From an uncultured Methylomonas sp. (lineage in GTDB: Bacteria > Pseudomonadota > Gammaproteobacteria > Methylococcales > Methylomonadaceae): a stretch of 64,000 nt of DNA. Positions 1-64,000 of this stretch are shown one piece after another. The stretch spans positions 1-64,000 of the forward strand of contig CAKZJE010000045.1 of the NCBI GenBank assembly GCA_936941155.1. Reading direction: 5' to 3'. Below the pieces are notes generated by a model that saw only the letters and a program-made list of their open reading frames with translations, was not told the origin of the DNA and did not search any database. Made by a program: the position numbers and the translations under genes. Within the stretch, counting starts at the first letter, position 1, and each line of letters opens with the position of its first letter.

Positions 1-682
1 TTTTCAGCATTTTTCTAATTTTTCAGTGTTTTTTTTCTCTAAGATACCGCTGGTTTTGAATACTTTCACTGTCTCTTCTGTTAAAGAATAAACACGAAAC
101 AACTTATGCAAGTTTATTTTGTACTCATTCCTAAGCTGTAAAAATGCAAAATATTGCGTCTTTACATAGCTTGAAAATTTTTCCCGATTCTTTCATCTGT
201 GTTGTGTAACATCGCATGACAACTTCAGCCGATGCACTAAATCTTCAAGATTTAAACGGCGCATACTGGCATGTCAAACGACGAGCCACCCAATTTTCTC
301 AACAACACGCGGCAAATGCTTAAAAGCTTTCTGCAAACATCTGCCATCAAGTAACAATTTCAGGTCAAAAGAACAGTTGCCAGCCTGTTGCCTTTGATGC
401 GGAGATAAAAGTTTATAGACTGTTGCATGTTTTTTTACAAAATCCCGTTACATCATTTCAGTATCAATTTGAATTTATTTAATCAATCCGTGCTACTACA
501 AGCCCAATCAACGAATCGCACAAAAAAAGTGATTTTTGCAACACTACCAATGTATGATTTTTTGTAAGGTCTATCCTTCTAAAATGCAATCTCAAAACTG
601 CCTGTTTGATTAAATTTGCTTTTTATTTTTCAAGTTTTGATAGAATCACCACTTTAACCCGCAGAATACTTCTATTTTTCTT
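1..682. other. Left-edge stretch without a supported gene
   Basis: No family was recognised on either strand. A 35-codon ATG frame at 216-323 is too short and featureless to call. GCAAAATATTGCGTC at 146-160 is a weak copy of the hairpin family seen near 21.5 and 23.35 kb, and GAATACTTTCACTGT near 58-72 matches one end of the nested palindromes near 21.35 and 23.5 kb. It may hold decayed repeat material. Confidence 0.4.
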
Positions 683-1123
683 ATGAATATACGATTCAAA
701 ATCGCGCTTTTCGTTATTACGTTAGTCGCTCTTCTTGCCTTTCAAAGCAAGTTAGTCATGCCTTGGGTTTACAAAATTGCCGCTTCTGATCTTTTTCTTG
801 AAGATTCAGGTGACCCGGGAAGTCAAGCGCCTGTTACTACAAAAATGACAGGATTTGCTTTTAATCAGTGTAACGCTTATATCGTTAAAGATTTAGGTTC
901 AAAGTTTTCAGTGGTTTTTCCAAAAGAGCCGATTAATTCTTGGGATATTGGCAATTATGAATATGTGATTAACGCAGATATTCAAATTACACCCGCGAAT
1001 GCTGCAACTCTGACCAAACGCTATGCTTGTAATATTAAATATAAAAACAAAAGTGATATAGCAGGGGTCGCTGATCTCGATAATTGGTCAATTGACGGCT
1101 TGTCCGGTTTGAGCGATTTATAA
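683..1123 (+). CDS. Membrane-anchored protein of unknown function
   Basis: 146 residues. Residues 5-25 are a single hydrophobic segment after a short basic start (MNIRFK), so this is an N-terminal membrane anchor or uncleaved signal with the rest outside the cytoplasm. Two cysteines in the soluble part (in NQCNAY and YACNIKY) could form a disulfide. The C-terminus is acidic and Gly/Ser-rich. No family is recognised, and there is no clear Shine-Dalgarno sequence before the ATG. The next gene starts 237 bases downstream, so an operon is unlikely. The reading frame is uninterrupted and looks coding. Confidence 0.5.
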   Translation: MNIRFKIALFVITLVALLAFQSKLVMPWVYKIAASDLFLEDSGDPGSQAPVTTKMTGFAFNQCNAYIVKDLGSKFSVVFPKEPINSWDIGNYEYVINADIQITPANAATLTKRYACNIKYKNKSDIAGVADLDNWSIDGLSGLSDL

Positions 1124-1360
1124 AAAACAAATTTTCAGGTATCAAATTTGACAACGACTTCCTGCCGTTAAAAAGCGTGAAGTCGTTTTACAGTGTAAAT
1201 ACTCTATCTACTAGCAACGTTGTGTATCAACGCTAAAAAACCTTAACTATAACAGCGCAACGATTATTCAAAGCTGTTATATCAAGCAAAAAACTCGCCT
1301 CATCACCGGCTTATTTAGCGGCTGAACCCTTGATAGTTTCCTATTCAAACTTCCTTTTAA

Positions 1361-1669
1361 ATGACTGAAAAACAACCCGCAACATACAAAATCACCTACT
1401 GGCAACCTTTGGCAGACGATAGCATCACAGGCATTATTCAAGGCGGTAGTGTTTTTGATGATGCAGCTAATGAGGAACAGCAAAACCTGCTTTTAGAAAA
1501 TGATAGCGGTGCGATTGTGAGCGTTACCTTAAATCGTTATTTGCGCCACAGTCTGAAACAAAACAACGCCGCGCTGGGGGATTCAGTCACCGTGATTTTT
1601 CACGGCAGAGAACAGAAAACTAACGGGCGTTCTTTAAATCGTTATACCTTGCGCGTTGACAAGGCCTGA
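1361..1669 (+). CDS. Small conserved-looking protein, possible OB-like fold
   Basis: 102 residues, soluble, no signal peptide. The C-terminal half alternates hydrophobic strands (SVTVIFHGREQ, SLNRYTLRVD) in a way that could form a small beta-barrel of the OB kind, but this is only an impression. It lies convergent with epmB, with 31 bases between their stops. Function unknown. The ATG at 1361 has no obvious ribosome site. Confidence 0.5.
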   Translation: MTEKQPATYKITYWQPLADDSITGIIQGGSVFDDAANEEQQNLLLENDSGAIVSVTLNRYLRHSLKQNNAALGDSVTVIFHGREQKTNGRSLNRYTLRVDKA

Positions 1670-1700
1670 ACTCACTGCGCATTCAAAAGAAACCAAGCGG

Positions 1701-2687
1701 CTAAAAAATTAGCGTTTTTGCCGCCGCGCCCGCTTCTTCTCTGGCTAATTTAGGCACTAAATAACCGGGCAAGGTATTGCGCAATTGCTGCATCAACGCA
1801 ATCGCATCAACTTCTGAAACTTCAAAATGCGCCGTTCCCCGCGCTTTATCCAATAAATGCAGGTAATACGGCAAAATGCCAAAACTAAATAACTTCTCAC
1901 TCAACGCGTGTAATGCTTCCGCAGAATCATTCACACCTTTCAGCAAAACTGCTTGATTTAACAACGAAATTCCCGCTGCACGAATTTTGTCGCAAGCCGT
2001 TTTCACTTCTTCATTCAATTCATTCGCATGATTGCAATGCACTACTAACACCATTTGTTTAGAGCTTTGCTTGAGAACATCAATAAATTCCGAAGTAATT
2101 CGCGCCGGCAACACAATGGGCAAACGGCTGTGAATCCGAATCCGTTTTAAATGGGGGATTTCATCAAGCTGCGCAATCAGTTCAGCGAGTTTATGATCAT
2201 TTAATAACAACGGATCGCCGCCACTTAAAATAATTTCACTGATTTCTGGATTATTTTTTAAATACGCAATCGCTTGTTGTTGTTTTTGCTTAGATAATTG
2301 AAATTCTGAATAGGGAAAATTTCTGCGAAAACAATAACGACAATTAATCGCACAACTGCCGGTCATAATAAACAACGCCCGTCCGTGATATTTATGAATC
2401 ACGCCCACTTCGGTAATCGCGGCTAAATCGCCAACCGGGTCTGCACTAAAGCCCGGAAACGTTTGCATTTCATCAGCAATCGGCAGCACTTGTTTTAGCA
2501 AAGGATCGTTTAGATTGCCTTTTTCCATACGCGCTACAAAACTATGTGGCACACGCAAAGGAAAGTTTGCGCTGGCATTGGCTGAGAAAATTTCAGCGGG
2601 ATTGAGTTCAAGATAATCACAAAGATCGGTGATGTTGCTAAAAGCGTTGCTCAGTTGTTGCTGCCAAGAAAGGTTTTGATGATTCAC
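1701..2687 (-). CDS. epmB: EF-P beta-lysylation protein EpmB (lysine 2,3-aminomutase type)
   Basis: Radical-SAM, PLP-dependent aminomutase that converts (S)-alpha-lysine to (R)-beta-lysine for attachment to elongation factor P. 328 residues, the usual EpmB length and shorter than catabolic lysine aminomutases. The radical-SAM cluster motif CAINCRYCFRR is present near residues 112-122, and a glycine-rich SAM-binding segment (EIILSGGDPLL) follows. The start codon is GTG at 2687-2685. It is divergent from efp, and epmA lies just beyond efp, so the whole EF-P modification pathway is here within 2.7 kb. The neighbourhood makes EpmB a better call than a generic aminomutase. Confidence 0.93.
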   Translation of the reverse strand: MNHQNLSWQQQLSNAFSNITDLCDYLELNPAEIFSANASANFPLRVPHSFVARMEKGNLNDPLLKQVLPIADEMQTFPGFSADPVGDLAAITEVGVIHKYHGRALFIMTGSCAINCRYCFRRNFPYSEFQLSKQKQQQAIAYLKNNPEISEIILSGGDPLLLNDHKLAELIAQLDEIPHLKRIRIHSRLPIVLPARITSEFIDVLKQSSKQMVLVVHCNHANELNEEVKTACDKIRAAGISLLNQAVLLKGVNDSAEALHALSEKLFSFGILPYYLHLLDKARGTAHFEVSEVDAIALMQQLRNTLPGYLVPKLAREEAGAAAKTLIF

Positions 2688-2784
2688 GGTTTTTCTATTT
2701 AAAAATAATGGATTTAGTTTATATCAGTTCCGCACTCTATTATAATGGTCGGTTATTGTTTTGTTTGTTTTCATTGAGGAAAAA

Positions 2785-3357
2785 ATGGCTACTTTTAGCA
2801 CCAACGAATTTAAATCCGGTTTAAAAATTATTTTAGACTCAGACCCTTGCGCAATTATTGAGAATGAGTTTGTCAAACCGGGTAAAGGTCAGGCATTCAA
2901 TCGGGTTAAAATCAGAAACCTAAAAACTGGGCGGGTGATTGAGCGTACTTTTAAATCGGGCGACACAGTAGAAGGTGCTGATGTAGTGGATAGAGATATG
3001 CAATATCTGTACAGCGATGGCGAATTTTGGCATTTTATGGTGACAGATGGCAGTTACGAACAATATCAAGCAACAGCGGCAGTAGTTGATGATGCGGTTA
3101 AGTGGTTGAAAGACCAAGATGTTTGCACATTAACGTTATGGAATGATGTGCCATTAGCAGTGACTCCGCCTAAATTTGTGGATTTAGTGATTACTGAAAC
3201 CGACCCAGGCTTAAAAGGCGACACTTCTGGCGGCGGCGGCAAACCTGCAACGTTAGAAACTGGCGCAGTGGTTCGTGTGCCTTTATTCGTGCAAATCGGC
3301 GAGTTAATTCGCGTTGACACCCGCACTGGCGAATACATTTCGCGCGTCAAAGAATAA
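2785..3357 (+). CDS. efp: Elongation factor P
   Basis: Binds between the P and E sites of stalled ribosomes and relieves pausing at polyproline stretches. 190 residues with the three-barrel EF-P layout. Lys34 sits in the loop KPGKGQAF and is the position that EpmA lysylates. The frame is open upstream to a TTG at 2761, but the ATG at 2785 is preceded by GAGG and gives the canonical MATFSTNEF start. A TATAAT at 2741-2746 is a plausible -10 element. It lies between divergent epmB and co-directional epmA. The C-terminus ([15 protein letters not shown]) is typical of the family. Confidence 0.95.
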
Positions 3358-3368
3358 TCCTCTGTATC

Positions 3369-3396
3369 ACTGCCAGTTTTTCAACAGACTGGCAGT
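3369..3396. repeat. Small inverted repeat after efp
   Basis: ACTGCCAGT and ACTGGCAGT form a 9-bp stem around a 10-nt loop. The same CTGCCAG/CTGGCAG core recurs at 53545-53577 and 57827-57857, so it is a dispersed hairpin. No T-run follows, so a terminator is not claimed. Confidence 0.5.
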
Positions 3397-3429
3397 CATT
3401 TCAAAATCTCCAAACTAACACTTTAAATA

Positions 3430-4413
3430 ATGTCAGTAATTGATTGGCAACCGACTTGTGGGCTTCCACAATTGCGTCTGCGGGCGCAATTATTGGCTTT
3501 TATCAGGCAATTTTTTGCGCAGCGCGATGTTTTAGAAGTTGAAACGCCGCTGTTGTGCCACACCACAGGCACAGACCCGCTATTAGATTTTTTTAGTGCG
3601 GACTATCGCTTTTTGCCACAACCGCAACCGATGTTTTTGCAAACTTCGCCTGAATTTGCAATGAAACGATTGTTAGCCGCTGGCAGTGGTTCAATTTATC
3701 AAATTTGCAAAGCGTTCAGAAATGGCGAGTCAGGACGATTTCATAATCCTGAATTCACTATGCTGGAATGGTATCGCGTTGATTTTCAGTTGCCCGAATT
3801 TATGGACGAAGTGGCAGAACTTATCAGCACCATTCTCGCGCCGCGTTTTCCGGCAAAAACGATTGAAAAAATAGCTTATGTAGATTTATTTTTACAAACC
3901 ACAGGCTTAAATCCGTTAATTTTTTCACTGGCGGATTATCAAGCATATTCCATAGCGCACGATTTTCCTGAAGCTGTCGATTTGTGTGGCGAAGACCATG
4001 TATTATGGATAGATTTTATTTTTAGCCATAAAATTCAACCGCAATTAGGCTTGCAAAGTGTTTGTTTAGTGTATGGTTATCCGGCTTTGCTTTCATCACT
4101 GGCAAGAATCAATGCTGAAAATTCGGCTATCACAGATAGATTTGAAGTTTTTGTAGAAGGAATTGAATTAGGCAATGGGTTTTATGAACTTGCAGATAGT
4201 CGTGAGCAAGAACAACGTTTCGATTTGGAAATTGCAGAGCGCGAACAAAAAGGATTGCCTCTAGTTAAAAAAGATGAGTATTTATTAGCCGCTTTATCAG
4301 CCGGATTACCCGATTGCAGCGGCGTGGCACTAGGCCTAGACCGCTTGTTAATGCTGTTAGATGAAAGTGCCAGCATTGATGATATTTTGACCTTTCCAAT
4401 AGCAAGAGCTTAA
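3430..4413 (+). CDS. epmA: EF-P--(R)-beta-lysine ligase EpmA (GenX/PoxA)
   Basis: Class II lysyl-tRNA-synthetase paralogue that adenylates beta-lysine and transfers it to Lys34 of EF-P. 327 residues: the catalytic core without the tRNA anticodon-binding domain, which distinguishes EpmA from LysRS. Motif 2 is seen as QICKAFRNGESGRFHNPEFT and motif 3 as GVALGLDRLLML near the C-terminus, which ends DDILTFPIARA as usual for the family. It lies 72 bases downstream of efp on the same strand. With epmB it completes beta-lysylation; the separate hydroxylase EpmC is not in this window. Confidence 0.94.
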   Translation: MSVIDWQPTCGLPQLRLRAQLLAFIRQFFAQRDVLEVETPLLCHTTGTDPLLDFFSADYRFLPQPQPMFLQTSPEFAMKRLLAAGSGSIYQICKAFRNGESGRFHNPEFTMLEWYRVDFQLPEFMDEVAELISTILAPRFPAKTIEKIAYVDLFLQTTGLNPLIFSLADYQAYSIAHDFPEAVDLCGEDHVLWIDFIFSHKIQPQLGLQSVCLVYGYPALLSSLARINAENSAITDRFEVFVEGIELGNGFYELADSREQEQRFDLEIAEREQKGLPLVKKDEYLLAALSAGLPDCSGVALGLDRLLMLLDESASIDDILTFPIARA

Positions 4414-4531
4414 TATTTTAACTCTATATTGTTGGTGCTAATTTATCCGACAAAATTCATACCATGATATAATCTATGCAAATCAAATTATTAATCTTTA
4501 GTATGCTTGAGCTTCACCTTCTGGTAATTCT

Positions 4532-6808
4532 GTGAAAAATCCATTCATTTCTCAATTATTATTGACGACCTTATTGTTCTCGCCAACGATTAACGCTGCG
4601 GAAAGTTTCGTGGTGCAAGATATTAAAGTCAAAGGCTTACAAAGAACTCCGATAGGAACGGTCTATGACTACCTACCAGTGCGTGTGGGAGATAACTTCT
4701 CTACCGATAAAGTTCCTGAAGCGATTCGCGTGTTATTTAAAACCGGCTTTTTTAAAGATGTGGAATTAGAACGAGACGGTTCTAGTTTAATAGTCACTGT
4801 GGTTGAACGTCCTTCGATTGCCAAAATCTCTTTTGAAGGCAATAAAGACTTAAGCACTGACGAATTAACGAAAGCTTTGAAAAAAATCGGATTGTCTGAA
4901 GGGAAAGTTTTTGACCAGCAAGTTTTAGATAAAGTTGAACAAGAACTTAGACGACAATATTTTAGTCACGGCAAATACGGCTTAAAAATTGAGACAAAAG
5001 TGTCTGACTTAAGTCGAAATCGTGTGATGCTACAAGTTGTGCTCAGCGAAGGACAAGCCGCGAAAATTAAATATATTAATATCGTTGGCAATAAAAGTTT
5101 TGAAATTGAAGCTTTGTTAAAAAACTTTGAATTAAGCCCCTCGCACTTATTGTCTTTTTATACAAAAAACGACCAATATTCTAAACAAAAACTCAGTGCT
5201 GATTTAGAGCGGTTGCGTTCATTTTATTTGGACAGAGGCTATATCAATTTTACAATTGAATCTTCGCAAATTGCGATGACTCCTGATAAAAAAGAAATTT
5301 ACGTCACCGTCAATATTAAAGAAGGCGATATTTTCACAGTCGAAAAAGTTAAATTAGCTGGAAATCTGGTTGTTGATCCACAAGAGCTGATTAAACTGGT
5401 AAAAATTGGCCCCGGCGAAGATTTTTCGCGTAAAAACGCCACAGAAACTTCCAAAAATATTTCAGATAGGCTTGGTGATGAGGGCTATTCATTTGCCAAC
5501 GTGAATATGATTCCAGACATTAACGAGAAGCAAAAAACGGTTGATATTACGTTTTTCGTAGATCCCGGCAAGCGCGTTTATGTTCGACATATCAATATGC
5601 ACGGCAACACAAAAACGCGTGATGAGGTGTTGCGGCGCGAAATGCGGCAAATGGAATCAAGCTGGGCTTCTAACTCAAAAATTGAACGTTCCAAAACACG
5701 TCTGGATAGATTGGGATATTTTGAAAATACCACAGTGGAAATGCCGCCTGTAGTGGGTAGTGCAGATCAAATTGATGTCAACTATACAGTGACCGAAAAA
5801 GCATCTGGAAACTTAACGGCTGGCGTGGGTTATTCTCAAAACCAAGGGATTATTTTTAACGCCAACGTTTCGCAAGATAACGTGTTTGGCTCAGGAAAGC
5901 GGGTTGATTTTACATTTAACAACAGTAACGTTACTACGCAGTATCGGTTTGCATATTTTGACCCGTATTTCACGTTAGATGGTTTAAGTTTAGGCTATAA
6001 CATAGGCTATCTAGCAAGAGATGCTGCTGCCGCTAACCTTTCTAACTATTCAACCGATGTGATGAATACGGGTTTGAATTTTGGTATTCCACTGAATGAA
6101 AACGATAGACTCAGTTTTAATCTTGATTTAAACCAAACAAAACTCAAAACCAGTGATTATTCATCAACTGAAATTAAAAACTTTATCCTAGAGAACGGCA
6201 GCACTTATGCAACATTAAATGCTTCGCTTGGCTGGTCACACGATACACTGAATAAAGCCATTTTTCCAAGCTCAGGTGGACAACAAAGACTTTCTGCTTC
6301 AGGAACAGTGCCGGGCAGTGACTTAACCTATTACAAAGTTGACTATAAACAACAACACTTTTTCTCGATAGCCAAAGACTTTACGCTAAAAATAAATGGC
6401 GAATTTGCTTATGGTGATGGTTATGGCAATACGAAGGGTCTGCCTTTTTATGAAAACTTCTACGCAGGTGGTATAGGCTCGGTGCGTGGATTTAGAGCAA
6501 ATACCTTAGGCCCTCGCGATTCAAACCTAAACTCTTTTGGTGGCTCAAGCAAAGTTTTGGGAAATGCAGAGCTGTTTTTCCCCGTACCTTTTGTGGCAGA
6601 TGCTAAATCAGTGCGCTTAGGTGCTTTTTTTGATGCGGGCACAGTCAGTAATGGTTTAAACATCAAAGATTTAAAATATTCAGTCGGAATGTCAGGCGAA
6701 TGGCTCTCACCTTTTGGTGCATTAGCAATTAGTATTGCCCGCCCTTTAAATGTCAACACAAATGATAGACAGCAATCATTTCAGTTTTCTTTTGGACAAG
6801 CGTTTTAA
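4532..6808 (+). CDS. bamA: Outer membrane protein assembly factor BamA
   Basis: Omp85-family core of the BAM complex, inserting beta-barrel proteins into the outer membrane. 758 residues. A signal peptide (about 1-22, ending TINAAE) is followed by five POTRA domains (about 25-420) and a C-terminal 16-strand barrel. The conserved VRGF motif of strand 16 / loop 6 is visible in GSVRGFRANTLGPRD. The protein ends with a C-terminal phenylalanine (SFGQAF), the outer-membrane sorting signal. The start is GTG at 4532; TATAAT at 4468-4473 is a possible -10 box. skp follows after 113 bases, the usual gammaproteobacterial order. Confidence 0.95.
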   Translation: MKNPFISQLLLTTLLFSPTINAAESFVVQDIKVKGLQRTPIGTVYDYLPVRVGDNFSTDKVPEAIRVLFKTGFFKDVELERDGSSLIVTVVERPSIAKISFEGNKDLSTDELTKALKKIGLSEGKVFDQQVLDKVEQELRRQYFSHGKYGLKIETKVSDLSRNRVMLQVVLSEGQAAKIKYINIVGNKSFEIEALLKNFELSPSHLLSFYTKNDQYSKQKLSADLERLRSFYLDRGYINFTIESSQIAMTPDKKEIYVTVNIKEGDIFTVEKVKLAGNLVVDPQELIKLVKIGPGEDFSRKNATETSKNISDRLGDEGYSFANVNMIPDINEKQKTVDITFFVDPGKRVYVRHINMHGNTKTRDEVLRREMRQMESSWASNSKIERSKTRLDRLGYFENTTVEMPPVVGSADQIDVNYTVTEKASGNLTAGVGYSQNQGIIFNANVSQDNVFGSGKRVDFTFNNSNVTTQYRFAYFDPYFTLDGLSLGYNIGYLARDAAAANLSNYSTDVMNTGLNFGIPLNENDRLSFNLDLNQTKLKTSDYSSTEIKNFILENGSTYATLNASLGWSHDTLNKAIFPSSGGQQRLSASGTVPGSDLTYYKVDYKQQHFFSIAKDFTLKINGEFAYGDGYGNTKGLPFYENFYAGGIGSVRGFRANTLGPRDSNLNSFGGSSKVLGNAELFFPVPFVADAKSVRLGAFFDAGTVSNGLNIKDLKYSVGMSGEWLSPFGALAISIARPLNVNTNDRQQSFQFSFGQAF

Positions 6809-6921
6809 ACGAAGATTCTTTAGTTGACTGGCGTTTTCACCTATAATTGCCACATGGTTTTTACGATATAGCGTTTTGCTGTTTTTAAAAAAGATTAATA
6901 ATTCTTGGAGATATGGTAACT

Positions 6922-7422
6922 ATGAAAAATAAAATAGCGTTGTTTTTAGCACTTATGTTTGCAGCAAATATAAGCTATGCGGAGTTGAAAATAGGTTTTG
7001 TGAATGTGCCTAAAGTGTTAGAAAAAGCACCGCAAGCTGAAAAAGCTAAACAACGATTGGAAAAAGAGTTTTCTCCTAGAGATAAACAACTGGTAGCGCA
7101 AAATCAAGAAATCACAAAACTTGAAGAAAAATTCAATAAAGATGCAGGAGTCATGGGCGAGTCAGCTAAAAGAAAGCTAGAAGCAGACATTATGGCAAAA
7201 AAACGTGATGCAATGCGTGCGCAAAAAGAATTTAGCGAAGATTTTAATGTCCGTCGCAATGAAGAGTTAGGAAAATTACAACGTCGAATCATTGATGCGA
7301 TTAAAGAATTAGCCAAAGAAGAAGGGTTTGATTTATTGTTGACTGATGGTGTGATTTATAGCAACGATGAAATCGATGTGACTGCCAGAGTTCAGAAAAA
7401 ACTGGAAAAATTCACAGACTAA
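6922..7422 (+). CDS. skp: Periplasmic chaperone Skp/OmpH
   Basis: Holds unfolded outer-membrane proteins in the periplasm for delivery to BamA. A signal peptide (MKNKIALFLALMF...SYA) is followed by LKIGFVNVPKVL, the family's first strand. A long, charged helical region (EKAPQAEKAKQRLEKEF onwards) forms the tentacle coiled coils, and a short strand-helix end closes the protein. Two starts are possible: ATG 6913 and ATG 6922. The GGAG at 6907-6910 is only two bases from the first but 11 from the second, and the second gives the more normal signal peptide. TATAAT lies at 6842-6847. Confidence 0.9.
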   Translation: MKNKIALFLALMFAANISYAELKIGFVNVPKVLEKAPQAEKAKQRLEKEFSPRDKQLVAQNQEITKLEEKFNKDAGVMGESAKRKLEADIMAKKRDAMRAQKEFSEDFNVRRNEELGKLQRRIIDAIKELAKEEGFDLLLTDGVIYSNDEIDVTARVQKKLEKFTD

Positions 7423-7488
7423 TGCGTTTAATCTCACAGAATGTGAGCTGTTTTTATACGTTTTTTTGGCCTACACATACTATTAAAT

Positions 7489-7932
7489 ATGTCCGTAAAG
7501 TTAGATATTTTACAAATACAAGAGTTTTTACCCCACAGATATCCTTTTTTGTTGCTTGATCGAGTGATTGAATGTGAGCCGGGTGTTAGATTGCTAGGGC
7601 TGAAAAATGTCACTTACAACGAACCTTTTTTCCAAGGACATTTTCCGCACATGCCGATTATGCCGGGTGTTTTGATTTTAGAAGCATTAGCACAAGCGAC
7701 GGGTTTATTGGCTTCAGAAACCGACCCTAATTTAGGTAAAGGCATGACGTATTATCTGGTTGGGATTGATAATGCTCGTTTCAAACGCCCTGTTGTTCCA
7801 GGGGATCAATTGATGCTAGAAGCTAAATATTTGAAAAGTAAACGAAATATTTGGTCGTTTGAGTGTCGTGCTGAGGTTGACGGTGAGTTTGTCGCCAGTG
7901 CAAATATCATGTGTGCAGCAGCGGTAGATTAA
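7489..7932 (+). CDS. fabZ: 3-hydroxyacyl-ACP dehydratase FabZ
   Basis: Removes water from 3-hydroxyacyl-ACP in fatty acid elongation and competes with LpxA for 3-hydroxymyristoyl-ACP. 147 residues, a single hot-dog domain. The active-site histidine is in [11 protein letters not shown] and the acidic helix [10 protein letters not shown] follows. Early sequence [18 protein letters not shown] is typical. It lies directly upstream of lpxA (stop to start 2 bases), so the two are very probably co-translated. lpxD, which usually sits between skp and fabZ, is absent. Confidence 0.95.
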
Positions 7933-7934
7933 TC

Positions 7935-8705
7935 TTGATTGACTCTAAAGCAGTTGTTGATATTAACGCCGAAATTGCCGATGACGTGCGCATTGGGCCT
8001 TTTTCTATCATTGGTGCAGATGTCCAAATTGACTCCGGCACAGTGATAGGCCCTCACGTTGTGATTAAAGGGCCTGTTACCATTGGAAAAGATAATCAAA
8101 TTTATCAATTTTCCTCTATTGGTGAAGACCCGCAAGATCGCAAATATGCTAATGAAGTGACACGGTTGGAAATTGGTGACCGAAACACAATTCGTGAATT
8201 TGTCACCATGCACCGAGGCACTCAGCAAGATCGCAGCCTCACCAAAATCGGTAACGATAATCTTTTTATGGCTTACACGCATGTCGCGCATGATTGTGTG
8301 GTTGGCAATAAAGTGATTATGGCAAATGGCGCATCACTTGCAGGTCACGTTCATTTGGGCAATAACGCTATCTTAGGCGGATTTACTTTAGTGCATCAGT
8401 TTACCCAAATTGGTGAATACAGTTTTTCTGCGATGGGTAGCGCGGTCACGCAAGATATTCCACCATTTGTCATGGTGGGTGGTCGACCTACTAGACCTCA
8501 TGGGATCAATTCCGTTGGCATGGAGCGTAATGGCGTATCACCTGAAGTGGTGCGCAAAATTCGCAAAGCCTACAAAATTCTCTATAAAAGCAATTTGCGC
8601 TTAGAAGATGCGATTGAAGAAATCGAAGACCTTGCCGGAGAAAGCGATGAGGTTTCCACGATGGTCAGTTTCTTGCGTAATGTCACTCGCGGTATCCTCC
8701 GATAA
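7935..8705 (+). CDS. lpxA: Acyl-ACP--UDP-N-acetylglucosamine O-acyltransferase LpxA
   Basis: First enzyme of lipid A synthesis. 256 residues made of left-handed beta-helix hexapeptide repeats (for example [23 protein letters not shown]) with a helical C-terminal domain. The catalytic His lies in HVAHDCVVG. The frame is open to 7911, but homology begins at IDSKAVV, which is preceded by TTG at 7935. I therefore place a TTG start there, two bases after the fabZ stop; an earlier start would overlap fabZ. The 3' end overlaps the presumed rnhB start. lpxB, usually next, is missing. Confidence 0.92.
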
Positions 8706-9268
8706 ACACACACATCATCGCCGGCATTGACGAAGTCGGACGCGGCACGCTGATTGGTTCAGTGGTTGCGGCGGCGGTGATTTTAAACCCTGCCAAACCG
8801 ATTGCTGGTTTAACCGATTCCAAAAAACTCACCGAAAAACGCCGCGAACAACTGGCGCAAATTATCAAACGCGATGCGTTAGCGTGGGCAATTGGACGCG
8901 CTGAACCGAGCGAAATTGACCAGATTAATATTCTGCAAGCTTCCTTACTCGCGATGCAACGCGCTTTTAATGCTCTGCCAATCAAACCTGATTGGGTGAA
9001 AGTGGATGGCAACAAATATCCACCGATAGACTGCGCAGGCGAAACTATTATCAAAGGCGATTTAACTGAAGCCGAAATTTCTGCCGCTTCGATTTTGGCA
9101 AAAGTGCATCGCGACCACGAAATGTGGGTGTTAGAACAACTTTATCCAGGGTATGAAATTGCCAAACACAAAGGTTATGGCACAAAAACACATCTGGAAA
9201 AACTGCAACAACTCGGTGTTACGCCGCTCCATCGAAAATCTTTCGCTCCCATCAAAAAGCTGTTGTAA
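8702..9268 (+). CDS. rnhB: Ribonuclease HII with a non-canonical start codon
   Basis: Cleaves RNA of RNA-DNA hybrids and single ribonucleotides in DNA. The conserved N-terminal motif [10 protein letters not shown], with catalytic Asp and Glu, is encoded at about 8717-8746. That frame is closed by TAA at 8678, and no ATG, GTG or TTG lies between it and the motif. The first standard start (GTG 8762) would remove the catalytic residues. The best candidate is ATA at 8702, overlapping the lpxA stop as ATAA and giving (M)[17 protein letters not shown] at 8714 or 8717 is an alternative. Other family blocks are intact: LTDSKKL, VDGNKYP and [12 protein letters not shown]. The frame runs to the stop with no break, so the gene is probably functional. 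Confidence 0.85.
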
Positions 9269-9271
9269 ATC

Positions 9272-9820
9272 ATGCCGCGCTTATTTCTCGCTCTAGACCT
9301 CCCTCAAGAAATCAAACAATCACTCTTGCAACTGCCTCGCGCTTATTCGGGTGCACGTTGGCAAACGAGTGCGCAAATGCACATCACGCTGGTTTTTATC
9401 GGTGATTTGGATAAAAGCCGAATGCCAGAATTGCTGGAAATCTTATCTGAAATCAATGCCGAGCCGCTGAATTTAGCGTTAAAAGGCGTGGATTATTTTG
9501 GTTCAAATCGTTATCCACGCGTGTTATTTGCAAATGTGGAAAAAAATTCTGCCTTAGAGAAATTGCAAAAACAGGTTTATAAAGCGGTGGCGGCGATGGA
9601 TATTGAGTTGGAACGAAAAAAATATATTCCGCATGTGACGCTGGCACGATTAGACCGCACGCCTTATGAAAGTGTTGGGCAGTTTTTGGAAGCGGAGGCG
9701 TTATTCAAAACCGAGAGTTTCAGCATAGCGCAATTTCATTTATACAGTTCCAAACAAACCCGCGCGGGTTCAGAATATCGCATTGAAGCGAGTTTTCCTT
9801 TTGACAGAGAGGTTTTATGA
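9272..9820 (+). CDS. thpR: RNA 2',3'-cyclic phosphodiesterase ThpR (LigT family)
   Basis: 2H phosphoesterase that opens 2',3'-cyclic phosphate RNA ends. 182 residues. Both signature HxTL motifs are present: HITLVFIGD (about 32-40) and HVTLARL (about 121-127). The N-terminus PRLFLALDLP is typical. It starts 3 bases after rnhB. Its last codons lie in a 64-bp stretch repeated downstream of the following parDE pair, and its final residues FDREVL appear to come from the parDE junction; the second repeat copy reads on to its own in-frame stop. The stop overlaps the next ATG (ATGA). Confidence 0.92.
   Translation: MPRLFLALDLPQEIKQSLLQLPRAYSGARWQTSAQMHITLVFIGDLDKSRMPELLEILSEINAEPLNLALKGVDYFGSNRYPRVLFANVEKNSALEKLQKQVYKAVAAMDIELERKKYIPHVTLARLDRTPYESVGQFLEAEALFKTESFSIAQFHLYSSKQTRAGSEYRIEASFPFDREVL
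9738..9801 (+). repeat. 64-bp direct repeat, left copy (3' end of thpR)
   Basis: This segment of thpR is repeated at 10367-10430 with two mismatches. The two copies bracket the parDE pair, as expected if the pair entered the 3' end of thpR and the target was duplicated or regenerated. Confidence 0.9.
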
Positions 9821-10077
9821 TGCAAATTACCTTAAATTCCCATTACGAAATGTTGCTGCAAAACAAATTGGCAACCGGACTTTATGAATCGGTGAATGAG
9901 ATTCTGCAAGAGGCGTTGCATTTATTGGAAGAGCGCGACCAGCTTTATGAGTTGCAAATTACAAATTTACGCAACGAAATTCAGCAAGGTATCAATAGCG
10001 GTGAAGCTACGCCTTTGGATATTGAAGCAATAAAAACACGCGGACGGATTCGATTAGCCCAGCAAAAGGTTCAATAA
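9817..10077 (+). CDS. ParD/RHH-type antitoxin
   Basis: 86 residues. The N-terminal ITLNSHYEMLLQNKLATGLY followed by ESVNEILQEALHLLEERD matches the ribbon-helix-helix DNA-binding fold of ParD antitoxins (strand, then two helices). The charged C-terminal part would wrap around the toxin. Its ATG overlaps the thpR stop (ATGA), and its stop shares one base with the toxin start, so the pair is translationally coupled. ParD proteins normally autorepress their own operon, but no operator can be read confidently inside thpR. Confidence 0.8.
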   Translation: MMQITLNSHYEMLLQNKLATGLYESVNEILQEALHLLEERDQLYELQITNLRNEIQQGINSGEATPLDIEAIKTRGRIRLAQQKVQ

Positions 10078-10367
10078 TGGCGCAGTTGTTAAAACGCCCA
10101 CAAGCCGAAACCGATTTAGACGAAATTTGGTGGTATATCGCGCAAAATAATCCGAAAAATGCCGATAATTTTTTGGATTTTATTTTGGAACAGTGTCTGT
10201 TTTTGACACAGTCGCCCTATTCAGGCAAAAAACGCGATGAGTTATTGCAGGATTTACGCAGTTTTCCGGTGCGCAATTATGTGATTTTTTATTTTCCGTT
10301 GGAAAATGGTGTTGAGATTGTGCGGATTATGCACGGTTCGCGTGATATTGATAAGGTCGTTTTTTAA
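10077..10367 (+). CDS. ParE/RelE-family toxin
   Basis: 96 residues of the RelE/ParE fold. The opening KRPQAETDLDEIWWYIA is the typical ParE helix 1 region (KAxxDLxxIxxYIA), and the end VEIVRIMHGSRDI matches the family's last strands (RVLHGSRD). ParE toxins poison DNA gyrase, while RelE members cleave mRNA; the sequence alone favours ParE. Stop and start overlap with the antitoxin gene (TAATG). The second copy of the thpR-end repeat begins at the last base of the stop codon. Confidence 0.82.
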   Translation: MAQLLKRPQAETDLDEIWWYIAQNNPKNADNFLDFILEQCLFLTQSPYSGKKRDELLQDLRSFPVRNYVIFYFPLENGVEIVRIMHGSRDIDKVVF

Positions 10368-10430
10368 TTTATACAGTTCCAAACAAACCTGCGCGGGTTC
10401 AGAATATCGCATTGAAGCAAGTTTTCCTTT
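10367..10430 (+). repeat. 64-bp direct repeat, right copy (relic of thpR end)
   Basis: Matches 9738-9801 with two substitutions. Read in the thpR frame it continues as ASFPLLSVSS and stops about 20 bases later, which may be the original C-terminus of thpR before parDE arrived. Confidence 0.88.
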
Positions 10431-10489
10431 ATTGTCTGTTTCAAGCTAAGATGTTTTTGTTTTTAATGAAAAAAGAGGGATAACCTAAA

Positions 10490-10903
10490 ATGTCACAAAG
10501 TTTATCATTAGTCGAATACCAAGCTGATGAAGACGGCAATCTCTATGAAGATGATTGCCACGTTATTGAGTCGGCATTCATCACCCCAGAAGTTATTAAC
10601 TCCATCGAAGAACAAAGATTACTGGAAGATAAGCCGCTTCTTGAGGAAGTTGGAGCGACAGCATCTTCAGTCATGAAGTGTCTTGAAAACTCATCATTGG
10701 ATAAAGTTTTGTCTATTTTAGAAATTGAATTTATAAAGTTTCTAACCGCAGAGCCTGCAAATAACGTAAAAAGTCTCGTTATACGCGATGAAATTTCTGC
10801 TTTAATCAACGATTTCAGAACCATCACTAATCTGTATCATGTGATAAAGCTCAAAAAAGAAAAGTTTGAAAATTACCCCAATGTTGTTTTAAAGCTGGGC
10901 TGA
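10490..10903 (+). CDS. Acidic protein of unknown function, partner of the next gene
   Basis: 137 residues, soluble, strongly acidic at the N-terminus (EYQADEDGNLYEDDCHVIES) and mostly helical afterwards. No family is recognised. A GAGGGA ribosome site lies about 10 bases before the ATG. It is 3 bases from the next gene, a nuclease-like protein, so the two form a likely operon and may act as a pair. An immunity or regulatory role is only a guess from layout. Confidence 0.6.
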   Translation: MSQSLSLVEYQADEDGNLYEDDCHVIESAFITPEVINSIEEQRLLEDKPLLEEVGATASSVMKCLENSSLDKVLSILEIEFIKFLTAEPANNVKSLVIRDEISALINDFRTITNLYHVIKLKKEKFENYPNVVLKLG

Positions 10904-10906
10904 GCC

Positions 10907-11425
10907 ATGAGTTCAAATAAAGGCAAAGATGGCGAAATGCGGGTGATAAAAATCATTGCCGATATAGCAATTCAAGAAGAAGGTTTCGATTTTACGCGCC
11001 CGACTATTACGAATGAGAGCGATATGGGAGCGGATTTGATGATTAGGTCGTCACAACAGTCTCTTAATCGGATACTTCACATTGCCGCAGGAACTGTGCA
11101 ATCTACGAATGAATGCAGTACGGAACGGTCGAAAAAAGCAATTGAATCAAGAGTTGACGTAAAAACAACGCAAAGCAAGCTGCAAACAGATACCATCGAA
11201 AAGTTTGTTGCGGATGTGCATAAACATCCTAAATCTACGGGTCATATATTGATGGGCGGAAGTAATTTAACTGCTCCGGCACAACGAAAATTCGATCAAT
11301 ACCAAGCAGAATTTAAACAAAAAGGCAAAATATTGGGGTATATTTCAAATGATGGAATCAGCAGGCTTGAATCAGGTTATGCAAACTTGGTTAGTCTTGC
11401 ACCGAAAGAGAATGAAGTTGATTGA
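10907..11425 (+). CDS. PD-(D/E)XK-like nuclease domain protein
   Basis: 172 residues. The layout GKDGEMRVIKIIADI, then SDMGADLMIR, then VDVKTTQSK resembles the core of restriction-endonuclease-like (Mrr-type) folds: a Glu in the first helix, an Asp before a strand, and an acidic-x-Lys pair. The second half contains KFDQYQAEFKQKGKILGYIS, which may complete the fold. It follows the acidic protein with a 3-base gap. It could be a small restriction or defence nuclease, or a cryptic relic. The assignment rests on motif spacing only. Confidence 0.5.
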   Translation: MSSNKGKDGEMRVIKIIADIAIQEEGFDFTRPTITNESDMGADLMIRSSQQSLNRILHIAAGTVQSTNECSTERSKKAIESRVDVKTTQSKLQTDTIEKFVADVHKHPKSTGHILMGGSNLTAPAQRKFDQYQAEFKQKGKILGYISNDGISRLESGYANLVSLAPKENEVD

Positions 11426-11641
11426 TAGTATCCAGCCAACGCAGTTTTTGTTGTGTGTGCCGAAAGGTTTTAAGCCGTTTTGTTTTACGCCACAGTGATT
11501 TATAACTTTAATCTGCTAGACTTAGGCGTGAAAAAATGATCAGTTTTACGAAACGTTACGCGGCAGCCAATCAAAATACTGAGTTTGTTGACTAATATTT
11601 CGTAACTACGCACCTCCATTATTTTGTAACAGGAGAAAAAT

Positions 11642-12265
11642 ATGTTTAAGAATATAGCCTCAGACGTATTAGGACTGAGTGATATTGGCAAAATTATTGA
11701 CAGAAAAGATTTTGATAAAACCGATGTTGATGACTACGTTTTTACCGAAGACCAGGAAAAAATATTTGTGGTCATCAAATCAAAAACAGATGAATACTGT
11801 TTTACTAACAAAGCATTTCTCCATTTAGATGGAAATCTTGCCATGAGCAAGAAAAAAACCTTACATCGTTACCTTTATAAACACTATCCCATTAGCGGAG
11901 TTCGGATTGAAACTGCCGGAACTGTTGACCTTGATGCCGAAATTAAGTTTAAAATTGGTGAAAAAGATCTATCTATTGATATTAATAAAAATGAAATAGA
12001 GCGGATTAAGGCTATCTACAAAGCTCTTTTTACCATTTCAGAAAAGTGTAAAGACATTCAAAAAAACATGACCACGTTGAATACCACTTACGAAGCAATT
12101 AATAAAATGTTTGTGTTGCGTGATTTACCTGAACAAGTTGTTTTATCTTTACCCGATTTAATCAGTCAAACCGTGACTCAAGTTGAAGCTCATTACAACA
12201 GTCGCAGAAGTGAGATTCAAAACTATGATTTTGGCTCTGTTTTTGAACGCTATATCAAATGGTAA
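11642..12265 (+). CDS. YvbH-like bacterial PH-domain protein
   Basis: 207 residues. The N-terminal 130 residues match the YvbH/bPH family closely as I remember it: ASDVLGLSDIGKIID, then FVVIKSKTDEYCFTNKAF, then HYPISGVRIETAGTVDLD. The family has a pleckstrin-homology-like fold and no established biochemical role. The C-terminal helical part (about 130-207) is predicted coiled and may oligomerise. AGGAG lies 7 bases before the ATG. It stands alone on the plus strand, 216 bases after the nuclease-like gene; nothing was recognised in that gap. Confidence 0.8.
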   Translation: MFKNIASDVLGLSDIGKIIDRKDFDKTDVDDYVFTEDQEKIFVVIKSKTDEYCFTNKAFLHLDGNLAMSKKKTLHRYLYKHYPISGVRIETAGTVDLDAEIKFKIGEKDLSIDINKNEIERIKAIYKALFTISEKCKDIQKNMTTLNTTYEAINKMFVLRDLPEQVVLSLPDLISQTVTQVEAHYNSRRSEIQNYDFGSVFERYIKW

Positions 12266-12443
12266 CCTTAGTTAGGTAAGAGCGTGCACGCTGTTTTTCA
12301 CACCAAACAACGTAACATTAAAAACATCATGCCGGGCAAAAAAGCGTGCCTGCCCTACAAAGTAAAATGTATTGCGCCGCCGCCTCTTGTATTAAAAACT
12401 CGATAGATGCGTTGAGCGAAGGGAATCGCATCATGGATAAAAT

Positions 12444-12480
12444 AAAAACCGCCTTTTTGGGAAACTTAAGGCGGTTTTTT
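12444..12480. terminator. Bidirectional rho-independent terminator
   Basis: AAAACCGCCTT and AAGGCGGTTTT form an 11-bp stem with a purine-rich loop, an A-run before and a T-run after. It serves both converging genes. It is related to the T element repeated at 29-38.6 kb. Confidence 0.8.
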
Positions 12481-12513
12481 TATGTCTTATTGTTTTTTTA
12501 ATCGAAACTTATT

Positions 12514-12531
12514 AAGACGACTGGTCGTCTT
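12514..12531. repeat. GACGAC-GTCGTC palindrome, copy 1
   Basis: AAGACGACTGGTCGTCTT. Related copies lie at 28839-28856, 33355-33372 and 45802-45819, each flanked by TTTTT and AAAAATTTC-like arms that extend the palindrome to about 38 bp. Confidence 0.75.
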
Positions 12532-12594
12532 GAGAAATTTCTCTGTAAATTATGTATAAGTCATAAAAGACAAGAAGTCTTATTCAAAGACAAA

Positions 12595-13323
12595 TTAAAG
12601 ATAAAGCGGAGCCATTTTTTTCCAGTGATGACTATTGTGAGCGCGACCATCCCAATGGATAAGCTGATGCGCAATATCTTTTTCTGCCAAAATCGAACTC
12701 AGTTGTTTGTTGTTTTCTAAAAACGGATCTTCTTTGCCAATCACTAGGGTGATTTCAATTTTCCTTAAGAGTTCAAGTTGCTGTTCGCAGTTTAAATTAG
12801 GTAAAAAATGCGTAGGCGTATGAAAATAAATATCTTCGTTATAAAACCCTTCAAATAAGTCTGAAAAACATTCCACACTTAAGGTTAAATCATAACGCCC
12901 TGAAAACGCGACTAATTTTTTAAAGTGTTGTGGATGGCGAAATACCATGTTTGCGGCATGAAACGCACCTAAACTTGAGCCGTGAGAAATAAGGCAGTCG
13001 TGTGGGTTTTTGGCATGAATAAATGGAAATACTTCATGCAGAATGTATTTTTCATAAGCTTGTTGCCGCGCAATTCGCTGGTTTGGCGGGATGTGCGAAC
13101 AATACAGCCCTTCGGCATCAATGCTGTCAACGCAAAAAAACTGTAAAAATCCGGCTTCAATTTTTGCTGTTAAGGCTTTGATAACGCCCATTTTTTCGTA
13201 TTCATAAAACCGTCCGCAACGTGTGGGGAAAACTAATACTTTCGCGCCAGAATGCCCGAATACTAATAATTCCATATCACGTTGCAAATGGTAACTGTGC
13301 CATTTGTGATATTCCCGATTCAT
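12595..13323 (-). CDS. Alpha/beta-hydrolase, esterase-like
   Basis: 242 residues. The nucleophile elbow is GSSLG (in ISHGSSLGAFHAA, about 113-125), and a late histidine in RAHNSHHW is a plausible triad member, with an Asp in GKEDPF between them. The early strand LLVFGHSGAKVLVFPT and overall length fit small putative esterases (COG4947 type). No signal peptide, so it is cytoplasmic. It lies 38 bases downstream of the next hydrolase on the same strand, so co-transcription is likely. Substrate unknown. Confidence 0.75.
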   Translation of the reverse strand: MNREYHKWHSYHLQRDMELLVFGHSGAKVLVFPTRCGRFYEYEKMGVIKALTAKIEAGFLQFFCVDSIDAEGLYCSHIPPNQRIARQQAYEKYILHEVFPFIHAKNPHDCLISHGSSLGAFHAANMVFRHPQHFKKLVAFSGRYDLTLSVECFSDLFEGFYNEDIYFHTPTHFLPNLNCEQQLELLRKIEITLVIGKEDPFLENNKQLSSILAEKDIAHQLIHWDGRAHNSHHWKKMAPLYL

Positions 13324-13361
13324 GTTGTATCCCCAATTTAATTAATTTTGTTTATTAACGC

Positions 13362-14333
13362 TCAACTCCTGTGACTGAGCGGTTCAAAAAAATCGGCAAG
13401 TTCTTTCAATGTTTCCTGTTCTTGTTGTTGTTGTAGCGGATAAGCATGATGACCTGCGTCTGATACATACAGTTGCTTGTTGCCAGTTAGCGCATTAAAA
13501 ATTGCAAATTGTCCGGGCGGGGCAACGTAAGGATCAAATTTTGCGCAAACGCAGTGCATAGGAATTTTAATACGCTTAGCAGCACTTGCAGCATCGTAAT
13601 AGCGTAACACTTGTACTGTTTGTTTTTTATGACAACAATAAAACTGCTGCACGCTATCACCACTGCCGCGCGTTTTCAAGCGCAAACGTAATAATTGATG
13701 CCCGAAAGTTGGAATATTTAAATGTCCTCGGCTGATACGTTTTTCATACGCTAATGCTAACGCACCAATACCACCGCCAAAGCTAATTCCTAAATACCCT
13801 AAATGTCCTGTTAGATGTGGATATAACTGGAGTAGGGAGCTGACCGCTAACCAAATATCTTCAACGCAGCCGCCTAGAATATAGTTATCGACATTATTAA
13901 GGTGATGGCGAATATGCCAAAAGGGTTGCGTGGAAATGTCAGGGCGTGTGCTGCGCGATAGTCCGCGAAAACAGGGGAACAGTAAGACAGAGTTTTTAAA
14001 AGGAAGATGAAAATCCGGTGCGTCACGTCCGCCATAGCCGTGCCCAATAATAAAGCCGCGTTCAATAACCCCAGAACAGGGCAATAATAACCAACCTTGA
14101 ATTAAAAATTCATCGGTTGAAACATAGCTGATTTCAAATACCCGCCAATCCATAACGGTTTGAAAGCATTCTTTTAAATGGATTTGCGGCTTAAGTGTTA
14201 ATGCTTTGTGATAACGCTTCTGCCAAAACAGATCAAAGCCAGCAGGTTCTTTCGCGGGGGGGGCGACGTTTAATAATTGTTCTAGCGAATAACCGTAGGT
14301 GGGGTCAAAATCATATTGGTTAAAGCAATTCAT
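13362..14333 (-). CDS. Acetyl-xylan esterase (AXE1)/cephalosporin-deacetylase-like hydrolase
   Basis: 323 residues, no signal peptide. The order of blocks fits the AXE1 family: FDLFWQKRYHKAL near the N-terminus, an oxyanion strand GFIIGHGYGGRDAP, the nucleophile motif GISFGGG (about residue 181), and the catalytic His region DAGHHAYP. Family members deacetylate sugars or small esters. No carbohydrate-degrading enzymes lie nearby, so the substrate stays open. It is probably co-transcribed with the downstream esterase. Confidence 0.78.
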   Translation of the reverse strand: MNCFNQYDFDPTYGYSLEQLLNVAPPAKEPAGFDLFWQKRYHKALTLKPQIHLKECFQTVMDWRVFEISYVSTDEFLIQGWLLLPCSGVIERGFIIGHGYGGRDAPDFHLPFKNSVLLFPCFRGLSRSTRPDISTQPFWHIRHHLNNVDNYILGGCVEDIWLAVSSLLQLYPHLTGHLGYLGISFGGGIGALALAYEKRISRGHLNIPTFGHQLLRLRLKTRGSGDSVQQFYCCHKKQTVQVLRYYDAASAAKRIKIPMHCVCAKFDPYVAPPGQFAIFNALTGNKQLYVSDAGHHAYPLQQQQEQETLKELADFFEPLSHRS

Positions 14334-14475
14334 GGATTTTGAGGGCGGTGATTGTGAGAGATAAAAATGAGCAAATTAGGCTGTTGCATCAACTAAGTTC
14401 GTGCTCTTGATTTGCGCTGAGGTGTTTTGTTTAAACCTACTTTTTTGCACATTGTAAAGTAGGTTGATAGTGATT

Positions 14476-16458
14476 TTAAGTGATAACTTTAATTAAGACT
14501 GCCACAACTGTTGGATCGAAAATACCTTTTTCAACTTCGCGGCTGATTTCGCCTAACGCGGCATGACGTTCCCACGAGTCACGATAAGGTCGCCAAGAAG
14601 TCAGAGCATCATAAGCGGCTGCCACTGCAATAATTCGCGATCCCATTGGTATATCATCGCCTTTGAGCTCACCGGGATAGCCGCTACGCGCTTTGTAATG
14701 CTCATGTCGGTATTTAACTAAATTCAACACAGACGGATTGTTATATCCCATTTTTCGCATTAATCGGCACGACTCTTCGGTATGTTGCTGAGTGACCTCA
14801 AATTCATTGTAAGTCAATCCTCCACGACGATTGCGCAGCGAAGGAGATATTAATTCTTTACCCAGATGTGCTAAAAACCCAGCTTGTAAAGTATCCATTT
14901 TTTCAACTTCAGATAAGCCTAAATTGTCCGCTAAGATAAAAGACAAGGCAGCCACAACCCGCGATTGACCAACGCTGCCGTCTAGCACTTCAGATGGCAG
15001 AGTAATATCGTCTGGAATATTAATCAAATCACCAATGTAATTGTATTGATCATATAAGGCTTGCGGAATTTTTTTAGTATCCATTAACGGATCTTTCATG
15101 CCAAGCACTTCAAAGGCTTCCACGCGCTTGCGTTTTCCTTTAACACTGATGTTATCGTGTTCTTTAACACTTAATCCTGCTTCGGCGTAGGCAATTTTAA
15201 ACTGGTCATTTTTAGGATCTAACTTTAAGGCGTTTTCAAAATAGCTTAACGCTTCAATAGGCTCTTGAATTTGCAGGTGAATCATCCCCAGCTGGTAATG
15301 AAGTTCTGCACAATCTGGCTGTTCACTCAGTTTTAAGCCTAGCTCAAACAATTCTTGTTCTTTGGCAAGATCAAGGTCTTTGCGTGTGGATAAGTCGCGC
15401 AATTTGCGGGTTTCAAAAAACGCTTGAATTTCTTCATGTGTATAGCGGTCGACTAGAATGCGTCCGGGGGTGCAATTTTGTTCTAAGCGTGCCGCTAAAT
15501 TCACAATATTGCCAATCGCGGTATAAGTTTGCCGGCGTGAACCAATTAAACCTGCAATCGCTGAACCCGATGCAATGCCTACTCGCATCTGCCAAGGATG
15601 AGAATGCTCGGTTAAGGCTTTTTGCATTTTCCATCCACAAATCACCGACATTAAGCGGTGTTGCGCAAATTCTTGTGGTGCACCAAATTCGCACATAATG
15701 CCATCGCCCATGTATTTATCAATATGACCATGATACGCAAGAATAATAGGTTCCATATCTTGCAAATATTGATTTAAATCAGCCACCACATTTTCAGGCT
15801 GGATGTTTTCTGAATACGAAGTAAAACCGACTAAATCGACAAACATCACGCTCATCGGTCTTTTTTCGTTGCGCAAACGCCCTTCAATCATCAAATTAAC
15901 CACAGTCGAATCCATTGTGCTATACAACGCGTTTTCGACTTTTGTTTTTAAGTTTTCAACCGCTAATTTGGATTGTTGTAGCTCTAGTGTGCGTTCTTGT
16001 ACGCGGTTTTCCAGATTTTGATTGCTGTCACGCAACAGCGCATTGCTATGATTTAATTCAGATTGGCTTTGTTCTAATTGCTGATTAAGCAACCTCGCAT
16101 TGGAGATTTGTTTGTTAAGATTTTCTTGCAAGCTGCCAACAACCGCGCCCGCCAAAATTAAGAAGCCGCCCCAAATACTTAAGTGCACATAAATTTCACC
16201 GTTAGAATTGGCTGAAACAAACACTTCTGGATACCAGAGCACATAAATTAATACGATGGTGATGGATAAAAGCGCACCCAGCATGGCACGTTTTCTTCCA
16301 AGGTAATAAGCTGCCAAAATAATAGGCAGAAAATAAAAATTTAAAAAGGCGATTTTGTAGCGTACAAAATAATTGAGCAAAGTTGCGGCCGCTAAAATCA
16401 GCAACACAAAAAAATGTTCAAAATATTTAACTAAAAGGTATTTTAAATCTTCCATCAT
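14476..16458 (-). CDS. Membrane adenylate/guanylate cyclase with TPR and degenerate HD-GYP domain
   Basis: 660 residues. Four hydrophobic segments (about 15-110), a coiled coil (115-180), a class III cyclase domain (about 200-385), two or so TPR helices (385-460) and an HD-GYP-like domain (about 490-655). Both cyclase metal aspartates are visible, D208 in FVDLVGFTS and D252 in YMGDGIM, as is VNLAARLE, so cyclase activity is plausible. In the HD-GYP part the HD pair reads AHLGKE (Asp replaced by Leu), and the HHExxxGxGYP motif reads RHEHYKARSGYP (first His replaced by Arg), so phosphodiesterase activity is doubtful. It could sense a ligand through the dead domain. It stands alone. Confidence 0.85.
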   Translation of the reverse strand: MMEDLKYLLVKYFEHFFVLLILAAATLLNYFVRYKIAFLNFYFLPIILAAYYLGRKRAMLGALLSITIVLIYVLWYPEVFVSANSNGEIYVHLSIWGGFLILAGAVVGSLQENLNKQISNARLLNQQLEQSQSELNHSNALLRDSNQNLENRVQERTLELQQSKLAVENLKTKVENALYSTMDSTVVNLMIEGRLRNEKRPMSVMFVDLVGFTSYSENIQPENVVADLNQYLQDMEPIILAYHGHIDKYMGDGIMCEFGAPQEFAQHRLMSVICGWKMQKALTEHSHPWQMRVGIASGSAIAGLIGSRRQTYTAIGNIVNLAARLEQNCTPGRILVDRYTHEEIQAFFETRKLRDLSTRKDLDLAKEQELFELGLKLSEQPDCAELHYQLGMIHLQIQEPIEALSYFENALKLDPKNDQFKIAYAEAGLSVKEHDNISVKGKRKRVEAFEVLGMKDPLMDTKKIPQALYDQYNYIGDLINIPDDITLPSEVLDGSVGQSRVVAALSFILADNLGLSEVEKMDTLQAGFLAHLGKELISPSLRNRRGGLTYNEFEVTQQHTEESCRLMRKMGYNNPSVLNLVKYRHEHYKARSGYPGELKGDDIPMGSRIIAVAAAYDALTSWRPYRDSWERHAALGEISREVEKGIFDPTVVAVLIKVIT

Positions 16459-16686
16459 AGCTGCGTTCTTCCAAACTGATAACGCTGAAAATTATTACAC
16501 ATAGGCAAGTAAGCGAACATAAAGTAAAACAGTCAAGTTTTGTGTCATTATAAATAAACTTATCACAGGGGGATTTTGGGCTGTCAGCTATCAGATTAAA
16601 TTGTAAGAATAATGCACTACAAAAAAGGGCTGTTGATTATACGTTTGCTTGTGTACATATCAACATGAAAATAGCTGTTGCATATT
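16459..16686. other. Intergenic stretch between cyclase and cmoM
   Basis: 228 AT-rich bases with no gene or clear hairpin. It should hold the promoter of the cyclase gene. Confidence 0.4.
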
Positions 16687-17457
16687 TTAATGTTCGCGCC
16701 GTGCGAGTAAATGCACATAACGTCCCATATCGCGATAGGTTGGCATTCGGCAATAGCGATATTCTAATTCAAATAATTCGCTTTCTGAGCTTTGTTGCAG
16801 CGTGTCTTTACTCAGGTAATCATGAAATACGCGAATTCCGGTGTGCGCAGTCACGCTAAAACCTAAGTTTTGTAATTGCTCAAGCACTTCATGCGGATAC
16901 TGCGGATTTGGCGGCGTTAATTTGCTACCTTTGCCCATATAACTATCGTTGAGTAGATTTTTCCATCGCCAATCTCCTTTTAGCGTATTGGTATAGACCA
17001 TCGCGTTGCGATTATAAAACAACAAGGAAAGATAACCGCCAACTTTTACGTTATTTGACACAATTTCTAAACTTGGTAGTGGCTGTGCTAGCCATTCTAA
17101 AACCGCATGAAATAACACTAAGTCGAATTTAGGTAGCTGTGGGGCAAGATTTTGGGCGGCTTGATGATGAAACTGTCCGGTTAAATTGGACTCTGCGAAC
17201 AGTTGCTGAGCGTGGTTTAACATTTTTGCCGATAAATCGCACAAGGTGAGCTGATGACCTTGCGTTGCCAGCCATAAACTGATTTGCGCAAAGCCGCAGC
17301 CTGCATCCCAAATATTTAAGGAGTCTGGAGATTGATAGAAATCTTGCAAATCTTCTTTCAGTAGTTTCAGCCGCCAATCGCCTTTGCGAGTTTCATAAAC
17401 ACGCTGTGCAAACTTATCAATCAGCGTGTCAAAATTTTGGTCTTGAGGAAGTTTCAT
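16687..17457 (-). CDS. cmoM: tRNA 5-carboxymethoxyuridine methyltransferase CmoM
   Basis: SAM-dependent enzyme that methylates cmo5U at the wobble position of tRNA to mcmo5U. 256 residues. Family marks: FAQRVYETRKGDWRLKLL at the N-terminus, SAM motif I as IWDAGCGFAQIS, the conserved FHAVLEWL, and a later block with NTLKGDWRWK. It follows the HNH gene on the same strand after 14 bases, so the defence-like pair upstream may drive it. CmoA/CmoB are not in the window. Confidence 0.9.
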   Translation of the reverse strand: MKLPQDQNFDTLIDKFAQRVYETRKGDWRLKLLKEDLQDFYQSPDSLNIWDAGCGFAQISLWLATQGHQLTLCDLSAKMLNHAQQLFAESNLTGQFHHQAAQNLAPQLPKFDLVLFHAVLEWLAQPLPSLEIVSNNVKVGGYLSLLFYNRNAMVYTNTLKGDWRWKNLLNDSYMGKGSKLTPPNPQYPHEVLEQLQNLGFSVTAHTGIRVFHDYLSKDTLQQSSESELFELEYRYCRMPTYRDMGRYVHLLARREH

Positions 17458-17471
17458 AGGAGTATTGAAAT

Positions 17472-18140
17472 CTAAAGTAAATATTTCAACATAGAATAAA
17501 ACTCTGGTAGTTGCTCTTGTTTCTCATCCAGCAATTCAGCTCTTGTTATTTCACCATTAAGAATTTTTTGTGAATGATCAAGAAAAGAATAGCTTCGAAA
17601 AGATTTTAAAACATCATTATTTAAATCTAAAACAACGTTTATCATATAGTATGCCTTCTCGTTATTATCTTTTGGAAAAACAGCTCCATCTTGGTCATAT
17701 CCGAAATATTGTTCAATATTCGACTCTTCGAGAGGATTCAAAAAAAGAGCTTCAGTATATTCACTATGTTTTACATCTTCACAATATTCAGTTTTATCAT
17801 ATTCTTTATTACAAGCGACAGAAAGATTACAAAAAACATAAGTCAACTCTGGATATTTAGTTCTGGGACGAATATGCTCTATCATGGATTTGCGAATTTC
17901 TTTTTTAAGTTCGCGGATTTCCTCAGTAGATAAGTCTGATAGAACTTTTTTTGCTTTAAGTTTTCGTTGACAATAAATACAAAGCCCTTGTTGGTTTTTT
18001 AATAAGCGATTATGTAAAGCTGTTTTTACATGAATTGGTTTAGTTGGTAAGCTTTCCCATTCACTAGAAAGAAGATGTGTATTTTCACTGATGTAATCAT
18101 CAAACTCCTTACATCTGGAAGTTATTTTTACATATCGCAT
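17472..18140 (-). CDS. HNH endonuclease, Septu PtuB-like
   Basis: 222 residues. A CxxC pair (C54, C57 in LCIYCQRKL), then IEHIRPRTKYPEL with H89, then FCNLSVACNKEY (N105, C110, N111) give the order seen in PtuB/TIGR02646-type HNH nucleases. Its ATG overlaps the stop of the ATPase gene (TAATG), so the two are translationally coupled as in Septu systems, where PtuA ATPase and PtuB nuclease together stop phage. Both genes are much richer in A+T than cmoM and the PP2C gene beside them, which suggests recent arrival. Defence function is inferred from family and layout. Confidence 0.78.
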   Translation of the reverse strand: MRYVKITSRCKEFDDYISENTHLLSSEWESLPTKPIHVKTALHNRLLKNQQGLCIYCQRKLKAKKVLSDLSTEEIRELKKEIRKSMIEHIRPRTKYPELTYVFCNLSVACNKEYDKTEYCEDVKHSEYTEALFLNPLEESNIEQYFGYDQDGAVFPKDNNEKAYYMINVVLDLNNDVLKSFRSYSFLDHSQKILNGEITRAELLDEKQEQLPEFYSMLKYLL

Positions 18141-19516
18141 TATTGATTAAGTTTTCTTTTCATTAATAATAGACGATTGTTAATCCCCATAATTGCAGGG
18201 TCATGTAAACCTAAATCGTATGCGAGCAATTCTATCTTTTTCTCAATCTTTTCTATATCAGCGGGAGATTGTCGAAAAAGTAACGTTATTTCATCAATAC
18301 GATTTTGAGTATCTTCATCTCTTAATTTATATCCCATAATTTCAGCTAATATTCTATTAGGCTCAACACCTTTAGTATATTTTTGTTCTTTTTCCATATT
18401 CATTACCTTGATTTTTCTAGCTTTTTCGTCAAAATAAAGAACAAAAAGGTTTTTTGGATTAACAGAGGCAATAATATGAGGCGAATGAGTAGCTAAAATA
18501 ACCTGATTGTTTTCCCCAGCATTTTGGTAGAGTTTAATGATTTCTCTTTGCCATGTTGGGTGTAACGATGTTTCAGGTTCATCTACTAAAATAAAACTAT
18601 CTTTTATATTTAACTTACTTAACATCACCGCCCTATAATAGAGTTGTTTTTCTCCGCTTGATAAATCATCTATAGAGATTTTTTTCCCATTAGTGCTTTC
18701 AAAAATTACCTTTTCAGAAGTTATGTCAATTAGTTTTGTATTAATTTTTATATTTTTTAAAATTTGGTTAATTTCTTCAACTTTTTTATTAATAGCATTT
18801 TGAGCAGATATTTCCCTATTCTTTAAAACCGCATCTATTATAGAGTCTTTAAGGTATCCTTCAATTTCTTCCTTATGAGAAAAAATATCTACAAGCTTAA
18901 CTATTCCATCTTTTTCATCAGGAATTTTTTTTTCCAAATCATTATTTAATTCAAATGAGTTTGCTACAAAATATAGTGCACCAAAATATTGTGAAGTAAT
19001 GTTTTCGGAAATAATTCCAAATGGAATAAAATCATTTTCACTTACAGCTATTTTTTCATTATTTTTTTGCGATTTATAGCAAAAACTAAAGATTTTTATA
19101 TCGCCTTTTTTTCCTTCAATATTTGATAGCTTTGAGACAACACTTTCTAATAATGGGCAAATATTTTTTATATTACTCTCTCTAGTGTGCTGCTCAGGAC
19201 TAAATATTAATTCATTTAATACACTAATAAGTAACGTATTAAAACTTTGGATAAAATCTAAAGAGCTTTCAAATTCAATTGTAAGTTCCTCACAAAAGAC
19301 ATTATCAATCTTCAAAGCTAAAAAGTCCCAATTCCAGAAACGATTAAAATTTACAGAAAATATTGTTTGTAGTAATTGTAAAATAGATGTTTTTCCACAA
19401 CCATTAATACCTGCTAGTACAATAGTATCCAAAGCTTTACCATCAGAATCAGTAAAATCTAACTCTAAATCATCGAATATTTTGTAATTTTTAATTTTAA
19501 TTTTTCTGATTTTCAT
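18140..19516 (-). CDS. AAA ATPase, Septu PtuA-like (RecF/SMC-type)
   Basis: 458 residues. N-terminal KIRKIKIKNYKIFDDLELDF is the usual opening of RecF/OLD-type ATPases. Walker A AGINGCGKTSIL (about 35-46), an ABC-type signature DDLSSGEKQ (about 283-291), Walker B SFILVDEPETSLHP (about 303-316) and an H-loop ILATHSPH are all present. The middle region is helical and AT-rich in codon use. No TOPRIM nuclease domain is seen, which argues against OLD and for PtuA with a separate HNH partner downstream. The start lies 57 bases below the stop of the PP2C gene, on the same strand. Confidence 0.8.
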   Translation of the reverse strand: MKIRKIKIKNYKIFDDLELDFTDSDGKALDTIVLAGINGCGKTSILQLLQTIFSVNFNRFWNWDFLALKIDNVFCEELTIEFESSLDFIQSFNTLLISVLNELIFSPEQHTRESNIKNICPLLESVVSKLSNIEGKKGDIKIFSFCYKSQKNNEKIAVSENDFIPFGIISENITSQYFGALYFVANSFELNNDLEKKIPDEKDGIVKLVDIFSHKEEIEGYLKDSIIDAVLKNREISAQNAINKKVEEINQILKNIKINTKLIDITSEKVIFESTNGKKISIDDLSSGEKQLYYRAVMLSKLNIKDSFILVDEPETSLHPTWQREIIKLYQNAGENNQVILATHSPHIIASVNPKNLFVLYFDEKARKIKVMNMEKEQKYTKGVEPNRILAEIMGYKLRDEDTQNRIDEITLLFRQSPADIEKIEKKIELLAYDLGLHDPAIMGINNRLLLMKRKLNQ

Positions 19517-19573
19517 AGTAGCTTTATAGAATGTGTAATATAGGAGTTTTAGTGTATTTCGTAATGAAATTTT

Positions 19574-20368
19574 TCATTGCCGAAACATAATCCCAACACT
19601 AATATCGTCGCCGCTGCCTTGTTTTGAAGCCTCTTCCAACCAATCCGGCAATTGTTCTCGCACCCACGCTTGCCCTTCGGTTGTCATAAACTCTGCAATA
19701 TCTAACACAGTTTGCTGAAAATCTGCATTGCTGGAATAGGCATTGCTATAACCATCGCTGGACAGCAAAATAAAACGCGGCGGCTGATTATCGGTAATCG
19801 GCTGAAAACAGCAGCGAAAATCCAGCCAAGGTTTTTTGCCGCACAACGATGTGGTTTCATTACCCAGCAAACGACTATCAGGGGGAATTGGACGTGTTAC
19901 GTTATGGTTGTCAGAAACAGTGAGAATATCGCCGTCGCCTAATTGCCAATACACAATGCAGCGCGGCAAAATCAGCGTGACTAATAACGTTGAGCCAAAA
20001 TAGCGATATTTGTTGTCGTTATTCAACATGGGTTGTTTTTGGCAATACTCATCGACTTTTTCCTGCCAACTGCGCACAATCGCTTTGGGAATATCTTCTT
20101 CGCTTAAGCGTTTGATTTGACTTAAGGAAAAATCTTCCTGATTTTTAAAAGTTTCTTTTAAAACCGTAATTGCAGCTTTCACAGCAAACTTTGCGCCGAA
20201 ATCACTGTGCGTGTATTTCTCTCCGCCATGACCATCCGCCACTGCCATCACGGTGAGCGAATCGCCCGCGCCTTGATAATGGCGAATCGCATCTTGATTC
20301 GGCTTTCCTTTCAGCAAATGCGATGCACCTATCACGCTGGTGCTGATAAGTTGCCAGTTTCTTACCAT
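19574..20368 (-). CDS. PP2C-family serine/threonine phosphatase
   Basis: 264 residues. The metal-binding aspartates of PP2C are present: D26 in KPNQDAIRHY, D45 in AVADGHGGEKY, SSDGYSNAY, and GDDISVGIMF at the C-terminus. FGSTLLVTLIL and YWQLGDGDIL are standard PP2C blocks. It starts inside the last codons of the vWA gene (7-base overlap), so the two are coupled. With the vWA protein and the kinase at 23.9-25.2 kb it makes up a TerY-P triad, where it would remove phosphates placed by that kinase. Target unknown. Confidence 0.9.
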   Translation of the reverse strand: MVRNWQLISTSVIGASHLLKGKPNQDAIRHYQGAGDSLTVMAVADGHGGEKYTHSDFGAKFAVKAAITVLKETFKNQEDFSLSQIKRLSEEDIPKAIVRSWQEKVDEYCQKQPMLNNDNKYRYFGSTLLVTLILPRCIVYWQLGDGDILTVSDNHNVTRPIPPDSRLLGNETTSLCGKKPWLDFRCCFQPITDNQPPRFILLSSDGYSNAYSSNADFQQTVLDIAEFMTTEGQAWVREQLPDWLEEASKQGSGDDISVGIMFRQ

Positions 20369-21087
20369 ACATCCGCCACATCTAAGGTGTTAGCAATAGT
20401 GACTTGTGGCAAAGGTGGAATCGGCACATTGCCTGCGGTTTCTAGCTTCGCTTGGCTGGCAGGCGCGGAGGCGGATTTTAAAACAGCGGTGGAAACCCAG
20501 CGAATGTAGCGAACTAATTGTTCGGCATTATTGGCTTGCAGTGGTTTTAAATCGGGATTGTTAATAAATTTTTCCAGCACATCGTGATCGGCATCCTCAC
20601 CAATCGCAATACCAATTCGCACAGCTTTTTTGCCCCAAGGTAATTCCATTAATTTGGCTAAACCTTCATCAAAATCATCAGTCGGTTGCCCATCTGAAAT
20701 TAACACTAACACGGGTGGTAACGCGCGATCTGTCATGGGTGGCATTTTCAATTGCCCAGCAACCAATAACATCGCTTTACCCATATCGGTTAAGCCGTCA
20801 GCATCTAAATCTTCCCATTTGAATTCAGCAACCGGCGTGGGTTCTTCAATATGCCATTGGGCAGCATCGGAGAATTTGACCGCACGAATTAAAACATTTG
20901 CGTAAGGGTTTTCTTGTGCAATGGTTTGCATGGCAGGAATTGCTTCGCGAATTGCGTGATTTAAGGATTGAATTTTGTCTCCCGCCATTGAGCCTGAGCA
21001 ATCAGTAATCCAGATAAAATGCAGCGGGCGGGTTGCCAATGCGCCGCCGGGACGTTTTTTTTCAATTATTTTTGTTGTAGTGGTCAT
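20362..21087 (-). CDS. TerY-like von Willebrand factor A domain protein
   Basis: 241 residues, cytoplasmic. The MIDAS metal site is complete: DCSGS at 29-33, GLTDMG in the middle, and LISDGQPTDDFDEG. The C-terminal 45 residues are Ala/Pro-rich. TerY proteins bring together partners in tellurite/stress-linked systems; in the TerY-P triad the vWA protein goes with a PP2C phosphatase and a kinase, all found here. A GGAA lies 6 bases before the ATG. First gene of the run vWA, PP2C, ATPase, HNH on the minus strand. Confidence 0.88.
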   Translation of the reverse strand: MTTTTKIIEKKRPGGALATRPLHFIWITDCSGSMAGDKIQSLNHAIREAIPAMQTIAQENPYANVLIRAVKFSDAAQWHIEEPTPVAEFKWEDLDADGLTDMGKAMLLVAGQLKMPPMTDRALPPVLVLISDGQPTDDFDEGLAKLMELPWGKKAVRIGIAIGEDADHDVLEKFINNPDLKPLQANNAEQLVRYIRWVSTAVLKSASAPASQAKLETAGNVPIPPLPQVTIANTLDVADVW

Positions 21088-21290
21088 CGTTATTCCAAAA
21101 AAAGTGCGCTATGCAATGCGCACATCATAATAAATTTTGCCAAGATGTTTTAAAAACTTTAGTTTAAAACAGTCAAAATCGCTTTTAAAGTGGTTGTGAG
21201 AAGAGAGTTATTTGTTGAATTATTTGCTTTGGATAATAGCGGTAGCAAGGCTGCATTGCAATGTTTCTCCATGTAAAGTCTCGTTTAATC

Positions 21291-21411
21291 ATAAGACTTG
21301 TTTTAACAAAGTATTCTTATATATCAAACTGTTATAGTTCAAAAACTGGAGTACAAAACATGTTTTGTACTCCAGCAGATAATAAAATCAACAGTTTAAA
21401 AGAATACTTTT
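21291..21411 (+). repeat. Nested palindromic element, left copy
   Basis: The outer arms AAAGTATTCTT (21308-) and AAGAATACTTT, the inner arms AAACTGTT/AACAGTTT, and a perfect core at 21346-21375 (CTGGAGTACAAAAC and its complement) form a nested hairpin of about 103 bp. A related copy in the opposite orientation lies at 23483-23597, and a half copy at about 56170-56231. It is non-coding and MITE-like in shape. Confidence 0.8.
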
Positions 21412-21488
21412 CAAATTGATTTTTTTATAACTGATTGATTAGTAAGGTTAAAATAAGTCTATAATCTTTTGGGTTGCGCTAAAAAGCG

Positions 21489-21515
21489 CGAGACGCAAAA
21501 TATTGCGTCTCTACG
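21489..21515. repeat. GAGACGCAAAAT hairpin, copy 1
   Basis: GAGACGCAAAATATTGCGTC plus TCTAC. The same hairpin lies at about 23346-23376 and 23655-23685. Dispersed repeat of unknown role. Confidence 0.7.
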
Positions 21516-21606
21516 GTTCAACAAAAAACTACGTTTCTCAAATTAGATGAGGTTTAAGTTGATTTATGCACATTCCTAATCAAAACTAAAACAAGGAGAT
21601 TTCTTG

Positions 21607-22644
21607 ATGAAAACTTATCATTTCGCCGTCTTTATCGGTCGCTTTCAGCCTTATCACAACGGACATCATCACGTTATTACGCAAGGTTTGGCACACGCAG
21701 AAAAAATAATTGTGTTGTGCGGCTCGGCTTATTTATCGCCATCGCATCGCAATCCTTGGTCGTTTGAGCAACGCAAAGCCATGATTTTAAATTCTTTTTC
21801 CAAAGAAGAGGCGCAAAGAATTATCCTGTTGCCACTAATGGACTCTCCTTATAATGAATCCTTGTGGGTGCAAAGTGTGCAAAAGGCTGTCAGCAGCGTC
21901 ACTCAAGCCTGCAATACGCAAGCTAATATTGCATTGCTTGGCAATTGCAAACATCACAGTGGTTTTTATCTAAACATGTTTCCGCAATGGCAGTCGATTG
22001 CCGTTGATAGCGTTGAAAATACCAATGCCACCGCATTGCGCACCGAATATTTTAGCCACGCCGACAACTTTGCAAACAGTCAGAAAGTCTTTAGCCGCCA
22101 CGCGCCCACAGGCACACAACAATTTTTTGCGCAAAACTTTAGTCAAACTGCTTATGATTATATTTTTGCGGAACATAACTTTGTGATTGAGCATAAAAAA
22201 CAATGGCAAGTTGCGCCTTATCCGCCTGTTTTTGTCACAGTCGATGCGGTAGTGATTCAATCTGGACATATTTTGTTAATCAAACGCAAAAATCGCCCCG
22301 GACAAGGATTAGCGGCATTGCCAGGTGGTTTTTTGGATCAATATGAATCATTGCAAGACGCTTGCATTCGTGAATTACATGAAGAAACAGAATTAAATCT
22401 TCCAGAAACGCTGTTGCGTAGTTGCATTACACGCTCGCACATTTTTGATGACCCTTACCGCTCGGCACGCGGACGCACTATTACTCATGCGTTTTTAATT
22501 GAGTTGCCAGCGTGTGAAAATCTGCCGAAAGTCACAGGCAGTGATGATGCGGAAAAAGCATTTTGGATGCCACTGGGTGAAATAAATCCAGAAAAGCTGT
22601 TTGAAGATCATTATTTTATTGTCACACATTTATTAGGTGGATAA
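21607..22644 (+). CDS. nadM: Bifunctional NMN adenylyltransferase / Nudix hydrolase (NadM-Nudix)
   Basis: 345 residues. The N-terminal nucleotidyltransferase half begins with HFAVFIGRFQPYHNGH, with the HxGH-type motif (H17, H20), and SPSHRNPWSFEQR follows; this half makes NAD from NMN and ATP. The C-terminal half (about 195-345) is a Nudix domain with the box GGFLDQYES...RELHEETEL, thought to hydrolyse ADP-ribose. AAGGAG at 21593-21598 sits 8 bases before the ATG at 21607; a TTG at 21604 is just upstream but too close. It links NAD metabolism to the neighbouring TerY-P genes only by position. Confidence 0.92.
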   Translation: MKTYHFAVFIGRFQPYHNGHHHVITQGLAHAEKIIVLCGSAYLSPSHRNPWSFEQRKAMILNSFSKEEAQRIILLPLMDSPYNESLWVQSVQKAVSSVTQACNTQANIALLGNCKHHSGFYLNMFPQWQSIAVDSVENTNATALRTEYFSHADNFANSQKVFSRHAPTGTQQFFAQNFSQTAYDYIFAEHNFVIEHKKQWQVAPYPPVFVTVDAVVIQSGHILLIKRKNRPGQGLAALPGGFLDQYESLQDACIRELHEETELNLPETLLRSCITRSHIFDDPYRSARGRTITHAFLIELPACENLPKVTGSDDAEKAFWMPLGEINPEKLFEDHYFIVTHLLGG

Positions 22645-22860
22645 TTTCTTTTGAAAAAAATTCATAATCCTGTTAATTTCTGCAACAAATTAATCGTAAT
22701 CAAAGTTTAAAGCCGCCCGGTTTAAAAAAGCGCGAAACTTTTGTTGAGTTAATGATATAACAACGGCAGACCTTAAAGGCTAGGTAATCCTAATTAATTT
22801 AGGTACTCAAATACTGACATAAGGAAAACCACAGAATGATTTATTTGCAGGAGAAGCATT
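22645..22860. other. Leader region of the RRM gene
   Basis: 216 bases without a gene. They probably contain the promoter and a long leader of the RNA-binding-protein gene; no clear riboswitch or terminator was identified. Confidence 0.4.
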
Positions 22861-23268
22861 ATGCTTGTTTTTTTTAGACGACTTCCAACAGGGGCTCGTA
22901 AAGCTGATATAGAAAAATTTATCGCCAGTACCGTTAAGGGAGGGTTGTTTTCAAGAAGTGGTGAAATTAAAAGAATCACCATTATTGTACGCCGCAATCC
23001 ACAGCTCAATATGACCGATTATCATGGCGTGGTTGCGATAGAGCCTGATAGCGTTGCCGAGCGCGTGATAAAAAAATTAAATCGCACTCGCTTTAACGGT
23101 AACTATATTGAAGTTCGTCAATATTATATTCGCAGAGTTGCCAATGACCCGCGCAAAAAAAATGGAGTGTCTCAAGCACCCGACAGCCGGCGGCAAAGAG
23201 AACGCCGGCAAGAGATTGAGCAAGTTGCAAGTGTTGAAGCTATCAAAAGTTTTACCCGCAAAGATTAG
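22861..23268 (+). CDS. RNA-recognition-motif (RRM) protein
   Basis: 135 residues. The first 85 form an RRM: strand 1 LVFFRRLP, helix RKADIEKFIAS, strand 2 KRITIIVRR, strand 3 YHGVVAIEP and strand 4 NYIEVRQYYIRR. The RNP1 and RNP2 aromatic positions are partly kept (FF in strand 1, YHG in strand 3). The tail is basic and disordered (RKKNGVSQAPDSRRQRERR), suiting nucleic-acid binding. AGGAG lies 7 bases before the ATG. It sits between nadM and the kinase and is followed by repeats. Target RNA unknown. Confidence 0.8.
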   Translation: MLVFFRRLPTGARKADIEKFIASTVKGGLFSRSGEIKRITIIVRRNPQLNMTDYHGVVAIEPDSVAERVIKKLNRTRFNGNYIEVRQYYIRRVANDPRKKNGVSQAPDSRRQRERRQEIEQVASVEAIKSFTRKD

Positions 23269-23292
23269 CATGTGCTTAATTTGTTAAACGGT

Positions 23293-23379
23293 ATCAACTC
23301 AAAAATAAATTGTTTTCTTGTAGAATCAGCGATTTTTTCTAACGTGTAGAGACGCAAAATCTTGCGTCTCTACGGTTTA
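23293..23379 (+). repeat. Direct repeat of about 87 bp, left copy
   Basis: Begins ATCAACTCAAAAATA and ends in the GAGACGCAAAATCTTGCGTC hairpin. A close copy lies at 23604-23689, on the other side of the nested palindrome. Confidence 0.8.
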
Positions 23380-23482
23380 GAGGCTGTGAAAGTATTTAAA
23401 AACATATCAAATCTCTATTTTTAACTCATTGATTTATATGCGTTGTCGGAGTCAAAAGTCGCGAATTTTGACTCCAAAATCG

Positions 23483-23597
23483 AATACTTTCACTGTTGAT
23501 TTTATTATCTGCTGGAGTGCAAAACCTGTTTTTCACTCCAGTTTTTGAACTATAACACTTTGATATATAAGAATACTTTGTTAAAACAAGTCTGTTA
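23483..23597 (-). repeat. Nested palindromic element, right (inverted) copy
   Basis: Reverse-complement relative of 21291-21411: the CTGGAGTGCAAAACC core, then AACTATAACA and ATATATAAGAATACTTTG, then ACAAGTCT. The core arms have diverged. The pair brackets nadM and the RRM gene as inverted repeats. Confidence 0.78.
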
Positions 23598-23603
23598 AAT
23601 CGC

Positions 23604-23689
23604 ATCAACTCAAAAATAGATTGTTTTCTATAAAGTAAGCGATTTTTTCTAACGTGTAGAGACGCAAAATCTTGCGTCTCTACGGTTTT
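23604..23689 (+). repeat. Direct repeat of about 87 bp, right copy
   Basis: Same as 23293-23379 with a handful of changes; ends in the same GAGACGCAAAATCTTGCGTC hairpin. Confidence 0.8.
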
Positions 23690-23773
23690 CTTTTAAATTT
23701 ATATTTTCAAATCAAATAAAACTTAGCGCATTTTTTTGATGGTAGTGCTTTAAGATTGCTAGAAAGAGATAAC

Positions 23774-23810
23774 AAGGGAATGAGTCAGGCAGCTCATTCC
23801 CTTATTTTTT
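23774..23810 (+). terminator. Rho-independent terminator before the kinase gene
   Basis: AAGGGAATGAG and CTCATTCCCTT form an 11-bp stem with an 8-nt loop, followed by ATTTTTT. It would isolate the kinase gene from upstream transcription and argues against starting the kinase inside it. Confidence 0.8.
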
Positions 23811-23877
23811 GCAGATAAATAAACTCTCTGCCTTTTTGAATACTTTGATACGCGCTGCGTATTTCACGGAATGTCCA

Positions 23878-25209
23878 ATGAACCAACTTCTTAAATTAAA
23901 CCAAATTATTCAACTTAACAACAACTTAACCTGCACCGTAAAAGAATGCTTAGGCGGCGGCGGTCAAGGCGAAGTGTATAAAGCCGATTTAAACGGCACA
24001 GATGTGGCTTTGAAATGGTATTTTTTTGCACAAGCAACCACAGAACAGCAACAAGCATTGGCCGAATTAATTCAAAAAAAAGCTCCCAATGATCGCTTTT
24101 TATGGCCGATTAGTTTGGCGCATTCCCCCGATGTGAAAGGTTTTGGCTATATTATGCCGCTGCGTCCTGCGCACTATAAAAGCATTGCGGATTTAATCAC
24201 GCGCCGGGCTGAACCGAGTTTTCGGCATTTAATTACCGCGACAATGGAATTGGCCGATAGTTTTTCGCAACTTCATGCCAAAGGTTTGTGTTATCAAGAT
24301 ATTTCTTTTGGGAATGTGTTTATTGACCCTGATACGGGACATATTTTGATTTGTGACAATGACAACGTGACAACCAACAAAAACGCCAAAACTGCCAGTG
24401 TGATGGGAACACCGCGTTTTATGGCACCTGAAATTGTATTAGGCACAGCCGCGCCCAGTTCAGAAAGTGATTTGTTTTCGCTCGCGGTCTTACTATTTTA
24501 TATGCTGATGCTGCATCATCCCTTGGAAGGAAAAAAAGAAGCGGACATTAAATGTTTTGATTTGCCAGCCATGAATAAACTGTATGGACGCGAGCCGATT
24601 TTTATTTTTGATCCCAATAATGACAGCAATCGTCCCGTAGCGGGCTATCAAGATAATGCAGAGATTTATTGGGCAATTTATCCGCAGTTTATCAAAGAGT
24701 TATTTACCAAAGCGTTTACTAGCGGTTTGCACGATCCGCAACACGGGCGCGTGCGCGAAAGTGAATGGCGGGCAGCGTTAGTGAAATTACGCGATTCGCT
24801 GCTGTATTGCAGTCATTGTACGGCGGAGAATTTTTACGATGCGCAATTATTAAAAGATAAAGGGCAGTTAAACGAATGCTGGTCGTGTAATGAGGCATTG
24901 CAAGTGCCGCCCCGCATTTTGTTGCAACATAATAATATTGCCATGATTGTGATGCTCAATCACGATACGGAATTATTTGCGCACCATACCAACCCGCAGC
25001 GTTATTATGATTTTTCCAATGCAGTGGCAAAAGTCAATCAACACCCACAAAACCCAAATATTTGGGGCTTAAAAAACCTTTCCGCTGACACTTGGACGGT
25101 TACGCAAGATGACGGCACAATGAAAACAATTGCATCAGGACAAAGCATCACCTTAAGTGCAGGAATTAGTATTAATTTTGGACAAGCGCACGGGCAAATT
25201 CGGGTTTAA
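23878..25209 (+). CDS. Atypical Ser/Thr protein kinase with zinc ribbon (TerY-P kinase)
   Basis: 443 residues. Glycine loop GGGGQGEVY (26-34) and the ATP-binding K46 in VALKWY are present. The catalytic loop reads CYQDISFGN (D141, N146), so HRD becomes YQD and the usual Lys is missing. The metal motif is CDNDN (D160) instead of DFG, and MAPE lies at 182-185. Two Cys pairs (C311/C314 and C334/C337) form a zinc ribbon, and a beta-rich, FHA-like end follows (WGLKNLSADTW, INFGQ). I recall these variants in TerY-P kinases, which pair with the vWA and PP2C proteins found 2.8 kb to the left. The frame is open from 23809, inside a terminator, so the ATG at 23878 is preferred. Confidence 0.85.
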   Translation: MNQLLKLNQIIQLNNNLTCTVKECLGGGGQGEVYKADLNGTDVALKWYFFAQATTEQQQALAELIQKKAPNDRFLWPISLAHSPDVKGFGYIMPLRPAHYKSIADLITRRAEPSFRHLITATMELADSFSQLHAKGLCYQDISFGNVFIDPDTGHILICDNDNVTTNKNAKTASVMGTPRFMAPEIVLGTAAPSSESDLFSLAVLLFYMLMLHHPLEGKKEADIKCFDLPAMNKLYGREPIFIFDPNNDSNRPVAGYQDNAEIYWAIYPQFIKELFTKAFTSGLHDPQHGRVRESEWRAALVKLRDSLLYCSHCTAENFYDAQLLKDKGQLNECWSCNEALQVPPRILLQHNNIAMIVMLNHDTELFAHHTNPQRYYDFSNAVAKVNQHPQNPNIWGLKNLSADTWTVTQDDGTMKTIASGQSITLSAGISINFGQAHGQIRV

Positions 25210-25252
25210 AACTCAGCTAAAAACAACATCCCGATTTTTTTTAAATATTGAT

Positions 25253-25276
25253 GTAGGGGCGAATTCATTCGCCCTG
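25253..25276. repeat. GTAGGGGCGAAT hairpin
   Basis: GGGCGAATTCATTCGCCC is a compact palindrome in the short gap between the convergent kinase and rlpA genes. Confidence 0.65.
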
Positions 25277-25281
25277 AAAAC

Positions 25282-25320
25282 AAAAAACCGCTCTTACGTT
25301 GCCATAAGAGCGGTTTTTTT
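25282..25320. terminator. Bidirectional terminator between kinase and rlpA
   Basis: AAAAAACCGCTCTTA and TAAGAGCGGTTTTTT form a strong stem around a short loop, with an A-run and T-run on either side. It serves both converging genes and belongs to the T family of 29-38.6 kb. Confidence 0.85.
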
Positions 25321-25365
25321 ATGTCGCTTGAAAAGCTAAAACTTAAACTCACACGCTATTTAGAA

Positions 25366-26160
25366 TCAAGCCTTCTTTTTAGACTTGCCCGAATCTTTTT
25401 CAGATTTAGCGATATGTTTAACTTTTGCATCGGCTTTATGCTGATGATGCGTTTCAGATTTTTTCTCCGCATGAACAGCATGTTCTTTTTCTTTACTCAC
25501 ATCGCTGTGTTTTTCATGCTTTTCATGCTTTTCGACTGTTTTTTCAGTTTTTGCGACTACTTTTTCAGTTTTTGCGACTACCTTTTCAGTTTTTTCAACT
25601 GCTTTTTTAGCCTTATGCGGATGCTCGACTTTAGCCTCTTCCACGACGGCAACCGCAGCAGGTTTCGCCACTGCTTCGCCGGAACTTGCTAATTCTTCTT
25701 CCGCTTCAATGACTTCTTCCTCAGACTTTGCTAGCCCTAACACTCCCGGACTGTATTCAAGAGGAATTACTTTTTCAAAATCATCGTCTGCTTCTGGTTT
25801 AACCAAATTAAACGTCACATGCGCTGTGCCCGATCCGACTAACCCTAGTTCTTTCGCAGCGGCATAAGACAAATCAAGTTTGCGACCACCGATGTAAGGG
25901 CCTCTGTCATTGATAGTGACAATCACAGAGCTTTGGTTTTTTAAGTTTTTTACTTCAATTTTTGAACCAATCGGTAAGGTTCTGTGCGCTGCGGTTAATT
26001 TATTCCTATCATATTTTTCGCCGCTTGCGGTTTTTCGACCCTGGAATCTATCTGCATAGTAACTGGCTACACCTGTTTCTATCGCTAGAGCTTGCGTTGC
26101 CGTTACCAAAAGTAAACTACAGACAACATAAATTTCAACACTACGTATTTTTTTTAGCAT
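25366..26160 (-). CDS. rlpA: RlpA-like lytic transglycosylase with charged repeat tail
   Basis: 264 residues. A signal peptide (MLKKIRSVEIYVV...TQALA) precedes the double-psi beta-barrel (about 30-125): GVASYYADRFQGRKTASGE, AAHRTLPIGSKIEV and VTINDRGPY with the catalytic Asp. RlpA cleaves glycan strands lacking stem peptides at the septum. The usual C-terminal SPOR domain is missing; there is instead a Lys/Glu/His-rich tail with VVAKTEK repeats. No lipobox Cys follows the signal peptide. The frame extends 36 codons upstream, but the ATG at 26160 gives a proper signal peptide and has AGGT upstream. Confidence 0.85.
   Translation of the reverse strand: MLKKIRSVEIYVVCSLLLVTATQALAIETGVASYYADRFQGRKTASGEKYDRNKLTAAHRTLPIGSKIEVKNLKNQSSVIVTINDRGPYIGGRKLDLSYAAAKELGLVGSGTAHVTFNLVKPEADDDFEKVIPLEYSPGVLGLAKSEEEVIEAEEELASSGEAVAKPAAVAVVEEAKVEHPHKAKKAVEKTEKVVAKTEKVVAKTEKTVEKHEKHEKHSDVSKEKEHAVHAEKKSETHHQHKADAKVKHIAKSEKDSGKSKKKA
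25540..25602. repeat. 21-bp tandem repeat inside rlpA
   Basis: Two identical 21-bp units (25540-25560, 25561-25581) and a third diverged unit encode the VVAKTEK heptads of the RlpA tail. Length variation between strains is likely. Confidence 0.8.
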
Positions 26161-26739
26161 GAGATGACCTACGAACTCATTGATTGATTTTGCGCTCGTT
26201 TTTTGGCAAACAACACCTAAAACTCCCGCAAAAAGAAAAGTGCAATTTTCGCGTGACTGCCAACGCATACCCCAGAAGTTCTATTATTTGGCGAACCTGT
26301 AGTTTGCATCTTTTTGCTTATAAAAACAAAGCAAGACAATCATTTGAAGCACTGCACGCTTATTTCAATACCGTTGCCATAGTCACATTACATCTCTAAC
26401 TGAGTTTGGCGCGGATACTGAATAAAAGCAGCTTTTAACACCGCTTTTGCTTAGTGACTTCTTCATGTACTGAGATTGATTATATTTCAATGAGTTACAA
26501 CTACCAAGTTTTTAGCCCGTTTTTAGTATCAAAAAAAAGCAAAAGCATTGTCTCTTATTAACAACAAACTACAGATAAAAAACAACGAAATCCTAGTGTT
26601 TTCGCCCGTTTATGATGATTTTGGGTATAAGGCAAACTGGGCAAAAAAAAACTGTCATTTAAAAGTAATAAATCGGCAAGCTTTGCAGACAAACTTGCAA
26701 TATTACGGATTATCCTTTAGTTTAAGAACCTACTTGCCA
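26161..26739. other. Long intergenic region upstream of the thiC leader
   Basis: About 580 bases with no supported gene. They should carry the rlpA promoter (minus) and the thiC promoter (plus). Confidence 0.45.
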
Positions 26740-26825
26740 AGGCTAGGGGTGCTTTATCTATCTAAAATAAGGCTGAGACGAACCCTTTGAACCTGATTCC
26801 GGGTAATTCCGGCGTAGGAAAGCCC
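26740..26825 (+). promoter_or_regulatory. TPP riboswitch (THI element) of thiC
   Basis: The conserved pieces appear in order: AGGGGTGC (P1/P2 side), GGCTGAGA (26771-), ACCCTTTGAACCTGAT, then CCGGGTAATTCCGGCGTAGG. The aptamer ends about 50 bases before the thiC ATG, and AAGGAG at 26858-26863 is the ribosome site. Thiamine pyrophosphate binding should lower thiC expression, probably by hiding that site; no separate terminator was found. Confidence 0.93.
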
Positions 26826-26868
26826 TCTATCTCCTTGAGCCGTATTTTTTTAAAATTTAAGGAGATAA

Positions 26869-28749
<1,881 letters not shown>

Positions 28750-28761
28750 AATTTGATTGTG

Positions 28762-28790
28762 GGGCGGGTATGCTGTTTTACCCGCCCTTT
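28762..28790 (+). terminator. Hairpin downstream of thiC
   Basis: GGGCGGGTA and TACCCGCCC-type arms (28762-28787) followed by TTT, 12 bases after the thiC stop. Probable terminator with a short T-run. Confidence 0.65.
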
Positions 28791-28838
28791 CATCTCAGAA
28801 AATCCGAAGTTTCAGATTTAAATTTGACGAATTTTTTC

Positions 28839-28856
28839 AAGACGACCAGTCGTCTT
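28839..28856. repeat. GACGAC-GTCGTC palindrome, copy 2
   Basis: AAGACGACCAGTCGTCTT, flanked by GAATTTTTTC and AAAAATTTC so the symmetry extends outward. Located between thiC and the first P element. Confidence 0.8.
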
Positions 28857-28921
28857 TAAAAATTTCGGTTCAAAATAATAGTACACAAAAAACTTAAGTT
28901 TTGCCAAGAACGGCGAATTTA

Positions 28922-29075
28922 GTTGTCTGAATCAGGATTAACAGGATTTGAGAATTTACAAGATTTTTTATCCTGATAATCCTATCATCTTGAAAATCCT
29001 GATTCAGACAACAGGGGACAACAGACAACAGGCACAAAAAAACGCCCTTAAGTTTCCAAAAGGGCGGTTTTATTT
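28922..29075 (+). repeat. P-T composite repeat, copy 1
   Basis: P, 28922-29012: an imperfect palindrome starting TTGTCTGAATCAGG and ending CCTGATTCAGACAA, with internal CAGGATT-like repeats. T, about 29036-29072: a terminator-like stem with loop TTAAGTTTCC. The sequence GACAACAG is locally duplicated between them. The H hairpin is absent here. Confidence 0.8.
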
Positions 29076-29092
29076 TGTAGGCTGATGTAATT

Positions 29093-29175
29093 GTAGGGCG
29101 TATTAGCGATAGCGTAATACGCCGCATGGTGGTTATAAAACATTCGGCGCAATACGTTTCACTATTGCGCCCTAC
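29093..29175. repeat. GTAGGGCG...CGCCCTAC inverted repeat
   Basis: GTAGGGCGTATTAGCGATAG at the left and TTGCGCCCTAC at the right enclose an 83-bp palindrome with an inner CGCC...GGCG pair. It is a REP/BIME-like dispersed repeat, inserted between two T copies. Confidence 0.75.
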
Positions 29176-29178
29176 TGC

Positions 29179-29239
29179 ACTTACGTTTCCAAAAGGGCGG
29201 TTTTTGTTTTATCCGTCATTTGCTTTCTCTCGTTTAGCA
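29179..29239 (+). repeat. Partial T-H repeat
   Basis: TTACGTTTCCAAAAGGGCGG and a T-rich run, followed by a TGCT/AGCA hairpin with loop TTCTCTCGTTT. The left T arm was replaced by the preceding repeat. It abuts the 3' end of the DUF805 gene. Confidence 0.65.
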
Positions 29240-29255
29240 GCTTACAAGTTACGAG

Positions 29256-29735
29256 TTAAAAACAGTTGGTATACGACTGTATCATTCCTTTTCGATTTTC
29301 GAAATTTGCAGCGCAAGCTCTATCCTTTGCATCTTGTTTCTCACTTTGAAGGTAGTTATTAATTCCTACAAATGCGCAAATAGCAAACAATAGAACTAGA
29401 ACTCCTATGCTTGGTGGTTGTTCTAACCGAGCTTTAGGACTTATGCCATATTTATTTGGATCAGAATTACTGTCCGCAAACAAAAGCACACCCAAAAACC
29501 ACATATCAATACCAGGAATCAGTACAATTAAGCTCATCCAACCACTGAAATTTAAATCATGAAGTCTTCGAACTAGTGCTGAAAAAGCTACGATAAAATA
29601 AATAAATAGAAAAATGAAAGAAAACTCAAGAAGTCGAATGCCCATAAACAGGATCGAAAACGTAAAAAACAGCTCTTTCCCCGAAGCTCTTCCTTTAAAT
29701 GAAAAACAATTTATAAGTAATTTAAAATACCACAT
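29256..29735 (-). CDS. DUF805 membrane protein
   Basis: 159 residues with four hydrophobic segments. The DUF805 signature is clear: FKGRASGKELF at the N-terminus, RRLHDLNFSGWMSL after the second helix, and SDPNKYGISPKARL before the third. An extra helix and a Cys-containing tail follow. Function of the family is not established. AAGGAG lies about 7 bases before the ATG. The T-H repeat lies just beyond its stop and may end its transcript. Confidence 0.85.
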   Translation of the reverse strand: MWYFKLLINCFSFKGRASGKELFFTFSILFMGIRLLEFSFIFLFIYFIVAFSALVRRLHDLNFSGWMSLIVLIPGIDMWFLGVLLFADSNSDPNKYGISPKARLEQPPSIGVLVLLFAICAFVGINNYLQSEKQDAKDRACAANFENRKGMIQSYTNCF

Positions 29736-29814
29736 ACTTCTACTCCTTCTGTAAACATGGCTTTATAAAGCTTTTATTGTAAAAGCCTCTTGGTATAAAG
29801 TTGTCAACGTTACT

Positions 29815-30135
29815 TCATGTACGTTCATTAATTAGTTCAGATTCTAGTTTATCAACTTGAGGCTGAAATTTATCACGAAGAAACTTATATCCAAGACCGC
29901 TACTCGGAGAAATGGTAAGAGATTCTGAATCATTTAATTTAATATCAAATTCTGCTTTATTTTCTCCCTCTGAATCAGGGATAACATTAACTTCATGTTG
30001 CCCCAAAGATTTTATCTCAATCTTCACATTATCAGTCTCTAAAGCTTTTTTTAACTGCGCTTTAGTTGGAGCAACATAAAGACTCTTCTGTCCATCTGGG
30101 GTAGTTGCTTCAAAAACGATTGTTTTTCTTGCCAT
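29815..30135 (-). CDS. Small protein of unknown function
   Basis: 106 residues from the ATG at 30135 (AGGAT about 7 bases upstream); the frame is open to 30171. Starts ARKTIVFEATTPDGQKSLYV and then alternates strands and short helices, with an acidic middle (PDSEGENKAEFDIKLNDSES). No signal peptide or family recognised. It is 80 bases upstream of DUF805 on the same strand, so a two-gene transcript is possible. Confidence 0.55.
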   Translation of the reverse strand: MARKTIVFEATTPDGQKSLYVAPTKAQLKKALETDNVKIEIKSLGQHEVNVIPDSEGENKAEFDIKLNDSESLTISPSSGLGYKFLRDKFQPQVDKLESELINERT

Positions 30136-30182
30136 TTTATAATCCTGTATCAATAAGTTTAATTGTGACAAAGATTTTTAAT

Positions 30183-30356
30183 TCATCGCCACATCTTGGT
30201 TAACTGCCGCGTAACTTCTGCTAAATCTAGGTGCTTTTTTAACTTTTGAGCCAAAAAGCATTTAAACGCCGCTGATTGTATCCCCAACTCTAACGAAAAA
30301 ACAGAGCAAACTCTATTATCTTGTAACCGCATCCACCACGCTTTAATCAAAACCAC
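30183..30356 (-). pseudogene. Short orphan frame, relic also seen near 39.3 kb
   Basis: A GTG-started frame of 57 codons whose end reads FSLELGIQSAAFKCFLAQKL then LDLAEVTRQLTKMWR. A diverged copy with a stop codon (ISLELSVKSVAFIWF*LKL) is encoded on the minus strand near 39236-39315. No ribosome site was seen. It looks like the tail of a once larger or small mobile gene, kept as two decayed copies at either side of the accessory stretch. Confidence 0.45.
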
Positions 30357-30445
30357 CTAAAATTCGCAATAATTTGGATAAGTCTAAAAAACGCCTTAAA
30401 ATACTGTTTTTATTCAAAAATTTTAATTTGCAAACTTGCAAAGCG

Positions 30446-31471
30446 ATGACAGAAAAAATACACGACAAAGGCTACAAACGACTATTTTCCAATCAGCAGC
30501 TATTCCGTGAACTAATTGAAACATTTGTGACTGAAGATTGGGTGAAAGACATTGATTTTAGCGACTGCCAAAAAATAGACAAATCGTTTGTCTCGGCGCA
30601 TTACAAAGAAACCGAAAGCGACATTATCTACAAAGTGAAATTTAAAAATAAAGAAGCCTATATTTATTTGCTGTTAGAGTTTCAATCGACAGTCGTCTGG
30701 TACATGGCCTTGCGAATGCTGAATTACATTAGTAACTTTTACATGGACTATGTAGAGGTGGATAAAAAAACCAATCTGTTACCGCCGATATTTCCATTAG
30801 TGTTGTACAACGGCAATCAAAAATGGACAGCCGCAACCGATTTTAAAGACTTGCTCGAACAACCGGATTTACTGCACCAATACGCACCCGCCCTGCACTA
30901 TTTTAAAATTGCTGAAAATGAATATGACAGTGAAACATTATTAAAAATCAGCAACTTGGTTTCGACATTGTTTTTGGCAGAAAATAATGAAAATACAAGC
31001 CTTATTGCGCAACAGTTGTTACAGTTATTTGACCGCCAAGAAGATAAACAAGCCATTTCAATTTTGTTAAACTGGTTTGAACAATTAACGTTACGCGGTA
31101 AAAAATCGCTGGATGATTATCGGCTGCTAGAGCGTGTTTACCATTCCAAAGAGGAGATTAAAACCATGATAGATTCTAACTTAGAACCTTACGCGCAAAG
31201 TTTTTTTATTAAAGGTATGCAAGAAGGCAAGAAAAAAGGCAAGAAAGAAGGCAAAGAAGAGGGAAAAAAAGAAGGGGAATTAAACGCGCTTGTTTTGGTG
31301 TTGGAAACTCGTTTTGGTCAGTTGACTATAGCGCAAAAAAGCAGTTTGTTTGGTTTAAACGAGCACGTTTTGCCGCAGCTGCTAAAAAAATCAATCAATG
31401 TTGAAAATTTAGCGGATTTTTTAAGCTACTGTGATGCAATTCAAACCAGCAAAAATTTCGACTCAAAATAA
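30446..31471 (+). CDS. Rpn-family recombination-promoting nuclease (YhgA-like)
   Basis: 341 residues. The N-terminal EKIHDKGYKRLFSNQQLFRE, then SESDIIYKVKF and YIYLLLEFQS, make up the PD-(D/E)XK core of Rpn/transposase_31 proteins (acid in ESDIIY; E-x-Q in LLEFQS). RMLNYISNFYMDY and PLVLYNGNQKW follow as in the family. Such proteins are DNA endonucleases that raise RecA-independent recombination. A basic-acidic GKKKGKKEGKEEGKKEGE stretch near residues 257-275 links to a short end domain. The ATG at 30446 is preferred to an upstream TTG by family alignment. A T repeat follows the stop. Confidence 0.85.
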   Translation: MTEKIHDKGYKRLFSNQQLFRELIETFVTEDWVKDIDFSDCQKIDKSFVSAHYKETESDIIYKVKFKNKEAYIYLLLEFQSTVVWYMALRMLNYISNFYMDYVEVDKKTNLLPPIFPLVLYNGNQKWTAATDFKDLLEQPDLLHQYAPALHYFKIAENEYDSETLLKISNLVSTLFLAENNENTSLIAQQLLQLFDRQEDKQAISILLNWFEQLTLRGKKSLDDYRLLERVYHSKEEIKTMIDSNLEPYAQSFFIKGMQEGKKKGKKEGKEEGKKEGELNALVLVLETRFGQLTIAQKSSLFGLNEHVLPQLLKKSINVENLADFLSYCDAIQTSKNFDSK

Positions 31472-31480
31472 TAAGGCACA

Positions 31481-31541
31481 AAAAAACCGCCCTTGAGTTT
31501 TCCAAAAGGCGGTTTTTGTTTTATCCATGATGTGCATTTTC
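31481..31541 (+). repeat. T-H composite repeat, H interrupted
   Basis: T (31481-31520) has arms AAAACCGCC/GGCGGTTTTT and is followed by TTATCCATGATGTGCATTTTC. The H hairpin then breaks off where the GTAGGGTGGGC repeat begins. It probably terminates the Rpn gene. Confidence 0.75.
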
Positions 31542-31619
31542 GTAGGGTGGGCACGCTTTTTTGCCCACCTTTTGAGCGGTGGATAAATCGGTGGGCATGA
31601 ACAGCGTGCCCACCCTACC
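31542..31619. repeat. GTAGGGTGGGCACGC inverted repeat
   Basis: GTAGGGTGGGCACGC at the left and GCGTGCCCACCCTAC at the right (15-bp arms) enclose GGTGGGCA/TGCCCACC inner arms. Other members are at 12.34, 47.33 and 59.65-59.75 kb. Confidence 0.85.
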
Positions 31620-31642
31620 AGGCTATGTTCATTCCATACGGA

Positions 31643-33202
31643 CTAGTTGCTGCGGTAATAAGCAAAACACCCGCGTCCGTTAGCTTTAGCTTGATAAAGC
31701 GCGGTATCTGCATGATCCATAAGCATTTCAGGCGTATTACCATGTTGAGGGTAAATACTGATGCCAATACTCGCACCAATTTGCACAGTGTTATTTTCGG
31801 ACAATTGAAATGGCTTGGTTAACTCGGCTATCACTTTTGAGGCAATTATGTCAGCAGCTTCGGGAATTTTCAGGTTTTCTAACACCAGCACAAATTCATC
31901 ACCGCCTAAACGCGCCACCATGTCACTATTGCGTAAACAGGCAATAATTCTTGCTCCAACTTGTTTAAGTAATTCATCACCGGCAGCGTGTCCTAGCTTA
32001 TCATTCACGGCTTTGAATTTATCTAAATCCATCATAAAGACTGCGAATCGCCTTTTCGCGCGATAATTCAATGCGACGGCATATTCCAATCTATCCAATA
32101 ATTTCCGCCGATTGGGTAAGCCTGTGAGTGGATCAAAAAAAGCCAGTTGTCTAATTTCCTCTTCGGCGGCTTTGCGCTCGGTAATATCGGTAAAAGTTGC
32201 CACATAATGGGTAATCAGATTGTCTTTACCCGCTCTCACGGCAGTGATGCTTTTCTGTTCTGGATAGATTTCGCCATTTTTGCGTCGATTCCAGATTTCA
32301 CCTCGCCACACATCGGTTTCATTAATGGTTTGCCATATTTGCAGATAAAAAGCCTTATCATGTCGCCCTGAGTTCAATAAACGGGGCGTTTGTCCAATGA
32401 CATCAGCCGCGCTATAACCCGTAATTGCTGTAAAAGCGTGATTGACTTTAATAATCTCCCAATTAATATTAGTGATAAACATACCTTCCTGTGATTCAAA
32501 AACCGTAGCAGCAATGCTGAGTTCTATTTCTGCTTGTTTGCGTTCGCTAAAATACTTATCGTTGCACATCAGCAAGAAGCCAAAAGAGGTGATTATCTCG
32601 CTGATATAAATGGATAGAGTGGATATATCTTGAATGATAGTAGGTTTGAAAAGGTCTAGTAGGGGTTGTGTATTCCAGACACCATAATAAAAAACTCGCC
32701 CTGCTAAGACGCAAGCACAGCATACAAAAATATAGCCAGTAAATTTATGGCTGATAGGGATTTTTTTTTGCTCGCCTACCAATAACACAAAGCCATTGGC
32801 AAGCATTAGTGCCATATTACTGCTTGCCGCAATAACGACTTTAGCAGCCAGACTGTGCGTGATTTGAAAAACAGCAGCGTGGATGACAACAACAACAACA
32901 ACGAACCAAGACACCCATCGTACAGAAGTATTTATACCTTTAAATTCCACCAAGGCATGGAAAAAAAAGGCCAATGCCAGTAGATTTAAAGTAAAACCTA
33001 CTCCGAATTCGAAAAGAATCGGAAAAGCATGGGTTAGTGCGGCAAAAATACAGCCTATTCCTAGTAACAGCAAAGCCATAGCCCAGCGACACAGACCTTT
33101 AACTTCGCCTAAATAACCCCGCGATACGGAGAACAAGCCAGCACTCATTAAAAATGCAGCAACTGTATTAAAAATAAGAGCAGTGAATGGATCAATGTGC
33201 AT
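31643..33202 (-). CDS. Membrane PAS-GGDEF diguanylate cyclase
   Basis: 519 residues from the ATG at 33202 (a TTG lies 15 bases upstream). About seven hydrophobic segments (5-210) are followed by a PAS domain (about 225-350: FITNINWEIIKVNHAFTAIT) and a GGDEF domain (about 355-515). The active motif RLGGDEFVLV and the entry motif DPLTGLPNRRKLLDRL are intact, so it should make cyclic di-GMP. No RxxD inhibitory site is apparent just before GGDEF (ACLRNSDMVARLGGDEF has only RNSD). It lies between T-H repeats. Confidence 0.92.
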   Translation of the reverse strand: MHIDPFTALIFNTVAAFLMSAGLFSVSRGYLGEVKGLCRWAMALLLLGIGCIFAALTHAFPILFEFGVGFTLNLLALAFFFHALVEFKGINTSVRWVSWFVVVVVVIHAAVFQITHSLAAKVVIAASSNMALMLANGFVLLVGEQKKIPISHKFTGYIFVCCACVLAGRVFYYGVWNTQPLLDLFKPTIIQDISTLSIYISEIITSFGFLLMCNDKYFSERKQAEIELSIAATVFESQEGMFITNINWEIIKVNHAFTAITGYSAADVIGQTPRLLNSGRHDKAFYLQIWQTINETDVWRGEIWNRRKNGEIYPEQKSITAVRAGKDNLITHYVATFTDITERKAAEEEIRQLAFFDPLTGLPNRRKLLDRLEYAVALNYRAKRRFAVFMMDLDKFKAVNDKLGHAAGDELLKQVGARIIACLRNSDMVARLGGDEFVLVLENLKIPEAADIIASKVIAELTKPFQLSENNTVQIGASIGISIYPQHGNTPEMLMDHADTALYQAKANGRGCFAYYRSN

Positions 33203-33354
33203 AAAAATACCCAACAAAGTAAGTCAAAGTTACATACCCATTGTATACCCATCACATCAACATACCAGTTTCTGCTCGTTAGAAACGCCAGTTCAGATGC
33301 GCTCAAATTTTGTTTAAATCTAGATTTTCAAATTCAAAATTGACGATTTTTTTA

Positions 33355-33372
33355 AATACGACCAGTCGTCTT
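33355..33372. repeat. GACGAC-GTCGTC palindrome, copy 3
   Basis: AATACGACCAGTCGTCTT with AAAAATTTC on its right. The left arm has one change. Confidence 0.7.
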
Positions 33373-33390
33373 GAAAAATTTCAGGAAAAT

Positions 33391-33475
33391 AATAAGGCAT
33401 AAAAAAACCGCCCTTAAGTTTCCAAAAGGGCAGTTTTGGTTTTATTGATGATGTGCTTCCTTTCGTTCAGCACAT
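33391..33475 (+). repeat. T-H composite repeat before hicAB copy 1
   Basis: T (33400-33438; loop TTAAGTTTCC) is followed by H: ATGTGCT (33451-33457), loop TCCTTTCGTTC, AGCACAT (33469-33475). It lies just beyond the hicB stop and would terminate that minus-strand operon. It begins the 740-bp block duplicated at 35735-36478. Confidence 0.85.
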
Positions 33476-33482
33476 TTTGCAG

Positions 33483-33737
33483 CTAAGCGAATAAAGGCGA
33501 GATGGGTAAATTGACTTCTGGTTGATAGGTTATTTTGCAAGGCGGCGGTAATTCTTTATTTTGTTGGTGTAATAATTCAATCCACTCATCAATAATAATA
33601 CATAACTCCTGAAACACTTTTTTTTCATCAGTACCGTGACAACAATGTTCAATCAAGCCTGGCGCAGAACCCAAGTAGCAATCATCGGCTTCAGACCATT
33701 CCACCACTTTTAAATATCTATCACTTTCTTTTATCAT
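33483..33737 (-). CDS. hicB: HicB-type antitoxin, copy 1
   Basis: 84 residues. KYLKVVEWSE-type start (RYLKVVEWSEADDCYLGSAP), then GLIEHCCHGTDEKKVFQELC and EWIELLHQ match the RNase-H-like HicB fold that blocks HicA. The long C-terminal DNA-binding domain of many HicB proteins is lacking, so autoregulation by DNA binding is uncertain. It overlaps hicA by 4 bases (toxin first). Differs from copy 2 by one residue (PISPLFA against PILPLFA). Confidence 0.85.
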   Translation of the reverse strand: MIKESDRYLKVVEWSEADDCYLGSAPGLIEHCCHGTDEKKVFQELCIIIDEWIELLHQQNKELPPPCKITYQPEVNLPISPLFA

Positions 33738-33928
33738 TTTGCAGCCTCTTGCACTTTTTGTTTAACCAGCTTTTCTTGATAAGGTTTAGCATCATCACTC
33801 AGTTTTCCTGAAACGGTAATTCTATGCCCATCGGGATGTTCATAGTTTCTGTGACTGCCCTTGCCACCACGATTTACAAAGCCCGATTTTTCCAATTCAC
33901 TGAGCAATTCGCGTATCTTTTTAGGCAT
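33734..33928 (-). CDS. hicA: HicA-type mRNA interferase toxin, copy 1
   Basis: 64 residues with the double-stranded-RNA-binding-like HicA fold. The conserved GGKGSHRNYEHPDGHR carries the active-site His. HicA cleaves mRNA and tmRNA; HicB neutralises it. AGGAT lies about 5 bases before the ATG. The protein is identical to the copy at 36077-36271. Confidence 0.9.
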   Translation of the reverse strand: MPKKIRELLSELEKSGFVNRGGKGSHRNYEHPDGHRITVSGKLSDDAKPYQEKLVKQKVQEAAK

Positions 33929-34004
33929 AAAAATCCTGATTTATTTTTGCATCACAATTCGAGGAATAATTTTATCACGCACACAAAAAACCGCCGTTAA
34001 GTTT

Positions 34005-34168
34005 TGTCTGAATCAGGATTGACAGGATTTGAAGATTTACAAGATTTTTATCCTGATAATCCTATCATCTTGAAAATCCTGGTTCAGACAACAGGCGCAA
34101 AAAACCGCCCTTAAGTTTCCAAAAAGCGTTTTTTGTTTTATTGATGATGCGCTTCCTTTCGTTCAGCA
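34005..34168 (+). repeat. P-T-H composite repeat, copy between hicA-1 and the ATPase gene
   Basis: P 34005-34092 (right arm has GGTTCAGAC instead of GATTCAGAC). T 34099-34136, right arm damaged (AAAAAGCGTTTTTT). H 34147-34168 with GCGCT against AGCAC, one mismatch. It follows the ATPase stop and probably ends its transcript. Confidence 0.85.
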
Positions 34169-34183
34169 CTGCTTATCGAACTA

Positions 34184-35617
34184 TTACTCCAGCCAATTTA
34201 CATTCCGCAAAATATTTGCACCTAGAGTGTAAGCATACAAACTTGCAGGTTTAAAGTTAAATTGTACTTTTCTGTAAACGATTTTTTTATCCGATATAGT
34301 TCGGCTCGTTATAAGAATTGGTTGGCTGATATTTGGATTTTTTTCAACAAAAACCACACAGTTATCTAAATTATCATGATTTCTATAAGGCAAATCACTC
34401 CATTTTACCTCAACAGCCCATATCGGCTTTTGATCTTCAAGCGCCAAATGAACAATATCTATCTCACCAGTTTTCCATCTTGCATAATAGAGTTCAACTT
34501 GCTGATTATGCTGCCATTGGCTGAATATCGCTGTTTCGATAAGGTTTCCAATTGCCTCTGATTCACTTTCTAGTTGACCAAACAGTGCTGCTCGCATTGA
34601 AGGATTGGTCAAATAAACTTTGAAGCACATGGCACGCTCAAATCGTCTGGCATTATGGTCTATTCTCTCGACTCGCTTAATTAAAAAAGCGGCCTCCAGA
34701 TATTCAAGGTATCGTTTGATTGTATTCTTCGCAACACCCGATGATTTTGACAGCCCATCAAGACTAACCTCATTTCCAGTGTTATAAGCAAGTGTGGTAA
34801 AAAGGCGGTTTAATTCTTGAATATCACTAATACCATAGAGACTAGGTAAATCACGCAACAAAACTTTATCAATAATATCGCTCTTGATGTATTGACCTGG
34901 GTCTTTTCGAATAGTTTCCGAGAACACCGCTTCTGGATAACCTCCGTAATTCAAATAATTAATAAATTCTTTGTTAAGCTCGGTTATGTCTTTAGCGAAA
35001 TAATTTCTTTTGCCTTCATTGACCTGCAGTTCAATCAGCTCATCATCTTTGCCAATAAACATCAAATATTCGGCAAAGGTGAGCGGCGGCAACACATAAT
35101 TGCTAAACCGACCCGCTCCAGATTCATTGCTTTTTAGCCGTAGAGCTGCAGCTGCTGAACCAGTAGCAACAAATCTATAATCTGGATATGAATCTACCAA
35201 TGACTTTAAATGAACTTCCCAGTTTTTTAAATATTGAATTTCATCAAAAAATACATAAAGATTTGAATCGCGCTTATGCTGAAACAACTCTTGAAAAAAA
35301 CCTAGAATTGCCTCAAGTGATAGTCCAGTATAAATTGGTGTTTCGAGTGAAATATAAAGAATTGCATGAGGAGAAACATCACTATCAAGCAATGCTCGAA
35401 TGGAATGATAAACCATCACAGTTTTCCCAATTCGACGAGGTCCCATCAGCACTATTGCTCGACGAACTGTCATATCAGTGATAGCTTTTTGGAAACTCTC
35501 AAAGTATTTACGACGTGGATTACTTTCAAACGCAATCTTTCCTGATACCCCAGTCTCCCACCAAGGGTTGTCAAAGTTGAGTCTTTTGACAATATCTTTT
35601 TCTGATATTTCTAGCAT
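34184..35617 (-). CDS. AAA ATPase with DUF4143 domain
   Basis: 477 residues from the ATG at 35617 (a GTG three codons upstream is possible). Walker A is LMGPRRIGKTVM (about 55-66) and Walker B LYVFFDEIQYL (about 119-129); a sensor-like VATGSAAAALRL follows. The C-terminal part (about 195-420) fits DUF4143, with a nuclease-like end YYARWKTGEIDIVHLA and WAVEVKWSDLP (D and E-x-K spacing). This family is common in accessory DNA with no settled role. AGGTGA is the ribosome site, and it lies inside a perfect inverted repeat. The gene sits between two near-identical hicAB blocks. Confidence 0.88.
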   Translation of the reverse strand: MLEISEKDIVKRLNFDNPWWETGVSGKIAFESNPRRKYFESFQKAITDMTVRRAIVLMGPRRIGKTVMVYHSIRALLDSDVSPHAILYISLETPIYTGLSLEAILGFFQELFQHKRDSNLYVFFDEIQYLKNWEVHLKSLVDSYPDYRFVATGSAAAALRLKSNESGAGRFSNYVLPPLTFAEYLMFIGKDDELIELQVNEGKRNYFAKDITELNKEFINYLNYGGYPEAVFSETIRKDPGQYIKSDIIDKVLLRDLPSLYGISDIQELNRLFTTLAYNTGNEVSLDGLSKSSGVAKNTIKRYLEYLEAAFLIKRVERIDHNARRFERAMCFKVYLTNPSMRAALFGQLESESEAIGNLIETAIFSQWQHNQQVELYYARWKTGEIDIVHLALEDQKPIWAVEVKWSDLPYRNHDNLDNCVVFVEKNPNISQPILITSRTISDKKIVYRKVQFNFKPASLYAYTLGANILRNVNWLE

Positions 35618-35623
35618 AGCTAT

Positions 35624-35663
35624 CACCTAAACTAAGATTAGAACAATAATCTTAGTTTAGGTG
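35624..35663. promoter_or_regulatory. Perfect 17-bp inverted repeat over the ATPase ribosome site
   Basis: Left arm 35624-35640, six-base spacer GAACAA, right arm 35647-35663, with arms CACCTAAACTAAGATTA and its exact complement. On the minus-strand transcript the second arm contains AGGTG, the Shine-Dalgarno sequence of the ATPase gene, so a hairpin would hide it; as DNA it could be a repressor operator. Confidence 0.75.
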
Positions 35664-35721
35664 GAAATCACAACAAGGTCAATTATCTAATCTTAATTTA
35701 AAAATATTTTTTGATAGAAAC

Positions 35722-35818
35722 TTCGGATTCAGACAACAGGCACAAAAAAACCGCTCTTAAGTTTCCAAAAGGGCGGTTTTTGTTTTATCCGTGATGTGCT
35801 TCCTTTCGTTCAGCACAT
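35722..35818 (+). repeat. Half P-T-H composite repeat
   Basis: Only the right end of P remains (GGATTCAGACAACAGGCAC). T 35741-35780 is complete and H 35794-35818 has ATGTGCT/AGCACAT. It lies just beyond hicB copy 2. Confidence 0.85.
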
Positions 35819-35825
35819 TTTGCAG

Positions 35826-36080
35826 TTAAGCAAATAAAGGCAAGATGGGTAAATTGACTTCCGGTTGATAGGTTATTTTGCAAGGCGGCGGTAATTCTTT
35901 ATTTTGTTGGTGTAATAATTCAATCCACTCATCAATAATAATACATAACTCCTGAAACACTTTTTTTTCATCAGTACCGTGACAACAATGTTCAATCAAG
36001 CCTGGCGCAGAACCCAAGTAGCAATCATCGGCTTCAGACCATTCCACCACTTTTAAATATCTATCACTTTCTTTTATCAT
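35826..36080 (-). CDS. hicB: HicB-type antitoxin, copy 2
   Basis: 84 residues, 83 identical to copy 1 at 33483-33737. Same short form without a C-terminal DNA-binding domain, same 4-base overlap with hicA. The duplicate could cross-neutralise both HicA proteins. The near identity of coding and flanking DNA points to a recent duplication or ongoing gene conversion. Confidence 0.85.
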   Translation of the reverse strand: MIKESDRYLKVVEWSEADDCYLGSAPGLIEHCCHGTDEKKVFQELCIIIDEWIELLHQQNKELPPPCKITYQPEVNLPILPLFA

Positions 36081-36271
36081 TTTGCAGCCTCTTGCACTTT
36101 TTGTTTAACCAGCTTTTCTTGATAAGGTTTAGCATCATCACTCAGTTTTCCTGAAACGGTAATTCTATGCCCATCGGGATGTTCATAGTTTCTGTGACTG
36201 CCCTTGCCACCACGATTTACAAAGCCCGATTTTTCCAATTCACTGAGCAATTCGCGTATCTTTTTAGGCAT
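36077..36271 (-). CDS. hicA: HicA-type mRNA interferase toxin, copy 2
   Basis: 64 residues, identical to copy 1. Active-site His in GKGSHRNY. The same AGGAT ribosome site and upstream sequence as copy 1, followed outward by P and T repeats. Confidence 0.9.
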   Translation of the reverse strand: MPKKIRELLSELEKSGFVNRGGKGSHRNYEHPDGHRITVSGKLSDDAKPYQEKLVKQKVQEAAK

Positions 36272-36346
36272 AAAAATCCTGATTTATTTTTGCATCACAA
36301 TTCGAGGAATAATTTTATCACGCACACAAAAAACCGCCGTTAAGTT

Positions 36347-36479
36347 TTGTCTGAATCAGGATTGACAGGATTTGAAGATTTACAAGATTTTTATCCTGAT
36401 AATCCTATCATCTTGAAAATCCTGATTCAGACAACAGGCACAAAAAACCGCCCTTAAGTTTCCAAAAGGGCGGTTTTTA
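36347..36479 (+). repeat. P-T composite repeat between hicA-2 and the RelE gene
   Basis: P 36347-36435, T 36441-36479 (AAAACCGCCC / GGGCGGTTTTT). No H. It separates two divergent toxin-antitoxin operons. Confidence 0.85.
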
Positions 36480-36541
36480 TATTTTCGGAAGCTGGCAATT
36501 TTTTATAGCTAGAATGTATTAGCTTGGATACAATTAACACT

Positions 36542-36835
36542 ATGAAATACATCATTGAACAAACTGAAAGCTTTGCTAACTGGCATTCTACTTTGCGTGA
36601 TTTACGCGCAAAATCAGCTATTGCGCGACGCATCGAACGTGCGGAAAACGGCAATTTGGGCGACACCAAGTCTGCGGGTAGTGGCATATCTGAAATGCGG
36701 ATTGATGTGGGTGCTGGCTATCGGGTTTATTTCACAATTCGCAGTGGCTTAATGGTGATTCTTTTAGCGGGCGGTGATAAATCGACACAACAGGCTGACA
36801 TCAACCGCGCAATAAAACTGGCAAATGAGGTATAA
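36542..36835 (+). CDS. RelE/HigB-like toxin (phage Gp49-type)
   Basis: 97 residues from the ATG at 36542 (the frame opens at a TTG six codons earlier). WHSTLRDLRAKSAIARRIERA, then GDTKSAGSGISEMRIDVGAGYRVYF and LLAGGDKSTQQADI are the blocks of the addiction-module killer family TIGR02683, a RelE-superfold mRNA interferase. TACAAT at about 36530-36535 is a plausible -10 box. Toxin precedes antitoxin by 3 bases, the order of this family. Confidence 0.88.
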   Translation: MKYIIEQTESFANWHSTLRDLRAKSAIARRIERAENGNLGDTKSAGSGISEMRIDVGAGYRVYFTIRSGLMVILLAGGDKSTQQADINRAIKLANEV

Positions 36836-36838
36836 ATC

Positions 36839-37135
36839 ATGACAACGCAAGTTGAAAAATTACTCCCTTTCGATATGGTCGCTTTGCTTGATAGCGATGA
36901 AATGATTAGCGAATACCTATCGCAAGTGCTAGAAGACGGCGACAGCGATGAGCTAATTCGCGCCCTAGGTTACATCGCTAAAGCAAAAGGCATGACAAAA
37001 GTTGCGAAAGACTCAGGACTGGGGCGCGAGAGCTTATATAAAGCTCTTTCAGAAGGTGCGAAACCGCGTTTTGATACCGTTTTTAAAGTGATTAAAGCTC
37101 TTGGGATTAAGCTTCATGCTGAACCGGCTGTGTGA
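36839..37135 (+). CDS. HTH antitoxin partner of the RelE-like toxin
   Basis: 98 residues. FDMVALLDSDEMISEYLSQ leads into an Xre-type helix-turn-helix (AKAKGMTKVAKDSGLGRESL, then YKALSEGAKPRFDTVFKV), the TIGR02684 antidote pattern. It should bind and silence the toxin and autorepress the operon. It ends 8 bases before the next P repeat. Confidence 0.88.
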   Translation: MTTQVEKLLPFDMVALLDSDEMISEYLSQVLEDGDSDELIRALGYIAKAKGMTKVAKDSGLGRESLYKALSEGAKPRFDTVFKVIKALGIKLHAEPAV

Positions 37136-37143
37136 ATTTATTG

Positions 37144-37313
37144 GTCTGAATCAGGATTGACAGGATTTGAGGATTTACAAGATTTTTATCCTGATAATCC
37201 TATCATCTTGAAAATCCTGATTCAGACAACAGGCACAAAAAAACCGCCGTTAAGTTTTAAAAAAAGGCGGTTTTTGTTTTATCCGTGATGGGTTTCCTTT
37301 CGAGCTGAAAACC
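37144..37313 (+). repeat. P-T-H composite repeat between the RelE/HTH and Phd/PIN pairs
   Basis: P 37144-37230, T 37236-37277 (loop TTAAGTTTTAA), H 37291-37313 with a different stem, GGTTT/AAACC, but the loop keeps CCTTTCG. It terminates the RelE/HTH operon. Confidence 0.85.
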
Positions 37314-37388
37314 TTGCGTCAATTTCTTTGACAAACTCGTTTGATTCGATACACTTGGCTAACCTTAGCCAATAACGAGAATCTTATA

Positions 37389-37640
37389 ATGCAAGTCAAT
37401 ATGCTAGAGGCTAAAAACCGCCTCTCCAATCTGATTGTCGCCGTAGAACGCAATGAAGAAGTCATTATTGCCCGCAACGGCATTCCTGTTGCCAAAATTA
37501 TTAAATATACCGCCCCTAAAATTGCCGCTCCTGGCAGTTGGAAAGGTAAAGTCCCTTACAGCACCGATTGGAACAGTGTTGAAATCAATAGCGAAATAGC
37601 ACAACTTTTTAACGGTGAAAACAATGGCTTTACTGCTTGA
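37389..37640 (+). CDS. Phd/YefM-type antitoxin
   Basis: 83 residues from the ATG at 37389. MQVNMLEAKNRLSNLIVAV and NEEVIIARNGIPVAKI form the Phd/YefM DNA-binding fold. The C-terminal part (KVPYSTDWNSVEINSEIAQL) would neutralise the PIN toxin, with which it overlaps by 17 bases. Confidence 0.87.
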   Translation: MQVNMLEAKNRLSNLIVAVERNEEVIIARNGIPVAKIIKYTAPKIAAPGSWKGKVPYSTDWNSVEINSEIAQLFNGENNGFTA

Positions 37641-38001
37641 TACTTGTATTGTCTATGATTGGCTGATGGAGGAAATCAATGATCCGTATTGGATTAGTCG
37701 GATTCAAACCGAGGGTGCAATCGTTAGTGCTGTTTCAGTATGGGAAATGGCGATTAAAAATGGGTTAGGTAAAATGCCTCTGCCTTCGCTGGCTATTGCC
37801 GCAGATATTGAAGCGCAAGGTTTTCAATGGCTGAATATCACCGCTTTTCATGCGCAAACCGTGCTAGAGTTAGCGCATCATCACAAAGACCCCTTTGACC
37901 GCTTGCTTATCGCCCAATCCAAATATGAAGCGTTACAGATTGTGACTTATGATGCGATTTTTCAAGATTATCTTGATACGGTGATTGTGCTTAAAAAATG
38001 A
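37624..38001 (+). CDS. vapC: VapC-type PIN-domain toxin
   Basis: 125 residues from the ATG at 37624. The PIN acidic residues are visible in LLLDTCIVYDW (D near residue 6), SVWEMAIKNGLGK, DPFDRLLIAQ and TYDAIFQDY. PIN toxins are Mg-dependent RNases that often cut tRNA or rRNA. It overlaps its antitoxin gene, so translation is coupled. A decayed P and an intact T follow. Confidence 0.9.
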   Translation: MALLLDTCIVYDWLMEEINDPYWISRIQTEGAIVSAVSVWEMAIKNGLGKMPLPSLAIAADIEAQGFQWLNITAFHAQTVLELAHHHKDPFDRLLIAQSKYEALQIVTYDAIFQDYLDTVIVLKK

Positions 38002-38044
38002 CTGTTTTAACCGAAAATTTACGGGGCTTAATCATAATTTTCAG

Positions 38045-38156
38045 AATTTTAGAATTGACCAAACTTTTATTCTGATAATTTTCTCATTTTGGTTGTCGGA
38101 TTCAGACAACAAGCACAAAAAAACCGCCCTTACGTTTTAAAAAAGGGCGGTTTTGT
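38045..38156 (+). repeat. Decayed P plus T repeat after vapC
   Basis: GAATTGACC...TTCTGATAATTTTC at 38052-38085 is a diverged P, ending with an intact TTGTCGGATTCAGACAAC. T is at 38116-38156 (CCGCCCTTA / AAGGGCGGTTTT). It lies between the convergent vapC and the 76-residue gene. Confidence 0.75.
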
Positions 38157-38172
38157 TTTATCTATGAAGTGC

Positions 38173-38400
38173 TTAAACACTGGCTTCATTAGCAAGAGGA
38201 GAAATTTGAATTCGTTGAAACACAGGTTTAGAAACTGATTTTGTCGCGCTTGTAATGAGCCAACCTTGTTCAGTGTGCATTTGCTCGGATTTTTTCAAAT
38301 CAGCAATGATGCGTTGAATATTAAAATCAAAACTTCTGGCGTGTTCATCCCTAATTACATGAATTTCTTCGATAATCTCATCAGTCATTAAAGTTTGCAT
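38173..38400 (-). CDS. Orphan antitoxin-like small protein
   Basis: 75-76 residues; two adjacent ATG codons (38403 and 38400) with AGGAG, the second better spaced. MTDEIIEEIHVIRDEHARSF followed by DFNIQRIIADLKKSE is a pattern I have seen in small antitoxin-like proteins that usually precede a PIN or BrnT-like toxin. No toxin is next to it here. The C-terminal half is basic and Ser/Thr-rich. Confidence 0.65.
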   Translation of the reverse strand: MQTLMTDEIIEEIHVIRDEHARSFDFNIQRIIADLKKSEQMHTEQGWLITSATKSVSKPVFQRIQISPLANEASV

Positions 38401-38454
38401 CATCTTCTCCTAATAGTTCTTCAGGGCTACAAATAAAGGGTAGCGGCAAATTTA

Positions 38455-38627
38455 GTTGTCTGAATTAGGATTGACAGGATTTGAGGATTTACAAGATTTT
38501 TTATCCTGATAATCCTATCATCTTGAAAATCCTGATTCAGACAACAGGCACAAAAAAACCGCCCTTAAGTTTCCAAAAAGGCGGTTTTTGTTTTATCTGT
38601 GATGCGCTTCTCTTCGTTCAGCGCATC
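38455..38627 (+). repeat. P-T-H composite repeat, rightmost complete copy
   Basis: P 38455-38545, T 38551-38592, H 38601-38627 with a perfect 8-bp stem GATGCGCT/AGCGCATC around TCTCTTCGTTC. Relative to the copies near 33.46 and 35.80 kb the stem changes T-A to C-G on both sides, a compensated change. Confidence 0.88.
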
Positions 38628-38685
38628 CTATCGAGCTTTATAGCAAGTCGATAAATTGATGCATGAACGGCTTATCGCGTTATAT

Positions 38686-39048
38686 TTAGCTACCTATAGC
38701 TATATAATTTACAGTGCCTACTTCGTTGCACACATTATTTCCTACACTTCTCCTTTGCACATCGAATCCTAATTTTGTTATCCCTTTAATGATGAGATAT
38801 GAATCGCCGTATTCAGGATTAAAAGGAGGCACTTCTTGTGTCACAATAACTGTAGGAGTACTACTAAAGGCTTTAGGAAACTTTATAAAAACCCAATCAT
38901 TAGTATCTCCCGAACAACCGACCTTTGGAAAAGTATATTTTCCTGAAATCATTAGATCAACTCCAGCCAAGCATTGAGATGAAAAAATACTCACACCTAA
39001 TAGTATTAGAAATAACATTGCCCCAAGATTTTTCATTAGATTACTCAT
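38686..39048 (-). CDS. Secreted small protein, H-type-lectin-like
   Basis: 120 residues from the ATG at 39048, with GAGAGG 8 bases upstream. A clear signal peptide ends near SSQCLAGVD. The mature part, FIKFPKAFSSTPTVIVTQEV, then LIIKGITKLGFDVQRRS and VNYIAIGS at the very end, resembles the small H-type lectin / gp9-10-like beta-sandwich seen in phage and adhesion proteins. Two or three Cys could pair. A weak match by eye only. The gene is AT-rich. Confidence 0.6.
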   Translation of the reverse strand: MSNLMKNLGAMLFLILLGVSIFSSQCLAGVDLMISGKYTFPKVGCSGDTNDWVFIKFPKAFSSTPTVIVTQEVPPFNPEYGDSYLIIKGITKLGFDVQRRSVGNNVCNEVGTVNYIAIGS

Positions 39049-39328
39049 TTTCAAATACCTCTCTTTGTATACTTCTATGATGCCTAACTTCTTATTAGAC
39101 CCCAACAAACATAAAATGATATGCTTTATATATCTAATTAGTTTTTCATAAAAATATTTACTTACACATTAAGTAAATAGCTAATTAAATGATGTTTATA
39201 TAACCTAAACTCAAATCTCATCATACCACAACATGATGCTTATCAATTTGAGCTAAAACCATATAAACGCTACTGATTTTACGCTTAACTCTAACGAAAT
39301 AACAGCGCAAACTCCACTTTAATTCGCA
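39049..39328. other. AT-rich gap with a decayed copy of the 30.2-kb relic
   Basis: 280 bases. The minus strand near 39236-39315 encodes a stop-interrupted relative of the frame at 30183-30356 (LELSVKSVAFIWF then stop). Nothing else was recognised. Confidence 0.45.
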
Positions 39329-40234
39329 CTAATCTGAACTAACTAATATCTGCTGCAAAGCCTTTTCCAATTGCAAATACTCAAACTGAAAACCTTGCGC
39401 CAACAATCGCTCAGGCAACACGCGCTGACTACCCAACACCAACTCCGCCATTTCCCCCAACAACACCTGCAACACGCCGCTCGGCATCGGCAACAACGCC
39501 GGACGCTTTAAACAACGCGCCAACGTTTGCGTAAACTCACGATTCGTCACCGGATTCGGCGCAGTCGCGTTATAAGCCCCCGACATCGTTTTATCCGCCA
39601 TCATCGTCAATGCAATCTTAATCCAGTCCTCACGATGTATCCACGACATCCATTGCAAGCCGTCGCCCAACCGTCCACCTAAACCCAGTTTGAACGGCAA
39701 CAGCATCCGCTGCATCAATCCGCCGCCCTTCGCCAACACCAACCCTGTGCGAATCACACAAACCCGCACACCTAAATCTTGCGCTTGCAAAGCGGCATTT
39801 TCCCAATCCGCACATAATTTTTGCGAAAAATCAGTGATCGGCGTGGATTGCTCGGTGAGCGGCGTATCAGCTTGATTGCCATAAAAACCAATCGCAGAAC
39901 CGCTGATTAACAATTCCGGTTTCACTGCCATTTGTTCTATCGCGCTGAATAATTGCTGGGTTAAACCAATCCGGCTATCACGCAACAATTGTTTTCGCGC
40001 TTGAGTCCAACGAGCATCAAAAATCCCTGCGCCAGCCAAATTTATAATCACATCAAAGCTATCGTCCGGTTTCAATTCGTGCAAACTGCCTAACGCTTTC
40101 ACCTGTTCACCGCAAATGCTGGCAACTTGCGAGGGGTTGCGACTCAGCACCGTGACTGTTTCGCCTTGTTTGATAAGTGTTTTGGTTAATGCGCTGCCAA
40201 TAAAGCCTGTGCCGCCTGTGATAAGAATATTCAT
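39329..40234 (-). CDS. TIGR01777-family NAD(P)-dependent epimerase/dehydratase (YfcH-like)
   Basis: 301 residues of the extended SDR fold. N-terminal MNILITGGTGFIGSALTK holds the nucleotide-binding GGTGFIG. LISGSAIGFYGN carries the Ser and Tyr of the active site, and LPMPSGVLQVLLGEMAELVL is the DUF1731 end that defines the YfcH group. The physiological substrate is unknown. It stands alone. Confidence 0.9.
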   Translation of the reverse strand: MNILITGGTGFIGSALTKTLIKQGETVTVLSRNPSQVASICGEQVKALGSLHELKPDDSFDVIINLAGAGIFDARWTQARKQLLRDSRIGLTQQLFSAIEQMAVKPELLISGSAIGFYGNQADTPLTEQSTPITDFSQKLCADWENAALQAQDLGVRVCVIRTGLVLAKGGGLMQRMLLPFKLGLGGRLGDGLQWMSWIHREDWIKIALTMMADKTMSGAYNATAPNPVTNREFTQTLARCLKRPALLPMPSGVLQVLLGEMAELVLGSQRVLPERLLAQGFQFEYLQLEKALQQILVSSD

Positions 40235-40345
40235 GATGTTTCACTCCGATGGTTAAAGCCTGCCAAATACTGTCGACATCTGTTGTAGCACAGATTAAGC
40301 TGAGACGGTTTTTTGTGTGATGTTAAATTTTAAAAGGATGCGGTG

Positions 40346-40858
40346 ATGAAAAAAATTTTGGCAATGTTGCTGTTAATAATCAGCGGTTGCACAGGAATTC
40401 CTGAAAATATTCAGCCTGTGACGGGATTTCAATTAAACAATTATTTGGGTAAATGGTATGAAATTGCCAGATTAGACCATTCGTTTGAGCGCGGTTTAAA
40501 CCAAATATCAGCCGAATACAGTCTGCGTGAAGATGGTAGCGTAAAAGTGATTAATCGCGGTTTTTTAACTGCAAAACAGGAATGGAAAGAGGCGGAAGGC
40601 TGGGCGTATTTTATGCAACAACCGGATGTGGGTTATTTGAAAGTGTCGTTTTTTCGCCCGTTTTATGGTTCGTATATTGTGATTGAATTGGATAAAAAGG
40701 ATTATCAATATTCCTTAGTGACCAGCTCGGATAAATCGTATTTGTGGATTTTAGCCAGAACGCCGCATTTAAAGCCGCAAATTCAGGCTGATTTGATTGC
40801 TAAAGCGAAAGCGTTGGGTTTTGAAACTGAGAAATTGATTTATCCTGAACAGAAATAA
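40346..40858 (+). CDS. blc: Blc-type outer-membrane lipocalin lipoprotein
   Basis: 170 residues from the ATG at 40346 (AAAGGA about 8 bases upstream). A lipoprotein signal ends in the lipobox LIISGC. The lipocalin motif is clear: YLGKWYEIARLDHSFERG; KVSFFRPFYGSYIVIELD and LWILARTPHL follow. Family members bind lipids such as lysophospholipids at the outer membrane. It lies 41 bases upstream of dnaE on the same strand, probably by chance. Confidence 0.92.
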   Translation: MKKILAMLLLIISGCTGIPENIQPVTGFQLNNYLGKWYEIARLDHSFERGLNQISAEYSLREDGSVKVINRGFLTAKQEWKEAEGWAYFMQQPDVGYLKVSFFRPFYGSYIVIELDKKDYQYSLVTSSDKSYLWILARTPHLKPQIQADLIAKAKALGFETEKLIYPEQK

Positions 40859-40899
40859 AAACGTCATATCATTTATTGCATTATTAATCCTAACCACTC

Positions 40900-43800
40900 A
40901 TGCAACCATCTTTTATCCACCTGCGCCTACACAGCGAATTCTCCCTTGTTGACGGCATCGTCAAAATCAAGCCTCTGGTTAAACGCCTGACAGAACTCAA
41001 CATGCCAGCGGTGGCGATCACCGAACAAGGCAATTTATTCTCGCTGGTGAAATTTTACAAAGCCACACTCGGCGCGGGCATTAAAGCGATTGCCGGCTCT
41101 GATGTTTACATTTTCAACCCTGAAGACCCCAGTAATCCGTATCATTTGACGCTGTTGGTGAATAATAAAGTCGGCTACGTCAGCTTGACCGAGTTAATTT
41201 CCAAAGCTTATCAAGAGGGGCAACATTTAGGCATTCCGATTTTAAAAGCGGAATGGATTGAGGAAAATCACGTCGGATTGATTGCTTTATCCGGTGCAAT
41301 GCAAGGTGAAGTCGGACGCGCATTAATCGCAGGAAAACCAGCTATTGCGGTTGAAAAAGCGCAAAAATGGGCAAGTGTTTTCAAAGACAGTTTTTATTTA
41401 GAAATTCAGCGCGTTGGCAAACTCGATGAAGAACGTTATATCCACGCCGCGATTCAATTAGCAATAGATTTGGATTTACCTGTTGTCGCCACCAATGACG
41501 TGCGCTTTTTGGATAAAAAAGATTTTGCCGCGCATGAAGTGCGAGTTTGCATCAATCAGGGACGGGTGTTAGATGATTCGCGCCGCCCAAAAAATTACAC
41601 CGAGCAGCAATATTTGCGCAGCAGCGAAGAAATGCAGGCGTTGTTTGCCGACATTCCCGAAGCGTTAGCAAACACGGTGGAAATCGCTAAACGTTGCAAT
41701 CTGCAACTCACGCTGGGCGAAAATTATCTCCCCGATTTTCCTGTTCCCGAAGGCATTACTTTAGAGCAACATTTTCGCCAAGCTTCCAAACAAGGGTTAG
41801 AGGAACGCTTGATTGAACATCCGCCGATTGGCAAAGGCACGTTTGCAGAAAACCGTATCGCTTACGATCAACGCTTAGAAATTGAACTGAACGTGATTTG
41901 CCAAATGGGTTTCCCCGGCTACTTTATGATTGTGGCGGACTTTATTCAATGGGCGAAAAATCACGCGATTCCAGTCGGGCCCGGTCGGGGTTCGGGTGCA
42001 GGTTCTTTGGTCGCTTATGTGTTAAAAATCACTGACTTAGACCCGTTAGAATTTGAATTGCTGTTCGAGCGATTTTTGAATCCTGAACGGGTTTCGATGC
42101 CTGACTTTGATATTGACTTCTGCATGGACAGACGCGACGAGGTGATTGATTATGTAGCGCGGCGATATGGGCGCAATCGGGTGTCGCAAATCATCACTTA
42201 CGGTTCGATGGCAGCAAAAGCGGTCATCCGTGACGTGGGGCGCGTACTAAATCACGGTTATGGTTTTGTGGATAGATTGGCAAAATTGATTCCGTTTGAA
42301 ATTGGCATGACGCTCGATAAAGCCTTAAAAGACAGCTCGGAATTGCGCGGGCTGTATGAATCGGATGACGAAGTTAAGAATCTGATTAATATGGCATTAT
42401 CGTTGGAAGGTGTGGTCAGAAATGCCGGAAAACACGCGGGTGGCGTGGTGATTTCACCGACAAAATTGACCGATTTTTCCCCACTTTATTGTGATGAGGC
42501 GGGAAATAATCTAGTCACACAATTCGACAAAGATGACGTTGAAGCGGTCGGTTTGGTGAAGTTCGACTTTTTAGGCTTGCGCACTCTGACCATTATTGAT
42601 TGGGCGTTGCAGACCATTAATAAGAAGAAACGCAGCCAAGGTAAGGCAGAAGTCGATATTGCGCAAATTCCGCGCGATGATGCTGATTCCTATAAATTGC
42701 TGCAAAATGCGCAAACCACCGCCGTGTTTCAGTTGGAATCGCGCGGCATGAAAGAACTCATCAGCCGCTTAAAGCCGGACTGTTTTGATGACATCATCGC
42801 GCTGGTGGCGTTATATCGTCCGGGCCCATTGGAATCGGGAATGGTGGATGATTATGTGAAAGTGAAACACGGTCAGCAAGCCGCTGAATACGCGCATCCG
42901 TTATTAATTCCGGTGTTAAAACCCACTAACGGCGTGATTCTCTATCAAGAGCAGGTGATGCAAATCGCCCGTGAAATGGCGGGCTACACGCTAGGCGGCG
43001 CGGATATGCTGCGGCGTTGTTTAAGCGGTTCAACGCAAGTGTTGGATGTGGCGAGTGGTCAACTCGTCAGCTTGCAAGAAATTGCTGATAATCCAAACTA
43101 TTGGCTAGGACGCAAGGTTTTTTCATTAGATTTAAATAGTCAAAAAATCGTCACTCAACCGATTACCGCGATTTATCCAAACGGTGTACGTCAAGTTTGG
43201 GAAATTACGACTAAAACCCATCGAAAAATTCGAGCAACCGCTGACCATCTGTTTTATACGATACAAGGCTGGCAAGTATTAGAAAATTTTTCTGTTGGTG
43301 ATAGTATTGGTTTAGCAAAACAATTGCCGATTGAACATGCAAGTTCTATTTCTGATGCACAAATTAAATTAACCGCTTATTTAATAGGTGATGGTCATTT
43401 ATCCACTAAAAAACCATCGCATAGTTATTTTTGCAATAGTGATGATGATTTAATTGCAGATTTTAATCAATGTGCAGTTGAATTGTTTGGAAAACCTGCA
43501 CCTTTAGATTATCAATATCATCCGAATAAAAAAACAGTCACTTATGCTCGGATTGGATTTATCACTGAATTTAATCAATGGATTGATAGCCATATTAAAC
43601 GCGCTCATTCAAATGATAAAGAAATTCCGGCATGGGTTTATCAATTATCAGCAAAACAATTAGCGTTATTTTTAGGTATTTTGTGGTCAACGGATGGCAG
43701 TTTTGATACTGGAATTGGACATACGGATTATACTTCGACTTCGCGTTTATTAATTGAACAATTACAGCATTTATTATTACGCTTAGGAATTGTTGGTTTA

Positions 43801-45681
43801 TTTAATATCAAAAAAATAACCTATAAAAACCAGCCGCATATTTCTTATCGTGTGCAAATTACAGGACGTGAGGATTTTTTAAAGTTTCATCAAATAATTA
43901 CGCCGTTTTTAAGCCTAGATAAAGCGCGAAAAGCACAGCTTTGTTATGAACGTGTTAGCGTTAAACTAAAAAATCAATCCAAACATCAATTGCCTTGTGC
44001 AGTCACTCATTTAATTGCCGAATCAAAACAAGTGAGTGGTATGACATGGGCAGAAATTGATGCAGCAATGGCAATGCCAAAAGGCACAATGTCGAGTGGC
44101 TTGAATTTTAAAACGCCACGCCGTGAATTATCACGTCACCGAGTTCATTATTTTTCCCAAGCATTGAGCGATTCAAAATTAAAAGCCATTGCAGATTCGG
44201 AAGTCTTTTGGGATAAGATTGTTAGCATTGAATATATTGGTGAAGAAAATGTTTTTGATTTAACTATTCCAGAGACACATAACTTTATTGCCAATGATTT
44301 TATTGCCCATAATTGCATGGGCAAAAAGAAACCCGATGAAATGGCAAAAGAGCGCGATAAATTTTTATCTGGCTCAATCCAAAATCAAATTGATGAAAAA
44401 GTCGCGAATTATATTTTCGATTTGATGGAGAAATTCGCGGGGTATGGTTTTAATAAAAGTCACTCTGCTGCTTATGCTTTAGTCGCCTATCAAACCGCGT
44501 GGCTAAAAGCCCATTATCCGGCGGAATTTATGGCAGCTGTTTTGTCTGCCGATATGGATAACACCGATAAAATTGTGGTGCTGGTGGAAGAGTGTCGGCA
44601 AATGAAACTCACGGTTTGCCCGCCTAACGTCAACCTTTCTGAGCATCAATTTACCGTAAACAAAGTCGGGCAAATTGTGTATGGACTAGGCGCGATTAAA
44701 GGCGCGGGGCAATCGGCTTTGGATGATTTGCTGGCGGAACGGCGCGAAAACGGTGATTTTTCCAGTTTTTATGATTTGTGCAAACGCACGGTGAATCGCA
44801 AAGTCAATCGCCGCGTGATGGAATCGCTGATTAAATCCGGCGCGTTTGATAGTTTAGATGACAATCCAGCGAAATTGTTTGCGCAATTACCCGAAGCGTT
44901 GCGGATGGCGGAACAATACGGCAAATCCGCTGCGACTGGGCAAAATGATTTTTTTGGCATGATGGATGAAGAAGCCGAAACCGCTGATCCGGTGTTTGAA
45001 ATCACTCACGTTGAACCCTGGACAATGCGTGAACGGCTGGAAGCTGAAAAAATCACCTTAGGTTTGTATTTAACCGGACATCCGATAGATCAATATGAGC
45101 AGGAATTAAAAAACTTCACTTCGGGAAAAATTGCCAAGTTGATTGAAGATGCGGATAAAACACGCGGCAAAATGGAAGTGAAAATCGCAGGTTTTATTGT
45201 CGATATGAAATTGCAAGCCGATAAAGGTCGCTGCTTTGCGATGTTGGATGACAGAAGTGAACGCTTAGATGTGGCAATTTTCAGTGAAGTTTATGAGCAA
45301 TCTCGCCATCTTTTGTCTAAAGATAATTTGTTGATTGTGGAAGGCACGTTGGAAAAAAATAGTTTTTCTGGTGCATTGCGGATGACAGCAAAAAAACTGT
45401 ATGGCATTGAGCAAGCGCGGGCAACGTTTGCGAATGGTTTATTTTTTGAATGGTCTGTGCAGCATAATTCGTGTTCAACCTTGGAGTTTATGCAAACCTT
45501 GCGAGAAATTCTAGTGCCGTTTCGGGGGGGAGAATGCCGCTTAATTATGCGCTATGTGTCCGCGAATGCAGTGGCAAATTTGGTGTTAGGGGATGAATGG
45601 AAAGTGCATGTTAGCGATGAATTGTTAGTGCGTTTGCAACGGTTTTCAGCCATTTCGGGTATGGAAGTAAAATATAAATAA
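40900..45681 (+). CDS. dnaE: DNA polymerase III alpha subunit with an in-frame intein
   Basis: Replicative polymerase. 1593 residues as encoded, 1161 after removal of a 432-residue intein, the normal DnaE length. The PHP domain opens with FIHLRLHSEFSLVDGI. The polymerase carboxylates lie in PDFDIDFCMDRR, preceded by GPGRGSGAGSLVAYVL. The intein interrupts GGADMLRR / CMGKKKPDEM, a conserved finger-region block, so the protein cannot work without splicing. The end carries an OB domain (about MEVKIAGFIVDMKLQADKG) and a tail domain. In many gammaproteobacteria dnaE follows rnhB; here it is 31.6 kb away. Confidence 0.97.
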   Translation: MQPSFIHLRLHSEFSLVDGIVKIKPLVKRLTELNMPAVAITEQGNLFSLVKFYKATLGAGIKAIAGSDVYIFNPEDPSNPYHLTLLVNNKVGYVSLTELISKAYQEGQHLGIPILKAEWIEENHVGLIALSGAMQGEVGRALIAGKPAIAVEKAQKWASVFKDSFYLEIQRVGKLDEERYIHAAIQLAIDLDLPVVATNDVRFLDKKDFAAHEVRVCINQGRVLDDSRRPKNYTEQQYLRSSEEMQALFADIPEALANTVEIAKRCNLQLTLGENYLPDFPVPEGITLEQHFRQASKQGLEERLIEHPPIGKGTFAENRIAYDQRLEIELNVICQMGFPGYFMIVADFIQWAKNHAIPVGPGRGSGAGSLVAYVLKITDLDPLEFELLFERFLNPERVSMPDFDIDFCMDRRDEVIDYVARRYGRNRVSQIITYGSMAAKAVIRDVGRVLNHGYGFVDRLAKLIPFEIGMTLDKALKDSSELRGLYESDDEVKNLINMALSLEGVVRNAGKHAGGVVISPTKLTDFSPLYCDEAGNNLVTQFDKDDVEAVGLVKFDFLGLRTLTIIDWALQTINKKKRSQGKAEVDIAQIPRDDADSYKLLQNAQTTAVFQLESRGMKELISRLKPDCFDDIIALVALYRPGPLESGMVDDYVKVKHGQQAAEYAHPLLIPVLKPTNGVILYQEQVMQIAREMAGYTLGGADMLRRCLSGSTQVLDVASGQLVSLQEIADNPNYWLGRKVFSLDLNSQKIVTQPITAIYPNGVRQVWEITTKTHRKIRATADHLFYTIQGWQVLENFSVGDSIGLAKQLPIEHASSISDAQIKLTAYLIGDGHLSTKKPSHSYFCNSDDDLIADFNQCAVELFGKPAPLDYQYHPNKKTVTYARIGFITEFNQWIDSHIKRAHSNDKEIPAWVYQLSAKQLALFLGILWSTDGSFDTGIGHTDYTSTSRLLIEQLQHLLLRLGIVGLFNIKKITYKNQPHISYRVQITGREDFLKFHQIITPFLSLDKARKAQLCYERVSVKLKNQSKHQLPCAVTHLIAESKQVSGMTWAEIDAAMAMPKGTMSSGLNFKTPRRELSRHRVHYFSQALSDSKLKAIADSEVFWDKIVSIEYIGEENVFDLTIPETHNFIANDFIAHNCMGKKKPDEMAKERDKFLSGSIQNQIDEKVANYIFDLMEKFAGYGFNKSHSAAYALVAYQTAWLKAHYPAEFMAAVLSADMDNTDKIVVLVEECRQMKLTVCPPNVNLSEHQFTVNKVGQIVYGLGAIKGAGQSALDDLLAERRENGDFSSFYDLCKRTVNRKVNRRVMESLIKSGAFDSLDDNPAKLFAQLPEALRMAEQYGKSAATGQNDFFGMMDEEAETADPVFEITHVEPWTMRERLEAEKITLGLYLTGHPIDQYEQELKNFTSGKIAKLIEDADKTRGKMEVKIAGFIVDMKLQADKGRCFAMLDDRSERLDVAIFSEVYEQSRHLLSKDNLLIVEGTLEKNSFSGALRMTAKKLYGIEQARATFANGLFFEWSVQHNSCSTLEFMQTLREILVPFRGGECRLIMRYVSANAVANLVLGDEWKVHVSDELLVRLQRFSAISGMEVKYK
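43018..44313 (+). mobile_element. DnaE intein with LAGLIDADG homing endonuclease
   Basis: 432 residues from Cys1 (CLSGSTQVLD) to the terminal His-Asn (NFIANDFIAHN), followed by Cys+1 of the extein. Block B is RATADHLF (T74-x-x-H77). Blocks C and E, the two dodecapeptides of a LAGLIDADG endonuclease, are LIGDGHL (122-128) and LWSTDGSF (222-229), each with its acidic residue, so homing may still be active. Block F is DKIVSIEYIGEENVFDLT. Codon use is more A/T-ending than in the exteins, consistent with horizontal arrival. Class 1 splicing is expected. Confidence 0.96.
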
Positions 45682-45801
45682 TTCGGTCAATAATCACTTC
45701 CCTGAGTTTTTATGATGACTTCTGTATGGGCGATTTTAATCGCCCAAGGCGAATGAATTTCCGCCACATCATTCGAAAATACGTTACTGCGAAATTTTTC
45801 A

Positions 45802-45819
45802 AGACGACCGGTCGTTTTT
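45802..45819. repeat. GACGAC-GTCGTC palindrome, copy 4
   Basis: AAGACGACCGGTCGTTTT within GAAATTTTTC and AAAAATTTC outer arms. Centre CCGG in place of CCAG. Confidence 0.75.
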
Positions 45820-45913
45820 AAAAATTTCAGCGATTTTCCTATTTTTTGTGCTCAAATAAACCTCTTTCATCCTCTCACAACGCTAACACTTTTTATAAAA
45901 TCCTCGCATTTAA

Positions 45914-46115
45914 TGAAACATCTGAAATCCCTCACCCTATTTTTCAGCCTGTTTCGCTTTAAATACCCATTAATTCAACCTGTTTGCAGCAGCATCAAAA
46001 CACCGCGTATGGCCACGACAATCTGTTTCATTCCTTATTAGGTCTCATGGATGTCACAAGCAGCGTTTATAATTCTGAATTGGATATGTTTGCCGATTGC
46101 AAACTAAGTTCATAA
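45914..46115 (+). pseudogene. Relic of an EptA-like lipid A phosphoethanolamine transferase
   Basis: The frame from 45990 to the stop at 46113-46115 reads NTAYGHDNLFHSLLGLMDV then SVYNSELDMF, which matches the C-terminal end of EptA/CptA sulfatase-fold transferases (GHDNLFH...LGL.DV.TSVY). Just upstream, in another frame, MKHLKSLTLFFSLFRFKYPL resembles the start of such a protein. Nearly the whole middle is gone, so this is an internally deleted and frameshifted relic. Confidence 0.65.
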
Positions 46116-46141
46116 AAACTTTCAGGTATTAAACCTAACGA

Positions 46142-46432
46142 CGACTTCCAGTCCTCAAAGGCATAGGTATCTACACATCTTTAAACTAAAAAGTTATTTT
46201 ATATCAATACTATACATTGATATGTAAGCTGGGTTAGCTGCTTTTTTCGATAGAAAAAAGAGCGTAACCCAGCAGCGGGTGTTTTAAAACGCTGAATGCT
46301 GGGTTACGATTATTTCGCTGTCGCTCAAGAATCTAACCCAGCCTACAAATAATTCTTTATTATCAATAATTTTTAATAAAATTGATGTTAAAAACTTGTG
46401 TAGATACTTACGCCTCAAAGGACTGGAAGTCG
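46142..46432. mobile_element. MITE-like 291-bp nested inverted-repeat element
   Basis: Terminal arms of 36 bp: CGACTTCCAGTCCTC...TACACA at 46142-46177 and TGTGTAGATAC...GGAAGTCG at 46397-46432, imperfect only in the middle. Inside are four alternating GCTGGGTTA / TAACCCAGC blocks (46228, 46265, 46298, 46334) that can fold back on each other. No frame is long enough for a transposase, so movement would need one in trans. A single-ended relative (ACGACTTCCTGCCG, preceded by TTCAGGTAT) lies near 1133-1185. Confidence 0.7.
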
Positions 46433-46541
46433 TTTTATTGCACAAAACTTATCTTCAATTAATGATGTAGAATCGCGATTAATCGCAACTCTACGATAAG
46501 ATTAAGACAAAAACTTTCTTCCACTCACCCGCTAAAATTTT

Positions 46542-47192
46542 ATGGAACATTCACCCAACATTATTCAGATTTTATTGCACTTAAATGACTATCTAACCGC
46601 GATTTTGGCAGAATACGGCACGCAAACTTATGTCATTTTATTTTTAATTATTTTTTGCGAAACAGGCTTAGTGATTTTTCCTTTTTTGCCGGGCGACTCG
46701 TTGCTGTTTGCCGTAGGCGCACTAACAGCCAGCACCGGTGAACTTGATATTACGATTTTAATTCCGCTCTTGATTACTGCCGCTTTGTTAGGCGATAACG
46801 TGAATTATTTTGTGGGAAAGTTTTTAGGCACGCAAATAAAAGCACGGCAACGGATTGGTTTTTTAAAACATGAATATATTGAGCATACCGAAGCTTATTA
46901 TGACAAGTACGGCGGCAGAACCGTGATTATGGCACGTTTTATTCCACTAATCCGCACAGTTGCACCGTTTGTCGCTGGAGCTGGAGCAATGAAATATCCG
47001 CGCTTTATTGGCTTTTGCATCAGTGGCGCATTGTTGTGGGTAGGTGGTTTACTGATGTTAGGCTATCAGTTTGGCAATATGGAAATAATGAAGAAAAATT
47101 TTGAGTTAGTGATTTTAGCGATTACAGTGCTATCCATTGCGCCGCTGGTTTATCAACTTTGGCAAACTTTGCGAGCTAGAAAAATTCTGTAA
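46542..47192 (+). CDS. DedA-family membrane protein
   Basis: 216 residues, five or six membrane segments. Family marks: FCETGLVIFPFLPGDSLLF, a GDNVNYFVGKFLG loop, FLKHEYIEHTEAYYDKYGG and the Arg motif RFIPLIRTVAPFVAGAGAM. DedA proteins support membrane homeostasis and lipid carrier recycling (undecaprenyl-phosphate flipping has been shown for relatives). It stands alone between repeat clusters. Confidence 0.92.
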   Translation: MEHSPNIIQILLHLNDYLTAILAEYGTQTYVILFLIIFCETGLVIFPFLPGDSLLFAVGALTASTGELDITILIPLLITAALLGDNVNYFVGKFLGTQIKARQRIGFLKHEYIEHTEAYYDKYGGRTVIMARFIPLIRTVAPFVAGAGAMKYPRFIGFCISGALLWVGGLLMLGYQFGNMEIMKKNFELVILAITVLSIAPLVYQLWQTLRARKIL

Positions 47193-47513
47193 GGAGCACT
47201 AAACCGTTTGCAGGTTATGGAATCGCCGCCATTAAGTAGGTGCGAATTCATTCGCACTGTGCGGATAAATCCGCACCTACATTAAATGAGTAAATAATCG
47301 TTTTTTTCATTGAGATATTTGTAGGGCGGGCACGCTTTTTTGCCCACCCTACGAAACAAATCTTTGATTAATAATAACTTTCTCCTAAATAAATGGCGGT
47401 AGGTTCGGATTTATCCGAACAATGCGAATAAATTCGCACCTACTTTAATCACCGTGAGATTATGAAGTGCTTAGATTAAAAAAATAATAAATGCCGCCGC
47501 TTGCTAAAAAATT
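47193..47513. repeat. Cluster of three hairpin repeats
   Basis: 321 bases with GTAGGTGCGAATTCATTCGC (47236-47280), GTAGGGCGGGCACGC with its complement (47321-47352), and an inverted relative of the first (47399-47443). The outer two make a 208-bp inverted pair. No gene was seen apart from the promoter of the next one. Confidence 0.75.
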
Positions 47514-50500
47514 ATGGCTAAACATCTTACCCCTCTTAAAATTGCTTTACTGTATGTCGCTTTTTCAGCGTTATGGGTAGTCGCGTTTGATTATTTATTG
47601 GCTTTTAATCTTGATAACACGGTTTTGCAATCGCAATTGACGTTGGGAAAAGAATGGGGTTTTATCATCCTCAGCACTGGTTTGCTGTATTTATTACTCC
47701 AAAGTTGGCATAAAAACCTTCTGGCAGCGCAAGCCAACCGACATAACGCTCTGAATCTTACACAAGCATTGACCGACGCTGCACCTGATGCGGTGATTAG
47801 TTTTGACCCAGCCGGCAAAATTCTGACATGGAATCGGCAAGCAGAAATTATTTTTGGCTATTCATTAGCTCAAGTCATAGGCTGTGAAATCACAGAGCTG
47901 ATTTTTCCGCCTTCTTATCGCGACATTCATCGCGCCGGAATTGCAGAATTTATCGAATCGGGCAAACAAACGATTCTCGGCAAGCATTTAGAAATTATCG
48001 GCATAAATCAAAACGGCAAAGAGTTTCCAATTGAATTAACCCTCCTCTCCCTCACCGAACACAACCAGCCTTTTTTTGTTGCCACTATCCGCGACATCAG
48101 CATCTGCAAAAAAATAGAATCTGAATTGCGCCACAATGAATTTGTGTTTCGCACCTTTGTCAGCATGTCCAGCCAATCCATCTGGCGTTATCAAGTGGAT
48201 AATACACCGACAAACCGCATTCATTTAGTAAACCCCTCATGGTGGTATGAATTTACCGGACAAACTGAACAAGAACACACCGCAAACAATGGCATGGGCT
48301 GGTTAAGTGCCGTACATGAAGAAGATCGCCGGATTGCAGAGCGCACTTGCTCACATATTTTACTTTCGACCGAGCCCATTACGGCAGAATATCGGGTGCG
48401 CCGTCAAGATGGAAACTGGCGGTGGTTGCAAGTTCAAGGCGTTCCCATTCAAAACCAACAAACGTTAATTACCGAATGGATTGGCACAATCACCGACATC
48501 ACCGAGCGCAAAATTGCCGAACAGCAATTGGTGGAAAGTGAGTTTAAGCTGGCAACCATCATGGAAAACGTCAATGCTTATATTTATCTGAAAGATTGCC
48601 AAGGACGCTATACCTTTGTCAATCGCTTGTGCTTAGAGTTGTGGGAATTGCCGATAGAAGAAGTGATAGGACTCACAGACGCTGATTTATTTGAGCCAAA
48701 TCTTGCCGCAGTGATTCAAGAGCATGACCGCATCGTGCTTTTGCATGGCAAAGCAGTTTCCTATGACGAGGAAGGGATAACCCTCAAATCACATAAAGTA
48801 GGTCAATACTTTGCTACCAAAATTCCAATGCGTGATACAAACGGCACTATTTATGGACTTTGCGGCATTTCTACCGACATCACAGAACATAAAAAACAAG
48901 ATGCTATCATTTACGCAAGCCAAGCCAAATTAAAAGCCGCTCTCGACAGCATGAGCGATGCCGTGTTTATTTCTGATACGGAGGGGCATTTCATAGAATT
49001 TAATGAAGCTTTCGCCACCTTCCACAAGTTTAAAAATAAAGCGGAATGTCCCAAAATACTGGCTTACTATCCTAATTTCATTGAGGTTTACTCAAGCACT
49101 GGCGAATTTGTGCCGCTGGAGCAAAGAACTGTGCCTAGAGCTTTGCGAGGTGAAGAAGGTACAGGACTCGAATTCTTTTTAAAACGCATAGACACTGGCG
49201 AAACATGGATTGGCAGTTATAACTACGCGCCGATTCGCAATACTGATGGTGAGATTATCGGCTCAGTGGTCACAGCGCGTGATATTACGCAAAGCAAAAA
49301 AGCGGCAGAAGAGATTCTTTCCAGCAAGGCAAAATTAGAAGCCGCGCTTGATAGCATGAATAACGCCGTGTTTATTTCAGATTGTGAAGGACAACTTATT
49401 GAATTTAATGACGCTTTTGCAACGTTCCATAAATTCAAAAACAAAGAGGAATGCGCTACCACATTAGCTGAATATCCAACCATTTTTAATGTGCGTAACA
49501 TAAAGGGTGAACTTCTGCCCTTGCAACAATGGGCGATACCACGCGCACTACGCGGCGAAAAAGCCACCAACGTTGAGTTTATTTTGCAACGCAAAGATAC
49601 AAACGAATCGTGGATAGGCAGTTACAACTACGCGCCCATTCGTAACAGCAATGGCGCAATCGTAGGTTCAGTGGTCACAGCGCGTGATATTACTGAACAG
49701 AAAAATATAGAAAACGCGCTGATTGCCAGTGAAAAAGAATTTCGCTTACTTGCCGACTCAATGCCGCAAATTGTTTGGATTGCTAACATAAAAGGAGAGT
49801 GTTTTTATTTAAATCAACAATGGGTAGATTATACAGGGCTTAGTCTTGAAGAAAGTTATCGGAATAACTGGTACAAATGTATTCATCCTGATGACCAACA
49901 AGGGGCGTGGCAAGCTTGGCAACATGCGTTAAACAACAAAACCAGTTATTCATTTGAATGCCGGATATGTAGCCGTGATGGGGTTTATCGTTGGTGGTTA
50001 GATCGTGGCGTGCCAGTTTTCGATGAACACGGCAATGTTTATAAATGGTTTGGGACTTGCACAGATATTCACGACATCAAAGAAACTGAAAAAGCCTTGT
50101 ATGAAAAACAGCGGTTACTCGCAGATTCACAAGGCATTGCTCACGTTGGCAGCTGGGTGATAAATATCCTTGAAAAAACAGTCACTTGGAGTGAAGAAAC
50201 ATTTCGTCTTTATGGTCTGTCACCCTCCACAGATAAAACGCCTTCTCACAAGCAATTTCTTGAGTTACTCCATCCTGATGACGTTTTGCGAATGCAGGAT
50301 TGGTCAGCGGCTTGTCGGTCGGGCAAACAACCTGCCTCACTTGAGTTCCGTACTCGCCCCATTAACGGTGATTATCGTTGGTTGCTGGGCAACGCCATCT
50401 TAGAAACCGATAGCAATGGCAATCCCGTAAAAATCATTGGCACAGTACAAGACATCACAGCGCGTAAAAAAGCCGAAGAAACCATTTTTGACCTTGCCTA

Positions 50501-51806
50501 TTACGACCCGCTCACGCGCCTGCCTAATCGCCGCCTGATGTTGGATAGGTTACAACACACCTTAATTTCTCGCGCTCTCAAAAAACGACACGGTGCAATT
50601 TTATTTATCAATTTAGATAATTTTAGAACGCTAAACGAATCAAAAGGTCATGGTATGGGCGATTTGCTGTTGGTTGAGGTCACTCAGCATCTGCAAGAAA
50701 TTGTGCATAAAGATGATACGGTGGCTCGCATCGGTAGCGATGAGTTTGTGTTGGTGTTAGATGGTTTAAAAGAAGCAACCGACTTAGCTGCTTTACATGC
50801 AGAGTCTGTGGCTAAACGAGTGCTGGCAAGCATTAATCAGCCTTTTAATCTGCAAAACTATGAATATCGCTGCTCCGCTTGCATTGGCATCACCTTATTT
50901 TGTGGCAATGAACTTTCTGTGGATGAACTGATTAAACATGCCGATATTGCCATGCACCAAGCCAAACAAAATGGCAGCAACAGCATTTGTTTTTTTGATT
51001 CCACCGTGCAAGCCACACTGGAATATCGCGTGCAATTGGAAGCATGGATGCACAAAGCCCTGCATGAACAATATCAATTGTATTATCAAGTGCAAGTCAA
51101 TGAACAAGGCAAAGCCACAGGTGCGGAATCCTTAATCCGTTGGCTTCATCCAGAACACGGACTGATTTCCCCTGCCTCTTTTATTCCCTTGGCAGAAGAA
51201 ACAGGCTTAATTTTGCCGATTGGACAATGGGTTTTAGAAACCGCCTGCGCTCAGCTCAAAGTGTGGGAAGATAATCCACACACGCAAAATTTAGTCATTG
51301 CCGTGAATGTGAGTGCCAAACAATTTGGTCAACAAAGTTTTGTCGAGCAAGTGTTGGACATCTTAAAAGAAAGCGGAGCTAATCCAGACCGACTGAAATT
51401 GGAACTGACTGAAAGCATGTTAGTCAACAATGTGGATGATATTATTGAGAAAATGAACGCGCTGAAAAACACAGGAGTCAAATTTTCCTTGGATGATTTT
51501 GGCACAGGTTTTTCTTCTCTCACTTACTTAAAACGCTTACCGTTAAATCAATTAAAAATTGATCAATCCTTTGTCCGAGACGCGCTAACTAACTCCAATG
51601 ATGCTGCGATTATTCGCACTATTATCGCGCTGGGCGAAAGTCTTGAGATGGAAGTCATCGCTGAAGGTGTGGAAACAGAGCTGCAACGCGAGTTTCTCGC
51701 TGCACACGGTTGTCATAACTATCAAGGTTATTTATTCAGCAAACCGCTACCCGTGAAAGAATTTGAACAATTACTGCGCAAGTTAGAAGAAACAAATTTT
51801 ACTTAA
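47514..51806 (+). CDS. Seven-PAS GGDEF/EAL signalling protein with altered motifs
   Basis: 1430 residues. Two membrane segments (about 8-30, 48-64) are followed by roughly seven PAS/PAC domains (80-985), GGDEF (about 990-1150) and EAL (about 1165-1425). The fourth and fifth PAS domains are near duplicates (AALDSMSDAVFISD and AALDSMNNAVFISD; shared IGSYNYAPIRN). The cyclase motif reads RIGSDEF instead of GGDEF, and the EAL motif reads AESLIRW. LELTES, DDFGTGFSSL and LKIDQSFVRD remain intact, so phosphodiesterase activity is possible and cyclase activity less so; the GGDEF part may only bind GTP. It is the largest sensor in the window. Confidence 0.92.
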   Translation: MAKHLTPLKIALLYVAFSALWVVAFDYLLAFNLDNTVLQSQLTLGKEWGFIILSTGLLYLLLQSWHKNLLAAQANRHNALNLTQALTDAAPDAVISFDPAGKILTWNRQAEIIFGYSLAQVIGCEITELIFPPSYRDIHRAGIAEFIESGKQTILGKHLEIIGINQNGKEFPIELTLLSLTEHNQPFFVATIRDISICKKIESELRHNEFVFRTFVSMSSQSIWRYQVDNTPTNRIHLVNPSWWYEFTGQTEQEHTANNGMGWLSAVHEEDRRIAERTCSHILLSTEPITAEYRVRRQDGNWRWLQVQGVPIQNQQTLITEWIGTITDITERKIAEQQLVESEFKLATIMENVNAYIYLKDCQGRYTFVNRLCLELWELPIEEVIGLTDADLFEPNLAAVIQEHDRIVLLHGKAVSYDEEGITLKSHKVGQYFATKIPMRDTNGTIYGLCGISTDITEHKKQDAIIYASQAKLKAALDSMSDAVFISDTEGHFIEFNEAFATFHKFKNKAECPKILAYYPNFIEVYSSTGEFVPLEQRTVPRALRGEEGTGLEFFLKRIDTGETWIGSYNYAPIRNTDGEIIGSVVTARDITQSKKAAEEILSSKAKLEAALDSMNNAVFISDCEGQLIEFNDAFATFHKFKNKEECATTLAEYPTIFNVRNIKGELLPLQQWAIPRALRGEKATNVEFILQRKDTNESWIGSYNYAPIRNSNGAIVGSVVTARDITEQKNIENALIASEKEFRLLADSMPQIVWIANIKGECFYLNQQWVDYTGLSLEESYRNNWYKCIHPDDQQGAWQAWQHALNNKTSYSFECRICSRDGVYRWWLDRGVPVFDEHGNVYKWFGTCTDIHDIKETEKALYEKQRLLADSQGIAHVGSWVINILEKTVTWSEETFRLYGLSPSTDKTPSHKQFLELLHPDDVLRMQDWSAACRSGKQPASLEFRTRPINGDYRWLLGNAILETDSNGNPVKIIGTVQDITARKKAEETIFDLAYYDPLTRLPNRRLMLDRLQHTLISRALKKRHGAILFINLDNFRTLNESKGHGMGDLLLVEVTQHLQEIVHKDDTVARIGSDEFVLVLDGLKEATDLAALHAESVAKRVLASINQPFNLQNYEYRCSACIGITLFCGNELSVDELIKHADIAMHQAKQNGSNSICFFDSTVQATLEYRVQLEAWMHKALHEQYQLYYQVQVNEQGKATGAESLIRWLHPEHGLISPASFIPLAEETGLILPIGQWVLETACAQLKVWEDNPHTQNLVIAVNVSAKQFGQQSFVEQVLDILKESGANPDRLKLELTESMLVNNVDDIIEKMNALKNTGVKFSLDDFGTGFSSLTYLKRLPLNQLKIDQSFVRDALTNSNDAAIIRTIIALGESLEMEVIAEGVETELQREFLAAHGCHNYQGYLFSKPLPVKEFEQLLRKLEETNFT

Positions 51807-51867
51807 TCATTAAACTCAACCACAGAACGTGGAATAATAGCTCTTTCCATCAACTGTTGAGAAAATC

Positions 51868-53532
51868 ATGGCGCAGTACATTTATTCTATGAATCGGGTC
51901 GGCAAAATTGTGCCACCGAAAAAATACATTCTAAAAAACATCTCCCTTTCCTTTTTTCCAGGCGCGAAAATCGGCGTTCTTGGTTTAAACGGCTCAGGAA
52001 AATCAACCCTGCTGAAAATTATGGCAGGCATCGACAAAGAAATTGAAGGCGAAGCGATTCCGCTGAAAGGCACGAATATTGGTTATCTCTCGCAAGAACC
52101 ACAGCTTGATGCGAATAAAACCGTGCGTGGTAATGTGGAAGAAGCCGTTGCCGAGGTGAAAGCCATGTTGGCAAAACTTGATGCCGTGTATGCCGCTTAT
52201 GCAGACCCTGATGCTGATTTTGACAAACTTGCCGCCGATCAAGCCCGCCTTGAAGATGAAATCAATGCCTGTGATGGACATAATTTAGACCGCCGCTTAG
52301 AAGTCGCCGCCGATGCGTTGCGCTTGCCCGATTGGGATGCGGATGTAAGCAAATTATCCGGTGGAGAAAAACGCCGCGTCGCTTTGTGCCGTTTGTTGCT
52401 GTCGAATCCAGATATGTTGTTATTGGACGAGCCGACTAACCATTTGGATGCTGAATCGGTCGCATGGTTGGAGCGTTTCTTACATGACTACCCCGGCACA
52501 GTGGTTGCGGTTACGCATGATAGATATTTCTTAGATAACGTGGCTGGCTGGATTTTAGAACTGGATAGAGGGATGGGTATTCCTTGGGAAGGCAATTATT
52601 CCAACTGGTTAGAGCAAAAAGAAAAACGTTTAGCGTTGGAAGAAAAACAAGAATCTTCCCGCCAAAAAGCCATGAAAGAAGAGTTGGAATGGGTGCGCTC
52701 CAATCCGAAAGGTCGGCACGCGAAAAGTAAAGCGCGTTTGGCTCGTTTTGAAGAACTTTCTTCAACTGAAGTGCAAAAACGTAACGAAACGCAAGAATTG
52801 TATATTCCACCAGGGCCTCGTTTGGGCGATGTGGTGATTCACGCGGATAACGTGAAGAAAAGCTTTGGCGATCGCGTGTTAATTGAAAACCTCAGCTTTA
52901 AATTGCCACAAGGCGGCATTGTGGGCATTATTGGGCCAAATGGCGCGGGTAAAACCACCTTGTTTAAAATGATGGCAGGTTTTGAACCGACTGATAGCGG
53001 CACAATGCGCTTAGGCGAAACTGTGAAACTGTCTTACGTTGACCAATTGCGCGACGATATGGACGACAATAAAACCGTGTGGGAAGAAATTTCTGACGGC
53101 TTAGATATGGTGACAGTCGGCAATTATCAAACGCCATCACGCTCTTATGTTGGACGCTTTAACTTTAAAGGCGGCGATCAACAAAAACGCATCGGCGATT
53201 TATCAGGTGGAGAACGCAATCGTGTGCATTTGGCAAAATTGCTGAAACAAGGCGGCAACGTGTTGTTACTTGACGAACCGACCAACGATTTAGACGTGGA
53301 AACTTTGCGGGCGTTGGAAGACGCGCTATTGTCTTTCCCCGGTTGCGCTGTGGTGATTTCACATGACCGCTGGTTCTTAGACCGAATTGCCACGCACATG
53401 CTGGCATTTGAAGGCGATAGTGAAGTGGTTTGGTTTGAAGGCAACTATGCCGATTATGAAGAAGACCGTCACAGACGTTTAGGCACGGATGCAGATAATC
53501 CACGCCGGATTAAATACAAAAAACTTTCTTAA
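51868..53532 (+). CDS. ettA: Energy-dependent translational throttle protein EttA
   Basis: ABC-F ATPase that binds the ribosomal E site and gates the first elongation step by ATP/ADP ratio. 554 residues, the EttA length. Two ABC cassettes: Walker [12 protein letters not shown] and [11 protein letters not shown], signatures [11 protein letters not shown] and [11 protein letters not shown], Walker [12 protein letters not shown] and [11 protein letters not shown]. The opening [18 protein letters not shown] is specific for EttA. No membrane domain. It lies 61 bases after the PAS protein gene and is followed by a hairpin. Confidence 0.96.
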
Positions 53533-53544
53533 AACTTAGCTATC

Positions 53545-53577
53545 AGGACTGGCAGTCCTTCAAGGACTGCCAGTCCT
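53545..53577. terminator. Perfect hairpin after ettA
   Basis: AGGACTGGCAGTCCTT and AAGGACTGCCAGTCCT, 16-bp arms around one base. No T-run follows, so it may be a dispersed repeat (related to 3369 and 57827) that also ends transcripts. Twelve bases after the ettA stop. Confidence 0.6.
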
Positions 53578-53607
53578 AACTCCATTACTCGCTAATTGAT
53601 CTAAATC

Positions 53608-54219
53608 ATGGCATTTACAGAATACAAAAATTTAGCGACTGTTCTAAAAGAGTTTTCCTTACACTATCAAGAACAAGCTTTAGATTACGACGAAAACTTA
53701 CTCGCACCGCCATCTTTAGCAAGCGAAATTACTTTTAATTTAACCGAATTAGCCTACGACAGCAGTGAAGCGATGCTTTGCGAAACGCTGATTTTTCCGA
53801 TTCTCAAAACAGCTTGGAAACCTTTTATTCACGACTTAATGCTGTGGAGTCATCAAGCGATTGAATTTAATAATAAATTATCGGGCATACCGGATTATTT
53901 ATTTGCAAAAAAATCCTCCTTAGGCAAAGTCGTGATGGATAAACCGTTTGTGGCGATTGTGGAAGCGAAAAAAGATGATTTTTCAGCCGGTTGGGGACAA
54001 TGCGCAGCAGAAATGTACACAGCCACACAATTAAATGAAAATCCTGCCATCCAAGTTTTCGGGATTGTTTCTAATGGTAAATTTTGGGAATTTGCCAGCT
54101 TACAAAACAGTGTTTTTTTTAAATATCAACAAAATGGTAATGTTTATCAATTAGATGCTTTATTTGCAATGCTGTGCGCAATCTTAAAAAACTGTCAATT
54201 GCAATTGCAAGCCGCCTAA
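53608..54219 (+). CDS. PD-(D/E)XK-like protein of unknown function
   Basis: 203 residues. IPDYLFAKK followed by PFVAIVEAKKDDFSAGWGQC and AAEMYTATQL gives PD, E-x-K and a Gln-containing helix in the order of restriction-endonuclease-like folds (HsdR-N type). Many such stand-alone proteins occur in large environmental genomes without a known role. No methylase or partner is adjacent. It ends with a run of Gln/Leu. Confidence 0.6.
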   Translation: MAFTEYKNLATVLKEFSLHYQEQALDYDENLLAPPSLASEITFNLTELAYDSSEAMLCETLIFPILKTAWKPFIHDLMLWSHQAIEFNNKLSGIPDYLFAKKSSLGKVVMDKPFVAIVEAKKDDFSAGWGQCAAEMYTATQLNENPAIQVFGIVSNGKFWEFASLQNSVFFKYQQNGNVYQLDALFAMLCAILKNCQLQLQAA

Positions 54220-54270
54220 TTTTCTAGCTTGAATTAAGCCGTTTTCCTTTTCTATTTTCGATTGAAATCC

Positions 54271-55569
54271 ATGAATCCACAACAACACGTTCAAAATCTT
54301 CTCGATTTTATTGATGCCAGCCCCAGCCCTTGGCACGCAGTAGAAACCGTTGAAAAAACCTTATCCGCACAGCAATTTGAAAAACTGCTCGAAACGCAAA
54401 CATGGTCATTAAAAGCTAACGGGCGTTATTATGTGATTCGCGACGACTCCTCAATTATTGCCTTTATCGTTGGCAAACAACCGTTGCACGATACTGGTTT
54501 TAAAATCATTGGCGCACACACCGATTCACCCGGCTTACGCATTAAAGCCAACGCCGCACTGCAAGATAACGGTTTATTACGCTTAAATGTTGAAATTTAT
54601 GGCGGCGCGATTTTGGCCACTTTTGCAGACCGCGATTTGAGTTTAGCGGGTCGAATTAGTTATAAAACTGAAAACGGCAATATCGCCAGTCGCTTTGTAA
54701 AATTTGAAAAACCGTTATTGCGTTTGCCAAACTTAGCCATTCACATGAATCGCGGCGTGAATGAAGACGGCTTAAAACTGCATAAACAAAACGAATTGCC
54801 GTTAATTTTAGCCGCTGCCACGCAACAATTGCCGGCTGACTATTTTCATCATCTGTTAGCTGCAAAAGCCGATTTATCCGCTGAGCAAATTTTAAACTAC
54901 GATTTAGCGGTTTATGACACACAAAAAGGCGCGTTTTGGGGCGCGGAACAAGAATTTTACACCGACAGCCAATTAGATAATTTAGCCTCTTGTCATGCAG
55001 GATTAACTGCGTTATTAGCGGAAACCAGCTTAAATTCTGATAAAACTTTAGTCTGTGCGTTTTTTGACCATGAAGAAGTGGGTAGTGAAAGCACAAAAGG
55101 CGCGGCGGGTAGTTTTTTGAGTGATGTGTTAGAGCGAATTGCCTGCGCCACACAGCACAACCGCGAAGCTTATCAACGCAGCCTTGCACACAGTTTTATG
55201 ATTAGCGCGGACATGGCTCATGCGTATCATCCTAATTTTCCTGCCGCTTATGATGCCAGCCATAAAGTGTTGGTTAATCAAGGCGTGGTAGTAAAATTCA
55301 ATGCAAATCAACGCTATAGCACTGAAAGCATTTCCGCTGCGATGTTTATAGATTATTGCAAACAAGCGGATGTACCCTATCAAAGTTATTCGCACCGCTG
55401 CGATTTGCCTTGCGGCAGCACAATTGGCCCGTTGATTTCAACCAAACTCGGCATCAGAACCGTTGATGTCGGCAATCCGATGTGGGCAATGCACAGCATT
55501 CGCGAAAGCGCGGGCGTGTTGGATCATGGATATATGATAAAAGTATTAAGTCGTTTTTTTGCTGATTAA
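54271..55569 (+). CDS. apeB: M18-family aminopeptidase 2
   Basis: 432 residues from the ATG at 54271. Cytosolic dinuclear zinc aminopeptidase preferring acidic or neutral N-termini. Metal ligands are visible in GAHTDSPGLRIKAN (His), DSQLDN (Asp), FDHEEVGSEST (Glu pair) and SADMAHAYHPNF (Asp), and the final His region reads NPMWAMHSIRE. The N-terminal LLDFIDASPSPWHAVE is typical. No signal peptide. A hairpin follows 4 bases after the stop. Confidence 0.94.
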   Translation: MNPQQHVQNLLDFIDASPSPWHAVETVEKTLSAQQFEKLLETQTWSLKANGRYYVIRDDSSIIAFIVGKQPLHDTGFKIIGAHTDSPGLRIKANAALQDNGLLRLNVEIYGGAILATFADRDLSLAGRISYKTENGNIASRFVKFEKPLLRLPNLAIHMNRGVNEDGLKLHKQNELPLILAAATQQLPADYFHHLLAAKADLSAEQILNYDLAVYDTQKGAFWGAEQEFYTDSQLDNLASCHAGLTALLAETSLNSDKTLVCAFFDHEEVGSESTKGAAGSFLSDVLERIACATQHNREAYQRSLAHSFMISADMAHAYHPNFPAAYDASHKVLVNQGVVVKFNANQRYSTESISAAMFIDYCKQADVPYQSYSHRCDLPCGSTIGPLISTKLGIRTVDVGNPMWAMHSIRESAGVLDHGYMIKVLSRFFAD

Positions 55570-55572
55570 ATC

Positions 55573-55635
55573 TGGAGTGCAAGCTCTGCTTGCCAATCAA
55601 TACGTTAGGAAACAAGCAAGCAAAGCTTGCACTCC
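55573..55635. repeat. GGAGTGCAAGCT inverted repeat
   Basis: GGAGTGCAAGCT at the left and AGCTTGCACTCC at the right, 12-bp arms with an inner GCTTG/CAAGC pair. It follows apeB and may act as its terminator. Confidence 0.7.
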
Positions 55636-55735
55636 GAAGTTGATTTAAAAACGCTATCGAGAAATTCGCCATTGGTAAACACAGCTCACATTGTTTTACT
55701 TTTGTTTTTTTATGTGAGCCACCCTAGGCGATATT

Positions 55736-56158
55736 ATGAATGACCCTTTAGCGCGGTTTCAAAAAGCGCAAATGCTTGCGCATGAAGTTTCCGATCAAAA
55801 AGAACGCAATAGCAAAGAAATTCTGCATGAATACCGTGCGTTTGCGTTAATTGAAAAAACCGAAAAATCAACGCGCTTGCAGATTCGTCGTGCTGCGGCA
55901 TCAACCCACGCCCCTTCTTATAATTATTTGCAGGATGTCTGCTATGACGGTTTGCATGGCACAGGTTTGATACTGACCTACAGTTTTATGCAGGTGAAAA
56001 TCAAAGGTAAACGTTTGCAAGTTTTGATTCAGGCTATCGAAAAACACGAATGTGCGTATCTGCAAGATTACGATGCGACGGTGTTTGCGCCTCCTAAATC
56101 GGATGAGGCGATGATTGAATTGATTGAAGTCGTCACCATCGGCAAAGAAGCATCATAG
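55736..56158 (+). CDS. Conserved-looking protein of unknown function
   Basis: 140 residues, soluble. An N-terminal charged helix (about 1-60) is followed by a beta-rich part with YDGLHGTGLILTYSFMQVKI and KRLQVLIQAIEKHECAYLQDYD. No family recognised. It could be a small ligand-binding or adaptor protein, but nothing in the context decides. Upstream, GCTCACA and TGTGAGC at 55684-55719 could form a hairpin in the leader. A half copy of the nested palindrome follows. Confidence 0.55.
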   Translation: MNDPLARFQKAQMLAHEVSDQKERNSKEILHEYRAFALIEKTEKSTRLQIRRAAASTHAPSYNYLQDVCYDGLHGTGLILTYSFMQVKIKGKRLQVLIQAIEKHECAYLQDYDATVFAPPKSDEAMIELIEVVTIGKEAS

Positions 56159-56169
56159 ACTTTTTAATA

Positions 56170-56231
56170 AAGCACCTATATATCAAATAGTTATAGTTAA
56201 AAGCTGGAGTACAAAACATGTTTTGTACTCC
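56170..56231 (+). repeat. Half copy of the nested palindromic element
   Basis: ATATATCAAATAGTTATAGTT leads into GCTGGAGTACAAAAC and its complement TGTTTTGTACTCC. It matches the left half and core of 21291-21411; the right half is missing where the MscS gene ends. Confidence 0.7.
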
Positions 56232-56234
56232 ATA

Positions 56235-57785
56235 TTACTTACCCAAACCAAAAAAATTCCGAATCTGTTCTAAAAACCTATTTTGCTGCTGAGACATCAG
56301 CTGTGCAACAGATTCACTATCCAATTGCTGCTGAAAACTATCCAGACTAAATCGCCGACTCACCAGCAAATTACTAATCTCCACCGCCAATTCTGGACGG
56401 TCATCCAAAATCTTCTGAAACGACGATTTATCCAAACGATACGCCAACACTTCCGATTGCGCAATCACCGTGGCACTGCGTGGATCGCCTGTCATCAAGC
56501 CCATTTCGCCTAACAAACTTCCCCCTTGCACCGAGCCAATTTTGCGCCGCTCGCCGTCTGACAACTCCAAAAACACGTCGGCGATACCGCTGATAATAAT
56601 ATACAGCCAATGTGCAATTGCGCCCTGCTTCATCATAATTTCACCTTGCACAAATGGCGCGTAAACCAGTTGTTCAGCAATTTTAATCAGCTCGTCATCA
56701 TGCAAACTATTAAATAAATCAACGTGCCGCAACGCTTCCAATTGTTGTTGAATGCGCCGCATTTGCTTGTCTTGTTCGTATTGAGCATCTTTTTGGGTTA
56801 ATTGCACATGATATTGCGGATAAGGAAAATCAATACCCGCCCGTTGCAATGCCATATAAACCCGCAATCGAATTTTTGAATCGGTGCCGTCATCTATTTC
56901 AATTTCTTGCAGATGGTAGCGAATAGCATATCGCACCGCGCTTGCACCAAAATCCATTAAATAACAATAGGCTGGCGGCTCATCAGAAACATGCGGAATA
57001 TGTCCGTTGCGCACCGCGTTTTCCGCAATTTCTATCACATGGCTGCTAGAGTATTCATAACCTATCTCAAAATAAACCCACCGCACCCATTGCAATGGCT
57101 GGTCGTGCCTGCGTCCTAAAACTGCGAATTTTCCTTTCATTAACAAGCTATTAGGAATAATAATGGTTTCCCAATTGCGAGTTTCTATCGCCGTGTATCG
57201 CCAGCGAATATTAATAATTTGTCCCGTGACTTCATCAACTTTAATCCAATCGCCCACTTTGATGGAGCTGTCCAATTGCAACGCTAAACCACCGAGAATA
57301 TTGCCCAAGGTGTCTTGCATGGAAATCGCCAGCACCGCAGTCATTAAAGCCGAGGTTGTGATAATGCCCGATAAATCCAATCCAGCTTGATGCAAATACA
57401 TCATCAGCCAAGCGCAATAGCCTGCAAATTCGACTAAATCTTCCAAAATCCGCATCAAACTGATGCGGCATAACGGCAAAACTAATCGGAATAAGAACAT
57501 TCCAAACAAACGAATACTTGCCATGCCGCCAACAAAAATACTGATTTCATACAGCTCTTTGGTGATGGTTTTTATGCCAAGCGCAGTCAGCACAGTGCTA
57601 ATAATTACGCCGGATAATGCCAGCGCGAAAAAAGTTAAAACAGTTGCGACAGGTTTGCGATCTTGTGGTTGCCAATGCCATAACAACATTGCCATCAGCA
57701 ACGCAACGCTCAGCAATAGTCCAGCTTGATGGTTTTGGAGAATAAAATTATTCAGATGATGCAAAAGAATTTCGCTGTGAGGCAT
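56235..57785 (-). CDS. MscS-type channel with C-terminal cyclic-nucleotide-binding domain
   Basis: 516 residues. About four membrane segments (22-180), then the MscS pore helix and beta domain (LGNILGGLALQLDSSIKVGD, then WIKVDEVTGQIINIRWRYTA; IIIPNSLLMKG). A linker (to about 365) leads to a cNMP-binding domain (about 370-490) whose phosphate-binding cassette reads SLLGEMGLMTGDPRSATVIA. It suggests gating or tuning by cAMP or cGMP; the class III cyclase at 14.5-16.5 kb is a possible source. Convergent with the preceding gene. Confidence 0.9.
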   Translation of the reverse strand: MPHSEILLHHLNNFILQNHQAGLLLSVALLMAMLLWHWQPQDRKPVATVLTFFALALSGVIISTVLTALGIKTITKELYEISIFVGGMASIRLFGMFLFRLVLPLCRISLMRILEDLVEFAGYCAWLMMYLHQAGLDLSGIITTSALMTAVLAISMQDTLGNILGGLALQLDSSIKVGDWIKVDEVTGQIINIRWRYTAIETRNWETIIIPNSLLMKGKFAVLGRRHDQPLQWVRWVYFEIGYEYSSSHVIEIAENAVRNGHIPHVSDEPPAYCYLMDFGASAVRYAIRYHLQEIEIDDGTDSKIRLRVYMALQRAGIDFPYPQYHVQLTQKDAQYEQDKQMRRIQQQLEALRHVDLFNSLHDDELIKIAEQLVYAPFVQGEIMMKQGAIAHWLYIIISGIADVFLELSDGERRKIGSVQGGSLLGEMGLMTGDPRSATVIAQSEVLAYRLDKSSFQKILDDRPELAVEISNLLVSRRFSLDSFQQQLDSESVAQLMSQQQNRFLEQIRNFFGLGK

Positions 57786-57868
57786 GAAAAGATAGAAATA
57801 CTATTGTTAAAAAAACGTCGCTTTGACGACTGCCAGTTTTTAAAGGACTGGCAATCGTGAAATGGTCA

Positions 57869-59611
57869 TTAATGAATCCGTTCTAAATACTGCACTTGCA
57901 GCTGCACACTGCGCTGCCCTTTGTATTCATTCACATCCAATTTATACACCATCTGAATTTGCTGCGCTTTCAACCAAGAATCCGGCTGTTCCACAAAAAA
58001 CGCAATCGCATCAATCAGCGAATTAGTAAACGGCAAGCGCAACACCAATTTTAAATGCTGTTTGCCCACAACCCGCGCTTGAATCACATCAAACACACCG
58101 TTGAACACAGGCTCAGGAAAACCTTGCCCCCACGTTGCTGCATTTTGTAATAATTGCGCAAATTCCAAATTAAAATCAGTTTCTGACAATTCACCGTCGG
58201 TTAAAATCTGTTCTTGCAAATCCATGTGTTGCAACTGTTTTGCCACCATTTCATCAAATGCCAGCGCAAACGGCGGAAAGTCGTGCATTTGTAAACTTAA
58301 CCCCGCCGCCATCGCATGACCACCGAATTTGGTTAATAATTTGGGATGCGCCGCCGCAATATCACTTAACACATCACGAATATGCACACCGGGAATCGAC
58401 CGTGCTGAGCCTTTGATTTCGCCCGTTCCAGAAGGCGCAAACGCAATCACCGGACGATGTAATTTATCTTTTAAGCGCGAAGCCAAAATCCCAATCACTC
58501 CCTGATGCCAGTTTTCATCGTACAAACACACGCCCGATAACAAATGTTTTTCATCAATCCACTTTTGATCTAACAACAAAAACGCCTCGTGTTTCATTTG
58601 TTCTTCAACTTCTTTGCGCTCACGATTGAGTGCGTCCAATTTTTCCGCTAAAGGGGTTGCTTGCGCTTCGTTATCAGCCAATAAACACTGAATACCCAAC
58701 GACATATCATTCATCCGTCCCGCAGCATTCAGGCGCGGAGCAATCGAAAAACCTAAATCACTGCTCAATAACATTTGCGGATTGCGGGCGGCGATTTTGA
58801 TTAAAGCGTTGATGCCGGCATGTGCCAAACCTTTACGAATCCGCAGCAAACCTTGATGCACCAAAGCGCGATTAATCTGATCTAAAATCACGACATCCGC
58901 CACCGTGCCCAGCGCGACATAATCTAATAATTCTGCCAGATTCGGTTCTGCTTGTTGTTTGAAAAAATCGCGTTCTCGCAAGCGCGTTCTTAACGCCATC
59001 AGTACATAAAAAATCACCCCGCAGCCGGCTAAATTGCCGCTGGGGAATTTACAGTGATGCAGATTTGGATTCACAATGGCTGCGGCGTTGGGCAGTTGTC
59101 GATGCGGCAAATGATGATCTGTCACCAGCACGCAAATCCCCAATTGATTTGCCGCGTTAATGCCGTCGGTATCGGATGTGCCATTATCCACCGTGAGAAT
59201 AATCTGCACATCTGAATGCAATTCTTTCACCAGCGCGACAATTTCCGGCGTTAAGCCGTAGTTGTACTTAAAACGATTCGGCACTACAAACTCGACTCGA
59301 CTCGCACCTAGCATGGTCAAGCCACGCACCGCCACCGCACAGCTAGTCGCACCATCGGCATCATAATCTGCCACGATAACAATTTTTTGTTGCTGTTCTA
59401 TGGCGGTGATTAAAAAACCGACCATTTCCTCCATGCCGGCTAACAGCCAAGGCGACGGCAAATGCGTTAACCCGCGTTCTAAATCGGCTAAGGTTGTGAT
59501 ATGTCGCGCACTGAAAATACGCTGCAAAATGGGATGTAATCCAACTAATTCCGCGCTGATATTCTCAACGCTGCGAATCACGATTTTCTTTTTTGGGCTG
59601 GGTTGGGTCAT
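57869..59611 (-). CDS. recJ: Single-stranded-DNA-specific exonuclease RecJ
   Basis: 5'-3' ssDNA exonuclease for RecF-pathway recombination and mismatch repair. 580 residues, full length. DHH-family motifs: VADYDADGATSCAVA, VDNGTSD, VTDHHLP (motif III), then GGHAMAAGLSL of the DHHA1 domain. The C-terminal OB part (AFFVEQPDSWLKAQQIQMVY, LQVQYLERIH) is present. It is 83 bases upstream of the MscS gene on the same strand. Confidence 0.95.
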   Translation of the reverse strand: MTQPSPKKKIVIRSVENISAELVGLHPILQRIFSARHITTLADLERGLTHLPSPWLLAGMEEMVGFLITAIEQQQKIVIVADYDADGATSCAVAVRGLTMLGASRVEFVVPNRFKYNYGLTPEIVALVKELHSDVQIILTVDNGTSDTDGINAANQLGICVLVTDHHLPHRQLPNAAAIVNPNLHHCKFPSGNLAGCGVIFYVLMALRTRLRERDFFKQQAEPNLAELLDYVALGTVADVVILDQINRALVHQGLLRIRKGLAHAGINALIKIAARNPQMLLSSDLGFSIAPRLNAAGRMNDMSLGIQCLLADNEAQATPLAEKLDALNRERKEVEEQMKHEAFLLLDQKWIDEKHLLSGVCLYDENWHQGVIGILASRLKDKLHRPVIAFAPSGTGEIKGSARSIPGVHIRDVLSDIAAAHPKLLTKFGGHAMAAGLSLQMHDFPPFALAFDEMVAKQLQHMDLQEQILTDGELSETDFNLEFAQLLQNAATWGQGFPEPVFNGVFDVIQARVVGKQHLKLVLRLPFTNSLIDAIAFFVEQPDSWLKAQQIQMVYKLDVNEYKGQRSVQLQVQYLERIH

Positions 59612-59640
59612 GTTGTTTTATTATTTTGCATAAGATATTC

Positions 59641-59755
59641 GTAAGGTCGGCACGTTTTTTTGCCCACCGTTTCAGCCATATTAAACAAAAGCCTTTTATT
59701 TCAAACAGATTAAGTTTTTGTTTTTTAGGTGGGCAAAAAAGCGTGCCCACCCTAC
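59641..59755. repeat. Large inverted pair of GTAGGGTGGGCACGC repeats
   Basis: GTAAGGTCGGCACG...TTGCCCACC at the left and GGTGGGCAAAAAAGCGTGCC plus CACCCTAC at the right form a 115-bp palindrome between the divergent recJ and phosphopantetheinyl-transferase genes, overlapping their promoter region. Confidence 0.8.
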
Positions 59756-59789
59756 AATATGACTTTTATGGTCAAATCCAGATATATCA

Positions 59790-60503
59790 ATGATAGCAGA
59801 GTGTAACCAGCAACTATTGAAACTTTATCAAATAGATTTACAACGCCCTATCGCCTCTGAGTTGTATGAAATTTTATCCGTAGGGGAACAGGATTTTGCA
59901 CAAACAATTCGCAATGAATCATTGAAAAAACAACATCTTACGGTACGGGTTGGCGTGCGACAGATTTTAGCGGACTATTTGCAGCAACCTAGCGATAAAA
60001 TCAATCTGGCAAAAACCACGCATGGCAAGCCTTATCTTGTTGATTATCCTGAAATTCATTTTAATATTTCCCACAGTGCGGAAACTTTGTTAATCGCGAT
60101 TAGCCAAATCGGTGCAGTGGGTATTGATATTGAACAAGCAAAACCACACAGGCATGATTTTTCTGCACTGGTCGAAAAATGTTTCGCGAGCGAAGAAATA
60201 AAATATTGGAATGCTGTAGCGGAAACTGAAAAAAAAGCTGAATTTTACCGTTTTTGGACACGCAAAGAAGCGTTTGTAAAAGCCGTCGGACGTGGTATCG
60301 CACTGGGTTTAGAACAATGTGTGATTGCGGTAGAAACCTCACCTCGTTTTACGCGCCTGCCGAAAATTTACGGCAAGCCTTGCGATTGGCAATTATTTGA
60401 TTTGCCTTTAACGGGTGATTTTTATGGCGCATTAGTGATAGAAAATCGCAAAATACCGAGTGGATTTGTCTTACCCAAAATCACTTTTTTTGATATAAAA
60501 TAA
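59790..60503 (+). CDS. Sfp/EntD-type 4'-phosphopantetheinyl transferase
   Basis: 237 residues. Transfers phosphopantetheine from CoA to carrier proteins. Motifs in order: THGKPYL, HFNISHSAETLLIA, VGIDIEQAK (Mg-binding D and E), and FYRFWTRKEAFVKAVGRG. The double-domain length points to the Sfp group that serves secondary-metabolite synthases or fatty acid synthase; no such synthase is in the window. The ATG at 59790 has no strong ribosome site. Confidence 0.92.
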   Translation: MIAECNQQLLKLYQIDLQRPIASELYEILSVGEQDFAQTIRNESLKKQHLTVRVGVRQILADYLQQPSDKINLAKTTHGKPYLVDYPEIHFNISHSAETLLIAISQIGAVGIDIEQAKPHRHDFSALVEKCFASEEIKYWNAVAETEKKAEFYRFWTRKEAFVKAVGRGIALGLEQCVIAVETSPRFTRLPKIYGKPCDWQLFDLPLTGDFYGALVIENRKIPSGFVLPKITFFDIK

Positions 60504-60602
60504 CCACTTCAACTTGCAGTTGCACTTTTTCTGGTGCGCAAGTGACAAATTTAAGCATTTCTTAAATACTTCCCCGTTGTACCACCCTTTGCCAGACAGA
60601 TT

Positions 60603-61166
60603 ATGAAAACAGCTAATATATTTGACCCTCTTGAACGGATTGTTGCGTTAATGCGGGCAGAAGAGCGCAAAAGATGCGCGGAATTTAGCTTGCAGCCCGT
60701 GCATTTGCAAATTTTAGATTATTTGAACATCTGCAATAAATACAGCGATACGCCTGCTGCCTTAACCAATTATTTGGGGATGACGCGCGGCACTGTTTCG
60801 CAAACCTTGCAATTGTTAGAAAAAAAATTGTTGGTGAGCAAAACTCAAGATGAGCACGATAAACGTGTGGTGCATTTGAAGATTTTGCCTGCGGGTAAAA
60901 AACTGTTAACGCAAGTAAAACCACTGGATTTATTTACCCTCGCTTCGCAAATCTTGCAGCAAAAAAATCCTGAAAACACAGACGGTGATTTTTTTCTTCA
61001 AGCATTACATGCCTTACAAACCGCGAATAAATCACAATCTTTTGGCTTGTGTAAATCCTGCCATCACTTTAATCCTAAGGCAAAAGGCGGTTTTTGCAAT
61101 TTAACCAAAGAAAATCTCTCCACCGCCGATAGCGAAAAAATCTGCCAAGAGCATACCGTCATTTAA
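60603..61166 (+). CDS. MarR-family regulator with C-terminal cysteine cluster
   Basis: 187 residues. The winged-helix core (about 10-115) includes TNYLGMTRGTVSQTLQLLEK (recognition helix) and DEHDKRVVHLKI (wing). A C-terminal extension of about 45 residues has CKSCHH (C150, C153, H154, H155), C165 in GGFCNL and C181 in KICQEH, which looks like a zinc or iron-sulfur site. It could sense metal or redox state. It is followed by two small envelope proteins on the same strand, possible targets. Confidence 0.85.
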   Translation: MKTANIFDPLERIVALMRAEERKRCAEFSLQPVHLQILDYLNICNKYSDTPAALTNYLGMTRGTVSQTLQLLEKKLLVSKTQDEHDKRVVHLKILPAGKKLLTQVKPLDLFTLASQILQQKNPENTDGDFFLQALHALQTANKSQSFGLCKSCHHFNPKAKGGFCNLTKENLSTADSEKICQEHTVI

Positions 61167-61275
61167 CCTCCCCTTTTTCAGAAAACTAATATTGATTCGA
61201 TATTGATTGCAGCGTATTTGTTTTTCTTTTATAGTGGCGATTCACTATTATAAAAATCATAACAGGTGGCTTACT

Positions 61276-61455
61276 ATGTCTGAAGAACAAAAAAAAGATT
61301 ATTCCGTTTTTTATATTGCAGGCGTTGCACTCATTAGCGTTGCGGTGATTGTTGCGGTAAAAATTTCTGAAAATGAAAAATTTGCACCGATAAAACAACA
61401 ACTTGAAGAAGAAGCGGCACAAATGAATATTCGGGTTATTTCAACCACAGAATAA
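61276..61455 (+). CDS. Single-membrane-segment small protein
   Basis: 59 residues from the ATG at 61276, with AGGTGG 7 bases upstream. A short charged N-terminus (MSEEQKKDYS), one membrane helix (FYIAGVALISVAVIVAV) and a charged C-terminal helix (FAPIKQQLEEEAAQMNIR). No family recognised. The ribosome site and clean topology support it as real. ATATTGATT is repeated in the sequence just upstream (about 61189-61209) and could be a regulator site. Confidence 0.65.
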   Translation: MSEEQKKDYSVFYIAGVALISVAVIVAVKISENEKFAPIKQQLEEEAAQMNIRVISTTE

Positions 61456-61537
61456 AACCCATCATAAAAATAATAATGAACTTTCATCATCGTGATTATT
61501 TTCCGATGATTTTTGAGTGGCTATTGGGGTGAATAGT

Positions 61538-61903
61538 ATGAAATTTAATTTAATCGGTTTAGGCGCAATTTTGGCGATAGTTTCGGCAAACAGCTTCGCT
61601 ACAGAATATATTTATCGCGAATTAATGGCGAATACTTTGCCGTTGCGGCATTGCGATAGCAAAGAAAAAGCCAGTGCTGAGGCAGAAAAGTCTTATAAAC
61701 TAACAATTTATGCAAAAAAGTTTTGCCAAACACAAGGCTACGGTTGGCATGTTGAGCAAATCAAAGACAATGGCAAATTAGTTTGCAATGAGTGCAGTTC
61801 GGTAGAGAACAAAGGTAAGTTTCAATGTCATATCGAAGATGTGGTGGTGGAATGCAAACGGATTAAGCCCGGCACAGTTGGCATGTTGCCTGGTAAAGGC
61901 TAA
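61538..61903 (+). CDS. Cysteine-rich periplasmic protein
   Basis: 121 residues from the ATG at 61538 (GGGGTGA 7 bases upstream). A signal peptide MKFNLIGLGAILA...SFA is followed by a mature domain with six Cys (HCDSKE, KFCQTQ, LVCNECSS, QCHIE, VECKR), enough for three disulfides. No family recognised. No heme motif CxxCH is present (LVCNECSS has CxxC without His). A terminator follows. Confidence 0.7.
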   Translation: MKFNLIGLGAILAIVSANSFATEYIYRELMANTLPLRHCDSKEKASAEAEKSYKLTIYAKKFCQTQGYGWHVEQIKDNGKLVCNECSSVENKGKFQCHIEDVVVECKRIKPGTVGMLPGKG

Positions 61904-61965
61904 GCGATACCGTGATTATTGTGGTCACGTTTCTAAGTAATTACATCTTCCAGAGAGTAATTTTC

Positions 61966-61993
61966 ACCGACGGTTCGCCGTCGGTCTTTTTTT
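61966..61993 (+). terminator. Rho-independent terminator
   Basis: ACCGACGG, loop TTCG, CCGTCGGT followed by a C and eight T. An ideal UUCG-type terminator that separates the small envelope genes from the cd1 gene. Confidence 0.92.
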
Positions 61994-62080
61994 TACGCTT
62001 TAAGAAAGCTGCCCTAAATTATATTTTGTGGTTTAATTGAAAAACACCTACACAATAATTACAGGTTACGAGAGCCAATA

Positions 62081-63682
62081 ATGAAAATAATAAAAAAAAC
62101 AATTAACCAAACTATTTTAAGCAGCGCAATTAGTTTACTTTTAACCGCCAGCAATCTTTATGCGGCTGACCATGAGGCAAAAGACACGCAAAAAGCGCAC
62201 GAAGGGGTGAATGCGCATAAATTGTTTGAAGAAAACTGCGCGAGTTGTCATGGTTCAGATCATGGCGGTTTTATTGCGCCGGCTTTAAATGCCGCCACTT
62301 TAAAAGGTCGCAGCCCGACCGCATTGCGCACCATCATAATGACAGGCAGTTTTGATACGTTAATGCCCCCGTTTTATGGCAAATTGTCCGATACGGAAAT
62401 TCGCGCCTTAGTGCAACATCTGCAAACTACGCCAAAATTGCCAAATCCCGCATGGACGATTAACGATATGAAAGCATCGTTAAAAATTTATGCGGATGAA
62501 AGTAAATTGCCCACTAAACCCACTTATCAACTGGGTAGTTTAGATGATTTAATCGGCGTGGCAGCGCGTGGCAAATACGGACGCGGCGAAGGTTCAAAAG
62601 CCGTTTTTATCAACAGCAAAACTCATCAAAAAATCGGTGAAATCAAAACCGGCACAGCAGCGCATATCATTGATTACAATCCGGTTAATCAACGTTGGGC
62701 GTATATTAAAACTGACACTGCTGAAATTTTTAAAGTCGATTTATATACCATGCAAGCCGTGCGCAGCATTAAGACCGGTTACAACGGCCCCGGCTTAGGC
62801 GTGTCGCGTGATGGTAAATACATTATGGCGGGGTCTTTTGTGCCACATAATGCAGTGATTTTGGATGCGAATACCTTAGAGCCATTGAAAACTTTTGAAT
62901 TGGAAGGCGTTGATCCTGATGGCAAAATGGTTTCGTCGGATTCTGGGATGATTATCGGCACACCGTTTGCAGATATTTTTGCCATTGCGTTGGAAAATGC
63001 CGGACAGGTCTGGGTGGTGGATTTAAAAGGTGATTTTCCTGTCACCAAAATTACCGATGTGGGTCGGCATTTGCATGATGCGTTTTTGACACATAAAGGT
63101 CGTAAATTGATGATTGCAGCTTATGACGATAGCAAAGTGACTGCGATTGATTTGCAAGAACGGAAAATTATTAAAAAACTGGATGCAGGCTGTGTGCCAC
63201 ATTTAGGCGGTGGCGCAGCGGTGAAAGTGGATGGTCGCACTTTAGGATTTGGTACAAACTTCGGTTCTTGCGATAAAACTGTCGTCAGTGTTTGGGATTT
63301 GGACAAAATGGAAGTCGTGAAACAAATTCCCGTATTAGGCGGCACAGAATCGCCCGCAGCTCACGCAAATGCGCCTTATGTGGCTGTGGATATTATTTCC
63401 AAAGATCGCCGCGCTCGTGCTGTGCAGTTGATTGATAAGAAAACGTTAGAAGTTGTGAAAACTTTGGACGTGGGCGGTCATGCGTATTTCCCTGAATACA
63501 GCGCGGACGGTAAGTTCTTGTACATCAGCGCGGGTTATAGTGGTGATGAAGTCGTGGTTTATGATTCTGTCAGCCTGAAAAAAGTCGCGTCAATCCCTAT
63601 GGAAAGTCCTGCGGGAATTTTTTCGCATGGTCGAGTTAAATACATGACTCGCGGCTTATTGCCTGATGAGATGGTGAAATAA
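62081..63682 (+). CDS. Cytochrome cd1-type protein (NirS/NirN-like)
   Basis: 533 residues. A signal peptide (to about residue 28) precedes a cytochrome c domain with heme motif CASCH (53-57), and an eight-bladed d1-heme propeller (about 140-533). Three His typical of d1 proteins are present: H195 in TAAHIIDYN (axial ligand position), H332 in GRHLHDAF and H374 in CVPHLGGG. It may be nitrite reductase NirS or the dihydro-heme-d1 dehydrogenase NirN; the N-terminal part is too ordinary to decide. The following cytochrome c starts immediately after the stop (TAAATG). Periplasmic. Confidence 0.85.
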   Translation: MKIIKKTINQTILSSAISLLLTASNLYAADHEAKDTQKAHEGVNAHKLFEENCASCHGSDHGGFIAPALNAATLKGRSPTALRTIIMTGSFDTLMPPFYGKLSDTEIRALVQHLQTTPKLPNPAWTINDMKASLKIYADESKLPTKPTYQLGSLDDLIGVAARGKYGRGEGSKAVFINSKTHQKIGEIKTGTAAHIIDYNPVNQRWAYIKTDTAEIFKVDLYTMQAVRSIKTGYNGPGLGVSRDGKYIMAGSFVPHNAVILDANTLEPLKTFELEGVDPDGKMVSSDSGMIIGTPFADIFAIALENAGQVWVVDLKGDFPVTKITDVGRHLHDAFLTHKGRKLMIAAYDDSKVTAIDLQERKIIKKLDAGCVPHLGGGAAVKVDGRTLGFGTNFGSCDKTVVSVWDLDKMEVVKQIPVLGGTESPAAHANAPYVAVDIISKDRRARAVQLIDKKTLEVVKTLDVGGHAYFPEYSADGKFLYISAGYSGDEVVVYDSVSLKKVASIPMESPAGIFSHGRVKYMTRGLLPDEMVK

Positions 63683-63994
63683 ATGAAAGCGACTATTTTT
63701 TTCCCTTTAGTGCTAGTGGCTTTAAGTGTTAGCGGTAGTTTGCAAGCGGCAAATTTGTTTGCAGGACAAGACCGCGCTGCCAATGTGTGTGCCCAATGTC
63801 ATGGTATTCATAAGCCAGCTGCGGGTGCGCCATTTCCGTCTTTAGCTGGACGCGATGCGGCATATTTGAAAGAGGCGTTGAAACAATATCGCAGTAAAAA
63901 GCGCGTTTCTGAGATTATGAATGCTATCGCAGGTTCGTTGCGTGATAACGACATTGATGATTTAGTGGCTTATTACAGCAAACTGAAACCTTAA
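63683..63994 (+). CDS. Small periplasmic cytochrome c (c553/NirC-like)
   Basis: 103 residues. A signal peptide (MKATIFFPLVLVALSVSGSL) is followed by one heme site, CAQCH, and the class I cytochrome pattern PSLAGRDAAYLKEALKQY with a distal Met in SEIMNAIAGSL. It directly abuts the cd1 gene and is a likely electron donor or a NirC homologue. The operon may continue beyond the right edge. Confidence 0.88.
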   Translation: MKATIFFPLVLVALSVSGSLQAANLFAGQDRAANVCAQCHGIHKPAAGAPFPSLAGRDAAYLKEALKQYRSKKRVSEIMNAIAGSLRDNDIDDLVAYYSKLKP

Positions 63995-64000
63995 ATCCTG

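What the first reader, a model, noticed from the sequence alone, without database searches (positions are those of the whole stretch)
9738..10430. parDE wedged into the 3' end of thpR between 64-bp direct repeats
The last part of thpR (9738-9801) recurs after the toxin stop (10367-10430) with two mismatches. The second copy reads on in the thpR frame to SVSS and a stop, probably the ancestral C-terminus, while the present thpR ends with residues from the junction and overlaps parD by ATGA. A toxin-antitoxin pair that rebuilds the end of its target gene and couples itself to that gene's translation is an elegant way to settle in an operon.
Basis: partly seen in the sequence, partly recalled or inferred. 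Interest (0 to 1): 0.65.

Follow-up and report, generated by a model that had tools for sequence, protein, structure and literature searches.

The report
Toxin-antitoxin pairs rebuilding gene ends
A toxin-antitoxin gene pair sits just behind a housekeeping gene whose last 64 bases occur again after the pair, and several other gene ends in the same methane-eating bacterium look the same, which suggests a common way for such selfish genes to settle without breaking their host genes.

Summary
9738-9801, the end of thpR, recurs at 10367-10430 with 62/64 identity, flanking an intact parD-parE pair. Only these two copies exist in the genome. The nearest relative (75% aa) and two more distant ones have a single thpR end and no parDE. 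They continue with "..PL", as copy 2 does, so copy 2 is the ancestral end and the present ThpR tail is junction sequence. The parE stop also lies at the junction. A homologous parDE elsewhere matches only from start codon to last codon, so a promoterless coding unit was gained.

It is not a single curiosity. A content-blind scan of 28% of the genome found 10 duplicated gene ends at 9 genes (enolase, hsdM and others). All enclose a toxin-antitoxin-like module or a PD-(D/E)XK "transposase" gene. 400 kb of two other genomes gave none. Further cases occur in sister genera. Copies at some loci differ mainly at silent sites, as if the newcomer brought its own version of the gene end.

Closest known: insertion with long target duplication (restriction-modification systems) and homology-facilitated illegitimate recombination (type VI immunity arrays). 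Most likely an integrase-free route of the same kind, here recurrent for toxin-antitoxin modules. Mechanism inferred; translational coupling untested.

The parts
8762..9268 (+). rnhB (ribonuclease HII), gene directly upstream of thpR in the operon-like run after lpxA; true start probably further upstream
   Evidence: Pfam RNase_HII 2e-34; 3 nt between its stop and the thpR ATG
9272..9820 (+). thpR, RNA 2',3'-cyclic phosphodiesterase (2H/LigT family), 182 aa; last residues DREVL come from the junction
9738..9801 (+). repeat copy 1: end of thpR (64 nt; 68 nt if counted from 9734)
9802..9816 (+). left junction segment with a Shine-Dalgarno-like AGAGAGG; supplies the new ThpR C-terminus; too short for a promoter of parDE
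   Evidence: and comparison with L051
9817..10077 (+). parD antitoxin, 86 aa (or 85 aa from ATG 9820); start overlaps thpR stop as ATGA
   Evidence: ParD_antitoxin 4e-11, TIGR02606 2.6e-14
10077..10367 (+). parE toxin, 96 aa; stop codon TAA lies on the right junction
   Evidence: ParE_toxin 1.6e-20; 6x0a chain A 8e-20
10367..10430 (+). repeat copy 2: displaced ancestral end of thpR (68 nt if counted from 10363)
10431..10449 (+). ancestral thpR C-terminus (..LLSVSS stop), now silent

Best explanation
A promoterless parD-parE coding unit was inserted behind thpR, by recombination without an integrase of its own, so that the thpR end is present twice: once before the pair, giving ThpR a new short C-terminus and parD a start overlapping the thpR stop, and once after it, where the ancestral end survives as a dead remnant. 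thpR stays functional and parDE is expressed as the last genes of the rnhB-thpR transcript. This is one case of a recurrent way in which toxin-antitoxin-like modules enter this genome and related ones. My preferred mechanism: the module arrives on DNA from a relative still joined to that relative's version of the neighbouring gene's end; that end pairs with the resident gene (homologous side), while the other side is closed by illegitimate joining slightly upstream, leaving the gene end duplicated. Selection keeps insertions that leave the host gene intact. Shown: anatomy, ancestral order, recurrence. Inferred: the recombination route, co-transcription and coupling.
For: Anatomy and uniqueness. 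Empty site in the sister species, with the ancestral 'PL' continuation in 3 of 3 close relatives. The closest parDE (G082, 80% aa in ParE) matches only over 9817-10364, with unrelated flanks, so the gained piece is the coding unit. dN/dS against it is 0.13 (parD) and 0.10 (parE). No sigma-70-like promoter on + between 9200 and parD. Recurrence: scanning 1,177,765 bases of the genome (28%) without regard to content gave 10 duplicated gene-end pairs at 9 genes; all enclose TA-like or PD-(D/E)XK genes. Remnants lie on the expected side in 10 and on the other side in 2. 0 in 400 kb of two other genomes. Further cases: a formylmethanofuran-dehydrogenase-like amidohydrolase with a DUF2283 module, uvrB with DUF2281, a Wzt-type ABC ATPase with four stacked modules, and a 1429-aa ORF with DUF433/DUF5615. 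Donor-brought end: enolase copies differ by 6 silent and 1 replacement change; eight 3'-end cases together pS 0.215, pN 0.053; binomial p 0.007 and 0.002 against drift of one copy.
Against: At thpR itself the copies differ too little (1 silent, 2 replacement changes in the aligned codons) to tell a donor-brought end from plain duplication and drift; the TPR case (ratio 1.14) fits drift. No donor strain with thpR-parDE was found. The own-genome sample was made of long contigs first met through TA hits, so it may be TA-rich. One of the gene-end duplications in the TA-centred set encloses a flavodoxin gene, not a TA (L116). No expression data.
Confidence: 0.62

Rival explanations
1. Insertion with long target duplication in the strict sense, as described for restriction-modification systems: a staggered break or a replication template switch re-copied 64 bp of thpR while capturing parDE. 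No thpR sequence came with the donor; copy 2 then drifted.
For: The two thpR copies are 97% identical and one of the two internal differences is a replacement (R to C) where copy 1 agrees with the sister species. Short TTT/ATTT identity at the right junction. The TPR case has as many replacement as silent changes per site.
Against: At enolase, the C13 223-aa gene and ABC copies a and b the copies differ mainly at silent sites, which drift of a dead copy does not give.
Confidence: 0.3
2. Remnant or tiny passenger of a site-specific integrating element: a recombinase joined a parDE circle carrying a 64-bp attP at an attB in the thpR 3' end, as islands do at 3' ends of genes, and the recombinase was lost or acts in trans.
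For: Gene 3' end rebuilt and displaced end kept, as in classical islands (recalled); a perfect 14-bp palindrome lies inside the repeat.
Against: The insert is about 565 bp with no recombinase. The other cases in the same genome use unrelated target sequences and lengths from 46 to 173 bp and both 5' and 3' ends, which no single site-specific enzyme would do.
Confidence: 0.05
3. Assembly artefact: two strains, one with and one without parDE, were merged.
For: The genome is a draft of 124 contigs and its origin is not known to me.
Against: A false join would need reads linking the end of parE to the start of the tail; copy 2 carries its own mutations; the same anatomy occurs in separately assembled genomes G009, G017 and G209.
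Confidence: 0.03

Closest known systems
Insertion with long target duplication of restriction-modification gene complexes (Nobusato 2000; Furuta 2010; known here only through passages in PMC3031569 and PMC3874152)
   Same: A small addiction-type gene pair, no transposase, in a genome flanked by long and variable direct repeats of target sequence (about 100 bp in order of size)
   Different: Here the cargo is type II toxin-antitoxin pairs and PD-(D/E)XK genes, repeats lie at gene ends so the host gene stays whole, and several loci show silent-site divergence between copies
Homology-facilitated illegitimate recombination of effector-immunity modules in Vibrio type VI clusters (PMC5361080, passages read)
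   Same: Incoming module anchored by homology on one side and joined illegitimately on the other; displaced gene 3' ends and stacked modules remain
   Different: There the anchor is the effector cluster itself; here anchors are unrelated core genes (thpR, enolase, hsdM, uvrB) and the cargo is toxin-antitoxin modules
Operon insertion of restriction-modification systems (PMC4615327, passages read)
   Same: Addiction genes inserted co-directionally in a host operon
   Different: No gene-end duplication reported in the operon passage seen; stop-start overlap with the host gene here
Integrative elements at 3' ends of genes with attL/attR (recalled)
   Same: Gene end rebuilt, displaced end kept
   Different: No integrase, targets differ at every locus

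Membership tests
parDE type II toxin-antitoxin | Adjacent ParD (ribbon-helix-helix) and ParE family genes in one operon | tested here: met
   PF03693 4e-11, PF05016 1.6e-20; 1-nt overlap of parD stop and parE start; PDB ParD/ParE chains
parDE type II toxin-antitoxin | Toxin inhibits growth and antitoxin neutralises it | not testable with these tools
   only purifying selection seen (dN/dS 0.10-0.13)
parDE type II toxin-antitoxin | Own autoregulated promoter upstream of the antitoxin | tested here: inconclusive
   15 nt between repeat and parD; no sigma-70-like site on + in 9200-9820, but such scans are weak
Insertion with long target duplication | Long direct repeat of target sequence flanks the insert | tested here: met
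   62/64
Insertion with long target duplication | Relative with empty site and a single copy | tested here: met
   G002, G008, G034
Insertion with long target duplication | Both repeat copies derive from the recipient's own target | tested here: inconclusive
   too few differences at thpR; silent-site excess elsewhere argues against it for some loci
Homology-facilitated illegitimate recombination | One junction inside homology, the other without | tested here: inconclusive
   consistent with junctions, donor not found
Site-specific integrative element at a gene 3' end | Encodes or shares a recombinase and a common attachment sequence | tested here: not met
   insert encodes only parD and parE; target sequences differ between loci

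The most novel reading that the evidence does not exclude
Toxin-antitoxin modules in this methanotroph family spread between strains without any integrase by travelling joined to the end of a neighbouring core gene and using that end as a landing site; each landing leaves a second copy of the gene end, so genomes carry a countable fossil record of TA arrivals at otherwise intact core genes.
Probability: 0.45. Interest if true: 0.78.

Novelty: new variant of a known kind. Interest (0 to 1): 0.62.

Why it matters
How chromosomal toxin-antitoxin modules move without carrying transposases is an old open question. Here a simple sequence signature (a second, dead copy of a host gene end behind or before the module) marks arrivals, can be counted genome-wide, gives direction and relative age, and shows whether the module brought foreign gene-end sequence. 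The thpR and amidohydrolase cases, where the module starts overlapping or within a few bases of the host stop, also show how such modules can become tied to core operons.

Tried and rejected
Other ParE loci in the own genome and family: of 90 unique ParE/ParD loci (103 fetched records) 13 have a direct repeat spanning the module; of 30 PIN loci 2, of 30 Phd loci 1, of 29 thpR control loci 1. Looking at those I inspected, most ParE/ParD ones are dispersed intergenic or terminator-like repeats, REP-like elements, or related antitoxin/toxin genes in tandem, so a spanning repeat alone is weak evidence. Only the gene-end criterion separates the pattern. A RelBE-like pair between 100-bp 98% repeats in G193 (L067) looked like a second case, but the segment beside it matches another contig, so I left it as unclear; its neighbour parE carries a stop.

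A plasmid or phage origin for parDE: best plasmid match 50% identity; one weak viral match. No support.

A 30-kb island: dnaE, which follows thpR after 32 nt in G002, lies 31 kb away here, but the interval holds core genes such as thiC, so I take it as a separate rearrangement and not one mobile element.

Literature; none of the listed papers, judged by title and abstract start, reports TA modules between duplicated host-gene ends. I read passages of PMC3031569, PMC2654758, PMC4615327, PMC3874152 and PMC5361080 only. Furuta 2010 is not held and Nobusato 2000 was not seen. So absence from print is not established.

Full report
Check of the observation. The 64-base end of thpR (9738-9801) recurs at 10367-10430 with two mismatches, 629 bases on; without gaps the match runs from 9734 and 10363 (68 bases, 96%). 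It is far outside chance: 62 of 64 against a best of 33 in 300 shuffles. The tail occurs nowhere else in the genome. Between the copies lie parD and parE, identified by Pfam and NCBIfam and by solved ParD/ParE chains. The thpR product matches the RNA 2',3'-cyclic phosphodiesterase model over residues 2-176 of 182, so the junction falls just after the conserved domain. The host genome carries a pmoA/amoA-family gene, so it is most likely a methanotroph; the family name Methylomonadaceae is my inference.

Direction of change. In G002, the sister species, thpR is 75% identical, has one tail, ends FPLKTGYSAESLERTEF, and is followed after 32 bases by dnaE. G008 and G034 (51% and 50%) end YPLGQASSL and YPLEQSSPI, also with one tail and no parDE. 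Copy 2 continues FPLLSVSS and keeps the shared PL; the present thpR has FPFDREVL. So copy 2 is the old end and the present end was made at the junction. At the difference that can be polarised, copy 1 agrees with G002 and copy 2 is changed (R to C). The parE stop is also junctional: the homologue in G082 ends VLFK and a stop, here VVF and a TAA whose last base belongs to the repeat. That homologue aligns with the window only from the parD start to the last parE codon, with unrelated flanks. Both genes are under purifying selection relative to it (dN/dS 0.13 and 0.10) and their third-position GC is like that of neighbouring genes. The promoter scan finds no site on the + strand upstream of parD back to 9200, so expression from the rnhB-thpR transcript is the simplest reading. 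Coupling through ATGA is inferred only.

Recurrence. A survey of TA loci showed that spanning repeats are common for trivial reasons (inspection), but one PIN locus led to G009 contig C25, where an intact Wzt-type ABC ATPase gene is preceded by four modules: a nucleotidyltransferase pair, a VapBC-like pair, a KilA-N pair and a PIN pair. They are separated by three partial direct copies of the ATPase gene's own 5' end (272 bp 89%, 61 bp 93%, 78 bp 100%). I then defined a criterion blind to content: a direct repeat of 40-500 bases, at least 75% identical, 250-5000 bases apart, one copy at the end of an ORF of at least 150 codons and the other outside such ORFs, beyond that same end. In the TA-centred stretches (42 stretches, 837 kb) it hit 8 stretches. 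Six hold TA-like or PD-(D/E)XK modules: the window; L102 uvrB with a DUF2281 protein; L108 amidohydrolase with DUF2283; L254; L093 with DUF433/DUF5615; L087 with PDDEXK_2. One (L113) is a dispersed repeat array and one (L116) encloses a flavodoxin gene. That DUF2281, DUF2283, DUF433/DUF5615 and DUF4160/DUF2442 are TA-type partners is recalled, not tested.

In a first content-blind sample of 800 kb, the 400 kb from the own genome gave 3 hits and the 400 kb from G085 and G028 gave none. Extending the own genome to 1,177,765 bases (28%) gave 10 pairs at 9 genes. 3' ends: hsdM (TacA1-like antitoxin and GNAT), a TPR gene (DUF4160 and DUF2442), enolase (TacA1 and a GNAT gene in two frames), an nSTAND1 gene (PDDEXK_3, PIN), a 223-aa gene (PDDEXK_2 and an unassigned gene), and thpR (ParD, ParE). 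5' ends: three genes, each preceded by PDDEXK_2 genes. So 5 of the 6 genes with duplicated 3' ends enclose TA-like genes, and the sixth and the three 5' cases enclose PD-(D/E)XK genes. Ten pairs have the remnant on the expected side and two on the other. The own-genome contigs were known to me because they are long and had TA hits, which may enrich for TA regions; the control stretches were simply the first 200 kb of two other genomes.

Mechanism. If the second copy were only a dead duplicate, replacement changes should be frequent. Instead enolase copies show 6 silent and 1 replacement differences; the 223-aa gene 4 and 0; ABC copy a 18 and 11; copy b 4 and 0. ABC copy c has no difference. 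Over the eight 3'-end cases pS is 0.215 and pN 0.053. Against a model in which one copy drifts freely (ratio 0.55, my choice) the one-sided binomial p is 0.007 for enolase, 0.002 for the sum and 0.0001 for ABC a+b. This favours copies that diverged while both were working genes, so that the module came with the donor's version of the gene end. Some loci (TPR; thpR with 1 silent and 2 replacement; uvrB with 1 and 3) do not show it. I therefore prefer recombination anchored on the gene end with an illegitimate far junction, and keep strict long target duplication as the main rival. The junction sequences allow short identity (TTT, ATTT) at the right side of parDE.

Known relatives of the idea. 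Long target duplications around restriction-modification systems and their operon insertions, and homology-facilitated illegitimate recombination in type VI immunity arrays, are described (passages). I found no paper in the held library that describes TA modules between duplicated host-gene ends (listings only), which does not prove novelty. I rate this a new variant of a known kind, with the recurrence in one genome as the part a specialist may not expect.

Noticed in passing
window 40900-45681: dnaE carries an intein with a LAGLIDADG homing endonuclease (Intein_splicing 1.9e-23, LAGLIDADG_3 9e-17); the sister species' dnaE lacks it (1161 vs 1593 aa).
   Followed up: partly
window 28900-38630: A roughly 130-bp dispersed repeat in many copies plus a 730-bp 98% duplication (33395-34124 / 35738-36467) lie between TA pairs (Gp49/antidote 36524-37135, Phd/PIN 37341-38001).
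   Followed up: partly
window 10450-40890: thpR and dnaE, adjacent in G002, are 31 kb apart here with thiC and other genes in between: a rearrangement starting just behind the thpR remnant.
   Followed up: partly
L254:3463-8618: Four TA-like modules stacked before a Wzt-type ABC ATPase gene, separated by partial copies of that gene's 5' end (G009).
   Followed up: yes
L310:9501-11862: TacA1-like antitoxin and a GNAT gene in two frames between the enolase gene and a second copy of its 3' end, 173 bp 84%, mostly silent differences.
   Followed up: yes
L255:10283-12703: TacA1-like/GNAT pair inserted between hsdM and hsdS, with the last 56 bases of hsdM repeated (96%).
   Followed up: yes
L299:7152-11711: Tandem PDDEXK_2 (Rpn-like) genes, preceded by copies of the 5' end of the downstream signal-peptide gene; similar at L270 and L314.
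   Followed up: partly
L067:269-1776: RelBE-like pair between 100-bp 98% direct repeats that end at a parD start; neighbour parE has an internal stop.
   Followed up: partly
window 9757-9770: A perfect 14-bp palindrome AACCCGCGCGGGTT inside the thpR repeat, about 47 bp before parD; one of 5 such 14-mers in the window.
   Followed up: no

What the first reader, a model, noticed from the sequence alone, without database searches (positions are those of the whole stretch)
17472..25209. TerY-P phospho-signalling genes joined to a Septu-like ATPase/HNH pair
vWA (TerY-like), PP2C, PtuA-like ATPase and PtuB-like HNH lie in one minus-strand run with a 7-base overlap, a 57-base gap and a 1-base overlap. 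The third TerY-P member, a kinase with YQD and DND motifs and a zinc ribbon, is 2.8 kb away in the other direction. Triads of vWA, PP2C and kinase are known; Septu is a known defence pair. Their direct junction suggests either that phosphorylation controls the defence pair, or that a low-GC defence islet inserted behind PP2C.
Basis: partly seen in the sequence, partly recalled or inferred. Interest (0 to 1): 0.75.

Follow-up and report, generated by a model that had tools for sequence, protein, structure and literature searches.

The report
Septu defence pair dropped behind TerY-P
A two-gene anti-phage cassette (Septu) has landed directly behind two genes of an older protein-phosphorylation switch in one methane-oxidiser lineage; the junction was seen in no other genome examined and looks like chance placement rather than a new combined system, although the switch itself has unsuspected partner proteins elsewhere in the genome.

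Summary
The kinase's real start is probably 23878, and ptuB is followed after 14 nt by cmoM.

The vWA/PP2C/kinase triad is resident in the genus: both congeners carry it (kinase 92/82%, vWA 93/87%, PP2C 85/73% identity). The Septu pair is not: it has no orthologue in either congener, GC3 of 0.18-0.20 against 0.36-0.47 for its neighbours, and its nearest relative (about 55-60% PtuA identity) sits in a genome without a triad, directly behind a transketolase gene.

None of 32 other TerY-type vWA loci examined (19 of them close triads) has a PtuB nearby. Related Septu pairs often sit co-directionally between unrelated host genes (FtsK/LolA, RlmD/LigA), and this genome has five PtuB-like loci. PP2C is probably one more host gene with a Septu behind it. 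Read-through transcription is possible; control of Septu by phosphorylation has no comparative support.

The triads' recurrent partner is an uncatalogued seven-helix, ~107-aa domain fused to variable parts (LRR, MORN, FGE, Lcl_C, Clp N-domains). It lies beside at least 15 of the 19 close triads and is encoded in trans in this genus. That is the more interesting lead.

The parts
20362..21087 (-). TerY-like vWA protein, 241 aa, with a MIDAS-type motif (DCSGSM, LTDMG, SDG)
   Evidence: 93/87% identical in congeners G002/G001
19574..20368 (-). PP2C Ser/Thr phosphatase, 264 aa; 7-nt overlap with the vWA gene
   Evidence: PF13672 5.2e-41; DGHG and terminal SGDD invariant in the family
23878..25209 (+). 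TerY-P kinase, YQD/DND catalytic motifs, C-terminal four-Cys zinc ribbon and a beta-rich tail; conserved start at 23878 (ORF list starts at TTG 23809)
18140..19516 (-). PtuA-type ABC/AAA ATPase, 458 aa, Walker A GINGCGKTS, signature LSSGEK, Walker B VDEPETSLHP
   Evidence: PADLOC PtuA1 8.6e-73; motif columns invariant; GC3 0.18
17472..18140 (-). PtuB-type HNH nuclease, 222 aa, CxxC (C54/C57), EH (E88/H89) and N105
   Evidence: PADLOC PtuB1 5.3e-36, TIGR02646 57.6 bits against cut-off 52.15
19517..19573 (-). 57-nt PP2C-ptuA junction: no terminator-like site and no promoter-like site above the scan threshold on this strand
17458..17471 (-). 14-nt ptuB-cmoM junction
   Evidence: sequence
16687..17457 (-). 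cmoM, tRNA wobble-uridine methyltransferase gene, unrelated host gene downstream of Septu
   Evidence: NF008264 3.7e-68 (below its curated cut-off); present without Septu in relatives
21294..21395 (.). 102-nt dispersed repeat, arm 1, between vWA and nadM
23492..23593 (.). 102-nt dispersed repeat, arm 2 (inverted, 95%), between the 22861-23268 gene and the kinase
21604..22644 (+). bifunctional NMN adenylyltransferase/Nudix gene, housekeeping, lying between vWA and kinase
   Evidence: NF003786 460.6 bits, above cut-off 397; near cmoM/abh genes in G002

Best explanation
Two independent modules lie side by side. (1) A genus-resident TerY-P phospho-switch: kinase and PP2C act in opposition with a metal-binding vWA protein. 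Its likely partners are proteins with a conserved ~107-aa helical N-terminal domain, encoded elsewhere in this genome. Shown: conservation, motif integrity, linkage in other genomes. Inferred: that these proteins are substrates or adaptors. (2) A recently acquired stand-alone Septu pair (PtuA ATPase + PtuB HNH nuclease) inserted co-directionally between the PP2C stop and cmoM, probably expressed at least partly by read-through from the vWA-PP2C promoter. It should work like other Septu pairs: a PtuA-PtuB complex that becomes an active nuclease on phage infection (in an E. coli relative, cleaving tRNA-Tyr). No functional coupling beyond shared transcription is needed.
For: The triad is conserved in both congeners; PP2C in G001 is followed by a different gene and cmoM there has other neighbours. 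No Septu orthologue in G001/G002, whereas the closest relative found (54% by tblastn, 59-60% aligned) is in triad-free G010, directly behind a transketolase gene. GC3 contrast. No PtuB beside 19 other close triads or 13 more distant vWA loci. Septu pairs squeezed into unrelated gene runs: FtsK-PtuAB-LolA, RlmD-PtuAB-LigA, LpxD-like-PtuAB-CcmA, PtuAB-LipB, PtuAB-ModB, AsnB-PtuAB. Five PtuB-like loci in this genome. The triads' recurrent neighbour is the helical-domain family, present in trans here and, among 37 relatives, only in the three triad genomes.
Against: No terminator separates PP2C from ptuA, so the four genes could be one transcript. In the class sample both close-triad genomes (G000, G258) also carry PtuB (Fisher p 0.004; about 0.06 without the window's own genome), and G024 carries both, though in G258 and G024 they lie on different contigs. 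G002's contig ends 115 bp after PP2C and several loci are cut by contig ends, so absence is not proven everywhere. PtuB was not searched separately in G001/G002.
Confidence: 0.85

Rival explanations
1. TerY-P phosphorylation directly regulates PtuA/PtuB: the kinase silences or arms the nuclease, PP2C reverses it, so the five genes form one regulated defence system.
For: Tight same-strand spacing, no terminator. Precedent: TerY-P is tightly built into CoCoNuT operons and associated with restriction systems (PMC11090510).
Against: No recurrence in 32 other vWA loci; Septu absent where the triad is conserved and the triad absent where the closest Septu occurs; a different partner family tracks the triad.
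Confidence: 0.05
2. Transcriptional coupling only: Septu uses the vWA-PP2C promoter, so its dose follows TerY-P expression without any protein-level link. (This is compatible with the best explanation; its confidence overlaps with it.)
For: 57-nt gap without terminator or convincing promoter; the same promoter-poor placement in other Septu loci.
Against: Not measured; promoter scanning is weak, since hit numbers equal the shuffles.
Confidence: 0.55
3. Ordinary defence clustering: TerY-P is itself a defence system, and two defence modules share an island by selection for joint transfer.
For: TerY-P-type triads protect against phages (PMC10889362, PMC7699616).
Against: The triad is genus-conserved with native composition, and the genes around it are mostly housekeeping; no other defence system was recognised by reading the surrounding ORFs, though the whole window was not scanned with a defence library.
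Confidence: 0.1

Closest known systems
Septu (type I, PtuA1+PtuB1)
   Same: Two-gene ATPase+HNH pair, 1-nt overlap, catalytic motifs; the H89-N105 spacing of 16 equals H75-N91 of the tested E. coli B88 Septu (PMC13096335)
   Different: Divergent sequence; scores below NCBIfam's retron-Ec78 PtuA/PtuB equivalog cut-offs; sits between PP2C and cmoM
TerY-P triad, zinc-ribbon kinase type (CoCoNuT-associated; PMC11090510)
   Same: vWA + PP2C + kinase with C-terminal zinc ribbon
   Different: Kinase split off by 2.8 kb on the other strand; no McrB-like GTPase or helicase among the neighbours scanned; beta-rich tail after the zinc ribbon
TerY-P stand-alone defence (Gao et al. 2020, via PMC7699616 and PMC11090510; P. 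aeruginosa variant, PMC10889362)
   Same: Same three activities
   Different: The described kinase carries an OB-fold instead of a zinc ribbon; PADLOC models gave no hit for this vWA or PP2C
Retron Eco7/Ec78 PtuAB effectors
   Same: Homologous PtuA/PtuB
   Different: No room for a retron RT or ncRNA: ptuA starts 57 nt after PP2C

Membership tests
Septu | PtuA ABC/AAA ATPase with Walker A/B | tested here: met
   PADLOC PtuA1 8.6e-73; K42, D312-E313 invariant
Septu | PtuB HNH nuclease directly downstream on the same strand | tested here: met
   PADLOC PtuB1 5.3e-36, H89/N105 invariant, 1-nt overlap
Septu | Anti-phage activity | not testable with these tools
   needs phage challenge
Retron Ec78-type system | Adjacent reverse transcriptase and ncRNA | tested here: not met
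   57-nt and 14-nt junctions to PP2C and cmoM; PtuA 94.6 bits against cut-off 500, PtuB 71.4 against 150
TerY-P triad | TerY-like vWA, PP2C and Ser/Thr kinase with intact motifs | tested here: met
   one vWA, one PP2C and one kinase match per congener genome at the thresholds used, plus one weak partial PP2C hit in G002
TerY-P triad | Three genes adjacent | tested here: not met
   kinase 2.8 kb away on the opposite strand; in G002 one gene separates a co-directional kinase from vWA-PP2C, and in G001 the kinase is on another contig
TerY-P triad | C-terminal zinc ribbon (CoCoNuT type) on the kinase | tested here: met
   four invariant Cys
TerY-P stand-alone defence type | OB-fold on the kinase | tested here: inconclusive
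   C-terminal model pLDDT 52.9, mostly strands
CoCoNuT type II/III-A | CnuB/CnuC/CnuH-E genes in the operon | tested here: not met
   none among the ten neighbouring proteins scanned; rest of the genome not searched

The most novel reading that the evidence does not exclude
TerY-P triads of this clade act through an uncatalogued seven-helix adaptor or substrate domain fused to swappable C-terminal sensor or effector parts (LRR, MORN, Sel1, FGE/Lcl_C lectin-like folds, ClpA and ClpX N-domains). The vWA-kinase-PP2C switch then controls a modular set of client proteins, encoded in trans in this genome, and Septu is a bystander.
Probability: 0.5. Interest if true: 0.65.

Novelty: new member of a known kind. 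Interest (0 to 1): 0.35.

Why it matters
It shows how an operon-like junction of two defence-linked modules can arise by insertion and be mistaken for a combined system. Septu pairs are often found between unrelated host genes, so their neighbours are weak evidence of function. The same comparison points to what these TerY-P triads probably act on: a family of proteins sharing an unannotated helical domain, which makes the long-open question of TerY-P substrates directly testable.

Tried and rejected
Recurrence of the junction: class sample of 369 genomes, phylum sample of 398, 61 relatives, the order of G258 (40 genomes), plasmids and viral contigs; no PtuB was found beside another TerY-type vWA. 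Retron membership rejected (no RT or ncRNA space). CoCoNuT membership rejected for the immediate neighbourhood. An AAA_21 ATPase near the L010 triad (5114-6304) was considered as a second ATPase-linked case, but no PtuB is present there. A fold for the kinase tail could not be established. The helical domain matches no Pfam or NCBIfam family, no PDB sequence convincingly and no fold in the PDB or BFVD at E<=0.001.

Full report
OBSERVATION. All four minus-strand genes and the plus-strand kinase are present at the stated coordinates with the stated 7-nt overlap, 57-nt gap and 1-nt overlap. Family searches agree: VWA, PP2C_2, AAA_21/AAA_15 and Pkinase in Pfam, PtuA1 8.6e-73 and PtuB1 5.3e-36 in PADLOC, TIGR02646 above its cut-off for PtuB. 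Catalytic features are intact: PtuA K42, D312 and E313, PtuB H89 and N105, and kinase D140, N145, D159-N160-D161 plus four zinc-ribbon cysteines, invariant over 13 homologues. YQD/DND in place of HRD/DFG is therefore a family feature, not decay. The kinase alignment puts the start at 23878.

HOST AND HISTORY. The genome is a 4.26-Mb assembly; its two congeners match MAGs labelled Methylococcaceae bacterium bin_45 and uncultured proteobacterium LaPlata_bin-4072. Both congeners keep the triad: kinase 92/82%, vWA 93/87%, PP2C 85/73%. In G002 the order is kinase, one Rpn/transposase-like gene, vWA, PP2C, all co-directional. In G001 vWA-PP2C is followed by a PEP-CTERM-type gene and the kinase is on another contig. 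cmoM in G001 and G002 has other upstream neighbours. Neither congener has this Septu: their best PtuA hits are weak partial matches (9e-10 and 2e-4), whereas G010, with no triad gene detected, has a relative at 2e-133 sitting directly behind a transketolase gene with a 1-nt overlap. ptuA and ptuB have GC3 of 0.18 and 0.20, all other genes measured 0.36-0.47. The 2.8 kb between vWA and kinase carries nadM and a small gene, bounded by 102-nt inverted copies of a repeat with many further copies in this genome; repeat-mediated rearrangement is a plausible cause of the split, but this is inferred.

RECURRENCE. In a class sample of 369 genomes, TerY-like vWA (E<=1e-20) occurs in 5 and PtuB in 23. 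Where both occur outside the window they are 64 kb apart (G116, a distant vWA) or on different contigs (G258). A profile for PtuB found none in the 12 independent close-triad neighbourhoods or the 13 more distant vWA neighbourhoods first examined, nor in seven further triad loci fetched from the order of G258. Several of these loci are cut by contig ends. G024 has both systems on separate contigs. In the class sample the two close-triad genomes both carry PtuB (Fisher p 0.004; about 0.06 if the window's own genome is left out), a weak sign of genome-level co-occurrence without linkage.

SEPTU'S HABIT. Twenty Septu-type loci were inspected. Leaving out those inside restriction or other defence-like runs, many are pressed co-directionally between unrelated host genes: FtsK-PtuAB-LolA, RlmD-like methyltransferase-PtuAB-LigA (gaps 6 and 3 nt), an LpxD-like gene-PtuAB-CcmA-like gene in this same genome (2 and 8 nt), PtuAB-LipB (6 nt, this genome), PtuAB-ModB-like (4-nt overlap, this genome), AsnB-PtuAB (6 nt), transketolase-PtuAB. 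The window's own genome holds five PtuB-like loci. PP2C-PtuAB-CmoM fits that pattern. The table is descriptive, from mechanical ORF calls, and was not tested against a null.

WHAT THE TRIAD WORKS WITH. Reading the neighbours of close triads showed a recurrent extra gene whose first ~107 residues are conserved and whose remainder varies: MORN, LRR, Sel1, beta-helix, FGE-sulfatase, Lcl_C, Tim44-like, and on a Methylomonas plasmid the ClpA N-domain and the ClpX zinc finger fused in front of it. It lies beside 9 of the first 12 close triads, the exceptions being the two congeners and L018; it also occurs beside one more distant triad (L128). In seven new loci not used to build the profile it lies beside six, the seventh (L195) running into a contig end. 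In this genus it is encoded in trans: G000 has an FGE form and an Lcl_C form, and G001 and G002 have relatives. Among 37 relatives only the three triad genomes have it (Fisher p 1.3e-4, but they are congeners). In the class sample 4 of 369 have it: both close-triad genomes plus G092 and G363, where no triad was found. The domain is predicted as seven helices at pLDDT 91.6 and has no match in Pfam or NCBIfam, nor a significant match in PDB sequences, PDB folds or BFVD. Whether the 2012 Ter-system survey (Anantharaman et al., cited in PMC11090510) already noted it could not be checked, as that paper was not found in the library.

MECHANISM. Most likely the triad and Septu are independent. Septu should act as in characterised pairs: the PtuA/PtuB complex is activated on infection, and in E. 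coli B88 it cleaves tRNA-Tyr, needing both Walker and HNH residues (PMC13096335). Expression by read-through from vWA-PP2C is plausible because the 57-nt gap holds no terminator-like and no above-threshold promoter-like site on that strand, but that scan has little power. The triad, a kinase opposed by PP2C with a metal-binding vWA, more probably acts on the helical-domain proteins.

COMPARISON. TerY-P triads protect against phages (PMC7699616, PMC10889362), and zinc-ribbon versions are built into CoCoNuT operons (PMC11090510). This triad is of the zinc-ribbon type, without CoCoNuT genes among the neighbours scanned. The Septu is stand-alone, not a retron effector set. Both are members of known kinds; their junction is a single occurrence in what was searched.

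LIMITS.

Noticed in passing
L148:7264-8526(-), L149:7739-8548(+) (own genome contigs C32, C18); L010, L011, L012, L013, L014, L017, L019, L119, L124, L128, L192-L194, L196-L198: Uncatalogued ~107-aa seven-helix N-terminal domain beside most close TerY-P triads, fused to variable C-terminal parts; no Pfam, NCBIfam or significant PDB fold match.
   Followed up: yes
L119:18827-19708 and 19701-20321: On a Methylomonas plasmid the same domain is fused behind a ClpA N-domain and behind a ClpX zinc finger, hinting at a link between TerY-P and Clp proteolysis.
   Followed up: partly
L136, L137, L138, L135, L172, L173, L175, L183, L076: Septu pairs sit co-directionally, often within a few nt, between unrelated host genes (FtsK/LolA, RlmD-like/LigA, LipB, ModB, AsnB, transketolase, ThyA).
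   Followed up: partly
L123:7050-9289: PtuA-like ATPase plus a downstream small gene lying inside a type I-B CRISPR-cas gene run on Arcobacter cloacae plasmid pACLO.
   Followed up: no
window 21294-21395 and 23492-23593: 102-nt dispersed repeat with about 20 near-full or partial copies plus shorter pieces in the genome; here an inverted pair bounding nadM and a small gene between vWA and kinase.
   Followed up: partly
window 40900-45681: DnaE-type ORF of 1593 aa that appears to contain an intein (insert beginning at CLSGSTQVLDV and ending before CMGKKKPDEMAKER).
   Followed up: no
L076:8291-8929: The G010 ptuB reading frame holds an in-frame stop over the stretch homologous to the window's ptuB; decay or an assembly error.
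   Followed up: no
window 9817-10367: Small gene pair resembling a ParE/RelE-type toxin and its antitoxin.
   Followed up: no
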